DNA from: Ignisphaera sp.
GTDB taxonomy: Archaea > Thermoproteota > Thermoprotei_A > Sulfolobales > Ignisphaeraceae
DNA length: 54,913 bases
Reading direction: 5' to 3'
Assembly (NCBI GenBank): GCA_028275825.1
Contig: JAPWTX010000007.1
Location: forward strand, 1-54,913
Position numbers and translations under genes: made by a program. The notes under the pieces are model-generated. The model was not told where the DNA came from and made no database searches. It worked only from the letters and a program-made list of their open reading frames with translations. Positions within the stretch are counted from its first letter, which is position 1, and each line of letters starts with the position of its first letter. Of the stretch, positions 1 through 54,913 are shown piece by piece.

Positions 1-166
1 TATAATAATTAGGCTGCGGTAAACCAAGCTCAGATGCCAGGGCGAAGAGATCCTCTCTTCTATGAGGACTATACACAGCACTAACTACAGCATTTCTAAT
101 ACTTGCAAAAGCCCTCATGTGAAACTTGGCAACAAAACCACTCCCAACAAAACCAACTCTCAACAT
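1..166 (-). CDS. Gfo/Idh/MocA-family oxidoreductase, N-terminal part (runs off the window)
   Basis: Reading leftward from an ATG at 166, the frame stays open to the window edge for 55 codons. It begins MLRVGFVGSGFVAKFHMRAF, a Rossmann dinucleotide-binding motif (GxGxxA type) at residues 5-13 followed by the helix usual in Gfo/Idh/MocA dehydrogenases. A GGTGAT ribosome-binding site lies about 8 nt before the ATG. The family oxidises or reduces sugars and related compounds with NAD(P). The C-terminal substrate domain is outside the window, so the substrate cannot be inferred. Confidence 0.8.
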   Translation of the reverse strand, partial: MLRVGFVGSGFVAKFHMRAFASIRNAVVSAVYSPHRREDLFALASELGLPQPNYY

Positions 167-311
167 CTTAAAACATCACCTCTAATCTTTTTAGCTTTGT
201 AGGGTATTAAATTTAAACTACGGAAAATAAGAAAATAAAAACTATAAATTGAAGTAAGTAGTGAATTGAGTAAACCCAACAAAATCAAATCCATTTTGAC
301 ACCATTGTGCT

Positions 312-398
312 ATGGTTTTGCTTCAAGCTGTAGTTATCGCTATTTTAGGAGGTGTTTCTGCTGGTAGAGGAAATTGGGTAGGTGCCATTGGGACGTGA
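312..398 (+). pseudogene. Relic of a sugar-type ABC transporter permease (RbsC-like)
   Basis: A 28-codon open stretch reads VLLQAVVIAILGGVSAGRG and then NWVGAIGT before a stop. This resembles the conserved AAVVIGG..L.GGRG..GA segment of ribose/branched-chain-type ABC permeases. No further transporter sequence is visible on either side, so it looks like a surviving fragment of a decayed gene. The rest of the gap between 167 and 491 is AT-rich and shows nothing recognisable. The call rests on one short motif. Confidence 0.35.
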
Positions 399-491
399 AA
401 AGCTTAGGAAGTAGAATTACTTTATGAAATAATGAATTGTATTGGTTTACATCACTAAGTGTGAATTTTCTTGGATTTTATAAAGAGCTGC

Positions 492-2099
492 TTAATGTGA
501 GGTGTAGCTACTTTTTACCAATTCTATTGCTTCAGATGGGCACATGGATATGCATGCTGGTGTTAGTCCCCCTTGTCTGAGGTTTAGGCAGAGGTCGCAG
601 TTCGCTATATCTCCTCTGCTAATCCTAATGGCTCTTACTGGGCATGCATAGATGCAATCCATGCACTTGTTGCACTTCTTTGCGTCGATGATAATCTCAC
701 CTAGACTGCCTCTAACTATTGCATTTCTCTTACACGATGACTGGCATTTTGCATTTGCGCAGTGTAGGCATGATGTTGGGAATACTAATCCCTCATCCGT
801 CTTCTTAATCCTTATATATGACCTTCCGTCGTGAATAAAGTTGCACACAGTGTTGCAGGTTTCGCACCCAATGCATTTGGTGTAGTTGAATACTCTTAGA
901 AATGGCGATGTGGATAGACATGAAACTGCATCTACTTCTGCATATTTATTCAGAAAATCGCACATTGATTTAGCCATGTCATTGCTCCACGGCTCAAATA
1001 CCAGCACGGTTTTTTCAACAGGTCTCAGTTTTCTCAGCATATCCTCAATCCTCAGTTTCTCTCCTGAAAGCACAGAATCTATTATTTTCACAGCCTTTAG
1101 TGCATGGTCTATCGCTAGCCCTATTTTCGAAGGACCTGTAACTACATCGCCAACAGCAAAAATGTTGGTACCAGGTATCCTATAGTCACCTCCAACACAG
1201 AGTTTTCCAGAGGAATCAACGTATTTAGCTAGGCTCCCAGCGTAAACTGGTGGAGTTGGCACTTCGCCTATAGCCAGTATCACGAGATCTGTCTCTATAA
1301 CAAACTCTGTTCCAGGAATGGCTATGGGGCTGGGTCTACCGGTTTCATCAGGAGGCCCCAGCTTAGCTTTTACAAATTCTACACTTTTAGCATAGCTGTT
1401 CTCAACAATTATTCTCTTGGGCTGTACAAGCTCAATCCATTTAACCCCCCTAGCCATGAGCTCTCTAATCCTGTAAACCCCTGCAGGCGCTTCCTTAATA
1501 GTCCTTCTATACGCTAAGTAAACCTCGTTTAAACCCATAGACAAACATTCTTCAGCAGCATCAACAGCTGAAAGACCTGCTCCAATGACTATAGCCTTTT
1601 TAGCACTAGTAAAACTACTATTACTAGCCAAACCCATTTCAGCTAATCTTCTACTATACAGAAAGTTCAGTGCTGTGGTAACATTCTTTGCATTCTCGCC
1701 TTCAACTCCTAAACGCCTCGATCTCCAGGTACCTGTCGCAACAACAACAGCATCGTAAGTTCTTGACAATTCATGTAGGTCTAACCCTCTCTCAATAAAT
1801 TCATCCCCTTCATCATGGCCGCTCCCCACAGCTACCTTTGTCCTTAGGCAGAACCTTACCCCAAGGTTTTGCTCAAGATCTTTCCAACCCTCTACAACCT
1901 CGTCGACGGATATCCTTGAGCGTGGAATGGCAAAGGTCATCATCCCGCCAGGATATGGAAGCTTGTCATACACATCAATTTCGTAACCCCTACAAGCAAG
2001 GTAACCAGCAACAGCAAGCCCTGCGGGGCCAGCTCCAATAATAGCAATCTTCTTTTTAACTCCTCCAACAGGTTCCCTACATAAGAACGCAAACTTCAC
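492..2099 (-). CDS. GltD-like NAD(P)H/FAD oxidoreductase with C-terminal four-cluster ferredoxin domain
   Basis: The 535-residue protein joins two parts. Residues about 18-390 form a glutamate-synthase-small-subunit-like flavoprotein: the FAD motif IAIIGAGPAGLAVAGYLA, a second nucleotide motif VIGAGLSAVDAAEECL near 170, and GTNIFAVGDVVTGPSK near 310. Residues about 405-525 carry four cysteine clusters (CIGCETCNTVC, CLHCANAKCQSSC, CNKCMDCIYAC, CDLC..CISMC), enough for four [4Fe-4S] clusters of the HycB/DmsB type. It probably passes electrons between ferredoxin or the neighbouring AOR and NAD(P)H. The start is a GTG; no ATG precedes the FAD motif. It is divergent from the MoaD-like gene and AOR. 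The electron-partner role is inferred from context. Confidence 0.85.
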   Translation of the reverse strand: MKFAFLCREPVGGVKKKIAIIGAGPAGLAVAGYLACRGYEIDVYDKLPYPGGMMTFAIPRSRISVDEVVEGWKDLEQNLGVRFCLRTKVAVGSGHDEGDEFIERGLDLHELSRTYDAVVVATGTWRSRRLGVEGENAKNVTTALNFLYSRRLAEMGLASNSSFTSAKKAIVIGAGLSAVDAAEECLSMGLNEVYLAYRRTIKEAPAGVYRIRELMARGVKWIELVQPKRIIVENSYAKSVEFVKAKLGPPDETGRPSPIAIPGTEFVIETDLVILAIGEVPTPPVYAGSLAKYVDSSGKLCVGGDYRIPGTNIFAVGDVVTGPSKIGLAIDHALKAVKIIDSVLSGEKLRIEDMLRKLRPVEKTVLVFEPWSNDMAKSMCDFLNKYAEVDAVSCLSTSPFLRVFNYTKCIGCETCNTVCNFIHDGRSYIRIKKTDEGLVFPTSCLHCANAKCQSSCKRNAIVRGSLGEIIIDAKKCNKCMDCIYACPVRAIRISRGDIANCDLCLNLRQGGLTPACISMCPSEAIELVKSSYTSH

Positions 2100-2131
2100 C
2101 TTGCTTCACAGCAACTTATTCACTGAATCAA

Positions 2132-2142
2132 CAGTTTAAAAC
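2132..2142. promoter_or_regulatory. TATA-like element shared by divergent genes
   Basis: The near-palindrome AGTTTAAAACC lies between the divergent flavoprotein and MoaD-like genes. On the plus strand it sits about 27 nt before the ATG at 2164, as expected for a leaderless transcript. On the minus strand the same box would place a start site near 2112, 13 nt before the GTG at 2099. One box could therefore serve both directions. This is position-based inference only. Confidence 0.4.
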
Positions 2143-2163
2143 CTTTTAATGCAGCTCAAAGAC

Positions 2164-2448
2164 ATGGGGAAGAGTTTGCGCATAAATATAAATATCTACA
2201 TGGATCTAGCAAAGAAGCTGGGCTGGAAAAATATAGAGCTGGTTATCGATAAAGAGAAGACAACTTTCAACGAGATTTTATCCACAGTTAAAGACTTGAA
2301 AGACGCTATTATCAATCAACTAGATGACTACATAATCTTAATAAATGGCTTAAACATCAAACTACTTAAAGGGCTTGAAACTGAGATATTGGGTGATACA
2401 ACCATAGATATATTTCCTCCCGCAGCAGGCGGTATCAACAAACATTAA
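2164..2448 (+). CDS. MoaD/ThiS-like ubiquitin-fold sulfur carrier with an extension after the diglycine
   Basis: A protein of about 94 residues with the beta-grasp pattern of MoaD: it ends ..DTTIDIFPPAAGGINKH. MoaD proteins donate sulfur for the dithiolene of molybdopterin/tungstopterin and normally stop at the GG. Here four residues (INKH) follow, so the terminal glycine would be blocked unless the tail is removed. I prefer the ATG at 2164 (Met6 of the longest frame, which begins at 2149) because a TATA-like box lies 27 nt before it. It lies just upstream of and co-directional with the AOR gene, which uses tungstopterin. Confidence 0.75.
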   Translation: MGKSLRININIYMDLAKKLGWKNIELVIDKEKTTFNEILSTVKDLKDAIINQLDDYIILINGLNIKLLKGLETEILGDTTIDIFPPAAGGINKH

Positions 2449-2481
2449 CTGTAGTGTAAAAACTTTGAACACCTTACAACT

Positions 2482-2712
2482 GAAAGCCTCGCTATTTATG
2501 GTGGAATGGAGGAGAATTTATAAGCTCTGTGATGATGGGTGTAATTGCCTCCAAATCCATTGCGGAGTCAGCAACTGCAAAACATGAAGAGAAGGACTCA
2601 GCTCAATGGGAGGTCTGTGATCACCTCAAATGCTCTGCAGATGTGAATATGAATAGTTGAGGAGAGTTGTTGGGCTGCTCAAGAACCTTCATCTCTTGGG
2701 GTGGGAGAGATA
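2482..2712 (+). mobile_element. IS200/IS605-type miniature remnant (copy 1), both ends present
   Basis: The left part, GAAAGCCTCGCTATTTATGG, matches the left part of the copy at 41070 and can form the subterminal hairpin typical of IS200/IS605 left ends. The right part keeps the last codons of a TnpB-like frame (ADVNMNS, stop, GE) and a G-rich right-end segment ending GGTGGGAGAGATAGTC. The interior is only about 150 nt, so this is a non-autonomous, internally deleted element. It fills the gap between the MoaD-like gene and the AOR gene; the AOR promoter lies just after it. Confidence 0.5.
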
Positions 2713-2730
2713 GTCGAATCTATAATGAAG

Positions 2731-2740
2731 GTTTATATAT
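2731..2740 (+). promoter_or_regulatory. TATA box of the AOR gene
   Basis: GTTTATATAT lies 34-43 nt before the ATG at 2774. It predicts transcription starting near 2762, just before the GGTGTGA ribosome-binding site at 2765. The AOR therefore probably has its own promoter, separate from the MoaD-like gene. Confidence 0.55.
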
Positions 2741-2773
2741 TAGTTCTCACAAAATATTCTCTAGGTGTGAGTT

Positions 2774-4669
2774 ATGCCTCTTGGAGGTTACATGGGTAGG
2801 GTTCTAAGGGCTAATCTGACAGAAGGCAAATTACTGGTTGAAGATCTGCCACCAGAGGATGTTCTTAGGAAGTGGATTGGTGGTCGTGGTCTTGGAGTGT
2901 ACTACATTCTTAAAGAGGTTAATCCAAGGGTAGATCCGCTCAGCCCTGGAAATAAGGTTGTTGTTGCCACAGGTCCCTTAACAGGTGTTACAGGAATACC
3001 TTCAGCTGGCAGGTGGTGTTCAGTCACAAAAGCTCCACTGACAAACACTATTCATGATTCTCAGAGTGGTGGTAAGTTTGGCCCTAGGCTAAAGTTCGCC
3101 GGCTTTGATCTGATAATTGTTGAGGGTAGGGCTGAGAAACCAGTTTATCTATGGCTTCACGATGGCAGGGCAGAGCTTAGAGATGCTAAGCATCTTTGGG
3201 GCAGAGACACTCATGACACGACAGACACAATTGTTGAGGAACTCACACCTGAGGTTGGCAAAGATGAGAGTAAGAACATTAGTGTTGCTTGTATTGGCCC
3301 GGCTGGAGAGAGATTGGCTAAAATTGCATGCATAATTAATGATAAGAGCAGGGCTGCTGGTAGAGGTGGTCATGGAGCTGTTTGGGGGAGTAAAAACCTC
3401 AAGGCAATAGCAGTATATGGGAATATGAAGCCGCCTGTAGCTGATGAAGAGAGGCTTGAGGAAGTTGCTATGAAGTCTCTGGATGTTATAAAGAAGTCTC
3501 CAGTAACATCACAAACTCTACCTAAGTATGGAACAGCTGCTCTGGTTAACGTCATAAATGCGCATGGCATCTTTCCAACCAGAAACTTTAGAACAGGGGT
3601 GTTTTCAGAGGCAAGCAAGATTAGTGGTGAGAGGATTGCTGATGAGATAATGGATTGGAAGATGGCTGAGGAAGAGGCTTGTTGGGGTTGTGAAATAAAG
3701 TGTGCTAGGTATACAAAAATTGCTAAACCTCCATTCACAGGTGAGGGAGGTGGACCTGAGTATGAAACTGTATGGGCTTTGGGTGCTGATACTGGTACAA
3801 GTGATTTAGCTGCAGTAGCTAAGGCTAACTACCTATGCAATGAGCTTGGCTTAGACACAATATCTATGGGGGCATCAATTGCTGCATTGATGGAGCTTAT
3901 AGAGCTTGGCAAAGTTCCTAAGGAGAAGTTAAGGGGGTTAAAAGTTGAGTGGGGCAATGGAGAAGCTTTAGTTGAATTAGTGTGGAGAACTGCTTACAGG
4001 TCTGGAATAGGGGATGATCTTGCCGAAGGTTCTACTAGACTTACGAAGAAATATGGGGCGCCAGAGCTAGCTATGGTTGTTAGAAGCCAAGAGCTGCCAG
4101 CCTATGACCCCAGAGGTGTGCAGGGGCATGGACTTGCATATGCTACTAGCAATAGGGGTGGATGCCACTTAAGAGCGTATCTAATAGCTCCAGAAGTTGT
4201 GGGAGTACCTCAGCTTATCAACAGGTTTGAGACTAAGGGCAAGGCTGAGTGGGTTAAGGAATTCCAAGACGTGTTTGCAGCAGTCGATAGTCTAATTGTA
4301 TGCAAGTTTGTGACATTCGCCTACTGGGCAGATTTAATGGCTGAGCAGTTATCAACTGTAACTGGGTGGAACATAACTGAAGAGGAGTTTAAGAAGATAG
4401 GTGAAAGAATTTACAACGCTGAAAGAGTATTCAATATACTGTCCTTTGGTGATGGCGAAGAGTATGACACACTGCCAAAGAGGTTGTTAGAGGAGCCCAT
4501 GCCTGAAGGACCTTCTAAAGGATATGTCGTTAAACTGGGTGAGATGCTACCAGAGTACTATAGAGTTAGAGGATGGATAAAGGGAAGACCCACAAGAACA
4601 AAACTTATAGAATTAGACTTAAAGTGGTTAGCTGAGTGGTTAGAGAAAGAAGGGCTGTTACCAGCTTAG
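2774..4669 (+). CDS. Tungsten-containing aldehyde ferredoxin oxidoreductase family protein (AOR 1)
   Basis: The 631-residue protein is full length for the AOR family, which oxidises aldehydes to acids in the cytoplasm with a bis-tungstopterin and reduced ferredoxin as product. It starts with the family N-terminus (GYMGRVLRANLTEGKL, GGRGLGVYYIL, PLTG). The [4Fe-4S] ligands are visible as C303xxC306xxxC310 and C510. Other family segments are GRGGHGAVWGSKNLKAI near 200 and DPRGVQGHGLAYATSNRGG near 445. It has its own TATA box and GGTGTGA site. It lies beside a MoaD-like protein and a flavo-Fe-S protein. Which aldehyde it uses (AOR, FOR, GAPOR or WOR subtype) is not decidable by eye. Confidence 0.93.
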   Translation: MPLGGYMGRVLRANLTEGKLLVEDLPPEDVLRKWIGGRGLGVYYILKEVNPRVDPLSPGNKVVVATGPLTGVTGIPSAGRWCSVTKAPLTNTIHDSQSGGKFGPRLKFAGFDLIIVEGRAEKPVYLWLHDGRAELRDAKHLWGRDTHDTTDTIVEELTPEVGKDESKNISVACIGPAGERLAKIACIINDKSRAAGRGGHGAVWGSKNLKAIAVYGNMKPPVADEERLEEVAMKSLDVIKKSPVTSQTLPKYGTAALVNVINAHGIFPTRNFRTGVFSEASKISGERIADEIMDWKMAEEEACWGCEIKCARYTKIAKPPFTGEGGGPEYETVWALGADTGTSDLAAVAKANYLCNELGLDTISMGASIAALMELIELGKVPKEKLRGLKVEWGNGEALVELVWRTAYRSGIGDDLAEGSTRLTKKYGAPELAMVVRSQELPAYDPRGVQGHGLAYATSNRGGCHLRAYLIAPEVVGVPQLINRFETKGKAEWVKEFQDVFAAVDSLIVCKFVTFAYWADLMAEQLSTVTGWNITEEEFKKIGERIYNAERVFNILSFGDGEEYDTLPKRLLEEPMPEGPSKGYVVKLGEMLPEYYRVRGWIKGRPTRTKLIELDLKWLAEWLEKEGLLPA

Positions 4670-4803
4670 TGAAGATAAATCATAACTATTTCTACAAAAC
4701 CTTTCTTCTTTTTCACTTCACTAAACATATCTCTAAAATCATTTGAAATAGTCGCAAGAGATTGAACCATTAGACTGTCTCTAAATTGTATCCTAACGAA
4801 ATT

Positions 4804-4882
4804 TAGACCTCCTCCCACCATAAAGAATGAGTATTCTTGAACAGCCCACAAGTTCCTCACATCTATTCGTGTTTACATCTGC
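4804..4882 (-). mobile_element. IS200/IS605-type right-end remnant (copy 2)
   Basis: On the minus strand this reads GCAGATGTAAACACGAATAG (codons ADVNTNR), then GAGGAACTTGTGGGCTGTTC and the terminal GGGAGGAGGTC. It aligns with the right ends at 2482-2712, 6035-6120 and 41070-41336. No left-end hairpin was found here, although similarity may continue to about 4945. A 64-codon frame over this region (4666-4860, minus) is explained by the remnant and is not called as a gene. The rest of the gap 4883-5140 shows only the promoter region of the next gene. Confidence 0.45.
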
Positions 4883-5153
4883 AATGATCAAAGATCTCTA
4901 TGCATTTCATGGTTGCTGAATCCGCATCCCACATGGGTTTGAAGAAGTTACATTTCTGGAACCATTATGCGGGTAGATATTTCTAAGTGATTTATAAATG
5001 CTGAGGTAAATCTTTTTACTGTTTTGCAACGAGTGTAAACTTTGGGTAATACTAATAAGGTCTAGTGATGTGCTTGTTGCTGTTGTTCGTGAATTGAGCT
5101 AGTTAAAGCTTTTTATTCTGGGTCTAGTTACTGCAGGGTTTTGGGTGGTTTTT

Positions 5154-6032
5154 ATGAGTGTTTGTGTTGTTGGTTTGGGTTTGATGGGCTCTGCCTTGGC
5201 TCGCAGATTGAAGAATGTGGGTTTCGATGTTGTTGTGTTTAATAGGTCTTTGGATAAAGCTAAGATGCTGGCTAAAGAGGTTGGCGTTAGTTTTGCTGAG
5301 TCTCCTGGGAAGTGCTGTAAAGAAGCTGATGTAACTGCGCTTTTTGTTGCTGACGATGAGGCTCTTATCGATGTTGTTTTAATGCCTGGTGGAATTGCTG
5401 AAGAGGTTAGGAATAGGGATGTTGTTAATATGTCAACGGTTTCCACAGCTATATCGCTGAGGATTTCCCGCGTTGTTGAGAATGGCGGTGGTAGATATGT
5501 TGAGGCACCTGTTTGGGGCAGTATTTCAGAGGTTCTCGAGGGGAAGCTTATAGCTATGGTTGCAAGTAGTAAGGAGCTTAGTGAGAATGTGAAGAGGTTT
5601 TTGTCAGCAGTTGCACAGAGAACAATAATTGTTGGCGAGATTCCGAAGGCAATGGCTTTGAAGCTAGCTTTAAACCAGCTAAACATGGTTGTAGTAGCAA
5701 TTTTATCAGAGACACTACCATTCCTAAAACTCTATGGAATAGACTTCAAGATCTTTGAGGAGCTTGTCAAGGGTAGCTGGATGGAGCCAATAGTTTCAAG
5801 GTATCTCAAAAGAGCTATTGAAGAACACCCACCCAGATTCAAAGTAGAGCTAGCCGCTAAAGACCTCCAATGCTTTATAGAATCTGCCAGAATACACAAG
5901 CTCAACACACCTATAACAGCAGCCACCATGCAGAGATACCTAGAGGCAACCATCAATGGATATGGAGAGAAGGACTATCCAAATATAGCTAAGTACATAC
6001 TAGACACACTAGAAAAACTAAAGAAACCTTAG
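5154..6032 (+). CDS. Beta-hydroxyacid dehydrogenase family protein (3-hydroxyisobutyrate dehydrogenase-like)
   Basis: A protein of 292 residues when started at the ATG at 5154, which follows GGGTGG by a few bases; an in-frame GTG at 5145 is the alternative. The N-terminus VCVVGLGLMGSALARRL is the NAD(P) motif, VEAPVWGS is the substrate-loop motif (usually DAPVSGG), and KLALNQ carries the expected catalytic lysine. The second half is the helical C-terminal domain. The family oxidises beta-hydroxyacids such as 3-hydroxyisobutyrate or tartronate semialdehyde-type compounds. The GSIS variation in the loop leaves the substrate open. It stands alone between two transposon remnants. Confidence 0.8.
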   Translation: MSVCVVGLGLMGSALARRLKNVGFDVVVFNRSLDKAKMLAKEVGVSFAESPGKCCKEADVTALFVADDEALIDVVLMPGGIAEEVRNRDVVNMSTVSTAISLRISRVVENGGGRYVEAPVWGSISEVLEGKLIAMVASSKELSENVKRFLSAVAQRTIIVGEIPKAMALKLALNQLNMVVVAILSETLPFLKLYGIDFKIFEELVKGSWMEPIVSRYLKRAIEEHPPRFKVELAAKDLQCFIESARIHKLNTPITAATMQRYLEATINGYGEKDYPNIAKYILDTLEKLKKP

Positions 6033-6034
6033 CA

Positions 6035-6120
6035 TCTGACCTCCTCCCTGCCCTGAAGGGCGAGAGCTCCCTTTGAGTGACTCACAGGTTCCCCTCATCT
6101 ATTTGGGTTTACATCTATAA
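6035..6120 (-). mobile_element. IS200/IS605-type right-end remnant (copy 3)
   Basis: On the minus strand it reads codons IDVNPNR, a stop and then GEPVS, followed by the perfect palindrome GCCCTGAAGGGC and the terminal GGGAGGAGGTCAGA. It is the best-preserved right-end hairpin of the four. It lies between the convergent dehydrogenase and ABC permease genes, and no left end or longer tnpB remnant accompanies it. Confidence 0.5.
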
Positions 6121-6135
6121 AAACCTTGTTTTATT

Positions 6136-6996
6136 CTAGTCCTCTACTGTTGTTTTTTCAAATGTTTTTACTGCTGTGACTAGCATGAGGCTTGTGAAAG
6201 CTATTAGTATTGCTAAGTCTGTTAATGGGTTCATGTATTCAAACCCCGCATTTGCACCTGCTAACCAGTATCGTACTGCATGAACAGAGTATGTTAGTGG
6301 ATTGAATTTTGCTATCCATTTCATCCACTCTGGCATTGTTGTTGGTGGGTAGAATACTCCACTCATGAATATCAATGGCATGGTTATTAAGTTTACAACC
6401 ATTTGGAATCCCTCCATGCTGCTGAACTTTAGCGATATTGTTGTTCCCAGTGCTGTAAACCCTAGTGTCATTATGAATACGTAGAGTATGGCTATGGGGG
6501 TATTGACAAGGTTAATATTATTCGTTAGCAATAGGCTCACTAGCACTATTAATAGTGATTGTATTGCTGCTACAATACCGTCTCCAACAATCCTACCAAG
6601 TATCACAACACTTCTTGGTGCTGAGGCTACTAGGGTCTCTTTCAGGAATCCGAACTGCTTATCCCATATAACACTTATGCCAGAAATAAAGCTAGCCATA
6701 AAAGCTGACATGACAACTATTCCCGTTATCATGAAAGTCACATAGTCTACCCCACCAAATAACTGCTTAAAGTAGTTTTCAATAGCCTTCACAATAACAT
6801 CCGCTACTGACGGCATGTTCGGAATGCCTGGCGCTGTTGGAATACTCTGTGGGCTAAATATTCCTCCCCAGCCAAGCCCTAGAAACACCATCCATAGCAA
6901 TGGGTTTAGTACTGTCATCACTACTCTCGATCTATTATTCCACCATCTCTTTAGCTGCCTGTAAATCATAGATGCAAAGGCGTCGGAAGAGCTCAT
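6136..6996 (-). CDS. ABC-2 type transporter permease (DrrB-like)
   Basis: The 286-residue protein has about six hydrophobic segments, a cytoplasmic basic N-terminus (YRQLKRWWNNRSRVVM) before the first one, and the ABC-2 signature region (FMSGVFYPPTTMPEWMKWIAKFNPLTYSVHAVR) near 205-240. It would form the membrane channel for the ATPase encoded immediately upstream. Its start overlaps the ATPase stop by 4 nt, so the two are translationally coupled. The family exports drugs, lipids or polysaccharides; the substrate is unknown. Confidence 0.9.
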   Translation of the reverse strand: MSSSDAFASMIYRQLKRWWNNRSRVVMTVLNPLLWMVFLGLGWGGIFSPQSIPTAPGIPNMPSVADVIVKAIENYFKQLFGGVDYVTFMITGIVVMSAFMASFISGISVIWDKQFGFLKETLVASAPRSVVILGRIVGDGIVAAIQSLLIVLVSLLLTNNINLVNTPIAILYVFIMTLGFTALGTTISLKFSSMEGFQMVVNLITMPLIFMSGVFYPPTTMPEWMKWIAKFNPLTYSVHAVRYWLAGANAGFEYMNPLTDLAILIAFTSLMLVTAVKTFEKTTVED

Positions 6997-7982
6997 CGGA
7001 ATCCCCTCACCCTCCTCCTCTGTGGTACAGATGGCTGCTCAAGAGAATCCCTCAACTCACGCCCCGTTAAGTGCAGAAACACCTCATTCAGTGTTGGCCT
7101 TCTGTAACTCGCTTCAGCAACCTGGAGGCTATTCAGACTCACAACCCTAAACACCTCGGGCAAGGCCTTAGAAGCGTCATCAACTACTAGCTCTAGCCTA
7201 TTGCCATCAAGCATATTGCATGCCTTAACAAAGTCAAATAACTTACAGAGATTGTTATCGTCACTGATTTTCTTCAGCGTCACATATATTACATCCTGCC
7301 CCAGCATTGATTTGAGCTCTTCTGCTGTGCCCATGGCTAGCACCTTTCCCTTATCCATAATAGCAATTCTGTGAGCCAGCTCCTCAGCCTCATCCATGTA
7401 ATGCGTTGTCATTAGTATCGTCATGTTGAACTCCTTCTTCAGATACTTTATATAGTCCCATATCTTTGCCCTAGACTGAGGGTCCAAGCCGATAGTGGGC
7501 TCATCCAGTATGAGTATCTCTGGCTCGTGAAGTAAGCTCCTAGCTATCTCCAGCCTCCTCCTCATACCACCACTAAAGTACATGACCTTCTTATGGGCAT
7601 ACTCCTTTAACTCTACAAGCTCTAACAGTTTCGTTATCTTCTCATGTAGTTCCCTCCCCCTCAACCCATTGAGTCTTCCATGAATATACATGTTGTCATA
7701 AGCTGACAACTGATTATCAAGACTTGGATCCTGAAAAACCACACCTATCCTCTTCCTCACTTCATCAGCATTCTTAACAGCATCATAACCTGCTACCAGA
7801 ACTATCCCACTAGTTGGTCTAAGCAATGTAGCTATAATGTGAATAGTTGTTGTCTTACCAGCCCCATTAGGACCAAGTAAAGCAAATATCTCTCCCTTCC
7901 TAATGGTGAAGCTAACGCCATTAACAGCTACTACATCTTTAAACCTCTTAACAAGATTCTCAACAACAATAATCTCGCTCAT
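6993..7982 (-). CDS. ABC transporter ATP-binding protein (DrrA/CcmA-like)
   Basis: The 329-residue ATPase has Walker A GPNGAGKTTT near 35-44, the Q-loop in VVFQDPSLDNQL, signature YFSGGMRRRLEIAR near 135, Walker B ILILDEPTIGLD near 155, and the switch histidine in MTTHYMDEAEE. The roughly 100-residue C-terminal extension is typical of DrrA-type exporters. It overlaps the padR-like gene upstream and the permease downstream by 4 nt each, forming a three-gene operon. It energises export by the adjacent permease. Confidence 0.93.
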   Translation of the reverse strand: MSEIIVVENLVKRFKDVVAVNGVSFTIRKGEIFALLGPNGAGKTTTIHIIATLLRPTSGIVLVAGYDAVKNADEVRKRIGVVFQDPSLDNQLSAYDNMYIHGRLNGLRGRELHEKITKLLELVELKEYAHKKVMYFSGGMRRRLEIARSLLHEPEILILDEPTIGLDPQSRAKIWDYIKYLKKEFNMTILMTTHYMDEAEELAHRIAIMDKGKVLAMGTAEELKSMLGQDVIYVTLKKISDDNNLCKLFDFVKACNMLDGNRLELVVDDASKALPEVFRVVSLNSLQVAEASYRRPTLNEVFLHLTGRELRDSLEQPSVPQRRRVRGFR

Positions 7983-8443
7983 CGAGAAACACCTAAGCTA
8001 CTAATCTCTTTCAAAAAATTCTCAACAGATCTCCTCAGCTTATCTACATCCTCATCGCTAAACCTATCAATATTCCTTACAACCTCTCCAACCCTCTTCA
8101 TAAACTCAATCAAACCACACTCCTTAAGTCTCGAAAACTTCTTATCAAAAGACTCTAAAGCACGTCTATTGCTCTCAAGATACTCCCTACCCTCCTGAGT
8201 AATCTCATAAACCACAACCCTCCTACCACCAGTACTAGGCTCAGAAGCTGAAATAAGCTCCATATCAACCATGTTTCTCAAAATAGGGTATATAACACCA
8301 GGACTGAGTCTAACATCAAATAATTTCTCTAACTCCTTCATAATCCTATACCCATGCATGTTCTCTTTGCTCAGCAATTCAAGAATCTTAAGCATAACAT
8401 AGTCCCTCACAAAGACTCTTACACTACGCCTCTCATGCCACAT
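7979..8443 (-). CDS. PadR-family transcriptional regulator
   Basis: Winged-helix repressor of about 154 residues from the ATG at 8443: LKILELLSKENMHGYRIMKELEKLF, then SPGVIYPILRNMVDMELI and GGRRVVVYEITQEGREYL are the PadR helix-turn-helix and wing, followed by a helical dimerisation tail. An in-frame GTG at 8467 lengthens it by eight residues. I prefer 8443 because a TATA box at 8469-8480 puts the start site at about 8448. As first gene of an ABC exporter operon it probably represses its own operon and responds to the exported compound. Confidence 0.88.
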   Translation of the reverse strand: MWHERRSVRVFVRDYVMLKILELLSKENMHGYRIMKELEKLFDVRLSPGVIYPILRNMVDMELISASEPSTGGRRVVVYEITQEGREYLESNRRALESFDKKFSRLKECGLIEFMKRVGEVVRNIDRFSDEDVDKLRRSVENFLKEISSLGVSR

Positions 8444-8444
8444 A

Positions 8445-8462
8445 ATATATCGCCAGATATAT
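8445..8462. promoter_or_regulatory. Palindromic operator at the padR start site
   Basis: ATATATC, a 4-bp spacer, then GATATAT forms a perfect inverted repeat. It lies between the TATA box (8469-8480) and the padR ATG, overlapping the predicted transcription start. Binding here would block its own promoter, as expected for autoregulation by a PadR repressor. The site is seen; its binding protein is inferred. Confidence 0.5.
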
Positions 8463-8600
8463 CTCACAATATTTATTAAGAGTTACACTCAAGAACCCTA
8501 GCTTAAAAGCTTATATATAGCAAAGCATCTTCAAGGCATAGCCAAAGCAAGAATGTCACGCTAAAAAAGTTTTGAGTTTACTTCATCATTATTACTATTT

Positions 8601-9134
8601 TTAGACAGATGAGGATGTTGTTGAGGCAGTTGTTTTTACTATAGCTTCAAACTTGTATACTGCTAGCACTTTACCTCCCTCTACATCTACATACACCACA
8701 GCTCTACCTCCATTACCATTGCACAGCGTGACAACAGCCTTTGTAGCTCTAAATGTTACTGATCCATCTCCTCCTACAATCATCGTCGCAATAGGCTTTA
8801 TATTGGTAATGTTATATCCTTGATTAAGGAGTGTAGCTACATTTGAATCTTTTTGAAGTATTGATACAACTTTTTGCTTAAACTCGTCACTAATAACCAC
8901 CTCTAAACCTCTAGCACCCCAGCCAAAGGCCCCTCTAAACCTTGAATTCCATGCGAGTGGCACCCATATTTTTGATGCACTACTTGGTGTTTCCACACCA
9001 TTATTCTTTTGTGTGTATGCCAGGGTCACTACAGATAATATAGATAGTATTGATGCTAATACTACTACAATGACTAAAACTAAATACTTTTTCTCCACAT
9101 ATTCCACCCAAGAACTGAAATCATGGCTCACCAC
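8601..9134 (-). CDS. Membrane-anchored protein of unknown function
   Basis: The 177-residue protein has a short basic N-terminus, one strong transmembrane segment (LVLVIVVVLASILSILSVVTLAY, about 18-40) and an outside-facing domain of about 130 residues. That domain ends with strands suggestive of a PepSY-like fold (VTLCNGNGGRAVVYVDVEGGKVLAVYKFE) and a Ser/Thr tail. I do not recognise a family with confidence. It lies before and co-directional with the PadR/ABC operon but 133 nt away, so co-transcription is uncertain. Confidence 0.6.
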   Translation of the reverse strand: MVSHDFSSWVEYVEKKYLVLVIVVVLASILSILSVVTLAYTQKNNGVETPSSASKIWVPLAWNSRFRGAFGWGARGLEVVISDEFKQKVVSILQKDSNVATLLNQGYNITNIKPIATMIVGGDGSVTFRATKAVVTLCNGNGGRAVVYVDVEGGKVLAVYKFEAIVKTTASTTSSSV

Positions 9135-9351
9135 TTTAAAATCTGACTCACAAAAAGTGCTTCACAGCACGTGTGTAAACATACTAGAATAGACTGTGAC
9201 AAACTATCTGCAGTATTCAACATCATCAGAATGTGAAGCCCCATGAAAACCAGTGCTGCATACAAAGACTAGTTATAGCACCAAAAATTATCATATGTAC
9301 AAGAACCTATAGGCATAAATTACGAGATGCTGCCTTGGGAACCAGGAAACA

Positions 9352-9598
9352 GGGGTTCAGCTCTTATATAGATTCATATTGCTTTATAGTCATAGCCTCA
9401 TCTCCTTTCCCCTGCACCGCTTCTCGGGTCTGCATATACCTTGGGGGCTTTCAGAAAATTCAGGGACCCCACACCTTGGTTGCTGCCCTTGGGGAGAGCC
9501 CTCTACGGCTCTTCACCCCTCACAGGGAATCTCATCAAAATGTTTAATAATTTCAAACCTTATAAACCTGTGTGAAACTGGAAACAGCTGCGAAAGGC
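9352..9598 (-). repeat. Structured ~250-bp element, family R1 copy A (candidate ncRNA)
   Basis: It is about 80% identical by eye to the sequence at 28254-28504 in the opposite orientation. In the sense of copy B it begins with a TATA-like TTTATAAGG (here the complement of 9560-9568), then ATGAGATTCCCTGTGAGGGG, a six-bp stem AGAGCC/GGCTCT whose loop differs between copies, and a C/G-rich 3' half ending GAGCTGAACCCC. Conserved promoter and stems with changing loops suggest an RNA gene or a small mobile element. Frames read through it are not conserved and are not called genes. The remainder of 9135-9688 shows only the thiM leader. Confidence 0.55.
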
Positions 9599-9688
9599 AA
9601 ACCATTTTCTCATTGGTTGCACCAGTTAAGCTCATTAATTTTAACAACATTGTAACTGTGTGTATTAAGAACTTCGTGGTGGTAGGCT

Positions 9689-10534
9689 ATGGATCTACAG
9701 GATATGGTGTGGATTGATAGTGTTTTGAGTATGGTTAGGTTGAGGAGGCCTCTTATCCACAATATAACGAATTTTGTTGTTATGAATACTACTGCAAATG
9801 CTTTACTAGCCTTGGGTGCCTCACCAATAATGTCTCACTCTGTAGAGGATTTAGATGATCTTGTACCTGCGGCTGACGCTATTGTTGTAAACATAGGGAC
9901 TGTTGATGATTACTTTGCATACTCCATGCTTAAAGCTGTTCAGCTTGCTAAATTATATAAAAAGCCTGTTGTGCTAGACCCTGTTGGAGCTGGAGCAACT
10001 AAGTTAAGAACCAGGGTTGCTCTAATGCTTCTTAACAGTGGTGGGGTAAGCGTTGTCCGCGGCAACTTTGGCGAGATGTCTGCTCTTGCTGGTGAGTATG
10101 GGAGGACTAAGGGTGTTGAAGCAGCTTTTTATGAGAGTGGTAAGGCGGCTAGGCTAGCTCTAGAAGTTGCGTCAAGGTATAGCGTTGTTGCTGGCGTTAC
10201 TGGACCCATCGACTATGTTAGTGATGGTAAAAGGGTTTTCGGTATTGAGCTTAAGAAGAGTTCAAAAAGCCTAGAGCAGGTCATTGAGAGGGTTACTGGG
10301 TTGGGATGCATGGTATCAGCCCTTATAGGCGCTTTCATAGCTGTTGAAGAACCTTTGAAAGCTTGTATAGCTGGTATAGCAATGTTTAAGGCTGTGTCTC
10401 TATATGCTGCTGAGGATTCTCCCTACCCAGGCTCATTCCATGTAAAGCTCTATGACTGGCTATATAGAATTGATGGTGAGGGTATAAGGAGTGTTATTAA
10501 GGTTGATAAGGTTGAGCCTCAGGGAGAAGCTTAG
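9689..10534 (+). CDS. thiM: Hydroxyethylthiazole kinase
   Basis: The 281-residue enzyme phosphorylates hydroxyethylthiazole for thiamine salvage. ThiM motifs are clear: HNITNFVVMNTTANALLALGASPIM near 25-50, KPVVLDPVGAGATKLR near 93-108, RGNFGEMSAL near 120, and a glycine-rich ATP segment VTGLGCMVSALIGAF near 205. The ATG at 9689 follows GGTAGG; Met6 is a possible alternative. It opens the thiM-thiE-thiL operon with overlapping genes. No classical thiamine-pyrophosphate riboswitch was seen upstream. Confidence 0.93.
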   Translation: MDLQDMVWIDSVLSMVRLRRPLIHNITNFVVMNTTANALLALGASPIMSHSVEDLDDLVPAADAIVVNIGTVDDYFAYSMLKAVQLAKLYKKPVVLDPVGAGATKLRTRVALMLLNSGGVSVVRGNFGEMSALAGEYGRTKGVEAAFYESGKAARLALEVASRYSVVAGVTGPIDYVSDGKRVFGIELKKSSKSLEQVIERVTGLGCMVSALIGAFIAVEEPLKACIAGIAMFKAVSLYAAEDSPYPGSFHVKLYDWLYRIDGEGIRSVIKVDKVEPQGEA

Positions 10535-11147
10535 GCTTCTAGTTATAACTGATAAGAGGCTTAAGCCAAGTATTGTCAAATCTGTTGAAGATGCTTTAAG
10601 AGGTGGAGCAACATCTATTCAGCTAAGGCTGAAAGATTCTTCAACTAGGGAAATGATTGAAGTTGGGAGAGAGATAAGGAGGTTAACAAGGGATTATGGA
10701 GCTCTATACTTTGTTGATGATAGAGTTGACGTTGCATTAGCAACTGATGCTGATGGTGTTCAGCTAGGACCTGACGATATGCCTATATCCATTGCTCGCA
10801 AACTAGCCCCAAACCTCATAATAGGTTCTTCTATCTACAGCTTGGAAGAAGCTGTAGAGGCTGAGAGAGAAGGGGCGGATTTCCTTGGAGCAGGCTCTGT
10901 ATTTCCATCACCAACAAAAGCTGATGCAAGGATCATAGGCTTGGATGGGCTTAGAAGAGTAGTTGAAAGAGTTAAGATACCTGTTGTAGCTATTGGGGGA
11001 ATCAACGCTAGTAATGCTGAAGCTGTTTTGAGAACAGGTGTTGTTGGTATAGCAGTGATATCAGCTGTTATGGGGGCTGAAGACGTATATAAAGCAACAC
11101 TTGAATTGAGAAAGATTGTCGATAAGGTGCTAGGCTGTGACAAGTAA
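10512..11147 (+). CDS. thiE: Thiamine-phosphate synthase
   Basis: A (beta/alpha)8 enzyme of about 211 residues that joins thiazole phosphate to hydroxymethylpyrimidine pyrophosphate. Family motifs include LLVITDKRL, GGATSIQLRLKD near 30-41, YFVDDRVDVALATDADGVQLGPDDMP, IIGSSIYS, GADFLGAGSVFPSPTK, and VVAIGGINASNA near the end. The frame is open from a GTG at 10491, but the start is unclear: TTG codons at 10503 and 10512 lie closer to the conserved first strand. All choices overlap the thiM end, so translation is probably coupled. Confidence 0.92.
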   Translation: MSLREKLRLLVITDKRLKPSIVKSVEDALRGGATSIQLRLKDSSTREMIEVGREIRRLTRDYGALYFVDDRVDVALATDADGVQLGPDDMPISIARKLAPNLIIGSSIYSLEEAVEAEREGADFLGAGSVFPSPTKADARIIGLDGLRRVVERVKIPVVAIGGINASNAEAVLRTGVVGIAVISAVMGAEDVYKATLELRKIVDKVLGCDK

Positions 11148-12114
11148 TCTTGATGAAATTGTTAAGAGGTTAGCCAAAAAAGTGAAGAGGCATCCTAAAA
11201 CTCTTCTCACATGGTTTGATGATGCTGGTGCTATAAAGGTTGGTGATAGGTACATAGCTGTGAAGGTTGATGGCTTTGCAGCTTCTAGAGCTCTATACCC
11301 TTGGTGCACTTTTAGAGACTTTGGCTTTAGAGGGGTTACAGGAGCTGTCAGCGATGTTATTGCTAAGGGCTGTAAACCAGCTGTGTATGCAGTGTCAATA
11401 GGTGTTAAGCCTGAGCACATAGAGCTTATTGAGGATATTTTCAGTGGTGTGGAGGAGGCTGTCAACCTCTATGGGGGGTATATAGAGAACATGGATACTA
11501 ATGTGGGTTACGATGACTGGATAGACATTTTTGTAATTGGGGAATGCAGCACACAGCCCATTCAGAGACATGCAAAGCCTTTAGACATTGTAGTTATTCC
11601 TAGGAGACTTGGACTTTCCGTGATAGCCTATATAGAATATGTTGAGAAGAGAGTGCCCTCATTTGAAGAGGTTAAGGAATTTTCATGTAGACCACGTGCA
11701 TGCACAGAAATAGCTAGTATTGTAGAGGAGTGCAGAGCATGCATAGATGGATCTATAGATATTAGCGATACCTTTGCTGAAGCACTACAGCAACTAAGTG
11801 AAGTAAGCAATGTGGGTCTCTACATAAATCAAAAACCGTCAAACATGCTACACCACTTAGCGATAAGCTATGCAGAGAGCAGAGGGGTAGACCTAATGAC
11901 TGTAACGCTAGCTTCAAATGAAGAGTACATCCCAATCCTAGTAGTGAAGCCTGGATACGAAGAGCATGTAATTGAATTGCTTAGAAAAAAAGGTTTAGAG
12001 CCCATATTAATCGGCTTTGCAACACATCAAAAAAGCGTTTCATGGCTTGGAAAACCTGTGCCAAAGACTATATGGGACTACGCATCAGGGACAATAACAC
12101 ATATAAGCACATAG
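11137..12114 (+). CDS. thiL: Thiamine-monophosphate kinase-like protein (AIR synthase/ThiL family)
   Basis: The 325-residue protein has the PurM/ThiL layout: TWFDDAGAIKVGDRYIAVKVDGF near 25-47 carries the metal and substrate aspartates, and GAVSDVIAKGCKPAVYAVSIGV near 70-92 is the second conserved block. The C-terminal domain is present but divergent from bacterial ThiL. It follows thiE with an 11-nt overlap and starts at GTG, so it most likely phosphorylates thiamine monophosphate to the pyrophosphate as the last step. A related AIR-synthase-like activity is the alternative. Confidence 0.8.
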   Translation: MTSNLDEIVKRLAKKVKRHPKTLLTWFDDAGAIKVGDRYIAVKVDGFAASRALYPWCTFRDFGFRGVTGAVSDVIAKGCKPAVYAVSIGVKPEHIELIEDIFSGVEEAVNLYGGYIENMDTNVGYDDWIDIFVIGECSTQPIQRHAKPLDIVVIPRRLGLSVIAYIEYVEKRVPSFEEVKEFSCRPRACTEIASIVEECRACIDGSIDISDTFAEALQQLSEVSNVGLYINQKPSNMLHHLAISYAESRGVDLMTVTLASNEEYIPILVVKPGYEEHVIELLRKKGLEPILIGFATHQKSVSWLGKPVPKTIWDYASGTITHIST

Positions 12115-12549
12115 CCAATTTATAGATTTTCACAGCCCTTTAGCTTAACTTTTCCATAATGTCTACATACCCTTTAACCTTCTCCATCAAAATAGTTTAC
12201 ATTCTTCCTCTTCATACATTAATCCATAGAAGCAATTCCTAAAGCTTACTCCTGACATCTATGTAGTATGAAGCCCATTTAGACGCGTCTTCCTCGCTAA
12301 GACCAGCCCTTACAGAAGATCTCCATTAAACCCTTCTAGTGAGATTTAGAGGCATCATAATGCATATTTTAGTCTTGTTTAAACTAATGCCTGAAAACCT
12401 TGTTTATGAGGATAACAACCATTCTTCTATATGCTTATAAGCTTCTTAACTATGTCTATAACGAGCATGGTTAATTTAACTTGGACAATGCTTATTTACT
12501 TCAAAGGCTCTTTATATTATCATCAAAATCGCTTAAGAATACGAATTGC
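12115..12549. other. Gene-free stretch with an unidentified coding relic
   Basis: No intact gene is seen. On the minus strand around 12240-12316 there is a protein-like run, SVRAGLSEEDASKWASYYI and then DVRSKL, followed by a stop; its surroundings contain stops in every frame. It may be a decayed small gene that stood beside the decayed nuclease to the right. I could not assign a family. Confidence 0.35.
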
Positions 12550-13189
12550 CTAGGTCTTTGTGCAGATCTCTATACCAAGTCTCTTTACAGCTTCTAAACC
12601 ACTCTCATCTATTATAGTTTTCCAATTCTCCACAACTTTGAGACTTCTGCATTAGATGTGCTTACCTTAACCTCTACTAATACATGAACCTGGCTCTTGA
12701 TGGTAACACCAACTTCTATTCATGATGGATATCCCATGACCTTACCTTTCTCCGAGATAAACCCGTTTCTTGACCTTAGCCACTCCCAAAAGCTCCTTAG
12801 CAATACCCTTCATAGTATTTCTAAGATTCTCTTCAGATTCTATCCCTCATCTAGCACCTAAAGCTTGTAGCCCTCTTCTCAAAAGAATACATTTTCCTCA
12901 TAGTACTTTCATAAAACCTGTTGAAATTTTCTTTAAGTCTCTTCAATTCAGACTCTATAGCCTCAAACCTTTTGCTAGCCTCTTTCCAACGCTTATTGTT
13001 CTCCTCCCACCTCCTCTCCTGATACTTAATGAATATCAAAAAAGTCTTCTCTAAACTTTTCAACTCACTCAATATTGTGTCAAGACCAAGAATGCTAGCA
13101 ACAGCTAACCTAAACTCCTCATCACTCTTCAAAAGCTTTAGAATTCTTTGCTTAAGCCTTGCATCTATAGCCATGAAGCTCTGACCCAT
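12550..13189 (-). pseudogene. Decayed coiled-coil/PD-(D/E)XK nuclease-like protein (DUF3782-type)
   Basis: An intact N-terminal 112-codon stretch (13189-12851) encodes a coiled coil (SLEKTFLIFIKYQERRWEEN, then RFEAIESELKRLKENFN). Beyond it the nuclease domain is still readable but broken. GAR, a stop where Trp is expected, GIESEENLRNTMKGIAKELL, GVAKVKKRVYLGE, a frameshift, KVMGYPS, then VLVEVKVSTSNAEVSKL and RLGIEICTKT before a stop at 12550. This order matches the crenarchaeal DUF3782 proteins, in which EVK is the catalytic motif. At least one stop and one frameshift inactivate it. The family name is from memory. Confidence 0.7.
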
Positions 13190-13323
13190 ACTAATCCTAG
13201 AATATAAGCTGTTAACAGATTTTAAATACTGGGTTATTGTATTACTACTGTTGTTTTGTAGCTGTTCTAAAACTAGGTAAACCTTCTACGACTTTTTCAT
13301 GAACAATGTTGTTTTGAGGAATT

Positions 13324-15153
13324 TTAGGTCGTTATTCCAAGTTTTGTTGCATATTCTTTGAGTCCTAGCTCCTCTATAACCTCTTTTTGAGGAATTCCGT
13401 TCTCATCCCATTTCATGTATTCGTAGTATTCTTTTAGCATGGGTTCTAGTTCGACTACTTGATCTTTTGAACCCCCCTCCTTTAAGGGCTCCTTTAAGAA
13501 TCTTCTTGGTATGGTGTCATGCTCTTTTGTTACGCCATTTGCTATGTTGAATAGTCTCTTTAGTGTGAATATCCTTCTCCCGATTTTTAGGAGGTCTGGT
13601 AGTAGTTTTTTGATTCCTGTTACGTATGTGTAGAGGCCTGCTACGTGTGCAGGTGGTATGTCTACGAATTTGCAGAGGCCCATGCTCTCTAGGACCTCGC
13701 TCCATATCTCCATTGTGGCAACCATCCACCCCTTGCCTCTGTATGTAAATCTGTCAACTCTTTCATAGATTTTGAGATCGTGCACCCTTTGCCCCTGCTC
13801 TATTCTGAAGAACAGTCCATATAAGTGGTCAGCACCCCTATTAGAGGTTGCATATTGCAGACCCATACCTTTAAAAGCTCTTGGGTCGTGCATGGGCATT
13901 TCAGTGCCTTTTACATGCATGCAGTACTCTTCTGTGCCTCTCCCAATGATTCTCGATGCTTGCCTGCACCCCTCTGCCAGCACACTTCCAAATCCTATCC
14001 TCCTACCCATCATTTCAATAAGCTTCAGAACGGTTTCCTTATCACCCCACTTCAGCTCCAATCCACCAGTATCCATTGCTGTAATCAATCCTTTTTCAAA
14101 GCACTCCATAGCCCACGCTATTGTAACGCCAGTAGATATTGTGTCAAGGCCATACTTGCTACAGAGATAACTCACCTTAGCAAGGTAATGTGGGTCATCT
14201 ATCATGAGAAGGGTGCCCAGAGATGCAATGGTCTCGTATTCAGGAGCCCTAACCCTTCTCCCATCAACTTCAACAACTTTCCAGCACTTCACAGGGCATG
14301 CCCAGCAACCATATACATCAACAACTATACCCTTCTCCTTAAAGCTCTGACCAGTGATATTCTTGTACCCTTCAAATTCTCCAACGGTAAAGTTCTTGAT
14401 TGGCATATCTCCATATTCATAAAACTCCTCAACCTCACCAGCTGTGCCAAAAGCAGCTAGTATTTGTGCTGTTGGTGAGGACATTATTAGTGGAAGAAGC
14501 CTTGAGAGGATACTTGAAACACGCTGCACATCCTTTACCCTTACCTTTCCACTACCTCTAACAGCTATAGCCTTAAGGTTTTTAGAGCCCATAACAGCAC
14601 CCATACCAGTTCTCCCACCTATTCTAGGCCCATTTGGCTGAATATCTGATGCTATACATGCAATTCTCGATAAGTTCTCTCCAGCAGGGCCAATAGCAGC
14701 AACCTTCACACTGCTATCACCAATCTCCTTCTTAATACTCTCATCAGTTTCAAACACGTCTAGCCCCCAAAGCTTAGATGCATCTCTAATCTCTACAACG
14801 CCATCATGTATATAGAGGTATACAGGTGAGGATGCCCTACCCTTCACCACCACACCATCAAAGCCGCTCTTCTTGAGCTCAGGCCCCCAGTACCCGGCTA
14901 TGTGAGATTCTCCCCATGCCATGGTTAAAGGAGACTTTGCTGCAACAACATATCTAGAGGATCCATATACAGGTGAGCCCGTTAAGGCACCAGTCATGAA
15001 TACGAGAATGTTGTCAGGGCTTAGAGGATCTATTCTGGGATCAGGAATTTCTTCAATAATAATTTTTACTGCTAAGCCTATTCCACCCAAAAACTTGTCT
15101 ACATCTTCATATGCAAGCTTTCTCTGCTCAATCTTTCCACTGGATAAATCCAC
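13324..15153 (-). CDS. Tungsten-containing aldehyde ferredoxin oxidoreductase family protein (AOR 2)
   Basis: A 609-residue AOR paralogue from the GTG at 15153. The cluster ligands are C283xxC286xxxC290 and C494; GGRTGMGAVMGSKNLKAIAV and DPRAFKGMGLQYATSNRGA are family segments. The normal N-terminus (YYGYAGNILYVDL) is encoded just upstream in the same frame, but with no ATG, GTG or TTG before the aldolase stop at 15208-15210. Deleting one T of the run at 15200-15202 would join it to a GTG overlapping that stop. So either the annotated start is a compromise, or a frameshift or base error is present. It would oxidise an aldehyde, perhaps one produced through the adjacent aldolase. Confidence 0.88.
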   Translation of the reverse strand: MDLSSGKIEQRKLAYEDVDKFLGGIGLAVKIIIEEIPDPRIDPLSPDNILVFMTGALTGSPVYGSSRYVVAAKSPLTMAWGESHIAGYWGPELKKSGFDGVVVKGRASSPVYLYIHDGVVEIRDASKLWGLDVFETDESIKKEIGDSSVKVAAIGPAGENLSRIACIASDIQPNGPRIGGRTGMGAVMGSKNLKAIAVRGSGKVRVKDVQRVSSILSRLLPLIMSSPTAQILAAFGTAGEVEEFYEYGDMPIKNFTVGEFEGYKNITGQSFKEKGIVVDVYGCWACPVKCWKVVEVDGRRVRAPEYETIASLGTLLMIDDPHYLAKVSYLCSKYGLDTISTGVTIAWAMECFEKGLITAMDTGGLELKWGDKETVLKLIEMMGRRIGFGSVLAEGCRQASRIIGRGTEEYCMHVKGTEMPMHDPRAFKGMGLQYATSNRGADHLYGLFFRIEQGQRVHDLKIYERVDRFTYRGKGWMVATMEIWSEVLESMGLCKFVDIPPAHVAGLYTYVTGIKKLLPDLLKIGRRIFTLKRLFNIANGVTKEHDTIPRRFLKEPLKEGGSKDQVVELEPMLKEYYEYMKWDENGIPQKEVIEELGLKEYATKLGITT

Positions 15154-15207
15154 GTAGAGAATGTTCCCAGCATAACCGTAGTACTCAGCCGACGTTGCGA
15201 AACACCA

Positions 15208-15864
15208 CTAGCCAAGTTTATAGAGCTTGTAGTAGAGTTCAACCTCTCTCTCAGGTATAACAGGAGGCTCCTTGCCTAAGGTCATGGACACGAACTGAGC
15301 CATTGCAACTTCTTCAAGCGTTTCAGCAATGGCTTCAGCCTCATAAAGGTTTGCACCCATTGCAATAATGCCATGGTTTTGGAGGATAAGGGCTCTTGCT
15401 CCTGTAGATGCTTTTTCAGCAACAAGCTTTGCAAGCTGATCTGTTCCTGGAAATGCGAAGGGAACTACCTCAACCCTTCTCAAAACCATAACAGCTTCAA
15501 CAGTTATAGGCTTTAAACCAATGCCAGCAAGTGCAAGCCCTAGTGTCACAGGGTTATGGGCATGAACGACGGCATTAACATCTGGTCTAACCTTGTATAC
15601 AGCAGCATGCAAAGGCCACTCAATTGAGGGTCTTCCAAAACCCTCAATAACATTTCCATCGAGATCAAGCTTAATCAAGTCATCTGGTGTAAGCTCACCT
15701 TTAAATATACCTGAGGGAGTGATCCAAAACTCCTTTGCATTAGGCACTCTAGCACTAACATTACCCCCAAGTGCAGATACCATGCCTCTGTTAAACAAGT
15801 TTCTCATAACTTTGCACACATCATTCTTTAACTGCTCCTCTGGAATTTCAATACCCTCACTCAT
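15208..15864 (-). CDS. Class II aldolase/adducin family protein (fuculose-phosphate aldolase-like)
   Basis: A zinc aldolase of about 218 residues. GGNVSARVP near 34-42 and TPSG near 50 bind the phosphate, SIEWPLHAAVYK carries the catalytic glutamate, and HAHNPV plus QNHGIIAMG supply the zinc histidines. The family cleaves sugar phosphates such as fuculose or ribulose 1-phosphate to lactaldehyde or glycolaldehyde and dihydroxyacetone phosphate. The ATG at 15864 follows GAGGTG; an in-frame GTG lies three codons earlier. It is directly upstream of and in the same frame as AOR 2, which could oxidise the aldehyde product. Confidence 0.88.
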   Translation of the reverse strand: MSEGIEIPEEQLKNDVCKVMRNLFNRGMVSALGGNVSARVPNAKEFWITPSGIFKGELTPDDLIKLDLDGNVIEGFGRPSIEWPLHAAVYKVRPDVNAVVHAHNPVTLGLALAGIGLKPITVEAVMVLRRVEVVPFAFPGTDQLAKLVAEKASTGARALILQNHGIIAMGANLYEAEAIAETLEEVAMAQFVSMTLGKEPPVIPEREVELYYKLYKLG

Positions 15865-15939
15865 TATCAGCACCTCAAAAGTAGGATTATGACCTCAGAT
15901 TTTTAAGGCTTGCTATCAAGAATACTACTGGTGTAATCT

Positions 15940-16221
15940 GTGAAGAAGAAGATATGTGTAAAGCTAAAGATTTTGCCACCGTTCACACCAAATTTAAAAA
16001 CAATTGAAAGCATGTTGCACTTAGAGGATGGCCCCACTCTAGCAAAGCTACTCACCAAAGCATCTAATCAAGGCATTCTAGAAATCAATAAACTCATAGA
16101 AGGCGACGAACTGAAAGACAACATTGTAATACTGGTCAACGGCAAAACAATATTTGACTTAAAGCAGGAACTAAACGATGGAGATAGAGTAGTTATAATG
16201 CCCCTAGCACCCGGGGGATAA
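15940..16221 (+). CDS. MoaD/ThiS-like ubiquitin-fold sulfur carrier
   Basis: The 93-residue beta-grasp protein ends ..NDGDRVVIMPLAPGG, the free diglycine needed for adenylation and thiocarboxylation. It starts with a GTG 12 nt after a GGTG. It is divergent from the aldolase/AOR 2 pair, across a 75-nt spacer with a TATA-like ATTTTTAAGG, and probably supplies sulfur for that module's tungstopterin. Unlike the MoaD-like protein at 2164 it needs no processing. Confidence 0.8.
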   Translation: MKKKICVKLKILPPFTPNLKTIESMLHLEDGPTLAKLLTKASNQGILEINKLIEGDELKDNIVILVNGKTIFDLKQELNDGDRVVIMPLAPGG

Positions 16222-16401
16222 ACACTCAATTATTCGATCTCAATTCTCTAGCAATACTTTTGTATACTTGATGCAGAATAGAGCTGTGGGTGTTGTAGAA
16301 GAATACAGCTTTTCATAGTTGCAGCGCACAGAACTCTAATAGCTAATGCAAATCCTTGGAGTAGAGATAGAAAGAGATTGAGATTTTAGTGCTCTCTTTA
16401 A

Positions 16402-17604
16402 TTATGCTTTCAATCTTTTTGCATCCTGCCTCTTTAGAAGGCTTCTTAGTGTTGTAAGGGTTGTTAGACATGTGATGAAGAGTATTGCTGAGAGGGTTTT
16501 GAAGAGCTGCGTATAGCCAAGGATCTCAACTGTGGGGCCTAGTATAGCGTTTGATACTATGCTTGCTAATGCAAAGCTAGAGCTGTTTAAGCCTAGTGCT
16601 GTCCCCCTGCTATCAGCGTCAACAACCTCTACGATGAGTACTGAAGTCGATATTATGTAACTTGCCCAAACCATGCTATACATAGCCATGGCTACTGCAG
16701 CTCCTGCATAGCTTTCCACAAATGTGTTTATGTAGAGATATAGAGACATTGCTGCTAGGCTAAATGCATAAATGTATATAGTGTTTCCATGTTGCAACAG
16801 TCTGCTTATAGCTATGATAGCAGGTATTTCAAACCAACTGGCTAAGCTGAGAGTAGTTGTAGCTGTTTCCTCCCCAAGCCCAGCAACGTAGGCATAGTAT
16901 TGCGGTACATAAATATTTTTGACAACGTCACCAACCATGAATAGAAGAGAGGAAATGTACACTACAAGAAACCTTGCATTTGATAACACATTGAGAAGAG
17001 GCTTTGCAGAAAAACTTCTTCTACCACCAACAGCCAGCGAATTTGAAGGAGTGAGTAAGAAGGATAGTGATGTAGAGATTGCTAACAAGGCAAGGGACAC
17101 CACAAGCACCACAACATAGATAGAGATAATGCCATAACATCTAAGCAGAAAGCCAGCGAAAAGCAGTGGAAAGGCCCACCCAAATGAGGCGCTGGCCCAA
17201 TACCACCCCATAGGCTTACCCAATTCACCTGGATTCAAATCAGCTACTAAAGCATAGGAAGAGACTCCAATAGCACTACCACCAAAACCTAGGAGAATAA
17301 ATGACACTACAACACCATAGATATTCCCAGCAAGCATAAGCCCCAGCACAGAAAATAAAACCATTGACACACTGCCAAGAAGCATAACAACATGTCTTCG
17401 TCCAATAGCGTCACTTACATAGCCCCACAAAACCTGAGAAACGAGACTAACAAGACTTGAGGCAGCAGTCACAAAACCAGCTAATGCAACTCCCAAACCC
17501 CTACCAACTATATACAGGGGAATAACAGGGTAAGTCAGGCTACTAACAGCCATTAGCAAAGCATTAGATGCATAAAGCATGCATAATGCCCTAAACCTAG
17601 TCAC
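16402..17604 (-). CDS. Major facilitator superfamily transporter
   Basis: The 400-residue protein has about 12 hydrophobic segments. The loop GYVSDAIGRRHVVML between segments 2 and 3 is the MFS motif A, and GFGGSAIGVSSYALVADLNP lies near segment 4. It probably moves a small solute, perhaps a sugar given the glycosidase genes upstream. It starts at GTG behind GAGGT, with a TATA box CTTATAAGG at 17652-17660. The substrate cannot be told from sequence. Confidence 0.88.
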   Translation of the reverse strand: MTRFRALCMLYASNALLMAVSSLTYPVIPLYIVGRGLGVALAGFVTAASSLVSLVSQVLWGYVSDAIGRRHVVMLLGSVSMVLFSVLGLMLAGNIYGVVVSFILLGFGGSAIGVSSYALVADLNPGELGKPMGWYWASASFGWAFPLLFAGFLLRCYGIISIYVVVLVVSLALLAISTSLSFLLTPSNSLAVGGRRSFSAKPLLNVLSNARFLVVYISSLLFMVGDVVKNIYVPQYYAYVAGLGEETATTTLSLASWFEIPAIIAISRLLQHGNTIYIYAFSLAAMSLYLYINTFVESYAGAAVAMAMYSMVWASYIISTSVLIVEVVDADSRGTALGLNSSSFALASIVSNAILGPTVEILGYTQLFKTLSAILFITCLTTLTTLRSLLKRQDAKRLKA

Positions 17605-17911
17605 ACTACCTCACACCACAGGGATACATAATAACAAATAGTGACAATCCCTTATAAGCTAAAGATCTCCCCATCAAAACACTAAGAGTATTAGCAACAC
17701 CACACTACCTCTCCATATTAAGCACATCTAATTCCCATCAACACTTGCTTAACATTGACTTTCCTAAACATATTTATCTTAAGATAATTAAAGCGTTGCG
17801 CAAAATGCTGTACCATGAATCTCCAAGAGAGACAGCTTATCATAATCAATAATTCAATGCAAAAATACCATAGTTATAGTCTTTGTGATTTAGAGTGAGA
17901 GGAGGAGGTTA
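17605..17911. other. Intergenic stretch without a gene
   Basis: About 300 nt lie between the MFS gene start and the end of the ceramidase-like gene. Apart from the MFS promoter (TATA box near 17656) it is AT-rich, with TATTTATCTTAAGATAATTA near 17770-17790 as a short palindromic run. No frame, RNA gene or repeat is seen. Confidence 0.5.
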
Positions 17912-19159
17912 CTATTCGTAGTGCAACTCATCAAGGAGCTTCACTGCCTCTTCTCTAAGCCTCTCACCCTCACCAGGTTCTATAATTGATAGAGGTACTT
18001 CTACTTCATATCCCTTTTCTGAAAAAGCTTCTATTGTTGGTATATACATCCAGTAAGAGTTGAAGTAACATGCAACCATAGTGTATTTGAATGGACTCCT
18101 GTTCTTTATGTACAGCTGATGCTCTACAAAGACTTCGGCTGGGAGAAACACCATAGCTACTTCATTGCATATTCTCAGCACGGCTATGGGTGCTGGTAAA
18201 GCTCTCTTTCCATCTATTTCGTTAATAATTATTTTGGCCATCTTAAGCCTCCAAGCATCATATACCCTGCCTTGCTTTTCTAATTCTGCTATTGCTTTAT
18301 CCACGTCAAAGCCCTCAATAAACTCCATAACCTCTTTTCTAAGTTTAAGATTGACTACAGATGATTTATAGTCAACTACACACTTACTTAAATCTATTCT
18401 TTCTCCAAGTTCAATAGACTTCAAGGTCTCTAAAGCCACTATTCTCCCATATCGCTCAACCTCATAATAACTACCACCTCTTCTATCATAAGGCTTGCCA
18501 ATATCTGTAGTAACAGTATATGGGTTGATGTTACCACAGCACCCATTCAGAAAAATAGCCTCTCTCCCAGCTAAGTACTTGAAGAACCTCTCTACAGCAC
18601 CAGGATAGTCAGAAGATATGCAGAGATTATCTGGCCCCAGTATAACTGGATGTGATGTGAAATTTATCACAGAAGCAAAACCAGTGTCAAAAACAATTAC
18701 ATCGGGATCTATAACGCCACCCAAAGGTTTTCTACGATTATACACAAGCTGAGGTAAAGAACCTCTACCAACAATAGCATGAGGGACATTCCTAACATTG
18801 CTTAAAGAAGCCTTCACACATCCAACAACACTCTTCACAAAATACTCTCTATAAAAACTATCTGTAATTGGTGAAGGCGCGGCATGACTGTGCGATGCGC
18901 CTAAAAGAACCTCAACACCACCCAACTCCCTAACCATGCCATTAACATCCATATAAACGCTGTAGGGAACTCCAATAAGATCAACAGAAACAACACTAAC
19001 AAACCTATTACCCCCAACATCAAAAGTTAAACACTTAACGTAGAGATCATCATATATACATCTAGAGAACTCTAAACGCTCCTCATACCCCTCTAACCTA
19101 ACACCTATAGGAGGAGTTATAGCAGACCTCGCATATCCTATCCTCAAAACATCACTCAT
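17912..19159 (-). CDS. Neutral/alkaline ceramidase-like hydrolase
   Basis: A protein of about 415 residues with the N-terminal pattern of the neutral/alkaline ceramidase superfamily: IGYARSAITPPIGVRLEGY near the start, SHSHAAPSP (zinc histidines) near 90, and FLNGCCGNINP near 210. The superfamily hydrolyses amide bonds of ceramides, but archaeal members sit beside glycosidase and sugar genes and their substrate is not known. There is no obvious signal peptide. I prefer the ATG at 19159, seven bases after GGTG, over the GTG at 19171. Confidence 0.72.
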   Translation of the reverse strand: MSDVLRIGYARSAITPPIGVRLEGYEERLEFSRCIYDDLYVKCLTFDVGGNRFVSVVSVDLIGVPYSVYMDVNGMVRELGGVEVLLGASHSHAAPSPITDSFYREYFVKSVVGCVKASLSNVRNVPHAIVGRGSLPQLVYNRRKPLGGVIDPDVIVFDTGFASVINFTSHPVILGPDNLCISSDYPGAVERFFKYLAGREAIFLNGCCGNINPYTVTTDIGKPYDRRGGSYYEVERYGRIVALETLKSIELGERIDLSKCVVDYKSSVVNLKLRKEVMEFIEGFDVDKAIAELEKQGRVYDAWRLKMAKIIINEIDGKRALPAPIAVLRICNEVAMVFLPAEVFVEHQLYIKNRSPFKYTMVACYFNSYWMYIPTIEAFSEKGYEVEVPLSIIEPGEGERLREEAVKLLDELHYE

Positions 19160-19282
19160 TGAATACACCAACTAAAAACCAGCAGCAAAAGCTTTAAAAA
19201 CTACATCATCAACAATAAATTAATTTAACTTTCCTATAGTGAGAAACGTACAAAAATACTATAAGAGGCGTTTTGATGCTGG

Positions 19283-20725
19283 TTAGCTTAGTATTAACAT
19301 GTTTACTGAGTGTGGGGGTAGTTTGATTGTTTCGCTGAATTTATAGTTCTTTTCCTCTATTTTTACTTTATTAGGTTCTTCGAAAGTGTTTTTATCGTTT
19401 ATAGATGTTCCTGCTATGTATTTATGGTGAACTGCTATAGGTGTAAAACTTTTTATGTGTATCGCTATCTCTGCTTCTTCATCTGGATGTCTATTTACTG
19501 CGAAGAGGTATACTTTGTTTTGATGATGTATTGCTGACGCATCTATGTATGGTACAGCTAGCCCAAGTTCTTTAGATATATAGTGTGGTGATATAGTATC
19601 TACAGCTACTACATTACCTTCTGTAATCTCTGTGTATAGTTTGAATACTAGGTATTGAGGTGTTAATAGGATCTTATTCTCTTTAGTTAGTATAAGCGGT
19701 AATACGTTGACTGTTTGCGCGAATGTCGCTATAGGCACTATATTTGATAATCTTTGGAGTGCATTTAGAACTAGAGCTGTGAAAATAGCGTCTTTCACAC
19801 TCGTTATCTGTTCAAGGTAAGGTGGCTGAGCCTCTGGATACCAAACGTTCCACTCATCAAATGCTATCTTAATCTCCTTCTTTACCCTGTACCTATGCCT
19901 TGTCTGCTCAATTGTTATATAGATATGCTTGAGATTCTCCTCTATAGCTATAGGCCATGCCACAAGATCTTCGTATGTCTTCCCCTGCCTATCTGTGAAT
20001 ATATATGTGTGGATTGATAGATAGTCTATGTATTCACCAGCTATCCTGATCATATCTATATTCCATTCAGGATCGTAATCTACACCAACAGCAACAAGCT
20101 TTATAGATGAATCAACTCTCTTCATGTGATCAGCAAATTGAACAGTTCTCCAAGCGCATTCCTCAGCATCTCTACAGAAACCTACTTGCCATCTACCCCA
20201 AAGCTCGTTACCTATACCCCACAACTTAACATTGTATGGCTCCGGATGTCCATATCTCTTCCTAAGATTCGCATAGTGAGTATCCCTTGTAGAATTGCAG
20301 TACTCAACCCATGCAGCAGCCTCTTCAGGAGTTCCATTACCCGCATTAACAACTATGAAAGGCTCAGCACCGATTAACCTAACCCACTCAATATACTCAT
20401 CAGTCCCAAACTCGTTGGGCTCTACCTGCCCCCAAGCCAAGTCAAATCTCTTCGGCCTCTTATCCCTAGGACCTATACCATCCATCCAATGGTACTGAGA
20501 AACAAAATTACCTCCAGGCCATCTAACAACAGGTGGTTTGATTGCCTTAATAGCCTCGAGGACATCAAGCCTGTGGCCATTTACATTAGGTATTGTAGAG
20601 TTTTCGCCAACCCATATACCTCCATATATGCACCTCCCAAGATGCTCAACAAACTGTCCATAGACTCTCTTATCCAGGGAATGCAGAGTGGTATCTAAAT
20701 CAACATAAATAACACTTCTAATCAT
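19283..20725 (-). CDS. Alpha-L-arabinofuranosidase, glycoside hydrolase family 51
   Basis: The 480-residue enzyme is normal length for archaeal GH51. The acid/base Glu174 is in GIGNELWG and the nucleophile Glu291 in IAFDEWNVWYP; RWPGGNFVSQYHW near 70-82 and the N-terminal GQFVEHLGRCIYGGIWV are family hallmarks. It releases arabinofuranose from plant polysaccharides or arabino-oligosaccharides. No signal peptide is seen, so it probably acts inside the cell on imported oligosaccharides. It is co-directional with the ceramidase-like and MFS genes. Confidence 0.93.
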   Translation of the reverse strand: MIRSVIYVDLDTTLHSLDKRVYGQFVEHLGRCIYGGIWVGENSTIPNVNGHRLDVLEAIKAIKPPVVRWPGGNFVSQYHWMDGIGPRDKRPKRFDLAWGQVEPNEFGTDEYIEWVRLIGAEPFIVVNAGNGTPEEAAAWVEYCNSTRDTHYANLRKRYGHPEPYNVKLWGIGNELWGRWQVGFCRDAEECAWRTVQFADHMKRVDSSIKLVAVGVDYDPEWNIDMIRIAGEYIDYLSIHTYIFTDRQGKTYEDLVAWPIAIEENLKHIYITIEQTRHRYRVKKEIKIAFDEWNVWYPEAQPPYLEQITSVKDAIFTALVLNALQRLSNIVPIATFAQTVNVLPLILTKENKILLTPQYLVFKLYTEITEGNVVAVDTISPHYISKELGLAVPYIDASAIHHQNKVYLFAVNRHPDEEAEIAIHIKSFTPIAVHHKYIAGTSINDKNTFEEPNKVKIEEKNYKFSETIKLPPHSVNMLILS

Positions 20726-20851
20726 AGCTAAACACCTTCTTCACACTTATACAGGATTAGATCCTAGTATTTAAACATTGTGCAGGCTTAAGATGGAAGA
20801 TCATCTGTGTTAATGCCTTGGTGTGTTGTTCTATGTGAATGATGTGATTTG

Positions 20852-22153
20852 TTATGAGGATAGTTCTATTGCTTGCACTATTCTTTGTGCTACTAGTTGT
20901 GGGCTTACTGCAATGACTTTCATCCCAGCTTTTCTAAGTAGCTCTACTCCTTTTAGCTCTTCTGTCGCTACTTCAAGTTGCTTAGCTCTATACACTTCAG
21001 TAAGTTTTTGTGGTAGTCTGTGAGAGATGTCATATGTTGCTGTAAGGGGGGCAACTATATAGACTCTGTGACCAAGTGTAGATAGTTTTGTTGCGAGGTC
21101 TAGTAATTGTTCTGTATTTGGTGTGGTTTTGGTGAATATGAATATGAATATCCTTTCTCTTGGAAGTGAAGGAATCATGTTTGCCAGGGTTTTGCTCCAA
21201 TCAACCCTTTCCCCCGCCATGCATATCCCAACACTTGCCAGTGTCTCTAAAACCCTTGCAAGCCCCTGCCTCCCATATGCTGGTGCTCCAGAAACCCAAA
21301 CACCACACTCATTTACTATTACAGCTGCTTGTAAATAGCCTCTTGACGCTGCGTACCTAGCTATAGAGGCAATAACCCTTGCACTATGCTCTATAGGTGT
21401 CGCCTTTGGTGCTCCTGTCCACATATCCCTAGAGGAATTAACTATGTACACTATGGCCTGATAGCTCTCCCTCTCAGCCTCCCAAACAGCCAGCTTCTGC
21501 CTAGATGCATAAATCCTCCACACAACCCTCCTCAGCTCATCACCAGATCTGTAATCTCTCACATCATAGAACTCTATACCCTCACCAGGCCTCCTAGACC
21601 TAACCAAGCCAGAGCTTCTCGTGTAAAGGTGGAGTCTCTTCAGAACAGCCGCCTCTGTCGAAGGTATGACTCGAAAACTAGAACCCCTCCAAACTACAAT
21701 TGGCTGAGACTTGAAAAGCCCTAGAAAATCTCTTACAGCAAGAGTTAGAGGACCAACTTTATGAATCCCCACTCTAGCTCCAAAAACGAATACAAGTTCT
21801 GCTGCACCCCTCGAGGGAGCCATTAATATCCCTGCTTTCGATCCTTTTTCAAGCCTCAGAATAGGTTCGTAACCAAGGCTATACTCAGCCAGAAGAATGG
21901 GGTAGAAACCTCTGTTCACAAGCCTAATTCTAATGGTAACAGGCTCTCTATCTGTAGAAGCATCTATGGATACCTCTACACCAAGCCTCTCAACAGCCCC
22001 CATTGAGAGCCATAGATGAAAACTCATAGCAACCTCTAAAGCAAGCAGAGTAGTTGCAACAGGTAGCGCTCCTGGGTCGAGAAGTAGTGCTACTGATATG
22101 ACTAGAGCAGTCACAGCCATGTATGCAGAAAACCTGCTCGTAGGGCTGATCAT
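20852..22153 (-). CDS. DUF58 domain protein (vWA-like, MoxR-associated)
   Basis: The 433-residue protein has two hydrophobic segments near the N-terminus (about 10-50), then a beta-rich region, then the DUF58 signature RRPGEGIEFYDVRDYRSGDELRRVVWRIYASRQKLAVWEAE near 190-230, and a vWA-like domain (AIVYIVNSSRDMWTG). DUF58 proteins are encoded with MoxR AAA ATPases, which are thought to act as chaperones for metal or cofactor insertion or envelope stress. It is the last gene of the operon and overlaps the preceding gene by 4 nt. Confidence 0.88.
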   Translation of the reverse strand: MISPTSRFSAYMAVTALVISVALLLDPGALPVATTLLALEVAMSFHLWLSMGAVERLGVEVSIDASTDREPVTIRIRLVNRGFYPILLAEYSLGYEPILRLEKGSKAGILMAPSRGAAELVFVFGARVGIHKVGPLTLAVRDFLGLFKSQPIVVWRGSSFRVIPSTEAAVLKRLHLYTRSSGLVRSRRPGEGIEFYDVRDYRSGDELRRVVWRIYASRQKLAVWEAERESYQAIVYIVNSSRDMWTGAPKATPIEHSARVIASIARYAASRGYLQAAVIVNECGVWVSGAPAYGRQGLARVLETLASVGICMAGERVDWSKTLANMIPSLPRERIFIFIFTKTTPNTEQLLDLATKLSTLGHRVYIVAPLTATYDISHRLPQKLTEVYRAKQLEVATEELKGVELLRKAGMKVIAVSPQLVAQRIVQAIELSS

Positions 22154-23655
22154 ATTATACTCACCCCAAGCCTCTCACTAATCCTTTCACCAACCTCTTC
22201 AACTAAGCCCATCAACCTTTTAACAGCCCTACCCCAGGAAACAAATAGCGAAAGCCTGCCTCTGCCAATTGCTTTTCCATACATTTTCAAAACCCACTGT
22301 AGCTCTCTATACGCCTTCTTCTCATCGCCAATAAGCTCTGCCAAAACGTTTAAAGCATACTCACTCCAGAGACCAGAGCCGCTATAGAACTTTAGCAATG
22401 TGTCTAAGGTCTGGCATAGAGCAACAAAGTCTTGTTTTGAGAGCTCTGCCTTGCCACTAGCGATGGTCTTTCTAAGCTCTGCAAAAACACCTATCTCCTC
22501 TTCAACCTGCTCAGGCAATCTATAGTCACGAGAAGTCCTTGCACCACTCATCAGAATTCTGTAGATAACTAGCGTGAAAATGAAAATGATGATAGCACTT
22601 ACAAAACCCGTTACAAGTACCGTTAATAAGGAGCTCAGCCCCAGAATTAATGGTGGTAGCCACAGTGAAGGGTGTAGGAGGACTGCTAAGATAGATATTG
22701 TCGTGTATAGAAGTGTTGTAGGGTCTCTAACTAGCTTCTGAATGGAGTAAGAGGGGTTTGAAAGAATATCTCTTGGAGAAATGCTTGGGTAATGCATGGC
22801 ATCGAAAATAATGGTGCAATGGGGGCTATCTTCACATAGATATGAGAGAAGGTCTCTTGCAAAAGCTAGATACTCGCTTTTATTAGATGCCAGAACCTGG
22901 TTCAAGAGTATAGAGCCATCGCCAATAACAAAAACATTAACACCATTAACAACTTCTTTTGAGGCAATATCAAATGTTGAGGCACATCTATATACATCCC
23001 CACTAGAATTAACAAGGCATAGAATCTCTCTATCTGAATATGTGTAGGCTTGACCTGTTGGAATCCCTCCAGAGACGCTAGATGCTTTGTCAAGTACAAG
23101 TCTGTGAATATCTCTAACAATTATTTCTGCTGGTGGATATGGAGAAGATAGGTTTAACGCTATTAAGGCAAGCCCACTACTAACCTCCTTCACCCCTGTC
23201 GCAATGGCGATGTAGATTCTATTTCCATCAATCCTTATGCTAGAGTTCAAAACCTGTAGAAGGGGGTTAGAATACGTGGATTCATCTGCTACAAAAACTT
23301 TGAGCTTTGAACACCTCTCTCTAAGAATGCTGATAACAGTTTTTGCCTCCTTTACTGTGTAGGGTAGTTCTGGAGATATTGTGAAATAGACACAGAGACC
23401 CCCATCAACATTGCCCAGCTCTCTAAAGCTATAAGCAACAAGCGTGCTATAGTTTCTCGCAGCCAGATCCACAAGATGCGAAGTTCCCAAAGCCATTGGA
23501 TTTAGTGGAGAAGCGCCAATAGGAATTCCAGATGCAACAGGACCCTTTTCAACAAGGGCTAGTAGTCCTACAGCTATGAGCAGAGCTATGAGCGCTGTTG
23601 ACACAAATGCTCTTTGACTAGGACCCTTTTTCAACTGCATAGACATAGGCAGCAA
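22150..23655 (-). CDS. DUF4350-like membrane protein
   Basis: The 501-residue protein has one N-terminal transmembrane segment (about 16-36), an outside domain of about 280 residues, and a pair of segments near 315-370, followed by a cytoplasmic helical tail. Segments such as LVAYSFRELGNVDGGLCVYF and NVFVIGDGSILLNQVL fit the GATase-like DUF4350 family that accompanies MoxR/DUF58/DUF4129. The start is uncertain (Met4 or Met6 are alternatives), because the frame overlaps the small gene upstream by 38 nt. Confidence 0.65.
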   Translation of the reverse strand: MLPMSMQLKKGPSQRAFVSTALIALLIAVGLLALVEKGPVASGIPIGASPLNPMALGTSHLVDLAARNYSTLVAYSFRELGNVDGGLCVYFTISPELPYTVKEAKTVISILRERCSKLKVFVADESTYSNPLLQVLNSSIRIDGNRIYIAIATGVKEVSSGLALIALNLSSPYPPAEIIVRDIHRLVLDKASSVSGGIPTGQAYTYSDREILCLVNSSGDVYRCASTFDIASKEVVNGVNVFVIGDGSILLNQVLASNKSEYLAFARDLLSYLCEDSPHCTIIFDAMHYPSISPRDILSNPSYSIQKLVRDPTTLLYTTISILAVLLHPSLWLPPLILGLSSLLTVLVTGFVSAIIIFIFTLVIYRILMSGARTSRDYRLPEQVEEEIGVFAELRKTIASGKAELSKQDFVALCQTLDTLLKFYSGSGLWSEYALNVLAELIGDEKKAYRELQWVLKMYGKAIGRGRLSLFVSWGRAVKRLMGLVEEVGERISERLGVSII

Positions 23656-23848
23656 GCCTCATTATATAGAGAGATGCAGAAAGCATTGCAAACCCTATGA
23701 GTGCTGAGAGTAGCGAGGTTCCCACAAGACCCCTCTCCATGTAGCCTATGGAAGCTAGGAGAAGATATATTGAAACCACAAGAACAGCTATGGAGAGCGC
23801 TGGGAGCAGATGCATCAGAACCCTTCTAAACCTAAGCAACATACTCAT
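23618..23848 (-). CDS. Small two-helix membrane protein of the MoxR operon
   Basis: The 76-residue protein has two hydrophobic segments (about 13-34 and 40-62) and a basic N-terminus (LLRFRRVLMH). It overlaps its neighbours on both sides (4 nt upstream, 38 nt downstream), which supports it as a real gene in a tightly packed operon. No family was recognised. It may be a membrane partner of the DUF4129 or DUF4350 proteins. Confidence 0.6.
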   Translation of the reverse strand: MSMLLRFRRVLMHLLPALSIAVLVVSIYLLLASIGYMERGLVGTSLLSALIGFAMLSASLYIMRLAAYVYAVEKGS

Positions 23849-24939
23849 GGAGCTGCACCAACAAGTCTAGAAAGTGCGTTGATAAGGGTTATAACTGTTG
23901 TGCCAAAATCAATATAGCTCTTCTGAATAGCTTCACCAAGCCCTTGAAAATCTGGTGCTAGGAGAGCCCCCCATCCATAGTGAGGAAAAGAAAGCTTTGT
24001 GGCAGAGGTGTATGCTAGTGTCAGTATGGCAAGCGATGTTATTGCAAGTCTCTTCTCACTGCCGTAAATCCCAGAGAGTATGTCAAGAGAACGGCTTAAG
24101 AAAATTAGAGATATGTAGGTAACTGCAGAGATCATGACCCTAATCAAATCGCTTAACCCGCTCAATACATTTGATAAGAGTATATCGAAAATCATTGTAT
24201 ATATAGGGCTGTAGAGCACTGCCGCTAATGCTATGTACAAAACCCATCTGAATATAGGGGTAAACACAACATCTATTTCATCCTCCCTCAAGAGCTCTGC
24301 TAAAGCAGCTGAGGATGTGGGGGCTATAAAAATAGCAGTGATTTCTGCTACCATCCTGGCAACTCTAAAAGCATAGATTAGAGCAGCTAAGGATATGACG
24401 ATTTTTGTGATTGCGGAGGTCATAATTGAGTAGAGCTGAGGATTTACCTGAGGCACTTTAGCAAAAGAGCTTATGATTAAAGATATAACGAGTGTTACCC
24501 CAACAGCCACTAGAGTGCTTGTAGCCACAACTAGAAATGGTATTGGCACAGATTTCACAACCTCGTTAAAACTGATTTTAATGCTGGTGTGCTCTAGCCC
24601 TCTATAACCAGTGGCTATGGTGTCGAGCACAAGGTATATTATGAAGAGGATTAGCTGTGTTAAAGGCAGACACGGCTTTCCACATACAAATGTTGATAAT
24701 ATAACTGCTGCTCCAAAGAGGTGAATACTGCCTGTAGCAAAGGTCGCAAGAGCTAGTATAGATGTTGCAAGGGATGCTAAGAGATTTGGATGAGAAACAA
24801 TAGTGAGTAGTGCGCTTAAACCCTCGTGTAAACCTATTGAAGCAATGTTGATTAGTGTTGAGACCTCTCTGTAGAAAGCTAATAGAATGATGACTCTGCT
24901 TAAAATTAGCAGAAGTGCTCTATGTAGAGGCTCTGGCAT
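23845..24939 (-). CDS. Polytopic membrane protein of the MoxR operon
   Basis: The 364-residue protein is very hydrophobic, with about eight transmembrane segments spread through its length. No catalytic motif or named family was recognised. It overlaps the DUF4129-type gene by 20 nt and the small membrane gene by 4 nt. Its place between MoxR/DUF4129 and DUF4350/DUF58 suggests it is a membrane component of the same complex. Confidence 0.7.
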   Translation of the reverse strand: MPEPLHRALLLILSRVIILLAFYREVSTLINIASIGLHEGLSALLTIVSHPNLLASLATSILALATFATGSIHLFGAAVILSTFVCGKPCLPLTQLILFIIYLVLDTIATGYRGLEHTSIKISFNEVVKSVPIPFLVVATSTLVAVGVTLVISLIISSFAKVPQVNPQLYSIMTSAITKIVISLAALIYAFRVARMVAEITAIFIAPTSSAALAELLREDEIDVVFTPIFRWVLYIALAAVLYSPIYTMIFDILLSNVLSGLSDLIRVMISAVTYISLIFLSRSLDILSGIYGSEKRLAITSLAILTLAYTSATKLSFPHYGWGALLAPDFQGLGEAIQKSYIDFGTTVITLINALSRLVGAAP

Positions 24940-25963
24940 GCTCCATCAGCTTTCCGAACCCATTTAAGACCCTCTGACCAGCCTCAGCCCTAAACCCATA
25001 GCGATACTCCTCATAAGCAGTAGTAATATCTCTAAACAAATCTGCAACTCCTGGGCCAAGTCTTTGGCAAACCCTTGCTAAGTACTCTCTATGCGTCTCT
25101 GAATCAACTTTCTTCACGCCAGAAATTGTAGAGACTATATGTACAGAGAGCCAGTAAGCCTCTAGAAAGCGGTCACCAACTTTCAGAGTTTGCATCCTCT
25201 CTATGGAGCGAATATTTAATTTTTTGGAAAAGTGTGCAGCAAGCCTCTTGCCAAATAAGAGTGCTATGGTTGAAAAACAGCAGATGCCAGCTATAATTAG
25301 TACACTATATGGTATCTTGGGCAGTGAGAGTCTTAGCTGGGGTGCAGTGGGTAGCTGGAGTAGTGGTAATGGAAGAGTTGGAAAGCTCTGAAAGACTTTC
25401 TCTGCAGGACTTTGCAAAGAGCCTTTAAAAAATGTTGTTAAATTGCCACTCTTTTGGGTTTCAAGATCCTTTAAAACTGAGAGCATTGTTAAGAGTATCC
25501 TAGATGTGTATGGACTTTGATTAGCTTTTGCCAACAATTCAAGGGCTCTGAGTGCTAATAGCTCATCAACTGGGTTTAGGGCTCCAGAGGTCTTTAGGCT
25601 ACTCAAGTAGTTTAGAAATGCCTCTACATCATCAGGGCTCAGCACATCTTTGTTTGATAAGTTGAGAAGGCTGTTACGCAGCTCAGTATTTCCAATTCTT
25701 GTTACAGCATCTTGGAGGCTTAAGTTGCTGAAGCCCTTTAGTTTTGCTGCATCTTCCTCACTTAGCACACCTTGTTTTGAAAGTTCGAGGATTGCTTTCT
25801 CTACATCACTTAAGTTGACAGGCAGTATAGCTGGTAACTGTAAACTCTCTACACTCTGGGGAAATCCAGGTGTGTGCCTATCTACTTCACTAGAAACTGC
25901 TGTGATCAGCATGCCCATGGTTAAGAGCAGGGTTAGTAGTGAGAATAACGCTACTTTCCTCAA
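24920..25963 (-). CDS. DUF4129-containing membrane protein
   Basis: The 347-residue protein starts with a signal-like hydrophobic segment ([20 protein letters not shown]), has a long helical outside region about 40-200, a transmembrane segment ([17 protein letters not shown], about 222-240), and a C-terminal cytoplasmic domain. That domain ends [13 protein letters not shown].. and AYEEYRYG, the DUF4129 pattern. It overlaps moxR by 4 nt. In other organisms DUF4129 is a regular companion of MoxR and DUF58. Confidence 0.72.
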
Positions 25964-26895
25964 GGCTTTGGCACCGGAATTCTTGATAAAACATCCTCTA
26001 CAACTTTATCAGGTGTAACCCCCTGTAACTCTAACTCTGGCTTCACAATTATTCTATGCATTAAGACGGGCTGAGCAACTGCTTTCACATCATCTGGTAT
26101 CACATAGTCTCTACTGCTGGTATAAGCCCATGCTTTAGCCATTTTAACAAGTGCTATTGCTGCTCTTGGGGAAGCCCCTAACCTAACTGCTGCATGTCTT
26201 CTAGTCTCTTCAACTATGGAGGCTATGTAGCTATATAGAGATTCATCTATTCTCACATACCTCACCTTTCTGATCTCCTCCAAAACTTCATTATGAGCAA
26301 TAACAGGTTTAAGACTTTCAATAGCCTCCTCAATCTCATCAGCATTCTTCATGATCTTGACAAGTCCCTTTGTAGAAGTGTAGCCAGTGACAACTTTTAT
26401 CAAAAACCTATCCAGCTGCGCCTCTGGTAGTGGAAAAACACCCTCCATTTCAACAGGGTTCTGTGTAGCAATAACCATAAAGGGCTCCTCAAGTTTGTAT
26501 AGCTCCCCCTCTATAGTGACCTGCCTCTCCTGCATAGCCTCTAAAAGAGCTGACTGCGTTCTAGGAGAAGCCCTGTTAATCTCATCAACTAGCAGAATGT
26601 TTGTAAATATTGGTCCCTTTCTCAACACAAAACCCCCAGACCTCTGGTCATACACATAGTATCCTATTATGTCAGAAGGCAAAAGATCTGGAGTCATCTG
26701 CACCCTCTTAAAGGAGAGACCAAGAAGCTTTGCTAAAGCCTTAGAGGTATACGTTTTTGCAACACCTGGAACCCCCTCCATAAGCACATGACCTCTTGAT
26801 AAAAGGGCAGAGGTAACAAGTTTTAGCTCATTTTCCTTCTCGATGAGCACCTCTCTATCAATAAGCTCTTTCTTAACAACATCAAATATAGCCAT
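25960..26895 (-). CDS. MoxR-family AAA+ ATPase
   Basis: A protein of about 311 residues from the ATG at 26895. Walker A is [14 protein letters not shown], Walker B is [22 protein letters not shown], sensor 1 is VIATQNPVE, and the lid has [18 protein letters not shown]. MoxR ATPases are chaperone-like and work with vWA/DUF58 proteins. The frame is open to 26973, but the extra 26 residues are hydrophobic and atypical. The 26895 start follows GGTG and a TATA-like CTATAATAG, so I use it. It is the first gene of a six-gene operon. Confidence 0.92.
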
Positions 26896-27157
26896 AGCAA
26901 AGAAGCACCAAACAACTATTATAGAATAACCAAGGCTAAAAAGGTTATCTAGAAAAACAAAAAGTATTACCATAAAATAAATGCAAGAACTTATTGCTAA
27001 AAGAAACGTGGCTTAACCACATCATAAACTATTGCAGCTCATCCTAAACCTCGCCATGGTTTTTGCATTAGCTTGCATCTGCTGAAAAGTGTCATTCTGG
27101 TGGTTTAAGAAGAGATTACTACCTTTTAACTGTTAGTAATTAGCGTGAGATACCTGT

Positions 27158-28015
27158 ATGATGAATGTGCCTAAGTGGGTGATAATCCTCATAATAATGG
27201 TTATTGTAGCAATTCTTCTGTTATCACAGATGTTATTCATATTAGAAGAATTTATTAAATCACCAGCTTCTCAATCCATTACTACTACATCTGTTTTTAG
27301 CAGAGGTGCTGTGAAAATACTCATAGTTGTCCTAGTTGATAACAATCAGTATAGGGAGGGTCTTGAGACTGCTTGGGGATTATCAATATATGTAGAGGTT
27401 AATGAGACTAAAATATTATTTGATACAGGTCCGGAGCCAGGTATTTTAGAGAGAAATGCTAAAAGGCTAGGGATAGACTTGAGCAAAGTAGATTTTGTTG
27501 TTATAAGCCATGTTCATGGAGATCACGCAGGAGGCTTAGGGTATATAGCCTCTGTAAAGCCAGGGGTGAAGGTTTTCATACCCCCAGAACCAGGGCTGCA
27601 AAGCTATGTTGAGAAACTTGGGCTAACAACTATTGTTATTAATAGGACAACTGAAATTGCAGAGAATGTCTACATTGTTCAACCACTCTATGGACCGCCA
27701 ATAGAGGAGGCACTAGCTATAAAGACAAGTAGAGGACTTATAATACTTGTTGGCTGTAGTCACCCAGGAGTAGTAAACATTGCTAAGCAAGCGATGAAAG
27801 ACATTGGTATAAAGCCCTACATGATTATTGGAGGTTTTCACATGTGGGAAGCTTCAAGGCAGGAAATAGAGGAGGTCTCTAAAGAGCTTATAGAGATTGG
27901 AGTAGAGAAGATATACCCGATACACTGTAGTGGAAATGAGATAAGACATTATCTAGAGGTTCACTACCCAGATAAATATGGTGATGGGGGAGTGGGGCTC
28001 TCCCTAAGACAATAA
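27158..28015 (+). CDS. Anchored metallo-beta-lactamase-fold hydrolase
   Basis: The 285-residue protein has one N-terminal transmembrane segment (about 6-30) followed by a metallo-beta-lactamase fold: LFDTGPEPGILERNAKRLGID, the metal motif HVHGDHAGG near 120, GCSHPGVVNIAKQA near 202, and GGFHMWEA near 228. The GGFH ending places it with the subfamily that includes a methanogen dihydropterin/RFAP-type synthase-like protein, but the membrane anchor suggests an outside or membrane role. The substrate is unknown. It is alone and divergent from the MoxR operon. Confidence 0.8.
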   Translation: MMNVPKWVIILIIMVIVAILLLSQMLFILEEFIKSPASQSITTTSVFSRGAVKILIVVLVDNNQYREGLETAWGLSIYVEVNETKILFDTGPEPGILERNAKRLGIDLSKVDFVVISHVHGDHAGGLGYIASVKPGVKVFIPPEPGLQSYVEKLGLTTIVINRTTEIAENVYIVQPLYGPPIEEALAIKTSRGLIILVGCSHPGVVNIAKQAMKDIGIKPYMIIGGFHMWEASRQEIEEVSKELIEIGVEKIYPIHCSGNEIRHYLEVHYPDKYGDGGVGLSLRQ

Positions 28016-28072
28016 TCTACAATATGAATAATGCAGCCCTTGCCTCAAAGCTCTCTAAATCAGATCGAGGCC

Positions 28073-28197
28073 ATTATGAATTTGAAGCGTTTTGCAAATA
28101 TCTCTAGACACTTCTTAATGAGGTGTTGAAGGTTTGAAAATTTTGGCTATTGATTACTTCTGATTACCCATGCTTCTGAAAGCCACAGGACTTTGAA
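28073..28197 (+). repeat. 125-bp repeat, family R2 copy 1
   Basis: The sequence from ATTATGAATTTGAAGCG to CCACAGGACTTTGAA occurs again at 48332-48456 in the same orientation with a single mismatch (A to G at the eighth base) and no gaps. Neither copy has a usable frame or lies in a gene. Flanks differ, so the edges are sharp. Such identity over 20 kb means a recent copy or strong constraint. Confidence 0.9.
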
Positions 28198-28253
28198 TCG
28201 CTAGACAACTTAAGCCCTTTAAAAGGGGTCAGAAGAAGTATTATAAACCGCTA

Positions 28254-28504
28254 GCCTTTTGCAGCTGTTTCGAGTTTCATAAAGGTTTATAAGGTTGCAT
28301 TATTAAACATCTTGATGAGATTCCCTGTGAGGGGTGAAGAGCCTGCAAGGGCTCTCCCCAAGGGCAGCAGCCCAAGATGTGGGGTCCCCGGGGTGGCCCT
28401 GAACGCCCCCAAGGCATATGCAGATCCAAGGAGCGGTGCAGGGGAATAGAGATGATGCGATGAAAAACATCAAACCACATGAACTTATATGAGAGCTGAA
28501 CCCC
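28254..28504 (+). repeat. Structured ~250-bp element, family R1 copy B (candidate ncRNA)
   Basis: It is the inverted partner of 9352-9598. A TATA-like GTTTATAAG at 28285-28293 predicts a start near 28315, at TTGATGAGATTCCC. Then come CCC/GGG around TGTGA, the stem AGAGCC (28338-28343) with GGCTCT (28350-28355), a G/C-rich middle, and GGAGCGGTGCAGGGG before GAGCTGAACCCC. Loops and linkers vary between copies while stems hold. It lies upstream of the isomerase gene at 28680, in the same direction; copy A likewise lies upstream of and co-directional with the gene at 9134. No known RNA family was recognised. Confidence 0.55.
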
Positions 28505-28679
28505 AAATATTTACAGTTAGTTACAGAGCTTGGCTTTGAGCTAATGGTAAATACCTTGTTTGAAGTCCTTTCTATGGCTCCTATAATTTTTAATCTCTCA
28601 GCCCTGTATAGTGAAGATAATTTGTGTGCTCAAAGACTAAAATTATTTTAAAATGATTTGTATCATGTGGTGAACTCAT

Positions 28680-29489
28680 TTGGTGAGATTAGCGATAATA
28701 TCTGATGAGATTTCACAGGACTTTGAACATGCTTTGAAAGTTGTTAAAGAGTTGGGGGTGGGATATGTTGAGCTTAGGACTCTTTGGAATAGGTATGTAG
28801 TTGATTTTTCTGATAGTGAGTTGCATGAGGTGAAGAGTCTTGTGGAGCGTTATGAACTTGGTGTTTCACATATATGTTCTCCAACATTTAAGATTTATAT
28901 AGATAATGATAGAGATTATGAGAAACATCTCTCTATATTGAGAAGAGCTATAGAGATCACTAAGTTCTTTGACCTAGAGTATACAAGGATATTCACATTC
29001 TGGTGGCAAGGATCTTTAGAGCTATATGTAGACAAAATTGTGGAGAAATTCCAGCCAGCAATAGAGATGGCTGAAAAAGAGGGTATATATCTAATAATTG
29101 AGAATGAATATTCATGCTTTGTTGGAACTGGAAACGAGCTTAAACTACTCATAGACAAGTTGAAGAGTAGATGGATAAGAGTTTTGTGGGATCCTGGCAA
29201 TGCCTTCTTTGCAAGAGAGACCCCCTATCCTCATGGATATAGCAAGGTTAGAGACTATGTGATGTACATGCATTTAAAAGATGCTGCTGTTGAAAACGGT
29301 AGATTTGTATTTAAACCTATTGGAAAAGGTATGATAGATTATGAAGGTCAACTAAAAGATGCTATAAATAAGAATATTATCTTATCTCTTGAAACACACT
29401 ATGTTCCACCATCTGGAAGTAGAGAGGAGGGGACAAGGGAATCATTTAAGGGACTGATGGATGTGCTAAGAAGGGTTCTAGAGAAATAG
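28680..29489 (+). CDS. Sugar phosphate isomerase/epimerase-like TIM barrel protein (1)
   Basis: The 269-residue protein has the xylose-isomerase-like barrel pattern: LAIISDEISQDFEHALKVVKELG, then VELRTLW, LIIENEYSCFVGT with a metal-binding glutamate, VLWDPGNAFF, MYMHLKDA with the metal histidine, and ILSLETHYV. Members interconvert ketoses or dehydrate inositol-type compounds. It starts at ATG or a nearby TTG; the frame begins at 28680. It precedes a Gfo/Idh/MocA dehydrogenase and a second barrel protein, a usual trio for carbohydrate or inositol breakdown. Confidence 0.82.
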   Translation: MVRLAIISDEISQDFEHALKVVKELGVGYVELRTLWNRYVVDFSDSELHEVKSLVERYELGVSHICSPTFKIYIDNDRDYEKHLSILRRAIEITKFFDLEYTRIFTFWWQGSLELYVDKIVEKFQPAIEMAEKEGIYLIIENEYSCFVGTGNELKLLIDKLKSRWIRVLWDPGNAFFARETPYPHGYSKVRDYVMYMHLKDAAVENGRFVFKPIGKGMIDYEGQLKDAINKNIILSLETHYVPPSGSREEGTRESFKGLMDVLRRVLEK

Positions 29490-29556
29490 AGCAGTACACA
29501 GGTACCTTATAAAAAATTTATATGTAAAATCCATAACTATAAATGATGGTGTTTCT

Positions 29557-30627
29557 ATGCCTAATAAGGTTGGTGTAGCAATTGTTGGTCTTGGAGCTAT
29601 TGGACATGTTCATGTCGAGGCCATTAAGGATCTTGAGAAATCTATGAATTTCGTGAAACTTGTCGGAATTTCTAGTTTGACAAGGTCTGTTGTAGATGAG
29701 TTTGCGTCTAAGTATGGCTGTAAAGCTTATTATACATATGATGATGTTGTTAAGGATCCTGAGGTAGATGTGATTACTATTGCTACTCCACACTATCTAC
29801 ATGCATGGCAAGCTATATACGCTATAGAGCATGGTAAGCATGTCATAGTTGAGAAGCCTATTTCCACAACGGTTACTGCTGCAAAGGAGATGATTTCGAA
29901 AGCCAGGCGTAAGGGAGTTAAGTTGGGTGTTGTGTACCAGGGGAGGTATGCTGATGGTGTAAAAGAATTGTTAAATCATGTCAATAGAGGTGTTCTTGGC
30001 AAGATATATCTAGTTGTTGGTGAGATGATGTGGTGGAGAGATGAGGCAACGTATTATCTTAGGGATGAGCTTGCTAGAAGTTGGAGGGGTATGTGGGGTA
30101 CTGAGGGTGGTGGAACATTGATAAACCAAGCCATACATACCATTGACTTAATGCTGCTATTTGGTGGCGAAGTTGATGAAGTTGTTGGTTATGTAGATAA
30201 CCTCACACATCCATCTATAACTGTTGAAGACATTGGTATAGCTATTATGAAGTACAGGAATGGAGGCTATGGAGTGTTAACAGCTAGTCTTAATACAAAA
30301 CCTACTACATTTCAATATAGAAGAATTAAGGTGTTTGGTTCAAAGGGTCAGGCTGAGCTATGGGATAACGAATTGGTACTTCTGAAAACAGAAGACGGCA
30401 TTTCTATAGAGAGAAAGCCCGGCTACACGACTGAAACTCTAAAAATCCCGGGAGGATTACATAGAGCGCTTTTTGAAGATTTTCTGAAAGCTTTGTATGA
30501 AGGCAGAGACTTTCCAATAACAGGTGAAGATGGCTTAAAGAGTTTAGAAATTGTTAGAGCTATATACTACTCAAGCACAAGAAAAACACATGTAAAACTA
30601 CCATTACCAGCTGACGGTGTTTTCTAA
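29557..30627 (+). CDS. Gfo/Idh/MocA-family oxidoreductase
   Basis: A full-length 356-residue NAD(P)-dependent dehydrogenase. VAIVGLGAIGHVHVEAI near 6-22 is the Rossmann motif, VITIATPHYLHAWQAIYAIEHGKHVIVEKPIS near 75-106 carries the family EKP lysine, and GGTLINQAIHTIDLMLLFGG near 190-210 the active-site histidine. It probably oxidises a sugar, inositol or aldose-type substrate. Its stop overlaps the ATG of the next isomerase gene by 1 nt. It is related to, but distinct from, the partial gene at 1-166. Confidence 0.9.
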   Translation: MPNKVGVAIVGLGAIGHVHVEAIKDLEKSMNFVKLVGISSLTRSVVDEFASKYGCKAYYTYDDVVKDPEVDVITIATPHYLHAWQAIYAIEHGKHVIVEKPISTTVTAAKEMISKARRKGVKLGVVYQGRYADGVKELLNHVNRGVLGKIYLVVGEMMWWRDEATYYLRDELARSWRGMWGTEGGGTLINQAIHTIDLMLLFGGEVDEVVGYVDNLTHPSITVEDIGIAIMKYRNGGYGVLTASLNTKPTTFQYRRIKVFGSKGQAELWDNELVLLKTEDGISIERKPGYTTETLKIPGGLHRALFEDFLKALYEGRDFPITGEDGLKSLEIVRAIYYSSTRKTHVKLPLPADGVF

Positions 30628-31421
30628 TGAAAATCACATTCACAACCTTAGCCTATCCACATCTAAAACTTGAGGAAGTTCTTGAAAGAGCAAAAAGATT
30701 TGGTTTAGATGCTATTGAGCTTAGGGTAGCTGATGATGGTATCCATCTTAAGCCTCACTACCCTATTGATAGAAAAGTCTTGAAGATTATAGAAGAGAGT
30801 GGTATAAAAATAGCTTCTATTGCTGGCTATGCTAGGTTCTCCATGCTAGACATAAATGAGAGGATAAGAAATGAGGAATTACTTAAAACACTCATCCTGA
30901 TGGCTGAAGAATTTGGAGCAAGAATTGTGAGAACGTATGCAGGTAAATTCCCAGACAGCGTAGAAAACTCCATTAATAGAATAGCAGAGAGCATGAATAG
31001 ATTAGCAGATTTTGCAGATACACATAGCGTTTACATAGCCATAGAGACACATGATGAGTTAACAAAGCTAGAGACATTGCTAAAGCTCCTCAACAAATTA
31101 AGCTCGAGAATAAAGATTCTATATGACGCTGCTAACATGATTATGGCCGGGGAAAAGCATGAAGAAGTATTTCCACATATAGTTAATAGATTAGTTCATA
31201 TACATATAAAAGATTTTGTTATGGAGGAAGGTAGAAGGGTCTTTGTTAGACCCGGAAAAGGGGTTGTGCCAATATGTAAAATTGTAAAAGATCTTAAAAC
31301 AGTGGGCTACCAAGGCTATATATCAATCGAGTGGGAAAAAATGTGGCATCCTGACATAGAAGACCCAGACATAGTAATACCTCTATATATAGAATATATA
31401 GATAAATGTTATAGATGCTGA
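30627..31421 (+). CDS. Sugar phosphate isomerase/epimerase-like TIM barrel protein (2)
   Basis: The 264-residue barrel protein has FTTLAYPHLKLEEVLERAKRFGLDAIELRV at the N-terminus, VYIAIETHDELTK with the first metal glutamate near 140, ILYDAANM near 170, HIHIKDF with a metal histidine near 197, and YISIEWEKMW near the end. It is divergent from the barrel protein at 28680, so the two probably act on successive intermediates around the dehydrogenase between them. Start codon and preceding stop overlap (TAATGA). Confidence 0.84.
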   Translation: MKITFTTLAYPHLKLEEVLERAKRFGLDAIELRVADDGIHLKPHYPIDRKVLKIIEESGIKIASIAGYARFSMLDINERIRNEELLKTLILMAEEFGARIVRTYAGKFPDSVENSINRIAESMNRLADFADTHSVYIAIETHDELTKLETLLKLLNKLSSRIKILYDAANMIMAGEKHEEVFPHIVNRLVHIHIKDFVMEEGRRVFVRPGKGVVPICKIVKDLKTVGYQGYISIEWEKMWHPDIEDPDIVIPLYIEYIDKCYRC

Positions 31422-31519
31422 TCATAAAGTCTCCTTCCAAACGCGTATCAAAGGTTCTAGTCACATCAACTCTCTTTACAGTGACATAAACTGTTTAATT
31501 TAATGAGTTAAATCAGTAG

Positions 31520-31702
31520 TTAGCAAAGCCCACTCTACTAGTTGAGCAATATGAAGAACATTTTGAGTATACAGAAGTTCTCATGAAAGCGAATCCAGTG
31601 GCTATCATAGCTAGTGATTATTCTTCAGACGCTCGACGGCACATCATTTCTCAGTGGAAGCGAATTCATCACCTGTTCATACTGCTTTTTGAAGCTATTT
31701 AA
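31520..31702 (+). pseudogene. Possible gene fragment in the gap before the pterin cluster
   Basis: A 60-codon stretch is open here but lacks a start near its beginning. It reads like protein: KPTLLVEQYEEHFEYTEVLM, then KANPVAIIASDYSSDARRHI and SQWKRIHHLFILLFEAI before a stop. No family was recognised. It could be a truncated gene tail or chance. The rest of 31422-31731 shows nothing else. Confidence 0.3.
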
Positions 31703-31731
31703 AGCTTTTTCAATATGCTTAGAGAAAGTGT

Positions 31732-32733
31732 TCAACATTTTTCTAGCTGACAGAATTTCTTTACTGCTTCTATCACTGTTCTAAGTTTTTCTATCGATAT
31801 TCTATACTCCTTTTCCTCGTCTCCTAGGCTTCCCCTCAGACCTCCAAAGCCACAGTCTCCTGATACGAGATCTACTCTGCCACCAGCTTTGCTATAAACC
31901 TTTGAGAGAGTGGTGTAAGCCTCATCAATGCTCTCAACTCTTGTATTTGAGGCTGCTACTATCCCCGGTGAAATCACCTTGCCATATTGTTCAAGGAGCT
32001 TCTTATTCAGCAGCTCTGTATTTGATGGTGTTGCAGAGAACTCAAAGCTGAGGTACTTCACTCTATCAACCCTCATGACTATGTCCAGTAGCTTTGGATT
32101 TAGATGACCACAGATGTGCATACCAATCTCAGAACCAGTAGCTGCTTTAGCTATGTAGCTCAGAATCTCTATCACACCATCCTCAGACCATCCATAGAGT
32201 ATTCTCCTACCAATGAAAAACGTTAGAGAGGGTTCATCTAGGAATACCATGGCGTATCCCAGAGAGCTCATGTAGCTTACAAGCTCTGCTACAAACTTTT
32301 TGAAAAAGTTCTCAACCACATCCCTATTTGCAAGGGCTGTTGCCTGCAACCCCTTGGAAATGTCCTCAGATAGATAAACTCTTGACGCTAGTGTAAATGC
32401 CCCTGTAACAGGGCCTCTCAAAGCTTTGAACATCAATTTCTCTCTAGACACAACATCCATAGCGATCTCAGCATCCTCAACTCTAATCCTGGGAGGACTT
32501 GCCTCTAACTGCTTCGAAGTGGAAAAGTATATCCCTCTCCTGCTCTGCACCATACCCACAGCTTCCAAGGGCCTGAGATAGATATCTATAAAGGATCTCA
32601 GCTGAGGGTATGTAGGAACATCCAAGCCAATTCTCTGCAGATCCTTCAAAACCCTAGCCACGTTCTCCTTAGAGAAGGTTAATGGAAAGCTACCAACATG
32701 GCTTGTCCTCATGCCACGACACCGCAGCGACAC
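31732..32733 (-). CDS. Core-type MetE-like methyltransferase (cobalamin-independent methionine synthase C-terminal fold)
   Basis: The 333-residue protein matches only the catalytic half of MetE. TSHVGSFPLTFS near 10-21 is the MetE homocysteine-domain start, VFLDEPSLTFFIGRR, MHICGHLNP with zinc ligands His and Cys, and LVSGDCGFGGLRGSL with another zinc-binding Cys follow in order. Archaeal MetE cores transfer a methyl group to homocysteine, but from a donor other than methyl-folate-polyglutamate. Here it follows the pterin-synthesis genes by 89 nt in the same direction, which suggests a methyl-methanopterin-like donor. The donor is inference. Confidence 0.82.
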   Translation of the reverse strand: MSLRCRGMRTSHVGSFPLTFSKENVARVLKDLQRIGLDVPTYPQLRSFIDIYLRPLEAVGMVQSRRGIYFSTSKQLEASPPRIRVEDAEIAMDVVSREKLMFKALRGPVTGAFTLASRVYLSEDISKGLQATALANRDVVENFFKKFVAELVSYMSSLGYAMVFLDEPSLTFFIGRRILYGWSEDGVIEILSYIAKAATGSEIGMHICGHLNPKLLDIVMRVDRVKYLSFEFSATPSNTELLNKKLLEQYGKVISPGIVAASNTRVESIDEAYTTLSKVYSKAGGRVDLVSGDCGFGGLRGSLGDEEKEYRISIEKLRTVIEAVKKFCQLEKC

Positions 32734-32822
32734 AAAGAGCTAGACACTCACTAATATATATACTGTTGCACCATAACAGCTCAACTCATTCAAAACATTG
32801 AGCTCTGCATAGCAACGAGTCT

Positions 32823-33806
32823 TTATCTTCTCAGCACAGAGTTCTTTTTTTGAATTGCGTGAAGCGCTATGGAGGCAACCACTATATCTGCTGTAGACCC
32901 TGGATTAATACCCTTTTCTGCAAGCTCATCATCGAAACCCTTTACCACCTCTAAGCACTTATCATAGCTTGAAATACACCGTTTAAGCACCTCTAATGCT
33001 TTTTGAGATACATGCACCGCTTCATCAAACCCATGCTTCCTGGCAATAAGGGTGTCTGCATCATGTGCTAGTTGGTAGAGGTATGTTTCAACAACAGCCT
33101 GATTCCAGCTCCCATGCGTTCTAAGCCTGTTCTCCAAGAATACAGAGTTTCTAAGGGATCTTGTGTAACCCTCTACAATCTCTGCGCATACAATATCACT
33201 TTTAGCACTATGTACTAGTATATCCCAGAGCCTGTGGTTTCCAGATAGTAGCTTTTCTCTATACTCATTATCCCAGATGTTTGGAATGCTTCCTGTCACA
33301 TCACTTCTTTTTATGTAGCTTGGAGAGGCTGCTCTAATAGCGTTATAGAAGTGTACAGAGTCCAAAGCTGTTGAGTGCTTGTATAGCAAATCCTTTGCAT
33401 ATCTAACAACAGCTGCAGCCTCCAAACCACCATTCATACATGTTGCATAGCCGCTGGCTAGTGCTAGTGGATATAGGAGAAGGGCTGAGCCTAGACAAGT
33501 ATTCCCTCCCCCAGAAACCATCTTAGACTCTACAACAGTGGTCTCAATAAGATCCCCCACAACCACCCCGGCAGAAAAACCCCTAGCAAGCTTACAACCC
33601 CTCACAACAGCCCTAAACACTTGATGCTCAGCAACTATAGCTGCTACTAGAAAGTCCTCAAATACAGTATCGCTAAAATCTCTCAATCTATGTACATTGC
33701 CAGGCTTTGGATATCCGGCAACCTCTAAAGCTATAGAAGAGGCAAGCAGGTACGAGACATACCTAAGCTTAGTCACAGGTATTCGAGCCTTTGTCAATAT
33801 CATCAC
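32823..33806 (-). CDS. CitG-like triphosphoribosyl-dephospho-CoA synthase family protein
   Basis: The 327-residue helical protein has the family start ALEVAGYPKPGNVHRLRDFSDTVFEDFLVAA near 28-58, then GGGNTCLGSALLLYPLALA near 97-115, a late HDADTLIARKHGFDEA, and ELAEKGINPGSTADIVVASI near the C-terminus. The bacterial enzyme makes the citrate-lyase prosthetic group, but archaea lack that enzyme. Homologues recur in methanopterin biosynthesis clusters of methanogens and methylotrophs (from memory). It overlaps mptE by 4 nt, so a pterin-pathway job is likely. Confidence 0.8.
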   Translation of the reverse strand: MMILTKARIPVTKLRYVSYLLASSIALEVAGYPKPGNVHRLRDFSDTVFEDFLVAAIVAEHQVFRAVVRGCKLARGFSAGVVVGDLIETTVVESKMVSGGGNTCLGSALLLYPLALASGYATCMNGGLEAAAVVRYAKDLLYKHSTALDSVHFYNAIRAASPSYIKRSDVTGSIPNIWDNEYREKLLSGNHRLWDILVHSAKSDIVCAEIVEGYTRSLRNSVFLENRLRTHGSWNQAVVETYLYQLAHDADTLIARKHGFDEAVHVSQKALEVLKRCISSYDKCLEVVKGFDDELAEKGINPGSTADIVVASIALHAIQKKNSVLRR

Positions 33807-34645
33807 CTCGAATCATTAACCTCCCATACACTACCTCGAAGGACAAGACTTTCAGCTGCAAATCTCTTAACACAAGTAGGTGCAATCTCTGAAAGAGTAT
33901 ATGTAGGGATGCCTGAAATGCACGCCAGTATGGAAACTATTTTCAGGGCTAGCAAAAGCTTGATTTGCTTTCTCATAGATGCTTTTTCAGCTGATTTTAG
34001 CCAGGGCTTAGAATACCTCCCAACAACTGTGCCAAAATCCATTCCTGCTAGCAACACCTTCGATGGTCTAAATGCAATAGCTATGGCATAGGCTCTGTCA
34101 CCATCAGTGAAACCTCCAAAGTTGAGTATTGGATAGCGAGGCTCTACCTGAGTCGTTACCACAAAGTTTTTTGAAAACTTCTTCAACTCCTCAATAAAGC
34201 TTATGAACTGCGCAATGTTATCTCCATGCACATGAATAAAGATCTTAGACCCTTTAGACACAGCATAGAAAATAGCCTCTAAATCGCCATCAAGATCCGA
34301 TGATATTATGTGAGGAATCACACCAACGTCAACAAGAGCTTTAGTAGCTCCATCAGCTGCTATTAGAATCGCCTGCTTTAAATCTCCATATCTTTCAAGA
34401 AGCTCTATATGATTCTCTAAATTAGGACCTGCACCAAGAACAATTACATTCCTACCCATTATCATAGACCTATACACATCAATAGATGGCTCTATGTGGT
34501 GCACAAGCTCATAGGCAATATCTGTAGCAAGCTCATCGAATCCTCTATCTATACCCAATCTATCAACTATTTCTAGATAAATGCTCCACCAATCAGCAAA
34601 ACTCTTTAAAACTGAAACAAAACCTCTATACATGTACATCAACAT
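33803..34645 (-). CDS. mptE: 6-hydroxymethyl-7,8-dihydropterin pyrophosphokinase, archaeal MptE type
   Basis: The 280-residue protein fits archaeal MptE: NVIVLGAGPNLENHIELLE near 70, ILIAADGATKALVDVGVIPHIISSDLDGD near 95-120, IFIHVHGDN near 135, NFGGFTDGDRAYAIAIAF and VLLAGMDFG near 180-205. MptE activates hydroxymethyl-dihydropterin with ATP before coupling to the arylamine unit. It overlaps the CitG-like gene by 4 nt and follows the beta-RFAP synthase by 23 nt. It is unrelated to bacterial FolK. Confidence 0.88.
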   Translation of the reverse strand: MLMYMYRGFVSVLKSFADWWSIYLEIVDRLGIDRGFDELATDIAYELVHHIEPSIDVYRSMIMGRNVIVLGAGPNLENHIELLERYGDLKQAILIAADGATKALVDVGVIPHIISSDLDGDLEAIFYAVSKGSKIFIHVHGDNIAQFISFIEELKKFSKNFVVTTQVEPRYPILNFGGFTDGDRAYAIAIAFRPSKVLLAGMDFGTVVGRYSKPWLKSAEKASMRKQIKLLLALKIVSILACISGIPTYTLSEIAPTCVKRFAAESLVLRGSVWEVNDSR

Positions 34646-34668
34646 CCTCAGCCAAGCTCAAGTAGATA

Positions 34669-35655
34669 CTATCTCTCCATAACTACCATAGCCCCTCTAT
34701 TACTTGCCTTCACAACCATGTACTCAGCCTCTATACCCTTAGACTTAACATCCTTTAACACTCTTTCAGCAATTCGCTTAGCTATCGCATGCCCCTCTAC
34801 AAGCCCATATACTGTTGGCCCCCAACTGCTTTGCCCAACACCCTTTACACCGTGACGCAGCATGGTATTTACAATAGCTTCTGCCTCTTCACAACAGAAA
34901 ATACCTCCCTGGTATTTAGAGAAATACTCTCCTACAACAAACTGTAATCTTGTCAAAGCCTTTCCAAAGACATCTATATCCCTTCTCAGAATTGATGGTA
35001 TCATGTAGAGAAATACTAGCTTGTATAGTTCATGCTGTATGTCTTTGGGGAGTGAAGTAGGCACATCCATAGCCCTTCTCTCACCAATTTCATCAAACCC
35101 CCTCCTCATCTTCTGAATGAAGAGAATAAAACTCCACTTTCTGGGTATAGGAGCCCGAAATATTGGTTGCGGCAAGTCCTCTAAGGAGGTTGGGCACAGA
35201 ACCTTGCCACTTTCCGAAATTCTTCTGCCAGAATCAACTATAAAGCCTCCCCTCTCAAACGCTATCACACCTATCCCAGAATCCCTACCTCTACACAGCC
35301 TCACAGCTATATCCCTAACACCATAACCTAGGCCCAGTAGCTTTGATGCTGCATAAGCTATGGCCAAGGTCATTTGCGTTGTAGAGCCTAGGCCTATATG
35401 CCTCGGAATAGCACTTAGAACCTCTATACCCACGCCACGCAGGTCAAAGGCCTTCACTACACTATCTATGCAATCAGATATATCTACTCCTGATCTATTC
35501 ACAACATCAAAACCCTTTCCACCAAGCCTAGAAACCCTCACAACTACACTAGGCTGGCTCAACGCTGCTCCAAGACCCCCATAAGCAATGCCATCTGTTA
35601 AAAAGTTGTAGAAACCCATGTGAATTCTTGCAGAGGCATGCACAACTACACTCAC
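34669..35655 (-). CDS. Beta-ribofuranosylaminobenzene 5'-phosphate synthase (GHMP-kinase fold)
   Basis: The 328-residue protein begins VHASARIHMGFYNFLTDGIAYGGLGAALSQP, as in archaeal beta-RFAP synthases, and has the GHMP glycine loop IPRHIGLGSTTQMTLAIAYAASKLLGLG near 90-115 and GVKGVGQSSWGPTVYGL near 275. The enzyme joins p-hydroxybenzoate or p-aminobenzoate to PRPP, the committed step for methanopterin and the modified folates of archaea. Its ATG overlaps the mptA stop by 4 nt (ATGA). Confidence 0.92.
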   Translation of the reverse strand: MSVVVHASARIHMGFYNFLTDGIAYGGLGAALSQPSVVVRVSRLGGKGFDVVNRSGVDISDCIDSVVKAFDLRGVGIEVLSAIPRHIGLGSTTQMTLAIAYAASKLLGLGYGVRDIAVRLCRGRDSGIGVIAFERGGFIVDSGRRISESGKVLCPTSLEDLPQPIFRAPIPRKWSFILFIQKMRRGFDEIGERRAMDVPTSLPKDIQHELYKLVFLYMIPSILRRDIDVFGKALTRLQFVVGEYFSKYQGGIFCCEEAEAIVNTMLRHGVKGVGQSSWGPTVYGLVEGHAIAKRIAERVLKDVKSKGIEAEYMVVKASNRGAMVVMER

Positions 35656-36542
35656 TTAATAACACCTTTGCTAAATATCTTGTCTAACTCTCCAATGCTA
35701 TACTTCATCCTCACATAAAGATTGAATGGATGCACACTCTCAAAGCTCACCACCTTTGTAGTAATATTAGAATCCTCACTAAGTCTGTTGTGAAATACTT
35801 TATACACCATATAAACAGCTTCACGTGCAATATCCTCAGCAAACCTTGGATTTTCAAAAGCTCTCTTAACCAATTTATATTCCTGTTCCCTCTTCAAAAA
35901 ACTCTTTATAGGTGCTGAAAAGGCTGAGAAAAGCACATTCATAGCTTCACTAAGCTTCAAGTCTATAATGGTTGGCGAATCTATGTGGACATATAATAAG
36001 GCTCTTTGCGAATGTGAAGGGGCATTAGGTGCTGTGAGGCTCTCCATAAATGCGTACACTTGTTGTGCACAAGGGCAAACAGACATGCCAATAACCCCTA
36101 CACCCACACCATACCTTACACGACCATCCTTACCCAGCTCAACCGCAACACGCATATTTATTGGAACAGCATTTATATCTTCTGAGGTGTAGAGGTGCTG
36201 CATCTTCAACTTTACAATGGCTTTAGATGAGTATTCATGCTTAGTAATAAGACCGCCTGCTACATCCCTTAGGATTCGTTGCAAATCAGGCAGGTCATCA
36301 TATATAGTGCCATCAGCGATGTTCAGAATATCTTCAACACTCCTAGAAACATGCACACCACGAAACTCTTTACCTAGATCTACACAAGCAGTGACTGATG
36401 CAATGCTACACTCCAAATAACCACTGCGATTCTTTAAGCACAGCTTAACCTTCAAACCCTCTACACACACATTGTTAATGGCTATGGGTATCAAAGGTGC
36501 ATCTCTCTGAACATCAGGCAAATCCCTTTGAATAAGCTCCAC
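35652..36542 (-). CDS. mptA: GTP cyclohydrolase MptA (FolE2-like)
   Basis: The 296-residue enzyme has the tunnelling-fold motif GVIGMSVCPCAQQVYAF near 155-171 with the metal cysteine, NAPSHSQRALLYVHID, and a metal histidine pair typical of FolE2/MptA. MptA converts GTP to 7,8-dihydroneopterin cyclic phosphate with iron and is the first step of archaeal pterin synthesis. It starts at GTG behind GAGG and heads the operon mptA, beta-RFAP synthase, mptE, CitG-like, MetE core. Confidence 0.92.
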   Translation of the reverse strand: MELIQRDLPDVQRDAPLIPIAINNVCVEGLKVKLCLKNRSGYLECSIASVTACVDLGKEFRGVHVSRSVEDILNIADGTIYDDLPDLQRILRDVAGGLITKHEYSSKAIVKLKMQHLYTSEDINAVPINMRVAVELGKDGRVRYGVGVGVIGMSVCPCAQQVYAFMESLTAPNAPSHSQRALLYVHIDSPTIIDLKLSEAMNVLFSAFSAPIKSFLKREQEYKLVKRAFENPRFAEDIAREAVYMVYKVFHNRLSEDSNITTKVVSFESVHPFNLYVRMKYSIGELDKIFSKGVIK

Positions 36543-36669
36543 ACCTCATTAAACGTTATAGCCTGGTAGAGGAAAATAGGATGTGATTATAAAAAGCATA
36601 AGCGCATCTCAGCATCATGAATTCTTCACTCACTGTTGAACTGTAGATTTTAACACCTAATTAAGCTAA

Positions 36670-36690
36670 CTGTGTAAAAATTCTACACAG
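36670..36690. promoter_or_regulatory. 21-bp palindromic operator candidate between the divergent pterin operons
   Basis: CTGTGTA, seven bases, TACACAG: a perfect inverted repeat in the 196-nt gap between mptA and the MptD gene. A dimeric regulator bound here could control one or both halves of the pathway. The binding protein is unknown, and no other copy was noticed in the window. Confidence 0.45.
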
Positions 36691-36738
36691 CAGAATTTTA
36701 GTAAGGGTGATTGAATTAGTACACTTGGTGCTTTGCAC

Positions 36739-37161
36739 ATGGTTGAACCAGGTGATGTTGCAGCAAAATATTTTTCTCCTAAGGTGAGTGATAGAGAGCG
36801 CGCGGCATTTGAAGCTGGTATAGCCCTTGGCATGGTGATACACCAGTTCTCAGGAGTACCAGTGCGTTTTGCTGAAGAGGTTAAGCTTCTTGAGAAGGTA
36901 ATTGAATACGCTGTGAAGTCTCAGCCTTTTAAGAGAAAAGCTTTTGTAAAGATAAACATAGATTTGCCTAGCGATAGAAATCCCTATAACTACACGACAC
37001 TACGTTCAAGAAATCTTGACGTAACAGTGATTGTTGAGTATGGCAAGGCTGCTGTAAAAGCTCGTCTTCGATATTTGCCAGAACTAGATTACTCACTAGC
37101 TTACATAGAGGATATTTATGAGAAAGGCGATGAGATGTCAGTTAATGAGGGTAGTGTATGA
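36739..37161 (+). CDS. mptD: Archaeal dihydroneopterin aldolase (MptD-like)
   Basis: A protein of about 140 residues. AAFEAGIALGMVIHQFSGVPVRFAEEVKLLEKVIEYAVKSQPF near 20-62 matches the archaeal MptD family, which cleaves dihydroneopterin to hydroxymethyl-dihydropterin and glycolaldehyde. The basic strand VKINIDLPSDRNPYNYTTLRSRNLDVTV follows. I prefer the ATG at 36739, eight bases after GGTG; an in-frame TTG lies at 36733. It is divergent from mptA and starts an operon with DUF447 and DUF1464 genes. Confidence 0.86.
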   Translation: MVEPGDVAAKYFSPKVSDRERAAFEAGIALGMVIHQFSGVPVRFAEEVKLLEKVIEYAVKSQPFKRKAFVKINIDLPSDRNPYNYTTLRSRNLDVTVIVEYGKAAVKARLRYLPELDYSLAYIEDIYEKGDEMSVNEGSV

Positions 37162-37835
37162 GTGGAGAACATATGAGTGGTAATAGATGTGAATTGATGG
37201 AGTTAGGATTTTCCATCGATACATGGGGAGAGGTTGTGATGGTTTTCTACAGCAAGGGTGAGGTCATAGGCTTGATGCCTGTAGGTCTTAAGCTTTCTGA
37301 GGACTGCACCTTAGCTGGGAGATTGTATAGAGGATCAAAGCTATACAGCTACATTGCTAGTGCAAAGGTCGCAGAACTTCCATGCATAGCATGCATAAGT
37401 GAGGATCCTCAACTTTTCTACATGGCTGTATTTGAGAAGAGCCAAACTATAGAAATCTTTACTGAACATCGTTGCCCTGAGGAGTTCTGCGATGCATGTC
37501 TAATAGGCTTGTGCAAGTTTTTTGATGGAGATGAGGCTATAAATCTCAAGATCAGTGTGAAGGAAATTGCTCTCCATAGAAAAACACCTAGGGTGTTTAC
37601 AAGAGCTAGTGCAGCCATCATAGAGGCTCTAGTGTGGTTTACAAAACTTCCCTATGTGGATTGCAAGGATATTGAAAGAGTTTTGGAGAGGATAGAGCTG
37701 CTAAAAGAGACTGTGTACAGATCCTCACAAAAAAATATTTATGCTAAACTTATAGAAAATATATACTTGGCGGCATTCAAGCTGGTGAAAGAAGATGAGA
37801 GTTCTAGGTGTGGATCCCGGGACAAAAACATTTGA
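37158..37835 (+). CDS. DUF447-like protein
   Basis: The 225-residue protein has the DUF447 pattern: an N-terminal flavin-reductase-like barrel (VVMVFYSKGEVIGLMPVGLKL, then CTLAGRLYRGSKLYSYI) and a helical C-terminal half (RASAAIIEALVWFTKLP). Several cysteines cluster near 115-125 (CPEEFCDACLIGLC). The biochemical role is unknown. It overlaps mptD by 4 nt and the next gene by 41 nt, and DUF447 genes occur in methanopterin clusters elsewhere (from memory). Confidence 0.65.
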   Translation: MSGEHMSGNRCELMELGFSIDTWGEVVMVFYSKGEVIGLMPVGLKLSEDCTLAGRLYRGSKLYSYIASAKVAELPCIACISEDPQLFYMAVFEKSQTIEIFTEHRCPEEFCDACLIGLCKFFDGDEAINLKISVKEIALHRKTPRVFTRASAAIIEALVWFTKLPYVDCKDIERVLERIELLKETVYRSSQKNIYAKLIENIYLAAFKLVKEDESSRCGSRDKNI

Positions 37836-38955
37836 TATTGTTGTTATTGAAGATGGTGTTGCAAAGGTTGAGAAAAGCATAGATACTGCTACAATAGCTA
37901 AGAACCCAGATATTTTGATAAGTGCTGTGGATAAACTTGAAACTGATTACATTGTTGCGCCCTCGGGATATGGTGTTCCTGTGACTAGGGGAAGTGAGGT
38001 TCTTAATCCACGTAGGTTTGCTGTAGAACTGCTACTTCTCAGTACTGAGGATGATATAAGGAGGGGTGTTGAAGCTGGGGAAATAGGGATCTGGGTTTAT
38101 GATGCACTGTCCAAAGCTGTTGAGCACTTAGTTAAGAGGTATGGTATAAAGGTGCTGTTCTTACCCTCTATAATACTCCTTCCAACAGTTCCTACATATA
38201 GAAAGCTCAATAAAATAGATATGGGTACCGTGGATAAACTTGCTGCAACATTTATTGCTATACACAGTTATAGTAATAGAGAAGGTATAGACTATGATAA
38301 TGTCAATATAGTTGTAGCAGAGCTTGGCTTCGGATACAACGCTGTAATAGCTGTTAGCAAAGGCAAGATTGTTGATGGAATAGGCGGTACATATGCATCA
38401 ATAGGAACACTCACAGCCGGCTCCCTAGACCTGGAGGTTGTTGTCAGAGTGAGCCACTGGGATAGGTGGGATGTTTTTCATGGAGGCATATTCTATTATA
38501 CAAACACATTTGATATGAACGCTCTTGCAAAGGCATTTGAAAACAATGAGGAGCCTCAGGCCTCGATATTCAAGGGTTTTGTAGAGGCTGTGGCAAAGGA
38601 TATCATGAGAGCCTTGGTTGCGAGCCCAAGGGCAGAAGTAGTGATGCTAACAGGCAGACATAGCAGAATAGAACTTGTCAAAAAGCTTCTGCAAGAACTT
38701 CTAAGAGATATTGAATTCATTTATACACAGCCACTTAGAGGAGCTCTAATAAGTAAAGAAGCTGCTCAAGGATATGCCGCAATAGGCGAGGGCATTTCTG
38801 GAGGATTCTTCAAAGATCTTGTAAAACACATGGAGATAGAGAAAGCATGCGGAACAACAGCAGATTACCTAATACACGAGAAGTTGAAGATATTTAAAGA
38901 AAGGATTCAAAACACATATAAAGAGCTTGTCACACATCCAAAAATCTGCATATAG
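37795..38955 (+). CDS. DUF1464 family ASKHA-fold protein
   Basis: The 386-residue protein starts VLGVDPGTKTFDIVVIEDG, an actin/hexokinase-type phosphate-1 motif, has VVAELGFGYNAVIAVSKGKIVDGIGG near 170-195 (phosphate-2-like), and VVMLTGRHSR near 280 (adenosine region). DUF1464 archaeal proteins fit this layout; a kinase or ATPase is expected, with the substrate unknown. As third gene of the mptD operon it may phosphorylate an intermediate of the pterin cofactor. That role is inference. Confidence 0.78.
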   Translation: MRVLGVDPGTKTFDIVVIEDGVAKVEKSIDTATIAKNPDILISAVDKLETDYIVAPSGYGVPVTRGSEVLNPRRFAVELLLLSTEDDIRRGVEAGEIGIWVYDALSKAVEHLVKRYGIKVLFLPSIILLPTVPTYRKLNKIDMGTVDKLAATFIAIHSYSNREGIDYDNVNIVVAELGFGYNAVIAVSKGKIVDGIGGTYASIGTLTAGSLDLEVVVRVSHWDRWDVFHGGIFYYTNTFDMNALAKAFENNEEPQASIFKGFVEAVAKDIMRALVASPRAEVVMLTGRHSRIELVKKLLQELLRDIEFIYTQPLRGALISKEAAQGYAAIGEGISGGFFKDLVKHMEIEKACGTTADYLIHEKLKIFKERIQNTYKELVTHPKICI

Positions 38956-39023
38956 ACTGTTACAGGGCTGATGATAAGTTTAGATAGTTGTAAACAGTTG
39001 TAAATACTTAGCACTATAGGGTG

Positions 39024-39180
39024 ATGTTTGAATAGCTCTACACCCACTATAAACTCTCGGATGACCTGCACTGCGACGACATAGAGAAAAACTCAGATGA
39101 GAGTTCTATGGTGTTGGGCTCGACAGGCACCCATGAAGTGTGGGTGAAGCTAGTGAACCCACACAGAGGTGCAACCCCGC
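39024..39180 (+). repeat. Structured ~155-bp element, family R3 copy 1 (candidate ncRNA)
   Basis: It is similar along its length to the complement of 50697-50850. Both copies carry a TATA-like box at the same offset (CTATAAACT at 39047-39055). The hairpin GTGTGGGT (39138-39145) with ACCCACAC (39157-39164) is kept in copy 2 through G-U pairs. Here GCACC (39127-39131) also pairs with GGTGC (39168-39172) around it. It sits in the 551-nt gap between the convergent DUF1464 and serpin genes; the rest of that gap shows nothing recognisable. Confidence 0.55.
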
Positions 39181-39506
39181 AAACATGTTTAAAACTAATT
39201 ACAGCTACTCACAGATATTGAAAGCAGGAAAACACAATATAACTACAGGTACCCTCTTGCTTACTTTTGTTGGAGACCTTGCTCTTTAGGGTAGAGAGGT
39301 TTGTCGAAACACATAAGTCTCTATTTATTTAAATGCTTTGAGAGCTAGATATAAACAAGCTTAGCACATTGCAAACCTACAACTCCCCAAAACCAGCAAC
39401 AGTTTAAAACCATGTGAAACTCAAAGCAGTAGCTAAAGACTGTTTAGAAATGCAGTGGTGTGTTTCGCGATGTTTATAAAAATAGTTTTGTTTTGGATGT
39501 TCTTTG

Positions 39507-40760
39507 CTAATTCATTTGACTTGGGTCTATAAAGTGCCCTATAAAGAGTATTGCCTTGTTTTGGCTGTCTCTCAACATGTATATGAAGGGCTTATTTATA
39601 ATCACCTCTTCTGGGTACACATGGGCAGCTGTTGCTATGATTATTGCTGTAGCGGCTGCTGCTTCTGTACCTTTTTCATAGACCTTGATTATTGCTTGGT
39701 GCACAACTTTATCAACATATATATCCCCTCTACTAACATAAGCCATTCTGCTTAGATCAGCATTTCCTGTAAAGACCTCTCTGATTCCAAGTTTTTTGAG
39801 GTCGTCGTTAAGATTTCTACGGAATGTTATATTGAACTTGGGCATTATAAGGTGTATGAGAGTCCCTGGCTTGGTGTTATCAAGCTTGCTAAGAGCATTC
39901 AGAATGAGATCCCTGTAACTCTTTATTGCTTTACTGAAATTGCCTGGCATTATTATCACCATAGAAATTGTGGTGTTTTTATATGGTATTTCAACAGCTA
40001 CATAATCATCTCCTCTAGCAACCTTTATGTGAGTGTCGTCAACCTCCATAGCATCAACTTTAACACTACTGCTATCTCTCCAAAACTCTATCTTTCCACA
40101 AGGTGTGAACTCTTTTAGCCACTCCCCCTTGAAGTATATCACCGAAACTAGAATAGCAACAGTGTTGTCAGGAACATCATCTCTGCTAAGCAAGTTCTTT
40201 ATCAAGTTATTTGTTTTATTAGCAACCCAGCTATTGACCTCATCAACAAGCTCATTAATATCACTAGCGAAGCTCCTCACATCACCACCAAAGCATCTCC
40301 TCACACCATCCATATAGTCCTCCCTAAAGGGAAAACCACGCTTGAGCCACACACCATTAGCAACATATAGAACTGCACTGCTATTTGAACTGAGTGGTAG
40401 CATGGATAAGAGTTGCTGATAAGCTGAGCAAGCATCAGCATTATCGAGACCCATGGCATTGCCAAGCTCTTCTCTGGTAGTTGAATTAGCCCCTTCATAG
40501 AGCATTGTCAATGCTATATAGACATTGAATGGAGAAACAATAACATTCTTATCAGCATTGCTAGCCAGCATGAGGCCATAGAGATTCAGCGTAAAATTAT
40601 TTACCTTCTCAATAACTTCAGGAAGTGTAAGAGCTTTGGCAGGGACAGGAGCTGGGGAACTAAACTGGGGAGATGGTTTTTCAAAGTATACAAATAGCGA
40701 AGCCATAGCAAGAATAACCAAAACTATTGCCAATGGGTAATAGAGACTATTGCTCTTCAT
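39507..40760 (-). CDS. Serpin (serine protease inhibitor), membrane-anchored or secreted
   Basis: A protein of about 417 residues from the ATG at 40760. An N-terminal hydrophobic segment (YYPLAIVLVILAMASLFVYF) serves as signal or anchor. Serpin blocks follow: NVIVSPFNVYIALTMLYEGA, AILVSVIYFKGEWLKEF, MVIIMPG, and KVVHQAIIKVYEKGTEAAAATA, with the closing INKPFIYMLRD. The hinge EKGTEAAAAT has the small residues of inhibitory serpins, so it should trap a serine-type protease outside the membrane. The scissile region is aliphatic (IIIATAAH), with P1 perhaps Ala. An in-frame start at 40793 would only add 11 residues before the signal. Confidence 0.93.
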   Translation of the reverse strand: MKSNSLYYPLAIVLVILAMASLFVYFEKPSPQFSSPAPVPAKALTLPEVIEKVNNFTLNLYGLMLASNADKNVIVSPFNVYIALTMLYEGANSTTREELGNAMGLDNADACSAYQQLLSMLPLSSNSSAVLYVANGVWLKRGFPFREDYMDGVRRCFGGDVRSFASDINELVDEVNSWVANKTNNLIKNLLSRDDVPDNTVAILVSVIYFKGEWLKEFTPCGKIEFWRDSSSVKVDAMEVDDTHIKVARGDDYVAVEIPYKNTTISMVIIMPGNFSKAIKSYRDLILNALSKLDNTKPGTLIHLIMPKFNITFRRNLNDDLKKLGIREVFTGNADLSRMAYVSRGDIYVDKVVHQAIIKVYEKGTEAAAATAIIIATAAHVYPEEVIINKPFIYMLRDSQNKAILFIGHFIDPSQMN

Positions 40761-41069
40761 CACTTTTCCACACCTTAACAAATTAGTTAGCACTAAGTAG
40801 TTTATAGTACCTACTTACAGTGACAAGAATGTCACGTAAATCAAGACAAAAAGCAAATGAATTGACAAGTATATGGATAGCTAGTAAACTATAAAAGGTA
40901 ATGCAGAATAGAAGGTAAAACACCACAGTGATGCAAATTTTAAAGCTTAGGAAATGTATATGTAGAGAAGTGCGCTAATTCAGTATAGACTTGAAAATAA
41001 ACTTTCTGAACTCCCCCAATAGCAATGCTTATTTCACGACTTTAATCTGTTAGTTGCCTGTTATAACCC

Positions 41070-41336
41070 GAAAGCCTCGCCATTTATGGTGGAGATGAAT
41101 GAAAAGTTTATGAGCTTCCTCTGTTTTGATTGCTTTTGGTGATGAGTAATATTAGAGCTGTTGTTGCCTCTAAGCACTTGAATGCTGGATTGGCAATCAC
41201 ATGAACTGGCTGAGATGTGGGAGGCTATGGCCCTCCCAACCACCCCTCAAATGACAGATGTAAAACAGAACAGATGAGGAGAGCCAATGAGCTGCCCCAG
41301 GGGGCCCTGGCCCTTCAGAGCAGGGAGGAGGTCAGA
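41070..41336 (+). mobile_element. IS200/IS605-type miniature element (copy 4), both ends present
   Basis: It begins GAAAGCCTCGCCATTTATGG, whose CTCGCCA and TGGUGGAG pair with one bulge as in IS200/IS605 left ends. The interior keeps a TnpB-like tail (MTDVKQNR, stop, GEPMS). The right end has CCCTG/CAGGG around GCCCTTCAGAG and finishes GGGAGGAGGTCAGAC. At 267 bp it lacks any transposase and is a non-autonomous derivative. It explains most of the gap 40794-41572; the remainder holds the promoter of the next operon and no gene. Confidence 0.6.
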
Positions 41337-41572
41337 CTAAAGATCCCTTTTTGATAGAGTTGTGCTGATGTTATTAGATTTATATCATTGGTTTAATAGC
41401 GTGATTGTCTTTTGCGAATTAAGTTCGGCAAATGTCTGAAGATAGAGGAGTACAGAGGTTCTATGCTTGCATTCATCGATTGGAAAAAAGCTCTTGATAG
41501 TTACTCACATTTTGTGAGTTTGGTTTTTATAGTCATACCCTTCTTTGAAGTGATTTCGAGGTGTGGTGCTAG

Positions 41573-42265
41573 TTGGGCTCAAGCAATGCTATGATTGAGG
41601 TTGTTAATGTGTGGAAAGTATATCGTGTTGGAAAAGTTGAGTACCCAGCACTTAGAGGTGTGACAATGAGTGTGGAGAAAGGTGAGTTTCTTTGTATAGT
41701 TGGACCCTCTGGCTCTGGAAAATCATCGCTAATAAACATACTGGGTGCTATGGATAGACCTACTAAAGGTGAGGTCATTTTTGAAAAGGTTCCACTTAGT
41801 AAGCTATCTGATGACAAGCTTGCAGAGCTGAGGAATAGGAGAATGGGCTTTGTTTTTCAAACAATTAACCTCCTCAACCATCTAACAGTTTTAGAGAATG
41901 TTGAGCTCCCCATGATGGTTCTCGGCATACCGCCTAAAAAGCGTAGAGAAAGAGCCATAGAGGTGCTTAGCAGGTTTCTGCCAGAATCAACATTTTATAA
42001 AAAGCCTTTGGAGATTAGTGGGGGAGAGCAGCAGAGAGTTGCAATTGCAAGGGCGCTGGCAAATAATCCAGATGTTATCCTCGCTGATGAACCTACAGGA
42101 AACCTGGACTCTGCTAATGCACAGCAAGTTGCAAAGATATTTAGGGAGCTTAGAGATGAGGGGAGAACCATAATTATGGTAACACATAACCTAGAGCTAA
42201 CGAATTATGCAGACAGGGTAGTGAGGCTGAGGGATGGGCAAATAGTAGAGGTGGTTAAGAAATGA
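41573..42265 (+). CDS. MacB/LolD-type ABC transporter ATPase
   Basis: The 230-residue ATPase has Walker A GPSGSGKSSL, Q-loop FVFQTINLLNHLTVLENVELPM, signature ISGGEQQRVAIARAL, Walker B VILADEPTGNLD and the switch histidine MVTHNLEL. This is the MacB/LolD subtype that drives mechanotransmission rather than substrate passage. The TTG start follows GAGGTG and a TATA-like TTTTTATA at 41524-41531. It overlaps the repeat protein gene by 4 nt; the FtsX-like permease is third in the operon. Confidence 0.93.
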   Translation: MGSSNAMIEVVNVWKVYRVGKVEYPALRGVTMSVEKGEFLCIVGPSGSGKSSLINILGAMDRPTKGEVIFEKVPLSKLSDDKLAELRNRRMGFVFQTINLLNHLTVLENVELPMMVLGIPPKKRRERAIEVLSRFLPESTFYKKPLEISGGEQQRVAIARALANNPDVILADEPTGNLDSANAQQVAKIFRELRDEGRTIIMVTHNLELTNYADRVVRLRDGQIVEVVKK

Positions 42266-45200
42266 GTAGTGAGAGCATGCTTAGAAATATGCTAGTTCTC
42301 ACAACACTCCTGCTAATCACACTTCTCTACATACCGCTATACACATCCCCAGTATATTCCCAGGGAGGGCAATTCGAGGTTGTTGGAGTTACATGGGGCA
42401 CTACAACATCACCTACATGTGTAGGTCCTTGGATGCAAGCACAAATGCTAACAGTAACATTAATGTACAATGGAAATACTAGTCTACCAGGTCTCAAAGC
42501 TGAGCTATACTTGCCGCAACCCCTCAGAGATAGCATAAGCAAGTCAAGCATTGCTACTGCATACTACATGCAGCCTGTGGTAAGGGGGCAGCCAATCTCC
42601 TTAACATTCTGGATAGATGTTGGGAATGCTGCAGTGGGTGACTATAGTACATACATGATTCTGTACACGTATGTAAATGGGGTGTGGACTCCAGTTTCAG
42701 CAAAGACTATAACCATAAGTATTAAGTATACTGAGAACCTCACAATAGGGCCCAGCATCATCACAGCTTACCCTGGATATACAAACATAAGCATACAGTT
42801 AAAGAATCTAGGACTAGGCTATGCTCATGGAGCCTCCCTCACAGTATCGTCACAGTCACCACAAGTATCAGTTGTTGCGCAGCGTATTTGGATAGGGGAA
42901 ATACCGCCACAGAGCTCTACTAATATAAGCATACCCCTCTACATATCGCCAGCATTGGCAGGCTCTATAGCACCTCTATCCCTAGCCATAAACTATGTTG
43001 ATGCATGTGGCTTTAGCAGGTCCCTCACATCAGCACTATACCTATCTGTCGTCCAGCCAATACCACCACAAATCGCTTTGAGCATTTCACCATCAACTAT
43101 TATAGCAGGAGCAAAAAACAATGTAACTGTGTCCATAGTTAACAACGGATCTACAACTATCAAAGGTATTACCATCTCCTTCACCTTCCCACAGCAGGTA
43201 ATACTAGTTAATGGCTCTCTAAAGTGGTTTATAGACGAGCTAGAGCCTAGCTCATCGGCAAGCACATCCCTTATCTTAACCTCCATAGGTGTTTCGAGTA
43301 GCAAGTCTGTGACTCAAATCACCGCTACAGTTACTTACACAGATCAGTACGGTATAAGCAGAAGTGATGTAATACCTCTCACCCTAACCATAGTTAAGCC
43401 CGCGACTCTCATAGATGTGGATATAGAGCCTAGGAACCTCACTCCGGGAAGTGTTAATGAATTAACACTAATTGTGCGCAATGTAGGGAATGCCACGGCA
43501 TATGGACTAGATCTGTTGGCTACATTGCCGCAGTTCCTGATATTTAAGGATTTTGATGGGAGGTGGTATGTAGGTGATTTAAAGCCAGGCGAAGAAAGAG
43601 TGAGAGTGCTAACCCTCATAGCGCCCTCAACAACTAGCAGTGCCATTCAAATACCTGTAACGCTTAGCTATGCAGATGCAGCTCTTACCTCAAGATCTGA
43701 AACAAGATATGTAGTGCTAGTGGTAAAACCAATTGCAACCCTTCTCACAACATCTATAGAACCTGAGCAAGTTACTGTAGGGAACAACAACATTACTATA
43801 AGTGTTAAGAACTCTGGAAACATAAGCATCTACAATGTGCAAGCAATAATCTCTGTGCAGGGTGCAGCTTTCATAGGGTTTGATGGGAAGTGGCGTATAG
43901 GAGATCTAGAGCCTGGTGAGGAAAAGAGTATTACATTACAGCTCGCAACACCCTCATCATCTAACACTATTCAGATTTCTGTAGCTTATAGCTATACAGA
44001 TGTTGGGGGAAGTAGCAGGAGTGAGAATAGCGTGATTGTGTTAGAGGTGTTGCAGCCAACAATAAACATAGCTATATGGGCAAAGCCACAAAACTTGAGC
44101 ATTGGAGACAACAATGTCACTATATACATTCAGAATAGAGGTAATAGCACCATCTACAACACAATGATTGCACTTACAATACCTCAGCAGATAGCACTAT
44201 TGAACTCTGATGGCAGGGTATATATAGGCGATGTCGGACCTGGCGAAACAAAAGCATTCTCCCTACACATGACCGTGGCCTCTGGATCCAATGTGGTGCA
44301 GATGCCAGTAACAATAATCTATACTGATGTGGGTGGAGCCTCTAGAAGTGAGAACAGGGTACTTAGCTTCAGGGTAGCAGCGCAACCAACGATAGCAAAT
44401 TTTGAGGTATCTATAGAGCCTAGCAGTATAGTAAGTGGTGTGCAATCAAAGCTAAGGGTAACTGTAGTAAATATAGCAAGCAAGAGGCTTGATAACATCT
44501 CAGCTTCAATATCTTCACAAGCACTAGCTTTCGTGGGATTCGATGGAAAGTGGCTTATAGGCTCCTTAAAACCGGGTGAGGCTAGGAGTATAGATCTGCC
44601 GATATATATAAACCCTGTTCAGACCTCGCAAAACATTGCTATAACAGTTGTACTTACATATATCGATACATCCACGGGAAGCAGCAATTCTGAATCATAC
44701 ACACTTACCATAATAGCTCTGCCTAACACCTTAAAGCAGCCTCCAGAGGTGTCTGTTTATCCACAAGTGTTGGTTGCTGGTGGTGTGAATAACCTAACTA
44801 TGTCTATTAGAAATCCAAACACCTTCAATATAAGCGCAATAGGCATTAGCATAACGCCTCCAGCACAAACATCGTTGCTAGCCTCGGACACATACTTCAT
44901 ACCACTGCTTAAGCCAGGCGATGAATATATCATAACAGTGCCTCTATACATCCCACCAACTTTTGGTTCTGCAACAACCTCCCTAGCGATAGCCGTGAGC
45001 TACTTCGACGGAGCATCTACAGGTACACTTTCAAAGAGTGTAGCATTTCTCGTAGCTTTGCCACCAATGCTTAAAGTAACAAATTACGCCATCCTGCCAC
45101 AAACAATAACACCTGGACAAACATTTTCAGTAACACTTACAATAGCTAATGCAGGTATTGGAACAGCGTATAATGTCACAGTAATAGCATTACCAAGTCC

Positions 45201-45657
45201 ACTCTATACTCCACTTCTAGGCTCCCAGACATTCGTTGGTGATCTAGCTAAAGGAGCCTCAACAACAGTTACATTTAGCTTTAGAGCCTCTAGCCAGCTA
45301 AACGCAACTAACTACAACATCACTATCATAGGAAGACCTAACATTACAAGAACCTTCACCACAAGACCATTTCCAACAGTGTCCCGCAGCATTCCATACC
45401 CCAACATTACGAGACTTCCATACGCTACTCAAGCACCTCACGTTGCCATACTGATTACATTCATGGATAACATTGGTAGAAAGTACAATACAACTCTACT
45501 AATACCCCTAACCATGGTGCCGAGCAACGTAGTCACAGTAACTGCAACAAATGCTGCTGAAGGAACCTTCAGTAACCATCTGGTTTTGTCATTGGCTGTA
45601 ATTGTGGTTGTTATAGTGGCTATAACATATGTTATAATAAGGGTGAGGAAGAAGTGA
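42262..45657 (+). CDS. Giant surface protein with tandem CARDB/COG1361-like repeats
   Basis: The 1131-residue protein has an N-terminal signal segment (MLVLTTLLLITLLYIPLY), about eight tandem beta-sandwich units of about 110 residues, and one C-terminal transmembrane segment (LVLSLAVIVVVIVAITYVIIRVRKK). Each unit repeats a pattern like N.ITISVKNSGN, then FDGKW.IGDLEPGE and S.TY.D..G.SRSE. Many Asn-X-Ser/Thr sites suggest a glycosylated outside face. Such proteins lie between MacB-type ATPase and permease genes in archaea and may replace the bacterial periplasmic adaptor. The substrate is unknown. Confidence 0.85.
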   Translation: MSSESMLRNMLVLTTLLLITLLYIPLYTSPVYSQGGQFEVVGVTWGTTTSPTCVGPWMQAQMLTVTLMYNGNTSLPGLKAELYLPQPLRDSISKSSIATAYYMQPVVRGQPISLTFWIDVGNAAVGDYSTYMILYTYVNGVWTPVSAKTITISIKYTENLTIGPSIITAYPGYTNISIQLKNLGLGYAHGASLTVSSQSPQVSVVAQRIWIGEIPPQSSTNISIPLYISPALAGSIAPLSLAINYVDACGFSRSLTSALYLSVVQPIPPQIALSISPSTIIAGAKNNVTVSIVNNGSTTIKGITISFTFPQQVILVNGSLKWFIDELEPSSSASTSLILTSIGVSSSKSVTQITATVTYTDQYGISRSDVIPLTLTIVKPATLIDVDIEPRNLTPGSVNELTLIVRNVGNATAYGLDLLATLPQFLIFKDFDGRWYVGDLKPGEERVRVLTLIAPSTTSSAIQIPVTLSYADAALTSRSETRYVVLVVKPIATLLTTSIEPEQVTVGNNNITISVKNSGNISIYNVQAIISVQGAAFIGFDGKWRIGDLEPGEEKSITLQLATPSSSNTIQISVAYSYTDVGGSSRSENSVIVLEVLQPTINIAIWAKPQNLSIGDNNVTIYIQNRGNSTIYNTMIALTIPQQIALLNSDGRVYIGDVGPGETKAFSLHMTVASGSNVVQMPVTIIYTDVGGASRSENRVLSFRVAAQPTIANFEVSIEPSSIVSGVQSKLRVTVVNIASKRLDNISASISSQALAFVGFDGKWLIGSLKPGEARSIDLPIYINPVQTSQNIAITVVLTYIDTSTGSSNSESYTLTIIALPNTLKQPPEVSVYPQVLVAGGVNNLTMSIRNPNTFNISAIGISITPPAQTSLLASDTYFIPLLKPGDEYIITVPLYIPPTFGSATTSLAIAVSYFDGASTGTLSKSVAFLVALPPMLKVTNYAILPQTITPGQTFSVTLTIANAGIGTAYNVTVIALPSPLYTPLLGSQTFVGDLAKGASTTVTFSFRASSQLNATNYNITIIGRPNITRTFTTRPFPTVSRSIPYPNITRLPYATQAPHVAILITFMDNIGRKYNTTLLIPLTMVPSNVVTVTATNAAEGTFSNHLVLSLAVIVVVIVAITYVIIRVRKK

Positions 45658-46895
45658 GGGTATTAGATGTATTTCGCCTTGCATTCAAAGCACTATCAAC
45701 ACACAAGATCAGAACAACACTCCTAGTTCTCAGTGTAGTGGTTGGCGTTGCAGCTATAGTTGCTCTAACAGCTCAGACTGAGGGTGTTGGGAGGAGCATT
45801 ATCTCCTCTTTTCAGAGTCTTGGTCCTGACACCATTATAGTAAATGTTATGGGCAGGGGATTAACAGAGGCAGATATAGCATTAATATCCTCGCTAGAGA
45901 ATGTGAGAGAGGTTATACCAGTTATAAGAGAAACCGCAAGTGTTAACCTAGGTGGTAGCACAGTAAATGCAGTGATATATGGGATCTCCTCTGATGGGTT
46001 AAAGGATGTTTTGGGAGATTTAAAGCTTATTGATGGTTCTCCATATCCAGATGCGTCTGTGCCTCTAGCAGTTGTTGGAAATCAGATAGCCACATCAAAT
46101 ACTACAAATCAGCTAATAATACTCCCAGGGCAAGTACTTACAGTGAGTATCAGGGGGGGTCCAGCTTCAGTAGCTTCATCTATAACTATGATTGTTTCAG
46201 GTATTCTCGATAAATATGGCATTACAGGCTTTATATCACCAGATACAAGTATTTTCATACCTCTTCAGGCAGCTCAGCAAATATTTAATAGAAGGTGGTT
46301 CAATATGCTGATAGTTAAAGCCAGTGATCCTAATTCTGTAGATAGTGTGATAGAGGATTTGAGGAATGTATATGGGGGAACAATAAACGCCATGTCTCCT
46401 ACACAAATAGCTCAGACCATGCAAAACGTTGTTCTGCAGATGTCCATTCTTCTAGGAGGAATTGCTGCAATATCATTGATTGCTGCTGCTTTAGGCATAT
46501 TCAACATGATGCTAGTGACTGTTACTGAGAGGACTAGGGAGATAGGGACATTAAAGGCCTTGGGGTTTAAGAACAGACATATATTGACTCAGATTATTCT
46601 CGAAGGACTTCTAATTGGGTTGTTTGGAGGTGTAGCAGGGGTAGTCATAGGCATTGCTGCAGCATACATGCTACCAAACATCGTTACAAGGGGGTTGTTT
46701 AGAGCACCTATGCCAGGTGTGGGTAGAGCACAATATGCATCGCCAGTGCTACGCATCTCTTACGCACCTTACATAAATCCATTTATGGTGGTAGTATCCT
46801 TTGCACTAGCAGTAGTTATAAGTGTGCTTTCAAGTCTTTATCCTGCTTGGAGAGCGGCTAAAATGGATCCTGTCAGGGCACTGAGATATGAGTAG
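45654..46895 (+). CDS. MacB/FtsX-type ABC transporter permease
   Basis: The 413-residue protein has the four-helix MacB layout: a first transmembrane segment about 19-40, a large outside domain (about 45-260, typical MacB_PCD), then three C-terminal segments. ERTREIGTLKALGFKNRHILTQIILEGLLIGLFGG near 295-330 and the ending LYPAWRAAKMDPVRALRYE are family signatures. It overlaps the repeat protein gene by 4 nt. With the ATPase it would power a mechanotransmission transporter linked to the giant repeat protein. Confidence 0.93.
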   Translation: MRVLDVFRLAFKALSTHKIRTTLLVLSVVVGVAAIVALTAQTEGVGRSIISSFQSLGPDTIIVNVMGRGLTEADIALISSLENVREVIPVIRETASVNLGGSTVNAVIYGISSDGLKDVLGDLKLIDGSPYPDASVPLAVVGNQIATSNTTNQLIILPGQVLTVSIRGGPASVASSITMIVSGILDKYGITGFISPDTSIFIPLQAAQQIFNRRWFNMLIVKASDPNSVDSVIEDLRNVYGGTINAMSPTQIAQTMQNVVLQMSILLGGIAAISLIAAALGIFNMMLVTVTERTREIGTLKALGFKNRHILTQIILEGLLIGLFGGVAGVVIGIAAAYMLPNIVTRGLFRAPMPGVGRAQYASPVLRISYAPYINPFMVVVSFALAVVISVLSSLYPAWRAAKMDPVRALRYE

Positions 46896-46920
46896 CAATA
46901 AAGCTAAGAGCCTCTAGTGA

Positions 46921-47424
46921 GTGACACTTTTTGAGGTGTGGAGTGCTGTGCGTAGAGATACAGTTATGGTGTTAGTTATAAGTCTAGCAATAGCATTGAT
47001 ATGGCCTTTAACAACGTATATAATATACCCCATTCCCCATGAGGATGTTGAATTTATCACTAACATTAGCGATTTTGCTTTTCCTGAGAGACCCCCGCCA
47101 GGTTTTTTAATTGGTGTAGGAGGACTTTTAACGTTTAGGGGATCAGGTTTTGAGTTTAAAGGTGTTGCTATATCTGCTCGTGGAGATATAGCCATTATTA
47201 AATTGGAGTCTGGAGAAACTATAGCAATGCTATTTATGCCGAGATATAGGTGTATTGGTGTAGAGGGTGTGTTAAGCGGTTATGAGTTGGCAAAGTTTAT
47301 AGCTAATAAGAGTGCTGTGGTTAAAGGGCACATGTTCTTAACTCGCGGAGGCTATGTACTCATACCGCTCGAGGTTATTGTAGAGAATAGAACATGTATA
47401 GCTATATTCCCTCACCGTAGATAG
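46921..47424 (+). CDS. Membrane-anchored protein of unknown function
   Basis: The 167-residue protein starts at GTG, has one transmembrane segment near 14-36 (VMVLVISLAIALIWPLTTYIIY), and a soluble outside domain that is beta-rich (VGGLLTFRGSGFEFKGVAIS, AMLFMPRYRCIGVEGVLSG, FLTRGGYVLIPLEVIVENRTC). The second half is mildly reminiscent of an OB-type barrel, but I do not assign a family. It lies 25 nt after the permease and may be part of the operon. Confidence 0.55.
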   Translation: MTLFEVWSAVRRDTVMVLVISLAIALIWPLTTYIIYPIPHEDVEFITNISDFAFPERPPPGFLIGVGGLLTFRGSGFEFKGVAISARGDIAIIKLESGETIAMLFMPRYRCIGVEGVLSGYELAKFIANKSAVVKGHMFLTRGGYVLIPLEVIVENRTCIAIFPHRR

Positions 47425-47450
47425 ACTGTAACTGTGGTAGGAAATTTGCC

Positions 47451-48011
47451 ATGAATTTATATATGCTTCTACTCTTGATAGTTGAATCTATTAGCATAGC
47501 TGCGTTTACTTATCTATCTATTTTATTCATCAGAGTTTATAGGAGAATTAAATCAGAGAGTATTCTATTCTACACAATATTTATTTTGCTTCTTCTCTTA
47601 GGGCAGCTCTGTGGAATTCTATCCACTGTAGTGTCCAATGCGAGAATAGCTGCAACACTATATGTCGCATCATCATCACTTGCTGTTGCAGGTTTTATGA
47701 TAACGCTTTTCTCATCCTTTAGCTCTAATGAGCTATACATAGTTATACCAATATTCATCGCCTCTCCAGATATATTAGCAGGGATATTATCAACAGTGTT
47801 TGTGATAGAGAGTGTTAGGGGAAGGACAAGATATTTCATATCAATTCTATCAGCATCTTATTACATCAGAGGCATAGGAACCCTATTAACAGCTTTCCAA
47901 GGATCATTACTAGCACTATTAATCTCTGAAACCATAAGAGCTAGTGCAGTAGTACTCCTAGCACTTCATCACACTGCCCAGGTACTAGCATATGGCGAAG
48001 AAAAGAGATAG
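47451..48011 (+). CDS. Polytopic membrane protein of unknown function
   Basis: The 186-residue protein has about five or six hydrophobic segments and few charged residues. No motif was recognised. It overlaps the winged-helix gene by 20 nt, so the two are likely co-transcribed, and the regulator might control or sense through this protein. Confidence 0.6.
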   Translation: MNLYMLLLLIVESISIAAFTYLSILFIRVYRRIKSESILFYTIFILLLLLGQLCGILSTVVSNARIAATLYVASSSLAVAGFMITLFSSFSSNELYIVIPIFIASPDILAGILSTVFVIESVRGRTRYFISILSASYYIRGIGTLLTAFQGSLLALLISETIRASAVVLLALHHTAQVLAYGEEKR

Positions 48012-48264
48012 ACTAGAGATAATATTTGAGATCCTTGATGCACTTTCTAAAGAACCACTAAATCCCACAAAGCTAGCAACACTAGTGAACATGCCTTACG
48101 ATAGGCTTAAAAAGTTGCTGGAAGAGTTGATAGAGAAGGGAATGGTTCAATGCGAGGAGCAGGGAAAAGCAAAGATATTTAGACTAACCTCACAAGGGTT
48201 CAAGATCCATGAAGAACTGAAAAAAGTTAGAAAGATACTGCAAGACTATGGAATATTAAAGTAA
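47992..48264 (+). CDS. Winged-helix transcriptional regulator
   Basis: The 90-residue protein has an archaeal winged-helix pattern: IIFEILDALSKEPLNPTKLATLVNMPYDRLKKLLEELIEKGMV, then a wing AKIFRLTSQGFKIHEELKKV. Such single-domain proteins bind DNA as dimers. It ends the ABC/membrane gene run and may regulate it. The target is unknown. Confidence 0.82.
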   Translation: MAKKRDRLEIIFEILDALSKEPLNPTKLATLVNMPYDRLKKLLEELIEKGMVQCEEQGKAKIFRLTSQGFKIHEELKKVRKILQDYGILK

Positions 48265-48331
48265 CCTCTCCTCCACTATAAAGGACTAGGGCTCCTAGAT
48301 AACCAACCAGCTTTCCATATCTATTTGAACT

Positions 48332-48456
48332 ATTATGAGTTTGAAGCGTTTTGCAAATATCTCTAGACACTTCTTAATGAGGTGTTGAAGGTTTGAAAAT
48401 TTTGGCTATTGATTACTTCTGATTACCCATGCTTCTGAAAGCCACAGGACTTTGAA
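48332..48456 (+). repeat. 125-bp repeat, family R2 copy 2
   Basis: It matches 28073-28197 at 124 of 125 positions in the same orientation. Here it lies in the 577-nt gap after the winged-helix gene. Apart from a weak small frame at 48537-48728, nothing else is seen in that gap. Confidence 0.9.
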
Positions 48457-48536
48457 CCTCTGAATAGCTCCTAGTCTCGGCATCTAGATAGAGGCTTTAG
48501 TGAAAACAGCTTTGAGAAGCCGTAGCCTGCCTATAG

Positions 48537-48728
48537 TTAGCTGTGATTAGCTGTAAATAGCTGGCCTAGATTTATTAACCTCTCCACAATAGCTGGCTCC
48601 CTCCTTCTGCATATACCATATATCAAGCAAACCACCAGAACATCAAAATCTTGCTGAATATCAAAACCATAGTAAGCAAGGATCTTCACAATAGCACTCA
48701 AATAATTAGTGCAGGTAAGTATTGCCAC
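48537..48728 (-). CDS. Doubtful small frame or gene fragment
   Basis: A 63-codon frame starts at GTG just after a TATA-like GTTTATAAG. It reads AILTCTNYLSAIVKILAYYG, then DFDVLVVCLIYGICRRREPA and IVERLINLGQLF. It looks protein-like but matches no family I recognise, and it has no ribosome-binding site. It may be the remnant of a longer gene. Confidence 0.25.
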   Translation of the reverse strand: MAILTCTNYLSAIVKILAYYGFDIQQDFDVLVVCLIYGICRRREPAIVERLINLGQLFTANHS

Positions 48729-48841
48729 TTATAAACAAGCACCGCTCCACATATGCACCACCCCCAGAATAAAAACTTAGACGTTTGTAATCGCATCCAT
48801 GCATCAACAGAGAAGTGGATATAATATAAATCTGCTCAAGA

Positions 48842-49438
48842 TTATTCGTTACTTGCTATAAGGCGTCTAATGGTTTTCCAGGCTCCGAGTGTTATTGGTA
48901 CTACGTAGCATACTACTGTGGCATTAAATATTGCAATATATGGCAGACACTTCATTGTGAAATCGTATGCAGTTTCAAATGTTTTCATCCATCCGGCCCA
49001 TAATAGCCAGTAGGGAGTTACGAGGTAGTTTAGTAGTAGCATTGCACCAACTCTGCTAATAAGTGCCATTATAAATGCTGCAATCGATGCCTTAGTAAAA
49101 CTGTGAGTTTTTGAAAGCTTTTTGAACACAATTGCTAGAGGTATTGCTGTGAAGGCCTCTGCTACAACTTTCATTGAAGGTCCTATAATACGTGTTGGAT
49201 CTTTTGTCAGGTATACTGCACCTAGCCAGAATATTGGTAGTGAAGATGTTCCGAGCCTTAAACTAATGAGCATTAATATAGCTATTGGTATGCCTGACAA
49301 ATCGTATGTCAGGAATGTAGCTAGTGGGAATGGGAATTGAAATATGTGGAGGATTATTGCAAGTGCTGTAAATAGTAATAGGTATGCTAGTTCAATGGAG
49401 CTTGCGATACTCTGACTTTCTCTCTTGGGCTTCTTCAA
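48842..49438 (-). CDS. ECF transporter substrate-binding S component
   Basis: The 198-residue protein has five or six hydrophobic segments and the ECF S-component pattern FPFPLATFLTYDLSGIPIAILMLISLRLG near 35-63, reminiscent of RibU-like vitamin binders. It would capture a vitamin for import by a shared ECF energy module encoded elsewhere. The substrate (riboflavin or another vitamin) is not decidable. It is divergent from the PhoU-like gene. Confidence 0.78.
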   Translation of the reverse strand: MKKPKRESQSIASSIELAYLLLFTALAIILHIFQFPFPLATFLTYDLSGIPIAILMLISLRLGTSSLPIFWLGAVYLTKDPTRIIGPSMKVVAEAFTAIPLAIVFKKLSKTHSFTKASIAAFIMALISRVGAMLLLNYLVTPYWLLWAGWMKTFETAYDFTMKCLPYIAIFNATVVCYVVPITLGAWKTIRRLIASNE

Positions 49439-49509
49439 TTTTGAACACCTACTTTTTGTTATGTGCTGTTAACTGGATTTTGTATAGTCAATTCTTTTTA
49501 AGGTTTGCG

Positions 49510-49551
49510 TTTAAGCTTTTTATATTTAAACTTTTTAAACAGAGTTTAAAC
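49510..49551 (+). promoter_or_regulatory. TTTAAAC repeat array before the PhoU-like gene
   Basis: TTTAAAC occurs at 49525, 49534 and 49545, with a near copy TTTAAGC at 49510. The last three are about one helical turn apart (9 and 11 bp), so a regulator could bind them on one face of the DNA. A TATA-like TTTTTATATTT overlaps the array. Function is inferred from spacing only. Confidence 0.4.
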
Positions 49552-49574
49552 AATAACATTATCGGTGTGTTGCT

Positions 49575-50597
49575 ATGAAGAAGGTTTACAGGCTTCAAGC
49601 AATTGGTGGATCTATATATGTAGCACTACCTAAGGAGTGGCTTAAGAGATTCAACTTGGATAAGGGATCAGCTGTTGAAGTTATTGTAGATTCTGATAGA
49701 GGGCTTAAGATCCTGCCCCTGGAGAGAGGAGTAAGCCAGGAAGGTGTTTCAAAGAATTTAGAGATAGAGATCTTTGTTGAAAAACCAGCTGAAGTATTTA
49801 CATCCCTTTTAACAGCTTACCTCAGGGGATTTGATACAATAACATTGAAATTTTCCAGTGGTAATGTCGAGAAGGAGGTTAAGGATATTATAGACAATGC
49901 TAAAGAACTTCTTCTCGGGCTTGAAACTGTTGATACAGGTAGTAACTACATCGTGTTGAAGATACTTGCCTCAGAAGATGTTGATATAGATCAGCTTGTG
50001 AAAAACATGCACAAAATTGCAAGATCCATGTACCTAGACTCTCTTCAGGCACTTGAGCAACGAGATGTGGAACTGGCTAAGGCAGTAACGCTTAGGGATC
50101 GTGACATAAATAGGCTGTACTTCTACATAACAAGAGCAATTAGAAAGAAGATTCTAAGCCCAGAATCGGTGGAGCCGAGAAACTTGTTGAAGCTTATTGA
50201 CATGAGGATGCTGATAAAGTTTATAGAGAGTATCGGAGATGAAGCTAAGAATGCAGCTCTATCAGTTATAGAAATGGCATTGAAAGGCTTAAAAACACCA
50301 AATGAGTACATGGATACTGTGAAGGAAGGAATAACAAAAATAGATGGAGTATACAAGACAGCGGTCATGAAAGCATACGACAAAGCGCTAGATATAACCG
50401 AGCTTCGAGAATACATGAAATTATGCTCCCTTGTTAAGGACACACTAAGGCATATAAGAATTAGAATCGCTGAACAAGGCACTCTATACTGGTTTACAGA
50501 GTTTCTGAGATCATACGAAAACATAGCTATGAATGTTTATGATATACTTAGCTTAATGCCACCAGAAATAGCCCCTACAACAATGATCTATGAATGA
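49575..50597 (+). CDS. PhoU-domain regulator with N-terminal AbrB-like domain
   Basis: The 340-residue protein joins a swapped-hairpin DNA-binding domain (VYRLQAIGGSIYVALPKEWLKRFNLDKGSAVEVIVD, about 3-40) to two PhoU-type helical bundles (about 125-330, including LEQRDVELAKAVTLRDRDINRLYFYITRAI). Archaeal proteins of this build are thought to regulate phosphate uptake. The ATG follows GGTG. No phosphate transporter genes are in the window, so the regulatory target is elsewhere or different. Confidence 0.85.
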   Translation: MKKVYRLQAIGGSIYVALPKEWLKRFNLDKGSAVEVIVDSDRGLKILPLERGVSQEGVSKNLEIEIFVEKPAEVFTSLLTAYLRGFDTITLKFSSGNVEKEVKDIIDNAKELLLGLETVDTGSNYIVLKILASEDVDIDQLVKNMHKIARSMYLDSLQALEQRDVELAKAVTLRDRDINRLYFYITRAIRKKILSPESVEPRNLLKLIDMRMLIKFIESIGDEAKNAALSVIEMALKGLKTPNEYMDTVKEGITKIDGVYKTAVMKAYDKALDITELREYMKLCSLVKDTLRHIRIRIAEQGTLYWFTEFLRSYENIAMNVYDILSLMPPEIAPTTMIYE

Positions 50598-50696
50598 GCA
50601 TATTTAATCAATCTAGATTGAGTATAGCAACATGGCCACAGGGCTGGGGGGATCCCGCTAACGGTACTCGATGTTATCTGTGAATTGTATTTCCGT

Positions 50697-50850
50697 TAGT
50701 GGGGTTGCACCTCTATGTGGGCTCACCAGCATCACCCACACCCCATAGGTGTCTGTAGAGCCAAACGCCACGAGGCCCCCATCCGAAATCTCTATATCAA
50801 CTCAGTGCAGATAATCCGAGAAACTATAAAGTATAGAGTTGTTTAAACAT
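50697..50850 (-). repeat. Structured ~155-bp element, family R3 copy 2 (candidate ncRNA)
   Basis: Read on the minus strand it aligns with 39024-39180: the TATA-like complement of 50821-50832, CTCGGATTATCTGCACTG, then GGTGTGGGTGATGCTGGTGA and CCCACATAGAGGTGCAACCCC. An extra 3' hairpin follows only in this copy: CTAACGG pairs with CCGTTAG (plus-strand 50658-50664 and 50693-50699). It lies in the 440-nt gap between the PhoU-like gene and vapB; nothing else is seen there. Confidence 0.55.
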
Positions 50851-51037
50851 TAACTCTAAGAGCCAAGTATCTACAGATATTCACAGATATCTAAACTTAC
50901 CATCAGTTATGTAACAGCCTCGCTATTACTAGGTGTGTTAATGGCTATTGAAGTTAATTAGTTTAGTAACTTCATGCTTAAGCAAACTAGAAAAACTTAT
51001 ATACTAGTAAATCTTGAGTTGTACTAGGATTTTTGAA

Positions 51038-51280
51038 ATGGAGCAAATTGTTAAAGTTACTCGCAATTTTCAAGTTACTATTCCTGCTGTTATTAGAGAT
51101 AAGATTGGGCTGAAGGAAGGCGATATTGTTAAGGTGATTTATGACGAGAAGGAAGGGGTTATAAAGATTGTTCCTATAAAGAGGAAGAGAACTACTATTA
51201 GGTTGGGTAAGAGTATTAGTGTTGAGGAGATAGAGGAAGCTGTTGAGGGAATGATAAGTGAAGCTGTTACCAGATACTAA
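51038..51280 (+). CDS. vapB: AbrB-type antitoxin, VapB
   Basis: An 80-residue protein from the ATG at 51038: VKVTRNFQVTIPAVIRDKIGLKEGDIVKVIYDEKEG is the AbrB/SpoVT swapped-hairpin domain, and the acidic helical tail ISVEEIEEAVEGMISEA would wrap the toxin. A TATA-like AACTTATATACTAG lies at 50994-51007, giving a short leader. An in-frame TTG at 51014 is less likely. It overlaps vapC by 23 nt. Confidence 0.88.
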   Translation: MEQIVKVTRNFQVTIPAVIRDKIGLKEGDIVKVIYDEKEGVIKIVPIKRKRTTIRLGKSISVEEIEEAVEGMISEAVTRY

Positions 51281-51665
51281 CATACTTATCTATGATACTG
51301 TTGAAGATAGTGAATACCATAGTATAGCTTCAGAGATTATTGATAAAGCCATACAAATCTTTATACCATCTATCGTTATACATGAATACTTATGGGTGAT
51401 GCTTAGACTGTTGCAAGCACCTCTCAATATTATTGAAATAAAGTTGTGCGAGTACCTCGAGGATCCAAGAACAGTGTATATATTAGAGAGCATAGATGTT
51501 CTTGTCAATGCCTTAAAAATGCTTACAGAAGATAAGCAAGATGTTAAAGAGATAAACGATTACATAATTCTCTCGACGGCACAAAAATATAATCTCATGT
51601 TAGCAACATTTGATAAAAAGCTTAGAAAGATAGCTATTAATAGAAATTTAAAAGTAGTACCATGA
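51258..51665 (+). CDS. vapC: PIN-domain toxin, VapC
   Basis: The 135-residue protein has the PIN-domain acidic residues in PDTNILIYD (about 5-13), IHEYLW (near 42) and NDYIILSTAQKYNLMLATFDKKL (about 100-122). VapC toxins cut tRNA or rRNA with Mg2+. It starts at GTG inside vapB, so the pair is co-translated. Length and order are normal for VapBC. Confidence 0.9.
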   Translation: MKLLPDTNILIYDTVEDSEYHSIASEIIDKAIQIFIPSIVIHEYLWVMLRLLQAPLNIIEIKLCEYLEDPRTVYILESIDVLVNALKMLTEDKQDVKEINDYIILSTAQKYNLMLATFDKKLRKIAINRNLKVVP

Positions 51666-52134
51666 AAAGCATCATCCTTTCACTCTTCTGCCAAAGCTAA
51701 CTACAAAAACTTTGCTTAACTACTTAGTATCGGCGAAACTACTTCAGCAATTTCTGTTAATAATATGAAAACTTGGTGGTGTAAAGCAAGGTTTTGCTAA
51801 TTTATTAATTGCTTAGAAAGAGCACTTTACATGATTTTCTCTATGACTACACCCTCACCTCCTAAGCAAAAATGTAGAATGTTGCAAGTAATGCTATTCA
51901 GTTTATTAATATGAGTCTCCTCATATAGCTTAACTCCTGTTATGAACCTTCATTAACGCTCTTACGGGTCTTAGCTCTCTTTTGAAGGAGCTGTTTTGGT
52001 CTTCATAATCATTTGTAGTGCTCATATTCATTGATTTCTAAGACCTCTTAATGCTATTAGGTATGCTGATGCGACATGTCTATCTAGTCCTTATCTCTTC
52101 ATAGGTTCTTATTCAAGGCTATAGCCAAACAAAA
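51666..52134. other. Gene-free stretch with a decayed coding relic
   Basis: Nothing intact is seen. On the minus strand around 51940-52075 the pieces LDRHVASAYLIALRGLRNQ and, after a stop and a frame change, NDYEDQNSSFKRELRPVRAL then MKVHNRS can be read. They look like a broken C-terminal region of a mobile-element or other protein. The family is not determined. Confidence 0.3.
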
Positions 52135-52159
52135 CTTATAATCTTCAGAGACTCAGTAT

Positions 52160-52335
52160 TTAATCAGTGACCCCTGGTTTCCTAGACCCGTAGGGTTGTG
52201 AATCGCTAGGCAACTAGCGATGAACTTCTGCAGTGAGCGGGCTTGGGGAGACCGTTGAGAAGCAGATGGTGGGGGGCCTTGAGATCAGCGAATATGAGAA
52301 GCTGTGAACCACCATCTGCAGAGAGACGGTATCTA
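52160..52335 (+). ncRNA. Strongly folded RNA candidate or leader before HEPN/MNT
   Basis: A TATA-like CTTATAAT at 52135-52142 predicts a start near 52165. The sequence then folds into perfect stems: ACCC/GGGT around a three-base loop (52186-52196), ATCGCTA/TAGCGAT (52202-52221) and GCAGATGGTGG/CCACCATCTGC (52262-52272 with 52309-52319). The last stem is enclosed by ACCGT/ACGGT (52251-52255 with 52326-52330) and contains a CAGC/GCTG stem. It ends about 45 nt before the HEPN gene in the same direction. It may be a stand-alone RNA or the operon's 5' leader. No known RNA family was recognised. Confidence 0.5.
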
Positions 52336-52378
52336 AACACCTTCACACATCCAGAAGAGCTGTAGTGGGGGGTGTGGC

Positions 52379-52792
52379 TTGGAGAGGTTTGAGGAGGCTA
52401 AGAGGTGGCTTATGCAAACACTTAGAGACCTTAGCGCTGCTGTAGAGAGCTTTAGGGATGGGTACTTTGAGTGGAGCTGTTTTCAAGCACAGCAAGCAGC
52501 TGAAAAAGCTGTTAAAGCTCTTCTCTATGCACATGGAAGAAGCTCGTGGGGTCACACAATAGTAGAGCTGCTCGACTACCTAAAGGATGTTGAAGGGGTT
52601 TCAGAAGAGCTCTACACCTATGCCAGAGAGCTTGATAGGCACTACATTCCATCGAGATATCCAAATGCGTTTGAGTCTGGATACCCAGCTCTATACTATG
52701 ACAGTGCTGTAGCTGAAAGAGCTCTTAACTCAGCCAACAAAATTATTGAGTGGGTGAAACAACGTTTGAAAGCTCTTGGGCTAAGCGTATAG
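52379..52792 (+). CDS. HEPN-domain protein (toxin of a HEPN/MNT pair)
   Basis: The 137-residue helical protein has the HEPN layout: DLSAAVESFRDGYFEWSCFQAQQAAEKAVKALLYAHG near 17-53 and the RNase-type motif RELDRH (Rx4H) followed by YIPSRYP near 85-97. HEPN proteins of this kind are usually RNases or their inactive relatives. The start is TTG after a G-rich GGGGGGTG site. It overlaps the MNT gene by 43 nt, the usual toxin-antitoxin arrangement. Confidence 0.88.
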   Translation: MERFEEAKRWLMQTLRDLSAAVESFRDGYFEWSCFQAQQAAEKAVKALLYAHGRSSWGHTIVELLDYLKDVEGVSEELYTYARELDRHYIPSRYPNAFESGYPALYYDSAVAERALNSANKIIEWVKQRLKALGLSV

Positions 52793-53163
52793 AGGCTACA
52801 TTGCCTGAGCTTGGAAAGAGGCTTAGAATTGAAGCTGCCCTAGTCTTCGGGTCGTGGGCTAGGAGTGGAGGTGGTGAGTGGAGTGATATCGACTTGCTAA
52901 TAGTTAGCGATGACGCTAAACACATAGGCATTTTAGAGAGGTTTTCAATAGCCGCAGAGCTTAGGAGAGAGAAGATAGATGCATTCATCTATACATACGA
53001 AGAGCTGGTAAATATGATGAACAAAGGTAATCCACTAGCACTATCAGCACTCATAGAAGGAATACCAATAAAACTAAGCAAGAGAATTGAAGAGCTGAAG
53101 AACAAAGCTCAGAAAATGTATAAACGAGTTGGAAGGTGCTGGGTAGCCCAGCTCCCAAAGTGA
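52750..53163 (+). CDS. MNT-type minimal nucleotidyltransferase (antitoxin of a HEPN/MNT pair)
   Basis: The 137-residue protein has the nucleotidyltransferase motif AALVFGSWARSGGGEWSDIDLLI near 28-50 with both metal aspartates, and a third acidic residue in REKIDAFIY. In known HEPN/MNT pairs this enzyme inactivates the HEPN toxin, for example by adding AMP groups. The GTG start overlaps the HEPN gene. The C-terminal 25 residues after EGIPIKLS are basic and unusual. Confidence 0.88.
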   Translation: MGETTFESSWAKRIEATLPELGKRLRIEAALVFGSWARSGGGEWSDIDLLIVSDDAKHIGILERFSIAAELRREKIDAFIYTYEELVNMMNKGNPLALSALIEGIPIKLSKRIEELKNKAQKMYKRVGRCWVAQLPK

Positions 53164-53464
53164 AATACGTTCTCATTATCAAATGCGCCTTGGTATTCAG
53201 AGCTCGTGAACTTTGTAAAGCAGAGAGCTAAACAAGCCTCCTACCCTATGTAGAGCGCTGACATACTCACATTAAGTTGCACTAATACATCTATTTCTAA
53301 AGCTTTTTTGCAAAGCCCTAACACTCAGTGCACACAAGTGTTGCACCTATAACTGAGTAGGTGCAGAGCTCTCTAAAACTTTGTGATGCAATATTACTCA
53401 AGAGCAGCACTACTACAGTTTATTAAGATGCGCGGGGGGTTCTGAATACTTAACTTAGCTACAA
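53164..53464. other. Intergenic stretch without a gene
   Basis: About 300 nt after the MNT gene show no open frame of note, no repeat shared with the rest of the window and no clear RNA structure. A decayed PIN-domain fragment begins at its right edge. Confidence 0.45.
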
Positions 53465-53587
53465 ATGCTTCGTAATCCTGTGTATAGAGCAACACTTTTA
53501 CAAGACTTAAAGTTGTTGACCGTTGATGAAGAGCTAATAAGCTTTGTGAAGAGCTATGGCTATTCAGAGACCTTTATTTCTCTATAG
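53465..53587 (+). pseudogene. C-terminal relic of a PIN-domain (VapC-like) protein
   Basis: A 40-codon frame reads MLRNPVYRATLLQDLKLLTV and then DEELISFVKSYGYSETFISL before a stop. The A..L.LLT.DEEL segment resembles the last strand and helix of PIN toxins. The catalytic N-terminal part is missing. Its stop overlaps the end of the convergent membrane gene by 6 nt. It is probably the remainder of a lost toxin gene. Confidence 0.4.
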
Positions 53588-54319
53588 CGATCTTTGGAGC
53601 TGTGGCTGAGTAGTTAGAACATTTCTAATTTGTTTTCGGTACAACTCAAATTCTATGTATATTGTTATTACTGAAAGCACTAAGGGTAGCAGGGCTAGCG
53701 CTATTAGTATCCATGGGTTCTTCAGTAAGGCTATGTATAGCGGTGTGTAGATTATGCTACTTCTCTCGAGGCATAGCATCCCAGCTAAGGTACTTACACA
53801 TCCTCCTAGTGGTAAAGCAGGTACTATATCAGCTACAGCAACTCTTAGGAGAGCCATGAAGAGTGTTACTAGAAGCATTGCTACAAGGCCTGAGGCAGGT
53901 ATATACTCAAGGTAAACAATGTTAATAACCTTCAGGGTATCAACCCCGTTACTACGAACAACATGTATCTCCTCCTTACTCGTCAAGAGCCTTGTCAAGC
54001 CATACACACTGAAAACAATTGTTATTGATGCTCCTATGAATATAGCAAGGGAAATAATCGATAAGTTCTCAAGAGCTCTAAAGATGACGGGCTTGCCAAG
54101 CACATAGACTCTGCTACTTGTGAAGCTTACGACACCCTCAACAATGCCTCCACCAATAACAGCTACTGGTGTTGCTATGGAGATAACTATGAATACAGCT
54201 ATAGCTATGCTAGTAACAGCTGTAGCAATGAAGAGAGCGATATGTTTTCTGCTCAGGTATAGCCTCTCAACAGTTATGCTAGGGTATCCTAATCTCTGCC
54301 CCTTGCCCACGAACAACAC
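53582..54319 (-). CDS. Polytopic membrane protein of unknown function
   Basis: A protein of about 245 residues with about five hydrophobic segments (for example HIALFIATAVTSIAIAVFIVIS, NLSIISLAIFIGASITIVF, GLVAMLLVTLFMALL, ILIALALLPLVLSVITIY). The frame is open to 54370, but the upstream gene ends at 54279, so a GTG at 54319 or 54310 is a more likely start and still overlaps it. No family was recognised. It is probably co-expressed with the partial gene upstream. Confidence 0.6.
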   Translation of the reverse strand: MLFVGKGQRLGYPSITVERLYLSRKHIALFIATAVTSIAIAVFIVISIATPVAVIGGGIVEGVVSFTSSRVYVLGKPVIFRALENLSIISLAIFIGASITIVFSVYGLTRLLTSKEEIHVVRSNGVDTLKVINIVYLEYIPASGLVAMLLVTLFMALLRVAVADIVPALPLGGCVSTLAGMLCLERSSIIYTPLYIALLKNPWILIALALLPLVLSVITIYIEFELYRKQIRNVLTTQPQLQRSL

Positions 54320-54913
54320 CCAAGAAGTTGTAGTAAACCCTAGCTGTGTAGGCACCTCTCTCCTTAACAAACCTGCTAAACTCTATGGCAAGCTGAGACA
54401 GTGGCTCAACTCTGTACTCCATAGAGAACACAACTGCTTGCCTAGTATGCGAGAACAGCTCAACCCTAACACTTATCGGCACAGGATTGTCGTTGTTGAT
54501 GACTAGGGTATCGTTAAAGGACTTAACTATTGGCTCTCTCCAGTTAAACACCGCTACATAGCTACCCCTAAGCTCGCCCCTATCAAGCTTAAAGATGCAG
54601 TCAATTGAGAAGCTCTCCATAACGCTTGCTGGTGGCGATGGCAGGTAGCCAACACCTTTAGCACTAGTCCTGTTCCACAGGAACTGATAGAAATCCCTAG
54701 GTATGTGAACATCTATTATTGCTGTAGAGCCATTAACAAACCTAGTTGTGTTAACCCCTAGAGAACCACCAACAATACATGATGCGTCAACAAGGCTAAG
54801 CTCCGACAAGTTAAGCACAATTCTATAGATGCTTCTGTAGAGGTCTAGAGACGCAGATAAGAGATCTATCCTCGGTGTGTAGTAGAATGGGGGGCTATTA
54901 TCGATGTATGTAA
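54279..54913 (-). CDS. Partial protein of unknown function (5' end outside the window)
   Basis: The frame is open from the right edge of the window (TYIDNSPPFYYTPRIDLLSA...) through a possible internal GTG at 54818 to its stop at 54279, so the true start lies beyond 54913. The visible 210 residues are beta-rich with several Asn-X-Ser/Thr sites (NRTS, NGST, NDT), suggesting an outside-facing domain, and contain no membrane segment. No family was recognised. Its end overlaps the membrane protein gene. Confidence 0.6.
   Translation of the reverse strand, partial: TYIDNSPPFYYTPRIDLLSASLDLYRSIYRIVLNLSELSLVDASCIVGGSLGVNTTRFVNGSTAIIDVHIPRDFYQFLWNRTSAKGVGYLPSPPASVMESFSIDCIFKLDRGELRGSYVAVFNWREPIVKSFNDTLVINNDNPVPISVRVELFSHTRQAVVFSMEYRVEPLSQLAIEFSRFVKERGAYTARVYYNFLGVVRGQGAEIRIP

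Follow-up and report, generated by a model that had tools for sequence, protein, structure and literature searches.

Gene-less IS607-derived mini-elements in an Ignisphaera genome probably keep a TnpB guide-RNA scaffold

Introduction

TnpB nucleases have usually been studied together with the guide RNA from their own element. Within the IS607 family, such guide RNAs have been described for ISXfa1 (PMC10711439) and as RAGATH-18 reRNA/ISFba1 (PMC11061315), where three stem-loops form a scaffold that extends to the right end of the element. The loop of the first stem pairs with the guide-flanking nucleotides in a pseudoknot, and a fixed crossover nucleotide lies within the scaffold (PMC10711439, PMC11061315). 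The crossover dinucleotide described for IS607 is GG (PMC4058570). In Spizellomyces punctatus, Fanzor 'ghost' elements were reported in 2023, and the nuclease worked in trans with the omegaRNAs of these ghosts (PMC10432273). In the archaeon Staphylothermus marinus, ~260-nt multi-copy repeats were reported in 2009 as inverted-repeat MITEs related to IS607 (PMC2678158).

We analysed a window of 54,913 nucleotides from the heat-loving archaeon Ignisphaera sp. (assembly GCA_028275825.1, contig JAPWTX010000007.1, positions 1 to 54,913, forward strand), in which an earlier note had described an inverted pair of structured elements. The repeat quite likely derives from an IS607-family element of Desulfurococcales-type archaea, as a non-autonomous, MITE-like or 'ghost' form that has kept an omegaRNA for a TnpB acting in trans. 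Support is good for the identity of the element; its expression and its guiding role in trans are what we infer. Like the S. punctatus ghosts, the family combines transposon ends and an omegaRNA with the loss of the nuclease gene, in many copies. The ghosts derive from a eukaryotic inverted-repeat transposon with Fanzor1, whereas here the setting is archaeal, with an IS607 serine transposase and TnpB; also unlike the ghosts, the omegaRNA overlaps the tnpB coding sequence and has a pseudoknot (PMC10432273). The S. marinus MITEs are similar in being multi-copy, ~260 nt long, linked to IS607 elements and found in an archaeon of the same order, but the paper, which predates the discovery of TnpB function, made no link to guide RNA (PMC2678158).

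Results

The two homologous elements, at 39024-39180 and the complement of 50697-50850, were present as described, with 74% identity over 150 bp (E 8e-20), a homology far above chance. The proposed unit of ~155 bp proved too short, as the edges lay ~70 bp further upstream and ~55 bp further downstream. Copy 1 is a non-autonomous element of 282 bp (38954..39235, + strand), with edges taken from the all-copy alignment and the end profiles. Copy 2 spans ~274 bp (50647..50920, - strand), according to BLAST (50654-50920), the end profile and covariance model R1 (50647-50783). Copy 1 lay between a DUF1464 gene (37795-38955) and a serpin gene (39507-40793, - strand). Both copies were partly decayed. 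Copy 2 lacked the pseudoknot strand and its right terminus was eroded beyond 50654, with GGAAACGC replaced after that position, and copy 1 had a degenerate core and a degenerate terminal stem.

The inverted arrangement turned out to have no special meaning, because the two copies are members of a many-copy family. The genome contained 27-32 DNA-level matches to the repeat (27 with copy 1 as query), and we estimate the family at about 20-35 gene-less mini-transposons with a unit length of ~265-292 bp. The copies were dispersed, with sharp edges and unrelated flanks, and carried no transposase ORF, as is typical of MITEs. Searches gave no plasmid or phage matches, and such an origin was rejected.

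The left junction of copy 1, AGAC (38954..38957, + strand), is a degenerate form of an AGGC target with a GC core, as judged from edge composition and empty sites. Across 58 copies, the four positions of the left edge were A in 47, G in 48, G in 50 and C in 51. The empty site of one copy (L064) was kept in four relatives (L139, L141, L144 and L162) as flank-AGGC-flank, which places integration at AGGC and makes GC the shared core. In the geometry of this one insertion, seen in the four relatives, the right flank is the would-be guide and the left-junction motif the would-be TAM. The empty-site junctions were clean for L064 and noisy for L018, because the right end of L018 was eroded. Edges and empty sites revealed neither a terminal inverted repeat nor target duplication beyond the core dinucleotide, and the GC core occurred at both element junctions. 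The crossover dinucleotide was thus GC, not GG as in IS607 itself. In a related Staphylothermus-like family the terminal dinucleotide was GG; since the dinucleotide varies among members, GG was not treated as family-defining.

Both ends of the mini-elements were common to complete ~1.96-kb elements in related archaea (L069, L073, L079 and L096). When the left ends of full and mini elements were aligned, the common left region fell in the first ~60 bp of copy 1 (38954..39013, + strand). The 1.96-kb elements encode TnpA, an IS607-family serine transposase (NF033518, E 5e-56 and 4e-60), as well as a protein resembling TnpB (TIGR01766, E ~1e-15). The sharing of both ends with autonomous elements of this kind makes derivation of the repeat from an IS607-family element a well-supported reading of the sequences. 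The cognate TnpB is unusual in being Cys-less and in having a relocated glutamate. A phmmer search of PDB and a Pfam search found no match to it, so its membership among TnpB proteins rests on the NCBIfam match and the alignment. A structure prediction from 4 sequences reached a pLDDT of 49.5 and was left out of the evidence. Open full elements occurred together with several minis in one genome (G129). For the cognate TnpB, the host assembly yielded a 166-aa fragment at C50 and decayed pieces at C71 but no intact gene; the assembly is broken at repeats, so the missing TnpB is no proof of absence.

Hairpins near the end and the lack of a terminal inverted repeat would also suit an IS200/IS605-type (PATE) element, which an HUH (Y1) transposase mobilizes as single-stranded DNA by way of its hairpins. 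With an IS607 serine TnpA encoded by the autonomous elements that have the same ends, and a GC core at both junctions, such an origin is extremely improbable. The PATEs of Haloquadratum walsbyi are described as gene-less archaeal derivatives of TnpB-carrying insertion sequences and resemble the mini-elements in this, whereas the autonomous parents in the present case have a GC core and belong to the IS607 serine-recombinase elements.

The region of copy 1 at 39096..39235 (+ strand) matched covariance model R1 (8.3e-32) as an omegaRNA scaffold domain homologous to the tnpB 3' end. In L069, L072, L073, L079, L091, L094 and L096, the scaffold sequence was the in-frame 3' end of tnpB, and the tnpB stop codon of full elements lay within the terminal hairpin, 11 nt before the right edge. 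The assignment of the structured right half to a TnpB guide-RNA (omegaRNA/reRNA) scaffold appears well supported by this homology. The scaffold comprises three stems and a pseudoknot that connects the loop of hairpin 1 to the five bases immediately preceding the guide; all of these showed strong covariation. Hairpin 1 (39101..39121, + strand), covarying helix 1, pairs GAGTTC (39101-39106) with GGGCTC (39116-39121). Stem 2 (39127..39172, + strand), which contains covarying helices 2 and 3, has an outer part pairing GCACC (39127-39131) with GGTGC (39168-39172) and an inner 8-bp hairpin pairing GTGTGGGT (39138-39145) with ACCCACAC (39157-39164). This hairpin was also found in copy 2 (50715..50741, - strand; 50741-50734 with 50722-50715), where two of the pairs are G-U, both as the earlier note had observed. 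The CTAACGG/CCGTTAG terminal hairpin was likewise present in copy 2 (50658..50699, - strand; 50699-50693 with 50664-50658), but it is not the addition it had been taken for, since it is the majority state in the family. Copy 1 has a minority alternative 3' end without it.

The 5' strand of the pseudoknot, GTGTT in the loop of hairpin 1 (39111..39115, + strand), pairs with AACAC (39231..39235, + strand), the last 5 nt of the scaffold, which include the core dinucleotide and form the right edge. This pairing in copy 1 is a compensated variant of GCGTT/AACGC. A genome that is probably Staphylothermus (G092) contained 17 covariance-model matches that shared hairpin 1 and the pseudoknot; the Staphylothermus-like family has terminal GG and the loop GCCGUU, compared with GC and GGCGUU in the Ignisphaera family. 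The right flank (39236..39255, + strand) would be the guide sequence of copy 1, by analogy with the organization of IS607 reRNAs (PMC10711439, PMC11061315). Those systems share with the present one IS607 TnpA and TnpB, a scaffold that finishes at the right end, three stem-loops, the pseudoknot topology and a crossover nucleotide within the scaffold. Their TAMs (AGGAG, GAGGG and GGG) are of the AGG type, as is the putative TAM AGGC here. The differences are that here the scaffold overlaps the tnpB coding sequence, the core is GC and TnpB is Cys-less. No Rfam match, including RAGATH-18, was found within the window, nor at E<=5 for 38900-39400, and a known Rfam RNA family or RAGATH-18 reRNA was therefore rejected.

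RNAalifold alone gave a mixed structure on the mini alignment, so the helices were tested one by one. Double-changed cells numbered 105, compared with 33+-5.5 in shuffles, and the covariation score was.244, compared with.145+-.005. The pseudoknot was compensated between genera, the other genus having the terminal dinucleotide GG. An alternative AUGGG/CCCAU helix was 98.6% paired and showed no covariation beyond shuffles. Of 21 Zn-ribbon TnpB genes in the Ignisphaera genome, 5 had a match to the family covariance model directly downstream, where ~0.1 would be expected. Part of the covariation may predate the minis, having been inherited from autonomous parents in which it arose. The covariation analysis that the earlier note had suggested as a check supports a conserved structure. 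On the broken stems, which the note had named among the signs against a functional RNA, the outcome was mixed: ~9% of pair cells were broken, as expected for decaying transposon copies. The note's reading is partly supported, in that the RNA structure is conserved, but it belongs to a mobile element, as the TnpB guide-RNA end of an IS607-type transposon. The first reading, a free-standing cellular regulatory RNA that was amplified, would explain the covarying structure and the TATA-like box; it is disfavoured and very unlikely given the sharp mobile edges, precise empty sites and unrelated neighbours, together with the homology to the tnpB 3' end and to both transposon ends.

Among 44 mini copies, first, second and third codon positions were equally diverse (.232/.228/.252), and the tnpB frame was lost in 19, so the constraint on the tnpB-derived part is not on protein. 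Many minis do keep the frame to KYR-stop, as they would if a decayed tnpB fragment were conserved for a short C-terminal peptide. This explanation can nearly be dismissed in view of these codon-position and frame data and of compensatory pairing, which was the better predictor.

The earlier note had also pointed out a TATA-like box in both copies, and this was confirmed: TTTGAATA in copy 1 (39027..39034, + strand; family form TTTAAATA) and TTTAAACA in copy 2 (50840..50847, - strand). The box was near-invariant in mini-elements and absent at the corresponding place in complete elements. It is a candidate archaeal promoter of the omegaRNA. Downstream of it, full elements (L072, L096 and others) allowed us to recognize a second tnpB-derived segment, GGATGACCTGCACTGCGACGA (39059..39079, + strand), homologous to the tnpB codons for LVIRSAVKG and non-contiguous with the 3' scaffold part. 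This segment is a candidate 5' part of the omegaRNA.

An ordinary IS607-derived MITE might have kept its right half for the transposase or through a founder deletion, with no omegaRNA made or used. The mobile-element anatomy, the lack of an intact cognate TnpB in the host assembly, the partial decay of many copies and the description of the S. marinus repeats simply as MITEs (PMC2678158) all fit such an element. Against it, compensatory changes keep the scaffold pairs and the pseudoknot intact in different families and genera, and the second tnpB segment and the TATA-like box were also retained. Moreover, ~165 nt of RNA-like structure would be superfluous for transposition, because IS607 recombines double-stranded DNA. 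We consider an ordinary MITE rather unlikely.

Discussion

The mini-elements have the composition of ghost elements, with transposon ends and an omegaRNA scaffold but no nuclease ORF. The preferred explanation, a ghost derivative serving TnpB in trans, would begin with a founding loss of tnpA and almost all of tnpB, which left the two ends and the omegaRNA/reRNA scaffold. An IS607 serine transposase supplied in trans would then recombine these ends, with their GC core, into an AGGC target, leaving the junctions and empty sites that we observed. Insertion would fuse the retained scaffold, which ends at the right edge, to the right flank. Transcription, if any, probably starts from the element's own TATA box, and the transcript would be an omegaRNA, its guide matching the empty site beside AGGC. 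Judging from TnpB and Fanzor systems, TnpB in trans may recognize and cut that site when a copy is lost, which would favour retention of the mini-element.

A further proposal, which we make tentatively, is that the minis became dedicated promoter-driven guide-RNA genes, each with a compact omegaRNA rebuilt from two non-contiguous tnpB pieces and placed behind a TATA box of its own. Dozens of copies would share one TnpB and each insertion would police its own target, amounting to distributed, trans-acting, RNA-guided MITE retention. Searches of the literature found no openly available paper on TnpB-less omegaRNA elements in prokaryotes. Stand-alone IscB omegaRNAs and TnpB-linked PATEs have already been discussed in the literature, so this absence is weak evidence of novelty.

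The pseudoknot co-varies with the crossover dinucleotide (GC here, GG in the Staphylothermus-like family), and this comparison supports the published proposal that crossover bases are absorbed into IS607 guide scaffolds. Reading the repeat as a guide-RNA mini-element also accounts for the ~260-nt Staphylothermus repeats of 2009. If a widespread archaeal gene-less family does keep its guide scaffold in this way, one nuclease would be reprogrammable by dozens of parasitic copies. Such sharing would bear on the persistence of MITEs and on a possible origin of separate guide arrays, such as CRISPR, from transposon guides.

Repeat unit and insertion site

The two stretches of repeat family R3 at 39024-39180 and the complement of 50697-50850 were homologous, and the hairpin and both G-U changes described in the earlier note were present. 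The supposed inverted pair, however, was merely two among many copies: copy 1 as the query gave 27 matches in the host assembly and a fuller copy gave 32. This assembly comprises 1.81 Mb in 86 contigs, of which the window is contig 84. Alignment of copies with their flanks placed the homology edges well outside those coordinates. The unit measured ~265-292 bp, spanning AGGCTGTTACAG to GCGGGGAAACGC, with homology ending sharply at either side. Copy 1 lies at 38954-39235 on the forward strand, with a core reading AGAC and a mismatched terminal stem. Copy 2 lies at 50920-50647 on the reverse strand; its final bases are eroded and the pseudoknot strand is missing. The CTAACGG/CCGTTAG hairpin was present in copy 2 but is not an extra there, since it is the majority 3'-end type; a minority, copy 1 included, has a different segment. 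In this minority (window 39138-39235 and loci L006, L015, L021, L034, L039 and L044), an approximate reverse complement of the left subterminal sequence (TTTAAATATTTGTGAATAGCTGTAGATA) takes the place of the terminal hairpin, which creates subterminal inverted repeats. The copies L004 (C6:21886-22176) and L008 (C21:37860-38150) shared 99% identity, whereas the genome median was 78%, which marks some of the movement as recent.

The edges are those of a mobile unit, with an AGGC target and a GC core. The left edge read A, G, G and C in 47, 48, 50 and 51 of 58 cases, and the right end was GGGGAAACGC in most copies (71 right edges). No flank pattern was seen around these 58 left and 71 right edges, barring a T at +1 in 40 of the 71. 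For 19 copies, the two flanks were joined and used as queries against 11 genomes of the genus. The site of copy L064 (contig 27, 17865-18141) was empty in four relatives and read flank-AGGC-flank in all four. This places the element between AG-GC and GC-flank. A single GC dinucleotide was common to both L064 junctions; comparison with the four empty sites revealed neither a terminal inverted repeat nor any longer duplication. This corresponds to the mode of IS607, which inserts by recombination at matching dinucleotides (PMC4058570; PMC10711439).

Copies L013 and L017 have left flanks (TTTACAGCTATTCAC...GATGCAGACCCAGC) that recurred elsewhere at several places with 87-90% identity (G000 contigs C2, C27, C30, C36 and C42, with C7 and C77), mostly adjoining weak matches to R1, the covariance model of the family. 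Their sequences point to a second mini-element family related to R3, with R3 copies inserted beside it. Judged by flank sequence only, mini-element L020 (contig C76) lies directly downstream of a putative tRNA gene 3' end. An archaeal serpin-family protease inhibitor gene (39507-40793, reverse strand; PF00079, E 3e-90) adjoins copy 1. PIN-domain and HEPN-domain genes (51258-51665 and 52379-52792), possibly toxin-antitoxin-like cassettes, lie near copy 2, with a small ORF (52750-53163) after the HEPN-domain gene.

Relationship to IS607/TnpB elements

With a degenerate 3'-end pattern, 31 matching stretches were identified across the genome collection; Desulfurococcales-type archaea accounted for 28. 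The structured half of the mini-element is homologous to the tnpB 3' end: at seven of these loci (L069, L072, L073, L079, L091, L094 and L096) the same 140 nt form this end in frame, and the stop codon falls within the terminal hairpin, at 11 nt from the right edge. The ends are also common to both, as the complete elements L069, L073, L079 and L096 (1959-1972 bp) share their left ~60 bp with the mini-elements. L069 and L073 both open with an ORF for a transposase of the IS607 family (NF033518, E 4e-60 and 5e-56); their second ORF has matches to TnpB families (TIGR01766, E ~1e-15; NF040570, E 1e-12, below the family cut-off). The tnpB frame of L096 is broken upstream.

The mini-elements themselves are non-coding. 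Codon-position diversity in 44 of them was.232/.228/.252, and the frame was lost in 19. They have kept a second piece of tnpB, GGATGATCCGCACTGCGGTGA, separate from the first, and carry a near-invariant TTTAAATA box, which the complete elements lack at the same place. Conservation averaged.91 in the box segment and.77 in the adjoining spacer. We infer from its approximate position that the box could act as an archaeal TATA box, with transcription beginning just upstream of the GGATGATCCGCACTGCGGTGA piece.

RNA structure and covariation

The 56 sequences shared a three-domain structure, comprising GAGCCC/GGGCUC, GGGCC/GGCCC carrying GUGUGGG/CCCACAC, and CCCCGCUAACGG/CCGUUAGCGGGG, in which 91% of cells were paired. 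The structure-preserving changes first noticed between two copies extended to this set, with 105 doubly changed cells against 33±5.5 in shuffles. The covariation score was.244 against.145±.005, and fell to.066 or less when partners were slid out of register. Some of this covariation may go back to different autonomous parents. In addition, an unsupervised scan picked out a pseudoknot of GCGUU, in the first-hairpin loop, with AACGC, the last five nucleotides. In IS607 reRNAs, the guide RNAs of TnpB, a pseudoknot in which the first-stem loop pairs with guide-flanking nucleotides is needed for activity (PMC10711439; PMC11061315 PK2), and the arrangement in the mini-element is the same. We read the structured half as a TnpB guide-RNA scaffold.

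The covariance model matched in 118 of 214 genomes of the order. In G092, a 1.6-Mb single-contig genome that is probably Staphylothermus, 13 aligned copies had a GCCGUU loop together with an AAACGG terminus, a fully compensated pairing. With these copies added, the combined score of hairpin 1 and the pseudoknot was.272 against.112±.012. The terminal dinucleotide is GG in these copies, whereas it is GC in R3. Fourteen ~260-nt MITEs were reported in Staphylothermus in 2009 (PMC2678158). In the host genome, an R1 match followed downstream within ~60 nt for 5 of the 21 Zn-ribbon TnpB matches (two on C4, one each on C5, C23 and C77), whereas hit density gave a chance expectation of about 0.1.

TnpB supply and proposed mechanism

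Cognate TnpB was found in the host genome as fragments only, on C50 (166 aa, 71% identity) and C71 (decayed), and the host may lack an intact one. Several other TnpBs and IS607 transposases are present. Comparison of the TnpB ORFs of L069, L073, L079, L094 and L116 showed that Zn-ribbon cysteines are missing from the cognate subfamily, as is the canonical RuvC-II Glu (VLEKL to VxGNI). An invariant Glu lies 7 residues ahead of the first ex-Cys (SERGTSSRDPFTG). This is the position of the relocated Glu in pro-Fanzor/Fanzor enzymes, a type described as confined, among prokaryotes, to cyanobacteria (PMC10711439). The L073 TnpB has an additional D to H change in RuvC-III.

Taken together, R3 is best read as an IS607 ghost element of archaea that has kept the guide RNA of TnpB. 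In the mechanism we propose, an IS607 TnpA would mobilise the mini-element in trans, and the internal box would drive its transcription. The RNA would load into TnpB supplied in trans, which would then recognise the empty site adjoining AGGC, and the mini-element would gain an advantage. Fanzor ghost omegaRNAs offer a precedent for function in trans (PMC10432273).
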